IMG/VR virus record: IMGVR_UViG_3300025450_000108
Coordinates: 1-26,207 of that record
From: a virus
Strand: one strand, 5' to 3'
Length of the DNA stretch: 26,207 nt
Positions 1 to 26,207 of the stretch are shown piece after piece. The notes under the pieces were generated by a model that was not told the DNA's origin, ran no database searches, and saw only the letters and a list, made by a program, of their open reading frames with translations. How positions within the stretch are numbered: the stretch's first letter is position 1; every line of letters starts with the position of its first letter. The position numbers and the translations under genes are program-made.

Positions 1-3000
1 TTACCTATGATAAAGCAGGTACAGTGACTCCTTGGGTACAACGACAAGTTCTAGCTCCTCCTTATATTGCAACAAATGTAGAATTCTTATTAGGCGGTAG
101 TATTACAATCAGTAGTAATGTATTAACTAGTACTAGTGCTACTAGTAATATGCTTAACGGGTTTATTGAAGGCCCGGGTATACCTTACGGCACAACAGTT
201 ATTTCTGTAAGTGTAGGAACTAGCCTTACACTAAGTCAGGCAGCAAATGCTTCAGCTACTAATTCTACTTACAGCATTACAAGCAGTCAGAATCTGCCAA
301 CCGTACTAGCAACTTCTATAGCATTTAGTTCAGACGGTACCTGGATGGCATCATCGAGTCCGTTAGCTGGTTATGCAGTAACAGATTATTTAGGATCTTA
401 TTCAAGTGTAACTTCATATTCTTTAGGTGCTGGCATAATAGTATCCACTGGGTCTGGATCTAGTATACAATATTGGCAAGCATTAATAAATGTTCCTGCT
501 AATCATACACCTGCAATTGGATCAATCTACTGGGCTCCTTTATATTATCTACCAGTAAATTCATATGGCACATGGTCAATCTACGGTGCGTATACTAGCG
601 GAACACTAGTTATATACAAATCAAAAGTGTATCAAGCTACACAAACATTATATGGACAAACAACTGTAAACATTTATGGTACCGATGGCAGTTCATATAT
701 TATAACAGCGGATACTACAGCCGGACTTGCGGCTGGATATGAAATAATATTTGCTGAAAACAGTTTTGGCGGAATATTAGCTGGCGGAATTTATTATGTA
801 GCAACAGTTCTTAGTTCAACTACATTTACAATTACCGCAGTTCAGTATAGTACTAACCTAGTGCCATTAACAACTGCACAAGGAACAATGACTGCGACTC
901 AACAGCCGCAACCAAGTCCAGGATCAAACAGTCAATGGACTGATGTTACACATAGCATATTTTCTTCTAAATCTTATCAAGCAATTGATACTAATTACTA
1001 TCTTGGTGGCCCAGCCGGACAGGGTGTAATTAGTTTATACAAGAAAGATGCTAATAACAACTATTCATTAGTAGATACGATTGTTAGTCCACTAGCAGCC
1101 GCCAACGAAAACTTTGGTAGTAGTCTTGTATTTGGTAATAATGTGCTGTATGTTTCTGCTCCTGGCTATGTTAGTGGTAGTAGTCGAGTTGGTGCAGTAT
1201 ACAAATTAAAATATTCAACAATAATACAACAATCAACCAGTTATAATCCTGCTGGTAGTAGCTTTGGCACATTAAAAGTTACTAGTACTGTAGGTGTTAG
1301 AGCCGGAATGAGTGTAGTTAATTCTGCATTTACCAGCGGACAAATAGTTTTACAAGTAGTAGACAGCACAACATTGCTATTAAGTGGTAGCCCAGATTCT
1401 ACACCATCTGGAATTATTCAATTTGCTATTACTGGTTGGGGTTATGATTTTACAGAACTATATGTTGGTTCTACAGTAGGCGGAAATTTTGGTAGTGCAA
1501 TTAGTCTAAGTCAAGATAATCTTACATTAGCTATCAGCGCAAGTGGCGGCACACAAAATGGACTTGTAAAAATTTATAAAAACTCTGGTGCAGGATTTAG
1601 TCTGTTGCAAACACTAACAGGAACAGATATAGATTTTGGTATTAGCACAAGCATATCTAATTCTGGAACTTATATTGCTGTTTCTGATGATACAGCTACA
1701 GTAGGCGGTATAATTCAACGTGGCGGCGTAAGTGTCTATAGTTATAGCAACAACACATATAGTTTATATTATTCATTAGTTCCTCATATTCCAGAAACTA
1801 ACGGACATTTTGGTAATAAGATTTCTTTCATGAACGATTATGAAACACTAGTTGTTTTTAGTCAATACGGAGATACTAGACTTACCACTACATTTGATAA
1901 TAATCTAACTACATTTGATAAAAACAGTACAGATTTTGTTTATAATCAAGTAAACGGTGGTCGCATAGATGTTTATGACATGTATGCAACTAAGTGGGTC
2001 TTCAGCGAAAGTTTATCTAAATCAAATCCAATAGTAACAGCAGGCGAATTTATCGTTAATGATGTTTATCAAATTTTAACAATTGGTACAACTGACTTTA
2101 CTAAGATCGGCGCAAGCTCTAATGCTATTGGTGTAACATTTACAGCTACTGGAGATGGTTCTGGCACAGGTACTGCGGCACTAGTGACACGAGAAACAGT
2201 TGAATTAGATGGATATGGTTCTGGATTTGCGGTAGGATCTAATCACATAATAGTTGGCCTACCAGAAGCCACTGATCAGGGTTATACTTCAGGCAGAGTG
2301 TTAGATTATGGTAAACCTAATAATGCATTTACATGGACAATTGACCACACCGAAGTCGATAAACCAGATGTAACTAAAATTAAGAAAGCATTTTTATACA
2401 ATCGTGTAACAGGCGAATTAATTACACATCTTGATGTTGTTGATATTGCTCAAGGCAAGATTCCAGGCCCAGCAGATGAAGAGATTATGTACAAATCATT
2501 CTATGATCCTGCTGTCTACAGTACATTTAATGGTGTGACTTCGTCAAACACTAGTGCGGCTTGGAATAAAGATCAAGTTGGACAATTATGGTGGAATTTA
2601 AGTACAGCAAAAATTATAGATGCGTATGAAGATGATCCTGTTTACAGAAATACAAATTGGAGTACTTTAGCTACAGGTTCAACGATTGATATCTATGAAT
2701 GGATCGGCACAAAGTACAAACCAAGTCAATGGGATCAGCAAGCAGACACACCTGCTGGACTAGCATTGAATATTAGTGGAACAAGTTTGTACGGCGATAA
2801 TCAATACAGTATCCGTACAACTTATAACACAGTAACCAAATCAACTGTTACAACATATTACTACTGGGTTAAGAATAAGAAATTTATTCCTAATGTTGCC
2901 GGAAGAAATATGGCAGCACAAGATGTTTCTAGTTTAATTAGTAATCCACGTGGACAAGGGTATACTTACCTTGCTCTAACTGGACCTAACAGCTTTAGCT

Positions 3001-6000
3001 TAGTCAATGCTAAACAGTATCTAAAATCTACAGAAGTAGTGTTAAGTGTACAGTATTGGACCGGCAAGAAAACAGATCAAAACGTGCATAGTCATTGGAA
3101 TATTATTAGTGACGATCCAACAACTTATATTCCTACAGTAATTGAACAAAAATGGATTGATAGTTTATGCGGTAAAGATGTAGCAGGTAGAGAAGTTCCT
3201 GATCCAAGATTGCCACCTAAAATCCGTTATGGTATTGAAAACAGACCAAGACAAGGTATGTTTGTAAATAGATTCGAAGCATTGAAACAATTTGTGGAAT
3301 TAACAAATCAAGTTCTAGCACAGAATCAAATTGTTGAAAGTGATAATATTGCTCCTTTGGAAACATACGATCCTCAGCCTAACATAATTACTGGATTATA
3401 CGATGCTGTATTTGCCACAGATTCTGAATTGGTTTATGCAAGTGTTGGAAATTTTACTCGTCCAAGTATAACTCCAGTTGTTACTAACGGAAAAATTACA
3501 GGAGTGGTGATTAATAGCTCAGGTAAAGGATATGTAACTTCTATTAATGGTACAAAAACTGCACCTTATTTGCAAGTAAACGGCACTGGTACTGGAGCAG
3601 TAGTGCAAGCGGTAATTAATGCTAAAGGACAAATCACAGGTGCTAATATAATATCAGCAGGAGAAGGTTATACTTCTTCTACTACTATTACAGTTAGAGA
3701 TTATTCTGTACTAGTACAAAGTGATAGTCAAGCAAATGATAATTGGAGCATTTATAGTTATGATCCAATACAACAAACATGGACTAGAACACTTACACAA
3801 AGTTATGATGTAAGAAATTATTGGAGTTATGCTGACTGGTATGGATCATACACAGATACTACTGGTAAAGTAATATTTACAGCTACTCAATTTACTATTG
3901 CAAAATTCTCAGTTGCAACATTGGTAGGTTTAAACGGTATCAATGCATCTATAGGAGATACTGTAAAAGTTAGAAACAGTAATTCTGGTGGTTGGGAATT
4001 ATTATACAAGTATGCAGACTCGACTAGTGTTGATTGGACACAATCTTATGCTACTGTAGGTATACAAAATGGTACTATACAATTAAACAGTAATCTGTAT
4101 CAAACAGCAAATACTGATTTAGGTTTTGATAACACAATTTATGACTCTGTAGGATTTGATAAAATAGCGGCTACTGAATTAAGAATTATTCTTAATACTC
4201 TTAAAAATAATATCTTTACAAAAGAAAATAATTTAAACGGCAGTTACTCAGATTTATTCTTTGCCAGTGTAAGATATGCACTAAGCGAACAGCCATATGT
4301 TGATTGGATTTTCAAAACAAGTTTTGTCAAAGCACAACATAATGTTGGATCATTAGATCAACCAGTAACTTATAAACCAGACAACTTGGCAAACTTTGAA
4401 GACTACGTTAACGAAGTTAAACCATATAAGACTAAGATACGTGAGTATGTAAGCAACTATGACAGTATAGATCCTGCAGAATTACCTATCACTGACTTTG
4501 ATTTACAACCTGTTTACGAAAATGGCGTTGTTAAAGTTATAGACACTTTTGTGAGCAACGGTAAATTACAAGCATCTGATGCTAACATTAGTGCATACCC
4601 TTGGAATTTCTGGTTAACAAATGCAGGCTTTGAAGTTGTTGATTTAAAATTAACCAGCAATGGATCAAATTATATTACAGAACCTGAAGTGATATTCACT
4701 AGTGACAGTGGTTCAGGCGCAACAGCACGAGCATTTATCAGCAATAATCAAGTCAGCAGAATTGTATTATTAACTTCTGGTAGCGGTTATCTTTCAGCAC
4801 CAACTGTTACATTATTTGGTGGACTAATGCAAGGCGGTGTTGCGGCCACAGCTAGTGCTATTATTGGCAATAGTGTTGTTAGAGGAACACTGGTAGGAAT
4901 GAAATTTGATCGTGTAGATTCTACATATTTTATTTCTCAGCGTACTAAAACAGAAACATTTACTGGTTCAGGAAGTCAATTACAATTTTTATTAACCTGG
5001 GGCCCAGACATTACTTTAGGTGCAAGCACAGTTACTATTAATAATATTTTAGTATTGCGTGACACATATAAGATGTCAATTCTTAGTTCAACTGCTAAAG
5101 GATATACAACTTACTATGGAATGATACAATTTGATACAGCACCTGTTAAGGGTTCTAATATCAGTGTAACTTATCAAATTGATGCATCTTTATTACGTGC
5201 AACTGACAGAATACAGTATTTGTATAATCCAGATTCTGGAGATTTAGGTAAAGATCTAGCACAGTTAATGACAGGTATCGATTACGGTGGAGTAATTGTT
5301 AACGGTATGGGATTCCAACTATCTACTGGTTGGGATAGTTTGCCTTATTATACAGATAATTGGGACACTTACGATGAAACATTTACAGATTATAGTGTTG
5401 TAGTTAATGCTAATACTAGTCAATTTACATTGCCTTATACACCTGCCGCAGGTGTGCAATTAAACTTGTATAGAACACAAACACATACTGATTCTTATCA
5501 ATCAGACGGTGTAACTACTGTCTATAATTATAGTTTATCAGATATTTTACCATATGTGACAGTTGTAAATAATCTTGCAACTACTTCAGTAACAGTAGTT
5601 GGTAGTTTAACTATTGTAGTTTCTAGTACAGCAAGTTTAAAAGTAAATGATGTTGTTACATTAGCAAATTATAGTGCGTTTAGTTATAACACTACTATTG
5701 CTGGTATCAATGCCAATACTATTACACTAAGCAACATTATATATGAAGCTATTCCGCAAGGAACTTATATTACATTTACTAGAACACTAGTGTCTCCAAC
5801 AGATGTAGTTATAAATTCAGACGGACAAATACAATTAACAAATTTATCTAATTCAAAAATACACACTGGAACAATTATTAATATTGTTGGACAATTAAAT
5901 CCAGTAAGATTAGATGATCCGTTTTACAATATACAACCATTTATACAAGATCTTGTAAATGCATTTGTTTATGATACTGCATATACTACACCAAATTCTA

Positions 6001-9000
6001 TTAGTAATTTACAAAGTATTTTTGTAGCTCTTGAAATACTAGATCAAGTTACAACTTATGGATTTGATCCTGCGGCCACAGCATTTAGTGTAACAACTAT
6101 TGCAAATACGATATTGGCTATACCAGAAGTAGCCGCAAATACTAATGCGGTTGCTACTATTAAGACTAACCTTGCTACTATTGTAGGAATTATTGAACAA
6201 ACTAACTTCGGAGTAATTCCAACTCCTGAATTTCCTATTCCTGCAGGATCTGGGATACCAGTAAGTGTTTCTAATATTGGTACATTATTGTTTGATAATA
6301 TTCCTTATATTCAGGCCGAAATAGTAGCATACATAACTGCACATTATCCTAGTGTAACTTATAGTCATACTAGTTGCCAGCGCGATGTTCAATATGTTGT
6401 ATGGGCTTTGATATACGATTTAACCTATGGCGGTAACAGTCAAATGACTCACGCCGGCTTGAGATATTGGTTGTATAACAGTGTATTAGATGTAGAACCA
6501 GCAAACTATTGGGAAGATGTCTACACACATTTTAAAACTTTGTGTATAGATATTATTACAAATACCGCATTTAGTTCTTTACAAAATATTTTTACACAAT
6601 ATATTAATACTGGACTAAGCGGCGGCGCAGGATTTGTAAGTACTTTAACAAATATTGTAAACAGATTTTTAGAAATTATTGGATCTCCATCTAATCCTAC
6701 TACAATATACACTTCTCTTATAGATTATTCAGATTTATTTGGTATTGCTCCGTATGATCTAGGAGTAGTAGCAGGCGCAATCCAGGCTGCTACATCGTTA
6801 ACGCCACCTTATAATAAAAATGCCATTGTAAACACATTCTTGTCTAATGGAATTTCAGACAGCAATGGAGTTATTACAAAAACATTTAGCATACCAGCTC
6901 CTTATAATTCTATAGACGGTGGAGCATCGTTTACTACATTAGATTCAGAAATAGATGACGGTGGCAGTGCAAGTTCATCTAGCCCATCTGTAGTAGATGA
7001 AGGCGGTAGTGCAAGTTCAAATGCATTTGTTGTCAACGCAGGAGATGAGTTCATTATAAGACAAACTACTAGCGATGGTAGCATTACTCCAAAATCAACA
7101 GATTACGATACTAGCCTAAGCGGCGGAGATACTAGCCAGCTAAATGGTGTTTATCTTACCGCTACAGGACTTGCTGCCGACGACATTATTGTAGACGGTG
7201 ACGATTTTGTAACACCAACATCTAGTCCTGCTCCAGAAGAAGTTGTACCAGGTCAAGTAGTTGATACAGTCGCTATTAAAGTATTTGATAAACCAACTAA
7301 TGGCGCCGCCACAATGAGAGCTGACAATTATATTGGAGACGGTGTTACTACTAGTTTTGCTCTTAGCCAACAGCCAAATAGCAAAGGTGCAGTAATTGTA
7401 AAATTAAATGATACAGTTAAAACTTTGAATACTGATTATACGGTTGATTATAGAAATCGACTAGTAGTGTTTAATACAGCGCCTGCATCTAATGTACAAG
7501 TTAGTTTATTCAGTATTGGATTCAGTGGTGCTAACATATTAGATATAGATCATTTTATCGGTGATGGTTATACTACTGAATTTGTCAGTAATGCAAAATG
7601 GCAAAATCCAATTACTACATTAGTCTATCTTGACGGTATTGTTGCAACTCCTGAGGTGTTTGAAACTAATTTGTCTTATGAATTTAGTAATGCAGTGGCA
7701 TTTAGATTTTCAAGTGCTCCTGCACAAGGTGTTTTAATTAGCTTTGTAATTGTTGCAGGTAACCAACAGACATTTGCAATTACAAAGGTAGAAACTGTAG
7801 CTACTAATGGTTCATTGACCTACACACTACAAAATAAAATTGGTAATTCTTTACCAAATGAATCAAATATGATTGTTCGTGTAGATCAAAACATTTTATC
7901 TGGACCTGTTAACAATTATTTTACAATTGGTAGTAATAGATTAAATTATACAATTGATCCTACAAAATTTGTTCCATTCAGCGTTCCTATTACTAACATA
8001 TCTGTATTAGTTGGAAGTACTGTATTGAAACAAGGTTCAGACTACATTGTTGATTTAGGTGGCATTACAATTAAAATTACAAAAGCTGTTTATAAACTAT
8101 ATTCAGGACAACAATTAATTATAAGCGTTATTACAAACGAGGGATATATTTATAATCCTGGCACAAATCAAATTACGTTTGCACAGGCTTATGACAATAC
8201 ACACCTAGTACAAGTTATTAGTAGCTACCAGCATGATATATTGAATATTCAACGTACTGCGGTTAGTGTAACTAGTGATGCAGAACTAGTACCTAATAGT
8301 GCAAGTTTTTATTATTACCAATCAGCGGCCGGCGGATTAATACAGTTGGACCGTCCAGTAATTAATGATTATTATGTATGGGTAATTAAAAATTCAACAT
8401 TGTTAACACCTACAGTAGAATACAAGTTAAATGACGATTTGCAAAGTATTACACTTTCAACATCTTTACTTTCTACTGATGTAATTACTTTAATTACATT
8501 TGGTTCTAATATTGTAACATCTGGCGTTGCTTACATGCAATTTAAAGACATGTTAAATCGTGTAAGTTATAAACGTCTAAGTGTAAACAAACAAACAACA
8601 CTTGCAAAGAATTTAAAATGGAACGATACATCAATCGTCTTAACAGATGCTAGCAACTTCGAAGCTCCAAATCCAGCAGCCAATAAACCTGGTGTAGTTG
8701 AGATAAGAGGTGAACGTATTGAATATTTTGCAATTAATTATTCAACAAACACGCTAAGTCAACTACGCAGAGGTACTTTAGGAACTGGTGTGTTTAGTCT
8801 TAACCTTGTAGGATCTAATGTACAAGATATAGGTGGAGCCGAAACTATTCCTTATACAGATTCTCAGATTGTAAAACAAGTAATTAGTGACGGCAGTAAC
8901 ACAGTTCCTTTAGATTTTATTCCTAAAAATGTTAACGAAATCGAAGTATTCGTTGGCGGTTATAATAATGGAGGAGAATGGACAAGCGGTGCAACTTATT

Positions 9001-9467
9001 CGGTTGGAGCAATAGTAAACCAAGGACCATATAGTTATCGATGTGTTACTGCTCATACAAGTACAACATTCTTTGCAGACATTGCTAACTGGGCATTCTT
9101 TATTGGAAACATACGTTTGAAGAAAACTGCATACTCAGTTTTTAATATTAACAATGCTCCTGATAGTCCTGCTGGCGATGTCACATTCCCTGCAGACTTT
9201 ACAGTCGACGGAACTAGTGCCAAAATAACATTGACTAATTTGTTAGATTTTGGAACACAAGTAACTATAGTTAAAAATACAGGCTCAGCATGGGATAATT
9301 CTACTAGCGTATTATATGATACAACAACAATAGGACAATTCCTGAGAGCAACTCCGGGCATTTGGTATAGTGAGTACAAGCAGATAAGTACTACACCAAC
9401 CGGAACATTTGACAGTGCTGGTGATACTTTAGATAGTAGTTCTGGCGAAACATTCGATCAAGGATAA
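1..9467 (+). CDS. Giant mosaic phage structural protein (5'-partial), probably tail or baseplate associated
   Basis: The reading frame is open to the window edge: codons upstream of the GTG at 24 read T-Y-D-K-A-G-T with no stop. The gene therefore begins outside the window and the GTG is probably not the start. At least 3,150 codons remain. Visible modules, in order: FG-GAP/beta-propeller-like blades (NFGSSLVFG near 1110, NFGSAISLS near 1490, HFGNKISF near 1806, GYGSGFAVG near 2212); a GTTDFTKIGA..GVTFTATG module (2063-2178); two GSGY-type beta modules (about 3496-3690 and 4633-4824); a VKPYKTKIREY segment (about 4420); a helical segment (about 5906-6870) containing CQRDV..YDLTYGGNSQ; an Asp/Gly/Ser linker (about 6914-7060); a TATGLAADDIIVDGDDF/PEEVVPGQV segment (about 7160-7270); two IGDG..TT.F beta modules (7330-7760); and a carbohydrate-binding-like insertion (8979-9092). 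I recall such modules in structural proteins of T4-like aquatic phages; the exact virion location is inferred. No signal peptide or enzymatic motif was recognised. Confidence 0.85.
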   Translation, partial: TYDKAGTVTPWVQRQVLAPPYIATNVEFLLGGSITISSNVLTSTSATSNMLNGFIEGPGIPYGTTVISVSVGTSLTLSQAANASATNSTYSITSSQNLPTVLATSIAFSSDGTWMASSSPLAGYAVTDYLGSYSSVTSYSLGAGIIVSTGSGSSIQYWQALINVPANHTPAIGSIYWAPLYYLPVNSYGTWSIYGAYTSGTLVIYKSKVYQATQTLYGQTTVNIYGTDGSSYIITADTTAGLAAGYEIIFAENSFGGILAGGIYYVATVLSSTTFTITAVQYSTNLVPLTTAQGTMTATQQPQPSPGSNSQWTDVTHSIFSSKSYQAIDTNYYLGGPAGQGVISLYKKDANNNYSLVDTIVSPLAAANENFGSSLVFGNNVLYVSAPGYVSGSSRVGAVYKLKYSTIIQQSTSYNPAGSSFGTLKVTSTVGVRAGMSVVNSAFTSGQIVLQVVDSTTLLLSGSPDSTPSGIIQFAITGWGYDFTELYVGSTVGGNFGSAISLSQDNLTLAISASGGTQNGLVKIYKNSGAGFSLLQTLTGTDIDFGISTSISNSGTYIAVSDDTATVGGIIQRGGVSVYSYSNNTYSLYYSLVPHIPETNGHFGNKISFMNDYETLVVFSQYGDTRLTTTFDNNLTTFDKNSTDFVYNQVNGGRIDVYDMYATKWVFSESLSKSNPIVTAGEFIVNDVYQILTIGTTDFTKIGASSNAIGVTFTATGDGSGTGTAALVTRETVELDGYGSGFAVGSNHIIVGLPEATDQGYTSGRVLDYGKPNNAFTWTIDHTEVDKPDVTKIKKAFLYNRVTGELITHLDVVDIAQGKIPGPADEEIMYKSFYDPAVYSTFNGVTSSNTSAAWNKDQVGQLWWNLSTAKIIDAYEDDPVYRNTNWSTLATGSTIDIYEWIGTKYKPSQWDQQADTPAGLALNISGTSLYGDNQYSIRTTYNTVTKSTVTTYYYWVKNKKFIPNVAGRNMAAQDVSSLISNPRGQGYTYLALTGPNSFSLVNAKQYLKSTEVVLSVQYWTGKKTDQNVHSHWNIISDDPTTYIPTVIEQKWIDSLCGKDVAGREVPDPRLPPKIRYGIENRPRQGMFVNRFEALKQFVELTNQVLAQNQIVESDNIAPLETYDPQPNIITGLYDAVFATDSELVYASVGNFTRPSITPVVTNGKITGVVINSSGKGYVTSINGTKTAPYLQVNGTGTGAVVQAVINAKGQITGANIISAGEGYTSSTTITVRDYSVLVQSDSQANDNWSIYSYDPIQQTWTRTLTQSYDVRNYWSYADWYGSYTDTTGKVIFTATQFTIAKFSVATLVGLNGINASIGDTVKVRNSNSGGWELLYKYADSTSVDWTQSYATVGIQNGTIQLNSNLYQTANTDLGFDNTIYDSVGFDKIAATELRIILNTLKNNIFTKENNLNGSYSDLFFASVRYALSEQPYVDWIFKTSFVKAQHNVGSLDQPVTYKPDNLANFEDYVNEVKPYKTKIREYVSNYDSIDPAELPITDFDLQPVYENGVVKVIDTFVSNGKLQASDANISAYPWNFWLTNAGFEVVDLKLTSNGSNYITEPEVIFTSDSGSGATARAFISNNQVSRIVLLTSGSGYLSAPTVTLFGGLMQGGVAATASAIIGNSVVRGTLVGMKFDRVDSTYFISQRTKTETFTGSGSQLQFLLTWGPDITLGASTVTINNILVLRDTYKMSILSSTAKGYTTYYGMIQFDTAPVKGSNISVTYQIDASLLRATDRIQYLYNPDSGDLGKDLAQLMTGIDYGGVIVNGMGFQLSTGWDSLPYYTDNWDTYDETFTDYSVVVNANTSQFTLPYTPAAGVQLNLYRTQTHTDSYQSDGVTTVYNYSLSDILPYVTVVNNLATTSVTVVGSLTIVVSSTASLKVNDVVTLANYSAFSYNTTIAGINANTITLSNIIYEAIPQGTYITFTRTLVSPTDVVINSDGQIQLTNLSNSKIHTGTIINIVGQLNPVRLDDPFYNIQPFIQDLVNAFVYDTAYTTPNSISNLQSIFVALEILDQVTTYGFDPAATAFSVTTIANTILAIPEVAANTNAVATIKTNLATIVGIIEQTNFGVIPTPEFPIPAGSGIPVSVSNIGTLLFDNIPYIQAEIVAYITAHYPSVTYSHTSCQRDVQYVVWALIYDLTYGGNSQMTHAGLRYWLYNSVLDVEPANYWEDVYTHFKTLCIDIITNTAFSSLQNIFTQYINTGLSGGAGFVSTLTNIVNRFLEIIGSPSNPTTIYTSLIDYSDLFGIAPYDLGVVAGAIQAATSLTPPYNKNAIVNTFLSNGISDSNGVITKTFSIPAPYNSIDGGASFTTLDSEIDDGGSASSSSPSVVDEGGSASSNAFVVNAGDEFIIRQTTSDGSITPKSTDYDTSLSGGDTSQLNGVYLTATGLAADDIIVDGDDFVTPTSSPAPEEVVPGQVVDTVAIKVFDKPTNGAATMRADNYIGDGVTTSFALSQQPNSKGAVIVKLNDTVKTLNTDYTVDYRNRLVVFNTAPASNVQVSLFSIGFSGANILDIDHFIGDGYTTEFVSNAKWQNPITTLVYLDGIVATPEVFETNLSYEFSNAVAFRFSSAPAQGVLISFVIVAGNQQTFAITKVETVATNGSLTYTLQNKIGNSLPNESNMIVRVDQNILSGPVNNYFTIGSNRLNYTIDPTKFVPFSVPITNISVLVGSTVLKQGSDYIVDLGGITIKITKAVYKLYSGQQLIISVITNEGYIYNPGTNQITFAQAYDNTHLVQVISSYQHDILNIQRTAVSVTSDAELVPNSASFYYYQSAAGGLIQLDRPVINDYYVWVIKNSTLLTPTVEYKLNDDLQSITLSTSLLSTDVITLITFGSNIVTSGVAYMQFKDMLNRVSYKRLSVNKQTTLAKNLKWNDTSIVLTDASNFEAPNPAANKPGVVEIRGERIEYFAINYSTNTLSQLRRGTLGTGVFSLNLVGSNVQDIGGAETIPYTDSQIVKQVISDGSNTVPLDFIPKNVNEIEVFVGGYNNGGEWTSGATYSVGAIVNQGPYSYRCVTAHTSTTFFADIANWAFFIGNIRLKKTAYSVFNINNAPDSPAGDVTFPADFTVDGTSAKITLTNLLDFGTQVTIVKNTGSAWDNSTSVLYDTTTIGQFLRATPGIWYSEYKQISTTPTGTFDSAGDTLDSSSGETFDQG
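6369..6470 (+). other. CxRDV / YDLTYGGNS helical phage module in the giant protein
   Basis: Cys at residue about 2118 (codon at 6375) is followed by QRDV, a hydrophobic helix and YDLTYGGNSQ, then an AGLRYW stretch. The pattern C-x-R-D-V ... YD..YGGNS matches a module I recall from structural proteins of T4-like marine phages. The region around it (about 5906-6870) looks largely helical, unlike the beta-rich rest of the protein. Its role is unknown. Confidence 0.5.
6914..7060 (+). repeat. Asp/Gly/Ser-rich linker with near-duplicate DDGGSASS / DEGGSASS units
   Basis: Within the giant gene the translation passes through DGGAS, then DDGGSASS, then DEGGSASS. The last two are near-identical at DNA level (ggcagtgcaagttca versus ggtagtgcaagttca). 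It is acidic, flexible and low in complexity, so it probably links the helical segment to the C-terminal beta modules. Confidence 0.5.
8979..9092 (+). other. Carbohydrate-binding-like module inside the giant structural protein
   Basis: Counting from the GTG at 24, residues about 2986-3023 run W-T-S-G-A-T-Y-S-V-G-A-I-V, then G-P-Y-S-Y-R-C, then an A-H-T-S-x-x-F segment ending in N-W. The order of aromatic and Gly residues resembles small CBM5/12-like or phage fibre sugar-binding modules (W..ay..G..V...g..Y.C...H.S...W). It interrupts a beta module resembling the IGDG-type repeats earlier in the protein. The resemblance is by eye, and sugar binding is inferred. Confidence 0.4.
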
Positions 9468-9471
9468 TAAG

Positions 9472-12189
9472 ATGACGCAACAGTTCATTAATACAGGTAC
9501 AATAGCAGGAGATCATACTGGTGACAGTTTGCGTACTGCCGGGCTAAAAATAAATGCAAATTTTACAGAAATTTACGGCACTTTAGCTCAAAATTCTTTT
9601 CCAATACAAACTAATAACGCTGGAAAAGTTTTAATTACCAATGGTACAGCACTTAGTTGGCAACAATTAAGTAGTATAGCTAGCGGAAATTTTAGCGTAT
9701 CCATAGATACTAGTGGCAATTTAAATTTACCATCAAATTTGATACTCAACGGAGGAAATGCCGCACTTACAATAACTAGTGCTACTGCTCTTACTGTTCC
9801 TACATTAAAATTTGCTGATGCAAGTCAACAATCTACTGCATATTTAGGCACAGCCACCACAAGTCAAATTGGCGGTGTAAAACCTGACGGTTCTACAATT
9901 ACAATTAGTAACGGAGTAATCAGTGCTGTTCCTGGTTCTTATGTATTACCAACAGCAAGTTTAACTACACTAGGCGGTGTTAAAGTTGACGGATCTACTG
10001 TAACAATTAGCAATGGAGTTATAACTAGTCATACAAATTATAGTCTTCCAACATCAACTACTAGTGTACTTGGTGGAGTTAAAATAGATGGTTCTACAAT
10101 TACAATCAGTAACGGTGTAATTAGTGCAACACCATATAGTTTACCAACTGCTACCGCAGGTACAATTAGTACAGGTACATTAGGCGGTGTTAAAGTTGAT
10201 GGAACAAGTATAGCAATTAATAACGGAGTAATTAGTACAGGTGTACTAACAAGTAGTCAAGTAACTTCAGCTTTAGGATTTACTCCATATAATGCAACTA
10301 ATCCAAATAATTATATTGCGTTACCTGCATTAAGTGTTACCAATGCATCTGCTAGTAGTACTGCATCACTAGCTTATAACAATTCAACTGGTGTATTTAC
10401 ATTTACACCGGCAACAGCTTATGTATTACCAACAGCAAACATAGCTACACTTGGCGGAGTTAAAGTAGATGGAACAAGTATTATTATTGCCAGCGGAGTT
10501 ATTAGTGTTCCTGCTATAGCAACTATAGGACAAAACAGTGGTATTGCTACATTAGATAGTACTGGACGATTAACTGCTAGTCAAATTCCTACTAGCCTAA
10601 CTGGTGCAGTTATTTTTAAAGGCACATGGAATGCTACTACAAATAATCCTACACTAACAAATGGTACAGGAACAACTGGCTGGGAATATGCAGTCAGTGT
10701 AGGCGGAACAATTAACTTAGGCGCAGGAAACATTACATTTAATGCTGGTGATTATGTAATTTATAATGGAACTGCATGGCAACAAATTCCAGGTGGAGCC
10801 ACTACAACAGCAAATTCTTTAAGTGGTACTACACTAGCGGCTAACGTTGTTAATTCAAGTTTAACCAGCGTAGGTATACTAACAAACTTAACTGTAACAA
10901 ACACTATTGTTGGTAACATTAGTGGAAATGCGGCAACAGTAACTAGTATCAGTGGTAATTCTTTAACTATTGGTCAAATTACTGGAGCATTAGGTTATAC
11001 TCCGTTGTCAACAAACAGTTTGAGTATAATAACAAACGGTGCTAGCGGAAATGGATCGTTGAGTTATCTAAACAATGTGTTTACATTTACTCCTCCAGCT
11101 CCTTATAGTTTACCAACAGCAAGTGCATTAGTGCTTGGCGGAGTCAAAGTAGATGGAACTAGTATTACAATTAACGGTGGCATAATTAGTGCAACACCTT
11201 ATAGTTTACCAACTGCAACAACTGGTGTACTTGGTGGTGTTAAAGTAGATGGTTCAACTATTACAATTAATAATGGCGTGATTAGCAGTGTTGGCGGCTA
11301 TACATTACCGACAGCAACAACAAGTGTACTAGGCGGCGTTAAAGTAGACGGATCAACCATTTCAATTACTAATGGAATCATTAGTGCCAACTATACAAAT
11401 TATACATTGCCAACTGCTACAACAAATATTTTAGGTGGTGTTAAAGTAGACGGAACCACTATTACAATTAGTAATGGAGTAATTAGTAGTGCTAGTGCTT
11501 ATTCATTACCAACAGCTACTACGAGTATATTAGGTGGTGTAAAAGTTGATGGAACTACTATTACAATCAACGGTGGCGGCGTAATTAGTTCTGCTCAATA
11601 TACTTTGCCAACAGCAAGCACAACAGTTTCTGGCGGAATTAAAATTGATGGATCAACTTTAACATTTAATGGCAGCGGTCAATTAGTTGCTAATTATACA
11701 AATTATTCATTACCAACTGCAACAACTGGTGTACTTGGTGGTGTTAAAGTTGACGGTTCTACAATTACTATTAGTAATGGTGTAATTAGTTCAGTACAAC
11801 CAACTGGATTACAAAGTCGTTCAACTGTACAAGTAATAACAGGCAGCCTTGCTTATCAATCTTATACGTTGACTAATACAGCAATGGCCAAAGGATATGT
11901 TTTATACAGTATACAAGTTAATGCAGGAGCATGGGTAACAGTTTACACAAGTTCTACAGCACAATCGAATGATGCTTCAAGAGCAATTACAACAGATCCA
12001 ACACCAGGTAGTGGTGTTGTAGCGGAAGCAATAACAACAACTGCAACAACAACATATTTTACACCTGCAGTTTATGGATATAACGCAGATCCTTCAATTA
12101 GTTCAACAACTTATTTGAAAGTTTACAATAATAGTGGGTCATCAAATACTATTACAGTAACATTAACATATCTTAAATTAGAAGTATAA
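9472..12189 (+). CDS. Repeat-rich phage tail fibre protein
   Basis: 905 aa. The N-terminus (residues 1-36, NTGTIAGDHTGDSLRTAGLK then INANFTEIYG) is a common start module of aquatic phage fibre proteins. The body carries twelve copies of a unit with core LGGVKVDGSTITISNGVIS, usually preceded by LPTATT. The series is interrupted by LGFTP/LGYTPL motifs (near 10273 and 10985) and by a GAVIFKGTWNATT..GDYVIYNGTAWQQIPGG module (about 10603-10799) typical of phage fibres. The last 125 residues or so (from about 781) lose the repeat and form a beta-rich C-terminal domain (GYVLYSIQ..AWVTVYTS..YLKVYNNSG). That domain is a candidate receptor-binding tip or attachment domain. The ATG follows the upstream stop by 4 nt, with AAGGA at 9460-9464, so the gene is probably co-translated with the giant gene. 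Ser/Thr/Asn content is very high. A fibre role is well supported; the receptor is unknown. Confidence 0.88.
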   Translation: MTQQFINTGTIAGDHTGDSLRTAGLKINANFTEIYGTLAQNSFPIQTNNAGKVLITNGTALSWQQLSSIASGNFSVSIDTSGNLNLPSNLILNGGNAALTITSATALTVPTLKFADASQQSTAYLGTATTSQIGGVKPDGSTITISNGVISAVPGSYVLPTASLTTLGGVKVDGSTVTISNGVITSHTNYSLPTSTTSVLGGVKIDGSTITISNGVISATPYSLPTATAGTISTGTLGGVKVDGTSIAINNGVISTGVLTSSQVTSALGFTPYNATNPNNYIALPALSVTNASASSTASLAYNNSTGVFTFTPATAYVLPTANIATLGGVKVDGTSIIIASGVISVPAIATIGQNSGIATLDSTGRLTASQIPTSLTGAVIFKGTWNATTNNPTLTNGTGTTGWEYAVSVGGTINLGAGNITFNAGDYVIYNGTAWQQIPGGATTTANSLSGTTLAANVVNSSLTSVGILTNLTVTNTIVGNISGNAATVTSISGNSLTIGQITGALGYTPLSTNSLSIITNGASGNGSLSYLNNVFTFTPPAPYSLPTASALVLGGVKVDGTSITINGGIISATPYSLPTATTGVLGGVKVDGSTITINNGVISSVGGYTLPTATTSVLGGVKVDGSTISITNGIISANYTNYTLPTATTNILGGVKVDGTTITISNGVISSASAYSLPTATTSILGGVKVDGTTITINGGGVISSAQYTLPTASTTVSGGIKIDGSTLTFNGSGQLVANYTNYSLPTATTGVLGGVKVDGSTITISNGVISSVQPTGLQSRSTVQVITGSLAYQSYTLTNTAMAKGYVLYSIQVNAGAWVTVYTSSTAQSNDASRAITTDPTPGSGVVAEAITTTATTTYFTPAVYGYNADPSISSTTYLKVYNNSGSSNTITVTLTYLKLEV
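9866..11809 (+). repeat. Twelve degenerate GGVKVDGSTITISNGVIS-type repeats in the fibre gene
   Basis: Units with core GGVK(V/I)DG(S/T)(T/S)I(T/A)I.NGVIS recur twelve times. The last seven (from about 11110) are nearly contiguous with a period of roughly 30-37 residues. The first five are more loosely spaced and interrupted by other fibre modules. Copies 10 and 11 are the most divergent: copy 10 has NGGGVIS, and copy 11 has SGGIKIDGSTLTFNGSGQL. The DNA also repeats in part, so length change by recombination is plausible. Confidence 0.85.
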
Positions 12190-12190
12190 C

Positions 12191-13417
12191 ATGGACTTTA
12201 AACCAGCTAACCTTGTTCTAGTAACTGTAACAGATCCTGATACAGGAGCAGTGCCAAATGCACTGCCTGTTAACGGATATCTTACCCCGCCACAAATTGC
12301 CACAGCATACGGATTACCGGCAAGCACTGGATATGGAGTTAAAATTGGAATTATCAGTCTTGGTGGTGGGTTTTTACAAAGCGACCTTAATAAATCTTTT
12401 GCCGATTTACAAACTGCTGGACTAATAGCATCAACTCTTACAGTTCCGACAATACAACAAAAATTATTTGATGGCGCAACAGGAACTTTTAGTGCTGGTG
12501 ATAATTCAAGTGGAGAAAATACTGTTGATATTTTTTGTATAGCTACTATGGTGCCACAAGCTAATATAACTATATATATTGGACAAACTTGGGCTAGTCC
12601 TATTAATCAAGCTATAGCAGATGGTTGTCATATAATTAGCATTAGTTGGGGAACTTCTGAATCTAGTGATTTTTTATCAACACAATTTTCTACAGCACTT
12701 AATAACAAACAAACAATACTTATTGCATCCGGAGATTCGGGATCTGAATGGTACACAGGTGCAGGCGGATTATCGGTTGGTTATCCAGAATCGAGCCCGT
12801 TAGTAATTTCAGTAGGCGGCACCAAACTTACACTAACAGGTGCTAATGCTAGGTCGGCAGAAACAGATGATAATAGAGATTCAAATTTTGGAACAACTTG
12901 GGGCGGCGGCGGAGGCCTAAGTACATTATTTTCTTTACCAAGTTGGCAAAATGGATTAAACTATACAAAAATTACAAATGGAGTCACAGGAAGTCCTACT
13001 GCATTAACAGTAAGAGGAGTTCCTGATATTTCAGCTCCAATGAATGTATATTCATTATATTTTAATGGTTCAATATCTGGCTACGGCGGCACAAGTCTAG
13101 CATGTCCTGTAATGGCCGGAATGTTAGCCAGATTCCAACAACTTACTGGAATACAAAGATCTAGTGTTGACTATAACACACTTTTTTACTCTAATCCTAA
13201 TGCATTCTATGATATTACAGTAGGATCTAATAATGATGTAATTACTACAGGGTATGCAGGAACAACAGGATGGGACTGTGTTACAGGCTTAGGACCACCG
13301 ACAGGAACGACACTTTATACTAAAATTCGACCAAATGTAACTTTCCCTAAACAAAATTATGGATTTCGCCCGGCATCGGGTGCAGTATATCCAAGAAAAA
13401 CAACAGGTGCTCGATAG
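12191..13417 (+). CDS. Sedolisin-family (S53, kumamolisin-like) serine-carboxyl peptidase without propeptide
   Basis: 408 aa. The catalytic pattern of MEROPS family S53 is complete: an ExxxD pair (E109, D113 in GENTVD), the oxyanion Asp (D182 in ASGDSGS) and the nucleophile Ser (S302 in GGTSLACP). A C-terminal calcium site is suggested by D341-I342 (YDITVG) and D362 (GWDCVTGLG). The N-terminus, LTPPQIATAYGLP followed by G-x-G-V-K-I-G-I-I, matches the start of the mature sedolisin domain. The roughly 190-residue propeptide usual for the family is absent, as is any signal peptide. A short basic tail (residues about 375-408, ending RKTTGAR) follows the domain. The gene starts 1 nt after the fibre stop with only a weak Shine-Dalgarno (AGAAG, 12179-12183), suggesting translational coupling. 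Family proteins cut polypeptides, usually at acid pH. The fibre context suggests virion processing or host-surface digestion, which is inference. Confidence 0.88.
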   Translation: MDFKPANLVLVTVTDPDTGAVPNALPVNGYLTPPQIATAYGLPASTGYGVKIGIISLGGGFLQSDLNKSFADLQTAGLIASTLTVPTIQQKLFDGATGTFSAGDNSSGENTVDIFCIATMVPQANITIYIGQTWASPINQAIADGCHIISISWGTSESSDFLSTQFSTALNNKQTILIASGDSGSEWYTGAGGLSVGYPESSPLVISVGGTKLTLTGANARSAETDDNRDSNFGTTWGGGGGLSTLFSLPSWQNGLNYTKITNGVTGSPTALTVRGVPDISAPMNVYSLYFNGSISGYGGTSLACPVMAGMLARFQQLTGIQRSSVDYNTLFYSNPNAFYDITVGSNNDVITTGYAGTTGWDCVTGLGPPTGTTLYTKIRPNVTFPKQNYGFRPASGAVYPRKTTGAR

Positions 13418-13441
13418 TTAAACTAGCACATAATTGATACG

Positions 13442-13449
13442 GATAAATA
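13442..13449 (+). promoter_or_regulatory. T4-type late promoter element (GATAAATA)
   Basis: GATAAATA matches the T4 late-promoter octamer TATAAATA at 7 of 8 positions. It lies in the 52-nt gap between the peptidase gene and the ATG at 13470. The same octamer recurs at 17649, in the other sizeable gap of this block. No -35 is expected for this promoter class. Confidence 0.6.
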
Positions 13450-13469
13450 TAAGATAAAGAGAGATTGAT

Positions 13470-14078
13470 ATGCAGACTAAAGACGCAACAGGAATACATA
13501 TTGAGGGACATATTAAAATATATGACCCTGAATCTAAAGAAATCTACATTGACAAACGCAATGCAATTCACTATGAAAACATTAGTGTAGCTTTGGCTCA
13601 AAGCCTAGCAGATAGCGGCAACGGTTTTGTTTACAATATGGCCTTTGGTAACGGCGGAACTAGTATCGATCCAACAGGAATTATTACATACCTTACACCA
13701 AACACTAGCGGAACAAATGCTAGTCTTTACAACCAAACATACGCAAAAGTAGTCAATCAAAATAGTGCAAACAATACAGACCCTAGTAGAAATTTTATAG
13801 AAACACGACACACAACTGGAACAAATTATACAGATTTGTTTGTAACTTGTTTGTTAGATTATGGAGAGCCTAGTACTCAAAGTGCTTTTGATGTAGTGAA
13901 CAACAGCAACAGTCAGTTTGTGTTCGATGAATTAGGTCTGCAAGCCTATAATGCCAACGGGTCATATCTACTATTGACACATGTTATTTTCCATCCTGTA
14001 CTAAAAAGTCTTAATCGATTAGTTCAGATTGATTATACAGTACGTATTCAAAGTTTAACTGGATTGGTAGGAGTATAA
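13470..14078 (+). CDS. Conserved phage virion structural-type protein, function unknown
   Basis: 202 aa. It opens with a TGIHIEGHIKIYD segment, then IDKRNAIHYENIS..ALAQSLA, and a FGNGGTSIDPTGIITYL stretch. I recall this signature from structural genes of T4-like marine phages near tail fibre genes, but no defined domain is recognised. It has no signal peptide or membrane segment. The ATG has a purine-rich AAAGAGAG (13456-13463) and a late-type octamer 20 nt upstream, so this gene probably starts its own late transcript. The next gene starts 3 nt after its stop. A virion role is inferred from context and composition. Confidence 0.75.
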   Translation: MQTKDATGIHIEGHIKIYDPESKEIYIDKRNAIHYENISVALAQSLADSGNGFVYNMAFGNGGTSIDPTGIITYLTPNTSGTNASLYNQTYAKVVNQNSANNTDPSRNFIETRHTTGTNYTDLFVTCLLDYGEPSTQSAFDVVNNSNSQFVFDELGLQAYNANGSYLLLTHVIFHPVLKSLNRLVQIDYTVRIQSLTGLVGV

Positions 14079-14081
14079 TAG

Positions 14082-16499
14082 ATGACTTATCAAGTTACAT
14101 TTACGCAATCTAATAATCCTGACAAACCACCAATTACAGTTGCCGACGGTACTATCAATAGTACTACCAGTATTAACTTTGTTGGTAAAAATTACGCAGG
14201 CTATGGAGCAGTTATTGCCACTGACATGCTACACATGTTGGAAAATTTTGCTAATGATACTGCTCCAGTTAACCCTGTTCAAGGACAACTGTGGTTTGAT
14301 ACTGCTAGCGGAATTAATTTATTAAAAGTTTATGACGGCACTACTTGGCAACCAGCTGGTAGCCTTAAAAAAGCTACAAGTGCTCCGGCTGCCGCATTAG
14401 CAGGCGACTTATGGGTTAACACAAATACAAGTCAGTTGTTTTTATATTCAGGCAGTACTTGGGTATTAGTTGGTCCTCAATATAGTGCAGGGCTAACTTC
14501 AGGACCTGTAGTAGAATCAATTGTAGACACTACCAATGTTAGCCATAATGTTGTAACTATCTATGCCAGCAGTAGCGCAAGTACTACTGTAAGTTATCGT
14601 GTAGCAATTATAAGCGAAGATGCATTTACACCTAAAGCCGCAATTAGCGGATTTCCTACAATTAATACTGGAATTAATATTGCCAGTAAAAAAACAGTAG
14701 CAGATACTGGTAGTGCATATACTGGCTTATGGGGAACAGCTAGTTCAGCAGACGCTTTGTTAATAAACGGTGCGGCTGTAGCTAGTTCAAATTTTTTACG
14801 CAGTGATATTGCTACTATTGCCAATAACACAATTAGTGTTCGTAATGATGGCGGTATAACAATAGGTGCTAACTTAGGATTTAATATTGGTATCAATGCC
14901 AATACTACATTGTTTTATAGTAAGAATAGTGGAAATCCTATTGAATTTTCTTTAAACAATAATGGAACAGTAGGCGTTGCATTACATTTAACTGCAAATG
15001 CTAGACTAGGTATTGGTAATAGTAATACTAATCCACAAGGAACACTAGATGTTATCGGTGGTGCTTACATAAAAGATGATCCTAGTTCTCAAGCAACTGC
15101 ATGGACAAGTCAAACCGCAGTAACCGCAGGGCAATATCTTAGTGTTAACATCAGCGGAACATACAATTATTATCAAGTAGTTACAAGTGGTACTACTGGT
15201 ACAGTTAGTCCAGTAGATACTACCGGTTCAAATGTATCAGATGGTAGTGCAACTATCAAATGGATTGGAATTGTTCCAAGTAGTCCAGTACCAGGAAGAC
15301 TAATTGTCCAAGGAACTACAGACGTTGGTGCTACAAGTACCGGCCCATTTGATGTGGGCGGTGCAAGCATTCAAACAGCGGGTGGACTACAAGTTGCAAA
15401 ACAGGCAACATTTGGCGGAAACATAACAGCTAACGGTGTTATTTCTGTTAATAGTTTAGACAGCAACAGTAATCCTGTAGCGGGAACAGTAATTCAACCA
15501 GGAACAGACAGCGCCGCCAACCAATATGACATTGGTTCTGTATCAAGACCTTTTAGAAATATTTTTGCACAAACATTTAGTGGTAACTTTAGTGGTACAT
15601 TAAATGGTGCTACACTAACAGGTAGTCAAGGTGTGGCGGCCAGTGCGGCAAAATTACAATCAGTTACTACATTACAGTTACAAGGTGATGTAACTAGTGA
15701 TGGAGTAGAGTTTAACGGACAATCGTTAACTGGTACTCAACTGTTTACTACTAGTATTAATCAATCAATTATTACGAATAAGGTTGCAGCCACTGATTCT
15801 GTTCCTACTGACACATTCTTAGTCTATAGAAGTGGTACTGGATTAATCAGTATGACTAAGAGTACACTATTAAATCATGTGGCTACAGTTCCTGTTGGTT
15901 GTATATTCCCTTACGCAGGTCCTGTTAGTAATATTCCTAATGGTTATTTGTTATGTGATGGTAGTGAAGTTAGAATTAGTCAATATTCTGCTTTATTTGC
16001 AGTAGTACAATATACATATAAAGCACCAGGACTACTAGTTGGACAAAGTACATTCGGCCTACCAGATCTAAGAGGACGTTTCCCACTTGGTGCAGACAAC
16101 ATGAATAACGGTCTTAGTGTTCCAAATAAAGACGGATCAGGCAATTTAATAACCGCAGGTGGCGGCGCAGCCAACAGAGTTACTGATGTAACGGCAGATA
16201 CTGTAGGCGCAGGTGGTGGTAGCAATACAATTACACTAGCAACAGCTAACTTACCCGATCATAAACATAATCTTAATGACGGTGTACAACAGTTCTATGC
16301 AGTTGGAGCTCCAAATAGTGCTACAGACCCAAGTACAAACATTAGTTCAGGTAAGGGATTGACAACAACAGCACAAAGCGGTCAAGGATATGGATTGTCA
16401 GACAGTGGAAGTGTTGTTTCATCATCACATGCAACTCCGGTGGTAACAATGAATCCATACCAAACTATTAATTACATAATTTTCACTGGTGTACTATAA
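14082..16499 (+). CDS. Tail fibre protein with shared N-terminal module and C-terminal phage tail collar domain
   Basis: 805 aa. Residues 1-205 or so (GKNYAGYG..MLHMLENFANDTAP..GQLWFD, then GDLWVNTNTSQLF) form the module shared with the next two genes. A W..TAVTAGQYLSV..YNYYQVV..DGSATIKWIG module (about 341-394) looks like a small fibre or carbohydrate-binding insertion. Residues about 604-660 (VGCIFPYAG..IPNGYLLCDGSE, then LPDLRGRFPLG) are a phage tail collar domain of the Pfam PF07484 type. LPDHKH (724-729) resembles the histidine-rich receptor-binding tip of short tail fibres such as T4 gp12. The ATG has AGGAG at 14069-14073. Its stop overlaps the next ATG (TAATG). Assignment as a fibre is strong; short versus long fibre cannot be told from sequence. 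Confidence 0.88.
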   Translation: MTYQVTFTQSNNPDKPPITVADGTINSTTSINFVGKNYAGYGAVIATDMLHMLENFANDTAPVNPVQGQLWFDTASGINLLKVYDGTTWQPAGSLKKATSAPAAALAGDLWVNTNTSQLFLYSGSTWVLVGPQYSAGLTSGPVVESIVDTTNVSHNVVTIYASSSASTTVSYRVAIISEDAFTPKAAISGFPTINTGINIASKKTVADTGSAYTGLWGTASSADALLINGAAVASSNFLRSDIATIANNTISVRNDGGITIGANLGFNIGINANTTLFYSKNSGNPIEFSLNNNGTVGVALHLTANARLGIGNSNTNPQGTLDVIGGAYIKDDPSSQATAWTSQTAVTAGQYLSVNISGTYNYYQVVTSGTTGTVSPVDTTGSNVSDGSATIKWIGIVPSSPVPGRLIVQGTTDVGATSTGPFDVGGASIQTAGGLQVAKQATFGGNITANGVISVNSLDSNSNPVAGTVIQPGTDSAANQYDIGSVSRPFRNIFAQTFSGNFSGTLNGATLTGSQGVAASAAKLQSVTTLQLQGDVTSDGVEFNGQSLTGTQLFTTSINQSIITNKVAATDSVPTDTFLVYRSGTGLISMTKSTLLNHVATVPVGCIFPYAGPVSNIPNGYLLCDGSEVRISQYSALFAVVQYTYKAPGLLVGQSTFGLPDLRGRFPLGADNMNNGLSVPNKDGSGNLITAGGGAANRVTDVTADTVGAGGGSNTITLATANLPDHKHNLNDGVQQFYAVGAPNSATDPSTNISSGKGLTTTAQSGQGYGLSDSGSVVSSSHATPVVTMNPYQTINYIIFTGVL

Positions 16500-17632
16500 T
16501 GAGTTATACAATACAACTAACAAACGGCAACACATTAACTGAATTAATTGATGGAACAATTAATCAAACAGCCACTGACCTTACTCTGATTGGTAAAAAT
16601 GCTACTGGATATGGATTGTACGTCAATGATAACTTCATTCACTTGTTAGAAAATTTTGCAAATACAAGTCAGCCTAATAATCCTATTATTGGACAACTAT
16701 GGTTTGATACTACACAAAATAGATTAAAAGTTTATAACGGAAGCCAGTTTGTTGTTAGTGGCGGCACACTAATTAGTAGTACAGTACCTAGTAGTTTAAC
16801 TACTGGAGATCTTTGGATTGACAGTGCAAACGGCCAATTATATTTTAATGACGGTGTTGAAAACATTCTAGCAGGTCCTATATACTCTTCTGCCCAAGGC
16901 CAAAGCGGTTTTATTGTAGATTCTATTATTGACACTAACAAACTTGCACATACAGTAACTTATTTGTATAACGGCGGTAATTTATTAGGTATATTTGCAT
17001 CAGAATCGTTTACTCCTGCTAGTGCAATTGGTGGATTTACTGGAAGTATTAGTATAGGATTTAACGTTAGTAGTTTAACAGGTGTAGAATTTAACGTTCC
17101 AGTTTTAACTGCTAATAATTTATTAGGACAAGATGGTGTTACTTTATATTCTGCTAGTAGTTTTGTAACAACATCTGGTAATAGCACAATTAGCGCAGGA
17201 ACATTAACAGTACAAAATAGTGCAGTTAACCCAGCTTTAATACTAGGTCCAGGTAGTAACAGCGAAATTAATGTTTCGCCGGTACTATTCCAGATACAAT
17301 CGAACTCATCAAATCAGAATTTTCAAATATCTACTTTAAATGGCAACGGTTTAAATTCTGCGTTATATGTTAATGCACAGAACAATTTTGTTGGAATATT
17401 TACAGGTAGTCCTCAACATACATTAGATGTAGCTGGAACTATTAATAGTTCAGGAGCAATTAGCACTGGTACAGGGTTAACCACACCAACATTAAGTGTA
17501 ACTACTACTGGAAATGCACCGGCTAGTGCAACTAGTACTGGTACAAAAGGGCAAATTGTATGGGACGCTAATTACATATATGTGTGTACAGCAACAAACA
17601 CTTGGCGCAGAGCGGCTCTAAGTAGCTGGTAA
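16499..17632 (+). CDS. Tail fibre paralogue with shared N-terminal module and short YIYVCTA-type C-terminus
   Basis: 377 aa. Residues about 1-200 repeat the module of the gene before it: IGKNATGYG, IHLLENFANTSQP, GQLWFD, GDLWIDSANGQLYF, then VDSIIDT..HTVTYLY and ESFTPASAIGGF. The middle is low-complexity beta repeat-like sequence. The last 50 residues or so (TKGQIVWDANYIYVCTATNT then WRRAAL) form a C-terminal motif common in phage fibre and virion proteins. There is no collar domain and no obvious tip domain, so it is either a shorter fibre segment or an adaptor. Translation starts by TAATG overlap with the previous gene. A 48-nt gap with a late-type promoter follows. Confidence 0.82.
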   Translation: MSYTIQLTNGNTLTELIDGTINQTATDLTLIGKNATGYGLYVNDNFIHLLENFANTSQPNNPIIGQLWFDTTQNRLKVYNGSQFVVSGGTLISSTVPSSLTTGDLWIDSANGQLYFNDGVENILAGPIYSSAQGQSGFIVDSIIDTNKLAHTVTYLYNGGNLLGIFASESFTPASAIGGFTGSISIGFNVSSLTGVEFNVPVLTANNLLGQDGVTLYSASSFVTTSGNSTISAGTLTVQNSAVNPALILGPGSNSEINVSPVLFQIQSNSSNQNFQISTLNGNGLNSALYVNAQNNFVGIFTGSPQHTLDVAGTINSSGAISTGTGLTTPTLSVTTTGNAPASATSTGTKGQIVWDANYIYVCTATNTWRRAALSSW

Positions 17633-17648
17633 TAACAGTTAAAACAAT

Positions 17649-17656
17649 GATAAATA
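17649..17656 (+). promoter_or_regulatory. T4-type late promoter element (GATAAATA)
   Basis: This is the same GATAAATA octamer as at 13442, located 24 nt before the ATG at 17681 in a short intergenic gap. Between it and the ATG are AAGGA and AGGAG (17674-17678). Recurrence of an identical octamer in the two main gaps of the block supports a functional site. Confidence 0.6.
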
Positions 17657-17680
17657 CTCAAGAATAAGGAAACAGGAGCA

Positions 17681-19171
17681 ATGGCATATACAATCAATCA
17701 CTATAACGGAACGTTACTTGTAACAGTCGCCGACGGTACTGTTGATGCTACCACAGATTTAAAATTAGTTGGTAAAAATTACGCAGGTTACGGATCAATT
17801 CAGAACGAAAATTTTGTCTATTTGCTAGAAAATTTTGCTAATAGTACTGCTCCTGCTAGCCCATTAACTGGACAAATTTGGTTCGATAGTGGCAACAGCA
17901 AATTGAAATTTTGGGACGGTAATCAATTCCGTACTACTGGCGGTGCTGAAATTGGGTCAGTAGCACCAAGCGGCTTAACAATAGGCGATTTTTGGTTTGA
18001 TACTACAACTAATCAGTTGTTTGCGTGGGGCGGAACTAGCTTTACTTTAATTGGACCCCAAGCAGTAGCTGGTTCAGCTACTACTGAAATGTTAAGTACT
18101 AGTGTTAAAGACACATTTGGTACAAGCCATACTGTAATTGAAGCTATTGATAACGGACAAACTATTTTTATTGTTAGTGCTGACAGTGCATTTACTCTAG
18201 ATAGTACTGTAAACCCTATTACTGGTTTCACACAAATACAGCAAGGTGTAACATTAGTTAATACAAACAATGGTTCACAGCCTGGACAAACACAAAGCAG
18301 TCACAGATTCTGGGGTACAGCTACAAATGCTGATCGTTTGGGCGGTCAATTAGCTAGCAATTATGTTCAAGCAGGCAGTGCATCTTTTAGCACAGTTGTT
18401 AACTTTGCAGACGTTGGCTATACCGTTGGTAATCCTGTTGCACGTTTACGTGTATTTAATAATAACAGTAGTACACCTACTATTCAAAACGAAAGCAACA
18501 ATACTATTGTTTTCCAAACAACAAATAATGCAACAACATTAACTCCACTACAATTAGTTAACTCAGATGTATTACCAGGTGTTACTGCAACTAGTAATTT
18601 AGGTAATGGATCTTACTCTTGGTTAAGTGTAACAGCTACTAATTTTTACGGAACAGCTACTAATGCTAATAATTTAGTTATTGGTGGAACTGCTTACGCA
18701 GGAAGCGTATCAACAAGTCCTGGTACAGTTGTTGCTCGTGATGGTAGCGGTAATATTAATGCTAATACATTTAACGGTGCAAGTACAACAAGCTACTACG
18801 CTGACTTGGCAGAAAAATACTTAACACAAGAAGAATATCCACCAGGAACAGTAGTTTGTGTAGGCGGGTCAGCTGAAGTTGTAGCGGCAAGTTATGGCGA
18901 TAAACCAATTGGGGCTATCAGTACAAACCCAGCTTATAAGATGAATTCTGCACTAGAAGGCGGCCAGTATGTAGCACTTAAAGGTCGTATTCCAGTTAGA
19001 GTAGTTGGCGGATGCAGTAAAGGAGATCAAATGGCAGCTTACGGTCACGGATTAGCTGTAAGTATGAATGTCATGTTTAGCCCAGATGATACAGTACCTA
19101 TTTGTTTTGCTGTTGCTCTTGAAGATTGTTCTGAGAGCGGTGAAACACTAGTTGAATGCGTAATACTTTAA
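17681..19171 (+). CDS. Tail fibre paralogue with shared N-terminal module and distinct C-terminal DLAEKY domain
   Basis: 496 aa. It is the third copy of the shared N-terminal module (VGKNYAGYG, YLLENFANSTAP, GQIWFD, GDFWFDTTTNQLF, residues about 1-205), followed by FWGTATNADRLGG. The C-terminal part, from about residue 370 (ADLAEKY..EEYPPGTVVCVGG, IGAISTNPAYKMN, VALKGRIPVRVVG), is a domain frequent at the end of marine phage fibre and virion proteins. It loosely resembles the C-terminal chaperone or autocleaving domains of phage appendages (peptidase G2 type), but no catalytic residue is identified here. The ATG has AGGAG at 17674-17678 and its own late-type octamer. Cys residues are enriched at the C-terminus (VVCVGG, GGCSKG, ICFAV, EDCSESG, VECVIL), which is unusual for this protein set. 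Confidence 0.83.
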   Translation: MAYTINHYNGTLLVTVADGTVDATTDLKLVGKNYAGYGSIQNENFVYLLENFANSTAPASPLTGQIWFDSGNSKLKFWDGNQFRTTGGAEIGSVAPSGLTIGDFWFDTTTNQLFAWGGTSFTLIGPQAVAGSATTEMLSTSVKDTFGTSHTVIEAIDNGQTIFIVSADSAFTLDSTVNPITGFTQIQQGVTLVNTNNGSQPGQTQSSHRFWGTATNADRLGGQLASNYVQAGSASFSTVVNFADVGYTVGNPVARLRVFNNNSSTPTIQNESNNTIVFQTTNNATTLTPLQLVNSDVLPGVTATSNLGNGSYSWLSVTATNFYGTATNANNLVIGGTAYAGSVSTSPGTVVARDGSGNINANTFNGASTTSYYADLAEKYLTQEEYPPGTVVCVGGSAEVVAASYGDKPIGAISTNPAYKMNSALEGGQYVALKGRIPVRVVGGCSKGDQMAAYGHGLAVSMNVMFSPDDTVPICFAVALEDCSESGETLVECVIL

Positions 19172-19195
19172 AATAGAAGTTAAAAAGGATAAAAA

Positions 19196-20098
19196 ATGGC
19201 TGGACAAGGCACCCAAATACTTGCTAGTGACTTTAATGCAATACAGTCAATTATTGCTACAGTGTTAGGCGCTGGCTCAGGCACACTAGGATACGGACAA
19301 ACAGTTACTAGTAGTCAAGTTGCTGTGGGACAAAAGATCACTGCGGCACAATGGATTGCATTAAGAAACGATTTACTTGCGGCTAGACAGCACCAAACTG
19401 GTAACAATGAAAGTGGAAATTTAACATTGCCTAATACAGGTATACTTGTTAAATATTCAGACTGGAATGCTTATTATCAATATGCACAACTTATACAAAC
19501 TAATGCACTAGTTCAACCTCCAGCTGGACAAGCATCACTAGCTACACTATCTTCTTCTCAAAGAACAACTGCATGGAATGGTACAATTAACCATACTGTA
19601 ACTCTTAATTTTGGTAGTAATGCTAATGCAAGATATTACTTTAATTCAGGGAGTAATATACAATTTAGTGCAAACCTAACAAATATTCCAGTCGACGGTA
19701 GCCAAGCTAAAGGCAACGACTGGGCAACTTTGTTATCCAATATGGGTACTATTACTATGAATTACAATAGCACTACAAATACTGGATCAGGAACTCCTGC
19801 AAGTAGTATTGGTTTTTATCAATTAACAACTAGCCCACAAACTTTGTTTACTAAAGCTACAAGCAGTCCTACATATACACCGAACCAATATGATATATAT
19901 GGACAAGTAGACGGTACTGGTAGTATTGTTACATTTACAATTTCTTTCCAAGATTTATCTGGTCAACCAAATGCTCCATGGGGAACAGATGAAAACGTAG
20001 AAGGTACTTTAACAAGTACAGTTCAAGGCTACTATGCTTCTGGTTCAAACGTTACAGTTGGCGGATATACTCCAAGTGTAACTAGTTCAGGACCTTAA
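19196..20098 (+). CDS. Probable phage structural protein, function unknown
   Basis: 300 aa. The N-terminal 70 residues (QILASDFNAIQSIIATVLGA, ITAAQWIALRNDLLAARQHQ) contain two short helical stretches. The rest is a Ser/Thr/Asn-rich beta-type region ending in repeats of polar residues (VQGYYASGSNVTVGGYTPSV). Composition matches the virion proteins upstream, and the N-terminal pattern is one I associate with structural genes of aquatic T4-like phages. There is no signal peptide. AAGGA (19185-19189) precedes the ATG. It is the last gene of the structural block: a different promoter type follows. Confidence 0.7.
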   Translation: MAGQGTQILASDFNAIQSIIATVLGAGSGTLGYGQTVTSSQVAVGQKITAAQWIALRNDLLAARQHQTGNNESGNLTLPNTGILVKYSDWNAYYQYAQLIQTNALVQPPAGQASLATLSSSQRTTAWNGTINHTVTLNFGSNANARYYFNSGSNIQFSANLTNIPVDGSQAKGNDWATLLSNMGTITMNYNSTTNTGSGTPASSIGFYQLTTSPQTLFTKATSSPTYTPNQYDIYGQVDGTGSIVTFTISFQDLSGQPNAPWGTDENVEGTLTSTVQGYYASGSNVTVGGYTPSVTSSGP

Positions 20099-20110
20099 TT
20101 ACCTAATCCA

Positions 20111-20139
20111 TTGACAAGATAATTAAAGTAGTATATTAT
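20111..20139 (+). promoter_or_regulatory. sigma70-type promoter (TTGACA, 17 nt, TATTAT)
   Basis: A perfect -35 hexamer TTGACA (20111-20116) is followed after exactly 17 nt by TATTAT (20134-20139, 5 of 6 to consensus). It sits in the 61-nt gap before the gene at 20160 and differs in type from the GATAAATA late elements upstream. It would drive the 20160-24354 cluster, probably using host RNA polymerase. Confidence 0.65.
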
Positions 20140-20149
20140 TGTATACTAC
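20128..20149 (+). promoter_or_regulatory. Perfect 8-bp inverted repeat overlapping the -10 (candidate operator)
   Basis: GTAGTATA (20128-20135), six-base centre TTATTG, TATACTAC (20142-20149). The arms are exactly complementary. The repeat covers the end of the spacer, the -10 and the expected transcription start, so a dimeric repressor site is a natural reading. A hairpin at the 5' end of the mRNA is less likely because the start would fall inside the repeat. Confidence 0.5.
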
Positions 20150-20159
20150 GGAGTTGTCT

Positions 20160-20510
20160 ATGGATGAGAGAATTGAAAAAGCGTTTAGTGTTGCCAACTA
20201 CATGTCAACACTATCTAATCAACGCAGAATAATATTAGAAGAATACAATCAAAAGTTGATATACTATATCAACGGTGCCACGTTCAAAATTAGTCCTGAA
20301 CTAATTAATTTTACCAAAACAGTTTTGGATATGGGTCATACAGAAGATGTGGCATTCTTAGATTCAAATAATTTCCCTGTTATTATCAACGATGTCCAAA
20401 AGTTTTTCGATGATATCTCACTGATATACTTTGAGTCAACTAACGACTATGCAGTTAAATATGCAGAATTAAGAAGTAAACGAAAAATTTCAGATATAGT
20501 TGAACTATGA
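20160..20510 (+). CDS. Small phage protein of unknown function
   Basis: 116 aa from the ATG at 20160. A TTG at 20139 in the same frame gives a longer form, but it lies inside the -10/inverted repeat. The ATG has GGAG (20150-20153) at a good distance, so it is preferred. The protein is acidic and helical (MDERIEKAFSVANYMSTLSN, LINFTKTVLDMGH, VQKFFDDISLIYFES), with no recognised domain, signal or membrane segment. It is the first gene of the cluster and overlaps the next by 4 nt (ATGA). Confidence 0.75.
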   Translation: MDERIEKAFSVANYMSTLSNQRRIILEEYNQKLIYYINGATFKISPELINFTKTVLDMGHTEDVAFLDSNNFPVIINDVQKFFDDISLIYFESTNDYAVKYAELRSKRKISDIVEL

Positions 20511-21355
20511 CAACAGGCGCAGTAATTTTTGCACAAAATAATTCATCTATCGATTATATAAAACTAGCGATTTTTGCGGCTAGTAAAATACACGAGCATT
20601 TAGAAATTCCTGTAAGCATAGCTACAGACAGTAAAGACTATTTGTTAAATGCATTTCCTGATCATAAATTTGATCAAATAATTGAATTACCATATTCTAA
20701 TCAAGCATCTACAAAAAAATTCTATGACGGAGCATTAAGCTCTAAATCATTGTCTTGGAAAAATCAGGACCGTGTTAACATTTTTAATTTAACGCCTTAT
20801 GATAGAACACTAGTTATTGACAGTGATTATATCATTAATTCTCCTGTTTTAAAATCTGCTTTAGAAAACAATTACGATTTTCAAATTTATCAAAATAGTT
20901 TTGATCTAGCGTTCGAACGATACAACGAAGAATTCCAAAGAATTAATCAATACAGTATTCCGTTTTTCTGGGCAACAGTTTTTATCTTTCAAAAAAATGA
21001 AGTTAATGAACTGTTTTTTAATTTAATTTCTTATATAAAAGAAAATTGGCAATATTTTAGATTGCTTTACAATATATCTTCTAATTTGTATAGAAATGAT
21101 TTTGCTTTTAGTATTGCTATACATATCATGAGTGGTAAAATTAATAATAATTTTGCCATAGAATTACCGGGAAAAATGATATATGCAACTGATAACGATA
21201 TATTAATCAGCGCCGATGGAAATAAGATGAAATTTTTAACACAGAAAAAAGATTATCTTGGAGAATACCTAGTGACAAAAACTACAGGATTAGACGTTCA
21301 TGTAATGAATAAATTAAGCCTTAGTAGATTTATAGATGGAGGTTTAGGTGTCTAA
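20507..21355 (+). CDS. Glycosyltransferase-like protein (first of a tandem pair)
   Basis: 282 aa. The N-terminal VIFAQNNSSIDYIKLAIFAA is a Rossmann-like strand-helix, and YDRTLVIDSDYII carries a DxD-type motif (D105-S-D107) where GT-A glycosyltransferases bind a metal and nucleotide sugar. The layout is like the GT8-type fold: strand, helix, then DxD near residue 105. It is paralogous to the next gene (FAQN..S.DYI.QA at the N-terminus; PYD.T.V.D.D at the DxD). There is no membrane segment, so it probably acts in the cytoplasm. Donor and acceptor are unknown. It overlaps its upstream neighbour by 4 nt and the next by 8 nt. Confidence 0.65.
   Translation: MTTGAVIFAQNNSSIDYIKLAIFAASKIHEHLEIPVSIATDSKDYLLNAFPDHKFDQIIELPYSNQASTKKFYDGALSSKSLSWKNQDRVNIFNLTPYDRTLVIDSDYIINSPVLKSALENNYDFQIYQNSFDLAFERYNEEFQRINQYSIPFFWATVFIFQKNEVNELFFNLISYIKENWQYFRLLYNISSNLYRNDFAFSIAIHIMSGKINNNFAIELPGKMIYATDNDILISADGNKMKFLTQKKDYLGEYLVTKTTGLDVHVMNKLSLSRFIDGGLGV
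21338..21350 (+). promoter_or_regulatory. Strong ribosome binding site defining a GTG start
   Basis: GGAGG (21338-21342) lies 5 nt before GTG (21348-21350), inside the end of the upstream gene. It supports GTG as the true start of the second glycosyltransferase-like gene, whose N-terminus then aligns with its paralogue. Confidence 0.7.
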
Positions 21356-22193
21356 AGGATTTTTAGTTTTTGCACAAAATTCAGATAGTGTTGATTATAT
21401 TCAACAGGCTTATGCATTGGCATTAAGTATCAAGTACAGTCAAAACACAGTTAAGAATATTAGTCTAGTAACTAACGATGTAGTTCCTGAAAAATATAGT
21501 AAAGTATTTGATCAAATAATTCCAATTCCCTGGTTTGATTCTGCAGGTGAAAGTCCGTTACAAGCCGAACATCGCTGGAAACTTTATTATACTACACCTT
21601 ATGATGAAACAATAGTGTTAGATGCAGACATGTTTGTGTTAGGAGATATTAGTCTATGGTGGGATTATTGTAGTAATTTTGATATCAAATTTTGCAATAA
21701 AATAAGAAATTATAAGTTAGAACCAATATTACAAGATACTTACCATCGTAAAACATTTATTGCTAATAATTTACCTAACCCATATTTTGCTTTACACTAT
21801 TTTAAAAAGAATCAACCTAGTTTTGAATTTTATAAAATATTAGAATTTGTTGTAAAAAATTGGGAATTTTGTCGTGGAACATTTGCACCATTAGAACCTC
21901 AAGAATGGATCAGTATGGATTTAGCCGCATCTATTGCACTAGTTATCTCTGGCATGCAAGATGACGCTATTGACATATTAAATCCTTTAGAATTTATACA
22001 TATGAAACCGGCAATACAAGGTTGGAATTCTACACCAATCAGTTGGAGAAATTATGTTAATTCTGTATTGAATTCTAAAGGAGAATTTGTAGTAGGTAAC
22101 ATCAAGCAAGAAAAGATTTTTCATTATGTTGAAAAATCTTTTATAAATGAAAAAATAATTAATCGTTTAGAGGAGTTAGCATATGGCTCGTAA
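21348..22193 (+). CDS. Glycosyltransferase-like protein (second of a tandem pair)
   Basis: 281 aa from a GTG start with GGAGG 5 nt upstream. Residues 4-24 (GFLVFAQNSDSVDYIQQAYA and following) match the paralogue before it. YDETIVLDADMFVLGD holds D92-A-D94, the DxD motif, in a context typical of GT-A enzymes (hydrophobic strand, DxD, then a short turn). Late motifs such as EWISMDLAASIAL and EFIHMKPAIQGWN (a late His near the C-terminal third) fit such a fold. It differs enough from its twin to suggest another sugar or acceptor. Activity is inferred from motifs only. It overlaps the next gene by 11 nt. Confidence 0.68.
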   Translation: MSKGFLVFAQNSDSVDYIQQAYALALSIKYSQNTVKNISLVTNDVVPEKYSKVFDQIIPIPWFDSAGESPLQAEHRWKLYYTTPYDETIVLDADMFVLGDISLWWDYCSNFDIKFCNKIRNYKLEPILQDTYHRKTFIANNLPNPYFALHYFKKNQPSFEFYKILEFVVKNWEFCRGTFAPLEPQEWISMDLAASIALVISGMQDDAIDILNPLEFIHMKPAIQGWNSTPISWRNYVNSVLNSKGEFVVGNIKQEKIFHYVEKSFINEKIINRLEELAYGS

Positions 22194-22794
22194 AAAACCG
22201 GCTCCTCCACCTAAGCATATTTCCGATATATTTTATGCATATTATGATGCTGAGACAAAACAATTATTATCTATTACAAACGAAAAAATAAATCTTTATA
22301 AAGATTATCTTGAAGTAGATTACGATACCTATGAAAGATTAGTTTCGGGTAAAGAAAAATTTAGCGACTATTTACTAGGACTAGTTAAGGAAGGTGAAAC
22401 AACTAGTTTGCAATTAATTTCAGCAGTCGAACAAGCGTATAATTTTAAAAATACCATGCTGGAAGTTGTAACTGAAAATTCAGTTAAAGATCCTGAATTA
22501 TTAGTTGAGTGGAATGGTCCTAAAAAAGAATGGAATTTCTTTTTATCAGTCTCGGCTAAAAGCAGACTTACTGTAAAATTAGACAATGCAAAAGTTTTGT
22601 TTTTTATTATTTTAGAAAATGATTATGATTTTTTGATTAGGACTATTATTATTGATTCAAATGATTTGTTTTCAAAACAATGTGTTGGAGTTGCATTTGA
22701 AAGTGATTTTGAATTAAAGATAGATAAAATTAATATTGCAACAAAACTAATTTTTGAAAGTCAAAAATTAAGGATTATAAATGACAACAATTAA
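22183..22794 (+). CDS. Unknown protein between the two glycosyltransferase-like pairs
   Basis: 203 aa. It begins with a basic, Pro-rich stretch (MARKKPAPPPKHISDIFYAY), followed by a mixed alpha/beta sequence (YYDAETKQLLSITNEK, then LEVDYDTYERLVSGKEKFSD). The C-terminal half is rich in beta strands, Lys and Phe. I recognise no family, signal peptide or membrane helix. The ATG has AGGAG (22171-22175) and overlaps the upstream stop. The end overlaps the next gene by 14 nt, so it is firmly part of the cluster and may serve it as scaffold or partner; that is a guess from position only. Confidence 0.75.
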   Translation: MARKKPAPPPKHISDIFYAYYDAETKQLLSITNEKINLYKDYLEVDYDTYERLVSGKEKFSDYLLGLVKEGETTSLQLISAVEQAYNFKNTMLEVVTENSVKDPELLVEWNGPKKEWNFFLSVSAKSRLTVKLDNAKVLFFIILENDYDFLIRTIIIDSNDLFSKQCVGVAFESDFELKIDKINIATKLIFESQKLRIINDNN

Positions 22795-23680
22795 AGTTAT
22801 AGAACAAGACATTATATTTCTCAGCTACAACGAACCAAATGCTGAAAAAAACTATGCAGATTTATTAACAAAAGTGCCTTGGGCTAAACGTGTACATGGA
22901 GTAAAAGGTTCGGATGCGGCACATAAAGCCTGCGCGGCATTAAGTGAAACAGAATACTTTACTACAGTAGATGGTGATAATATAATTGATCCAAAGTACT
23001 TAGAAGTTGAAATTGAAATAGATGGTAAACAATTTACTGACGAAAATGTGTTTAGTTGGGCAGGTAATGTTCATGTTAACGGACTAAAGTACGGTAATGG
23101 CGGACTTAAATTATGGACACGTAAATTTGTCAACGAAATGAAAACACATGAAAATAGTGATCCAGATGATGTGCAAGGTCGTGTTGAGTTTTGTTTTGAT
23201 CAAAGATATTACCAGTTTAATGAGTGTTATAGTGAAAGTTTTACCAATGCAACTCCTGAGCAAGCATGGAGAGCAGGATTCAGAGAAGGTGTTAAAATGT
23301 GCCTAGTACAAGGTGCAAGAGTAAACAATATAAGTGAAATCTGGTGGCAAAATTATCATAGATTATTAATTTGGTGTAGTGTTGGCGCTGATGCCGAAAA
23401 CGGTATTTGGTCAATATTAGGAGCTAGAGAAGGAGCTTATAAAACTCTTTTAACAGATTGGGATTATAGTAATGTTAGAGATTTTGATTGGTTAACTGAA
23501 TTTTGGGCAACTACTCACGCACAGGCAGAACCCGAAGAAATAACAAAATACATAAACACTCTTGCAAAAGAATTAATGGCTAAATCAAAATTAGAAATTG
23601 CCAATTTAGATGGAGCAGGTAGCAAATTTTTTAAAACTGTTTATAGCCCTATGCCTCGTAGTATCCGTAAAAAAGTATAA
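22781..23680 (+). CDS. Glycosyltransferase-like phage protein (third, GT-A type)
   Basis: 299 aa. The N-terminal IIFLSYNEPNAEKNYADLL is a GT-A-like first strand and helix, followed by VPWAKRVHGVKGSDAAHKAC and YFTTVDGDNIID with D64-G-D66 as the DxD-like motif. A later conserved-looking stretch (GLKYGNGGLKLW) and EQAWRAGFREGVKM..LIWCSVGAD..GAREG recur in the next gene, marking the two as paralogues. I recall this family among T4-like aquatic phages, annotated as glycosyltransferase or hypothetical. The ATG is preceded by AAGGA and lies within the end of the previous gene. Function is inferred from fold-level motifs. Confidence 0.62.
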   Translation: MTTIKVIEQDIIFLSYNEPNAEKNYADLLTKVPWAKRVHGVKGSDAAHKACAALSETEYFTTVDGDNIIDPKYLEVEIEIDGKQFTDENVFSWAGNVHVNGLKYGNGGLKLWTRKFVNEMKTHENSDPDDVQGRVEFCFDQRYYQFNECYSESFTNATPEQAWRAGFREGVKMCLVQGARVNNISEIWWQNYHRLLIWCSVGADAENGIWSILGAREGAYKTLLTDWDYSNVRDFDWLTEFWATTHAQAEPEEITKYINTLAKELMAKSKLEIANLDGAGSKFFKTVYSPMPRSIRKKV

Positions 23681-24354
23681 TGTACGATATAATTTTTATC
23701 AGCTATAACGAAGTATATGCAGAAGAAAATTTTGCAAAACTTAAAGAGCGATTTCCTCTAGTAAAACGTGTGAGCAATGTACAAGGAATACACAATGCTC
23801 ATATAGCTGCCGCCAAAAGATCATTTACTAAAATGTTTTGGGTAGTAGATGCTGATGCTATTATACTAGATTCATTTGATTTTAAATATCAAATTCCAGG
23901 TGATTGGGAATTAGAAACTGTGCATGTTTGGCGCAGTCGTAATCCAGTCAATAATTTAGAATACGGCTATGGTGGTGTTAAACTGTTACCAAAAAAATTA
24001 ACATTAGCTATGGATACGTCATCTATAGACATGACAACAAATATCAGCAAGAACTTTAAGGTAATGGACGAAGTTAGTAACATAACTGCATTTAATACTG
24101 ATGAATATAGTACATGGCGCAGTGCATTTAGGGAGTGTGCCAAACTAGCTGTGATTGCCGATACTGAAGCAAATGAAAGATTAGATATATGGTGCAATGT
24201 TGCCCAAGGTGACTATGCAGAATTTGCTATAAAAGGCGCTTGTGCTGGTAGGAGTTACGGAGAAAAAAATGCCTCCAATCCGGAGGCACTGTCTAAGATA
24301 AATGATTTTACTTGGCTACAAGATCAGTGGCAAGCGGAAAAATTTCAGCAATAA
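23680..24354 (+). CDS. Glycosyltransferase-like phage protein (fourth, shorter paralogue)
   Basis: 224 aa. It has the same plan as the gene before it: IIFISYNEVYAEENFAKLKE, FPLVKRVSNVQGIHNAH, FWVVDADAIILD (D57-A-D59), EYGYGGVKLLPK, STWRSAFRECAKLAV and LDIWCNVA. It is about 75 residues shorter, mostly at the C-terminal end. The start overlaps the preceding stop (TAATG). The 3' end runs 47 nt antisense into thyX and contains the terminator of the minus-strand operon (24262-24288), so those codons serve two roles. No separate plus-strand terminator is visible. Confidence 0.65.
   Translation: MYDIIFISYNEVYAEENFAKLKERFPLVKRVSNVQGIHNAHIAAAKRSFTKMFWVVDADAIILDSFDFKYQIPGDWELETVHVWRSRNPVNNLEYGYGGVKLLPKKLTLAMDTSSIDMTTNISKNFKVMDEVSNITAFNTDEYSTWRSAFRECAKLAVIADTEANERLDIWCNVAQGDYAEFAIKGACAGRSYGEKNASNPEALSKINDFTWLQDQWQAEKFQQ
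24262..24288 (-). terminator. Intrinsic terminator of the thyX operon
   Basis: Read on the minus strand: GCCTCC, five-base loop, GGAGGC (24287-24271), followed by ATTTTTTTCT. The stem is GC-rich, in strong contrast to the AT-rich surroundings, and starts about 20 nt after the thyX stop. On the plus strand the hairpin has no U-tract after it, so it acts only for the minus strand. Confidence 0.75.
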
Positions 24355-24994
24355 CTTTTGCACATGCAATAGCAACTTCTTGATGCTCTTTTTGTGTGCC
24401 ATTAGCACTACGTAATTCAATAAAATGAATCCAACTACGTAGTGTGCCATTCATATACAAACGACTTTCAATCAATCCTTCTGGTAGTACAGCACGAGCT
24501 TGTTCTTTAGCAATACCTTTTAGTATAGCCCATTCATATGCGTCACGTGATTGTTTAATCACTAGCTCTTGCATACGTTCCCACTGATAAACAAGGAATC
24601 GATCTTCGTCATTATTATGAACATCTAACTCTACACTATTTTGTCTATTCTTGAAGTCTTGCCTTCTGGCATCTCTAAGTACAAAGTTGAGATCCTTTGT
24701 CGGGTCAGCATAGCGTTGGCTAAACTCTTGGAAACTAAAACTTCTGTGTCTAAGGATTTGACGGGCAATGTCTCTAGTTGTTGTAATTTCGATGCAAGCT
24801 GAGACCATTTCAAGTGGGCTCCAATGCTGGTGTTTGATGAGATACTTGATAAGCTTCTCACTAGTTTCTGTGTTGAGTTGATTGCTTGGGTTTGAAACTC
24901 GGGCACAGAAGGCAATGAGTTCTTGGGCGTCAGTGATTCCCATGCTAGCAAATTCTTCAGTTGGCTGGCTGTAACTAAGTAATCTAACATTCAT
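24308..24994 (-). CDS. thyX: Flavin-dependent thymidylate synthase ThyX
   Basis: 228 aa, the usual ThyX length. The signature RHRx7S is intact: R82-H83-R84 through S92, continuing Q-R-Y (RHRSFSFQEFSQRY). The C-terminal part has the expected LPEGL..R.YMNGTLRSWIHF then IELR segment that binds dUMP and folate. The enzyme makes dTMP from dUMP using methylene-tetrahydrofolate, FAD and NADPH, and supplies dTTP for phage DNA replication. The ATG overlaps the upstream stop (TAATG), so it is last in a minus-strand operon of four genes and is followed directly by an intrinsic terminator. Its 3' end overlaps the convergent plus-strand gene by 47 nt. No broken or missing catalytic residue was seen. Confidence 0.95.
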   Translation of the reverse strand: MNVRLLSYSQPTEEFASMGITDAQELIAFCARVSNPSNQLNTETSEKLIKYLIKHQHWSPLEMVSACIEITTTRDIARQILRHRSFSFQEFSQRYADPTKDLNFVLRDARRQDFKNRQNSVELDVHNNDEDRFLVYQWERMQELVIKQSRDAYEWAILKGIAKEQARAVLPEGLIESRLYMNGTLRSWIHFIELRSANGTQKEHQEVAIACAKVIAEIFPLATDLVAK

Positions 24995-25314
24995 TATAAC
25001 TTTTTCTTTCGTAAAAATTTCTGTGTACTACGTTCGATATCTTTTTTAACTCGATTTGTATCTAATTTAAAATCGATATCACTAATTTTTTCTTCGTAAT
25101 TTTTAACTAGTTCGGCCAAGTTCCTTTCGAAGGCATGCCATCCATCTCGCTTGGTTTTTTGAGTTATTTTTATTTCCCAAGTTTTACCATCTTTAAAATT
25201 AACCAGTACGGTATGTAAGTACCCTAAGGGTACTACATTTAACTGTACATCGCCGAAGACTTCTGGCCAATGCTTAATGACGTCCTTGGGAAGATTTCTT
25301 CCCGATTTCGTCAC
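24994..25314 (-). CDS. Small phage protein of unknown function
   Basis: 106 aa from a GTG start that overlaps the upstream stop (GTGA). The N-terminal half (GDVQLNVVPLGYLHTVLVNF, then KDGKTWEIKI) looks like beta hairpins. The C-terminal half is a charged helix rich in Lys/Glu (ERNLAELVKNYEEKISDIDF, DTNRVKKDIERSTQKFLRKK). No family was recognised, nor any signal peptide or membrane segment. Coupling to thyX and to the gene before it is tight (1-4 nt overlaps). The basic C-terminus could bind nucleic acid, but that is speculative. Confidence 0.78.
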   Translation of the reverse strand: MTKSGRNLPKDVIKHWPEVFGDVQLNVVPLGYLHTVLVNFKDGKTWEIKITQKTKRDGWHAFERNLAELVKNYEEKISDIDFKLDTNRVKKDIERSTQKFLRKKKL

Positions 25315-25937
25315 TTTGCTTTTTTGGTCGGAACCAACTCCTCGGCTTTGCGGCGCATTTCAGCGGCTTGCTTGCTCAAACGATCTGCTTGGCTACGATA
25401 GAACTTTGCTTGATCTTCTGGGCTAGAATTTTCTGCTGGTGCTGTAACTTCTACAGTTGCAGTTGGTTTAGCAGTAGCGTCGGATTTGATTGGTGTATCA
25501 ATTTCTGCTACATCTTCAATACGACGAGCTTCTGTTTTTTCTTTAGTATCTGCTTTAACCGACAAATCATCAATAGCAACTCCACGTTGTTCAGCAATGA
25601 TTTGATTTAATTCGGATAACAAAATACCAAAATTAGTAGCCGGTGTCATTTCGATGTCGCTTGTAGGTGCTTTAATTAGACGACCATTACCATGTAACCA
25701 ACGTAACATATTACTGCCATCTGGAAATTGATTACGATCTAAAGCATCTGCAAACTCATATGCATCTTGACCACTACCACTTTCTACTAGATTAATAATA
25801 GCATCGTGGAAGATATCAGGCATATTTTCTGTTGGAACAATTAGGCAATGGTGTGCATCGCCAGGCAAAGTGCGATAAGCTACCAAACATTTTTTGTTGG
25901 TAGCTTTAACACGAGCCACGTGTTTTAGTTCGGCCAT
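25311..25937 (-). CDS. Conserved T4-like aquatic phage protein, function unknown
   Basis: 208 aa. Residues 1-120 or so form a compact domain (HVARVKATNKKCLVAYRTLP, HDAIINLVESGSGQDAYEFA, DGSNMLRWLHGNGRLIKAPT, ILLSELNQIIAEQRGVAIDD). A Thr/Ala/Lys-rich flexible linker (about 128-165) and a final helix likely to form a coiled coil (about 167-200: DQAKFYRSQADRLSKQAAEM and on) follow. I recall similar proteins in T4-like marine phages, without a known role. The ATG follows the upstream stop by 1 nt with GGAG upstream. The end overlaps the next gene by 4 nt. Confidence 0.8.
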   Translation of the reverse strand: MAELKHVARVKATNKKCLVAYRTLPGDAHHCLIVPTENMPDIFHDAIINLVESGSGQDAYEFADALDRNQFPDGSNMLRWLHGNGRLIKAPTSDIEMTPATNFGILLSELNQIIAEQRGVAIDDLSVKADTKEKTEARRIEDVAEIDTPIKSDATAKPTATVEVTAPAENSSPEDQAKFYRSQADRLSKQAAEMRRKAEELVPTKKAK

Positions 25938-25938
25938 A

Positions 25939-26193
25939 TTAAGCTCCTGCTGGTGCGGATGCTTTTTGTGCTTCGGCTTGCTTTGCTACTGTGTCTAGGA
26001 ATGATTCTAACTTGTTGTAAGTTTGACCGACTGCAACCATTTCATTTGGCTTAAATGCGCCACGTGAACTAGCGATATCGATGATAACTTTCATTGCTTG
26101 CAAATCGTTAATTGTTAATTCGTTAGAATTTTGTCCTGCTGGTGCAGTAGTATCAGCCGCTTGTGCTGGTTGTTGTGTAGTTTCATCACTCAT
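25939..26193 (-). CDS. Small conserved T4-like aquatic phage protein, function unknown
   Basis: 84 aa. A polar, Gln/Ala/Thr-rich N-terminal 25 residues precede a helical core (LTINDLQAMKVIIDIASSRG, AFKPNEMVAVGQTYNKLESF) and an Ala-rich end. The core pattern is one I recall in small proteins of T4-like cyanophages and pelagiphages. It is the first visible gene of the minus-strand operon. The Shine-Dalgarno AAGGAGA (complement of 26201-26207) is strong. Any promoter lies beyond the window. Confidence 0.8.
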   Translation of the reverse strand: MSDETTQQPAQAADTTAPAGQNSNELTINDLQAMKVIIDIASSRGAFKPNEMVAVGQTYNKLESFLDTVAKQAEAQKASAPAGA

Positions 26194-26207
26194 TTAGAGT
26201 TCTCCTT

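Follow-up and report, generated by a model that had tools for sequence, protein, structure and literature searches.

The open reading frame at 12191-13417 of the window, by which we mean the entire IMG/VR record of 26,207 bp, encodes, according to sequence comparison and structure prediction, an entire S53 (sedolisin/kumamolisin) catalytic domain, and it belongs to a large and apparently undescribed family of phage sedolisins, many of them encoded directly downstream of a conserved tail-fibre tip. We consider it probable, though well short of certain, that this peptidase is a virion component, docked on the fibre tip and cutting host surface protein. The gene has the following parts:

12191..13417 (+): S53 sedolisin without propeptide, 408 aa (phmmer, AlphaFold, Foldseek)
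12281..13339 (+): catalytic domain, residues 31-383 (alignment to mature kumamolisin)
12515..12529 (+): catalytic E109 and D113 (E-x3-D), invariant in 59 sequences
12734..12736 (+): oxyanion-hole D182, invariant in 59 sequences
13094..13096 (+): catalytic S302 (GGTSLACP), invariant in 59 sequences
13211..13276 (+): predicted calcium-site region, D341-I342 to D362 (GWD), from conservation and alignment
13340..13414 (+): type I C-terminal tail, residues 384-408, a candidate fibre-docking peptide, conserved and predicted to be flexible

The preliminary description of this DNA had proposed an S53 identity from the four catalytic positions and a C-terminal calcium-site pattern, and these attributions are borne out. 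A phmmer comparison with the PDB returned S53 structures only, and paired residues 31-383 with residues 6-359 of mature kumamolisin (E=1.6e-36). By alignment, E109, D113, D182 and S302 correspond to the kumamolisin active site residues E78, D82, D164 and S278, in the numbering of that enzyme, and none of them changes in 59 phage sequences that are 40-92% identical to the window protein. The FYDI...GWD segment aligns with the kumamolisin calcium site, with D341, I342 and D362 matched; D341 and D362 are at least 90% conserved (n=59) and invariant in the 24 closer sequences. Structure prediction of the window protein alone, which had been suggested as a check, gave the S53 fold: with the 59-sequence phage alignment AlphaFold returned a model of pLDDT 89.5 and pTM 0.89, in favour of which a single-sequence model (pLDDT 31) was dropped. 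The top Foldseek match of this model is kumamolisin-As (E=7.6e-27, target TM 0.85) and the first 17 places are taken without exception by S53 structures (kumamolisin, sedolisin, TPP1; E 1e-27 to 1e-18), with the S8 subtilisins ranking below them at E about 1e-11. Pfam's sole label for the reading frame is Peptidase_S8, which picks up S53 proteins too; the Asp-His-Ser triad of S8 is not found, a Glu/Asp pair in E-x3-D replacing the His motif. Inspection revealed no evident signal peptide, in agreement with the earlier remark that a secretion signal is absent. With kumamolisin and kumamolisin-As (MEROPS S53; PDB 1t1e, 1gt9, 1sio) the window enzyme has in common the fold, the Ser-Glu-Asp triad, the oxyanion Asp and the calcium-site pattern, but it differs from kumamolisin, which is cellular, secreted and made with a large propeptide, in having neither propeptide nor evident signal peptide, in its added C-terminal tail and fibre partner, and in a Ser at the position of kumamolisin E32.

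A large N-terminal propeptide is typical of S53, although the family is not defined by it. Its absence here, also noticed at the outset, is confirmed: the window sedolisin has no match to Pro-kuma_activ (PF09286), its ATG lies shortly 5' of the expected start of the mature enzyme, and the stop codon of the fibre gene leaves no room for a propeptide. Among 50 whole records of relatives, PF09286 is present in 17, each time within the sedolisin's own reading frame, and is found nowhere in the remaining 33, a 345-kb contig among them; a propeptide encoded by a separate gene was rejected on this distribution. Of the members shown, those with a propeptide have Glu at the position of kumamolisin E32 (with one exception, locus L090), and those without it have other residues there, mostly Ser. 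The preliminary description had suggested that the neighbouring fibre might replace the propeptide as a folding chaperone. A specific substitution of this kind is weakened by the observation that the fibre tip precedes all 17 propeptide-bearing sedolisins as well; since both forms follow the same tip, the tip is not simply a propeptide replacement, and what is left of the suggestion is that it may aid sedolisin folding.

Two scans of IMG/VR define the extent of the family. The first, with the window protein, gave 35 loci and included one pattern inside the C-terminal tail, which favours tail-bearing matches; the second, with the alignment and with catalytic-domain patterns only, gave at least 124 sedolisin stretches, of which the best 80 were kept. 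Because at least 124 stretches hold a sedolisin, we reject the possibility that the reading frame is an artefact or arose by chance. No sedolisin relatives were found among the 50,697 records of INPHARED, and the BFVD structure library gave S53-level matches in giant viruses only. These closest viral fold matches, subtilase/sedolisin proteins of Homavirus and Barrevirus (E about 1e-30), are longer than the window sedolisin and come from presumed viruses of eukaryotes, and the tailed-phage entries in BFVD match it at S8 level only (E 1e-10 or weaker). A scan of GTDB genomes gave no sign of prophage copies among the 80 loci that were kept, all of which have cellular titles and S53 proteins at most 35% identical. 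The literature searched contained no description of a phage S53 peptidase or of a fibre-tip protease, which agrees with the original statement that no characterised phage system of this kind was known; a Histophilus 'sedolisin', considered as a phage precedent, was rejected as merely a cluster name.

The sedolisin gene is surrounded by genes for virion proteins:

3..9467 (+): giant virion protein, its start beyond the record end, resembling jumbo-phage virion structural proteins
9472..12189 (+): tail-fibre protein with VDGSTITISNGVI-type repeats, the protease partner, 905 aa (Pfam Phage_head_fibr, PHROG tail / phrog_15343)
11779..12186 (+): C-terminal fibre tip domain, 136 aa, conserved partner of the sedolisin
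13470..14078 (+): protein of 202 aa, homologous to a jumbo-phage protein annotated as baseplate

As first described, 1 nt separates the stop codon of the 905-aa fibre frame from the sedolisin start. The gene had also been placed among fibre genes on both sides; as a refinement, the next gene downstream encodes the baseplate-annotated homologue. Both the 202-aa protein and the giant protein have matches in Sinorhizobium phage Phosso or Agrobacterium phage Atu_ph07 and in 121Q-like coliphages, and on the evidence of these matches the window is from a jumbo myovirus lineage. In Phosso the counterpart of the giant protein lies directly 5' of the 202-aa homologue, with no sedolisin between them; in Atu_ph07 two small reading frames alone separate the two, and again there is no sedolisin. 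Fibre and sedolisin are accessory relative to both phages, because they are absent between the giant and 202-aa genes there. Elsewhere in the window, a virion-type protein at 17681-19171 has a weak, sub-threshold match to Peptidase_G2 and may thus include a fibre chaperone domain of the self-cleaving kind; 3' of the tail genes (20507-24354) a run of four genes encodes proteins of 224-299 aa that have no Pfam matches and look glycosyltransferase-like by eye; and a thymidylate synthase ThyX (Pfam Thy1, E=2.6e-45) is encoded on the minus strand at 24308-24994.

A survey of related genomes found the sedolisin at the same position in many of them, and because the gene keeps this position, the grounds for doubt named in the preliminary description did not arise in the checks that were run. 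The tip domain, made up of the C-terminal 136 fibre residues, is present in 40 of 50 sedolisin records and lies in every one of these directly 5' of the sedolisin frame on the same strand, so that the coupling to a fibre gene, and the fibre-adjacent position of the sedolisin, hold throughout the tip-bearing records (40/40). The same order recurs in 12 of 17 further records, and the pair is kept on the 345-kb contig, where the sedolisin lies far from the 202-aa gene; in 21 of the 50 records, the 202-aa homologue is found 52-61 nt 3' of the sedolisin (in one case as a cut end only). While the fibre shaft varies, being built of VDGSTI repeats or collagen-like, the tip stays. Fibre and sedolisin genes are separated by exactly 1 nt not only in the window but also in L046, L076, L183 and L191. 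At one locus (L019:10001-11267) a frameshift, either real or a sequencing error, splits the sedolisin into two frames.

The type of C-terminal tail borne by a sedolisin follows the type of fibre end. The type I tail, R-x(2,3)-G-x-x-[YFW]-P-R and often FPKQNYGFRPxxGxxYPRKTTGxR, is carried in all 40 tip-bearing records and none of the 10 tip-less ones, as raw counts that ignore kinship. Despite its conservation it has a pLDDT of about 50 in the AlphaFold model and, being conserved yet predicted flexible, it fits the expectation for a docking peptide. The type II tail consists of three 'VKTxxxTWxxV'-like repeats; it is found in the tip-less records L055, L057, L062, L063, L064, L066 and L070 and also ends the sedolisins of L060, L069 and L071, and wherever the fibre upstream of a type II sedolisin was read, its C-terminus is GDIWYQTF or a close variant. 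This combination of W-repeat tail and GDIWYQTF-like end, a second tail/fibre-end pairing, is seen in L055, L060, L062-L064, L066 and L069-L071. L072 has related W-repeats in its sedolisin tail and an upstream fibre that ends in GDFWFQI; L043 and L058 have neither tail type and carry long extra domains instead. One sedolisin (L006:10001-11578) continues for about 117 residues beyond its type I tail. A pattern scan of IMG/VR for the C-terminal motif gave 30 contigs, five of them outside the known family; four of the five encode sedolisins and the other, L174, is cut at that point and has a flank that matches the sedolisin loci L181 and L188, so the motif was rejected as a tag on other cargo. The type I tail alone found nothing in INPHARED by tblastn.

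The position behind the tip is occupied by a different protease in cultured cyanophages. We found the tip domain in 42 phage records, nearly all of Synechococcus phages, and the gene directly after it encodes an S8 subtilase, its triad motifs recognisable, in S-H38 (PQC14_gp095), S-CREM1 (SCREM1_165), Sf-FR1, S-RSM4 (S-RSM4_039), S-H9-1 and ACG-2014h, at a spacing of 1 nt or with an overlap of about one base. The first five of these share an R..(S/T)G..(Y/F)PR-like tail with the window sedolisin, but differ in belonging to family S8, in the His of their triad and in an N-terminal extension of their own. The resemblance of their C-termini to the type I tail (S-CREM1 PKVTYRQRPTTGHIFPR, window PKQNYGFRPASGAVYPR) was also seen when the S53 and S8 tail sets were compared by hhalign (P=1.7e-5, probability 78%), though it is a short similarity. 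The same S8 protein is encoded in ACG-2014j, there 1 nt behind a short gene, and in P-SSM2 an S8 protease without a type I-like tail follows a different, collagen-like fibre. In Sf-CH1b (L206:4383-6680) the tip is followed by a 765-aa non-protease without such a tail, and the slot may therefore accept other cargo. The papers found do not describe a function for the annotated cyanophage subtilases, and the literature searched contained no virion proteome of a phage that carries the sedolisin gene; the S-SM1 virion study (PMC3037559) concerns a phage outside the S8 matches listed.

Several sedolisins are fused to further domains. At L073:6071-10159 a single reading frame of 1,362 aa encodes a cyanophage-type S8 protease followed by a sedolisin; the S8 part shares 40% identity with S-CREM1 across 524 columns and the S53 part matches kumamolisin at E=8e-21. 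Both active sites of this protein look complete. He_PIG Ig-type domains follow the sedolisin in L043, and in L046 and L072 it is fused to glycine-rich domains. Fusions to S8, Ig-type and glycine-rich partners fit a surface-exposed tail protein.

In the mechanism that we propose, the flexible C-terminal tail of the sedolisin would dock onto the tip domain of the adjacent 5' fibre, and while the phage adsorbs the docked enzyme would cut a host surface protein (S-layer, pilus, sheath or outer-membrane protein). The fold, the strongly constrained active site, the missing propeptide, the gene pairing, the agreement of tail and fibre-end types, the S8 protease behind the cyanophage tip and the domain fusions can be read from the sequences themselves; we infer a presence in the virion, contact with the tail tip, proteolysis and a host target. 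In T-even phages gp38 is encoded right after the fibre gene gp37 and sits, at least in T2-type phages, on the C-terminal end of gp37. Docking of the sedolisin may be much like that of gp38 in T2-type phages; the likeness rests on gene order and on the glycine-rich modules of some sedolisins, and gp38, unlike the window protein, is not a protease. Polysaccharide depolymerases embody the same idea of a fibre-borne enzyme that degrades the host surface, but these tailspikes are glycan-cleaving beta-helix enzymes whereas the sedolisin is a peptidase on a separate chain. A broader proposal, whose chances we would put at about even, is that of a 'protease cartridge': a fibre tip and matching docking peptide would let S53 enzymes (in these metagenomic phages) and S8 enzymes (in marine cyanophages) be swapped on the fibre end, a second tail/fibre-end pairing would serve another type of fibre, the two proteases would in one case share a single chain, and the S53 enzyme would fold without a propeptide.

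The preliminary description had left open whether the enzyme processes fibres or is borne on the virion. We favour the virion-borne role because tip and protease are conserved as a pair, because the tail type tracks the fibre end, and because of the Ig-like and glycine-rich fusions. T4 gp38 is an assembly factor for gp37, and S74 and G2 are self-cleaving fibre chaperones; a protease that binds the fibre end in the infected cell, there to trim it or act as its chaperone, and that could be missing from the finished virion would be expected to show the same tight pairing and matched tails, and the lack of a signal peptide would suit it. Such a maturation or assembly factor, the main rival, nevertheless seems unlikely to us, since the large Ig-like and glycine-rich fusions better fit a structural part, two protease families in one slot and the S8-S53 chain point to degradation more than to processing at a specific site, and no conserved cut site was recognised, in what was not a systematic search.

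An intracellular or lysis-stage protease, merely co-transcribed with the tail genes, would equally need no signal peptide and could show the accessory distribution seen here, but it predicts neither tip pairing, nor matched tails, nor tail-type domain fusions, and we think it improbable. Enzyme folds are sometimes reused in large virion proteins, so that a catalytically dead domain with a structural or binding function has precedent; against 59 divergent sequences in which all four catalytic positions are invariant, we give this very little credence. The fibre-tip protease has its own points against it, namely that Phosso and Atu_ph07 do without a sedolisin and that Sf-CH1b has behind the tip a non-protease that lacks the tail.

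If a fibre-tip protease is indeed what these genes encode, proteolysis would take its place beside the breakdown of polysaccharides as a means of entry carried on fibres, both in large phages not yet cultured and in the marine cyanophages in culture, and the 'protease cartridge' would be the protein-degrading counterpart of the polysaccharide depolymerases. It would also provide a testable docking code, in which tip domain and C-terminal peptide together attach an enzyme to a phage fibre, and would suggest functions for many 'hypothetical' genes adjoining fibre genes. A single family that holds S53 enzymes both with and without a propeptide would make the role of the propeptide in folding directly testable.
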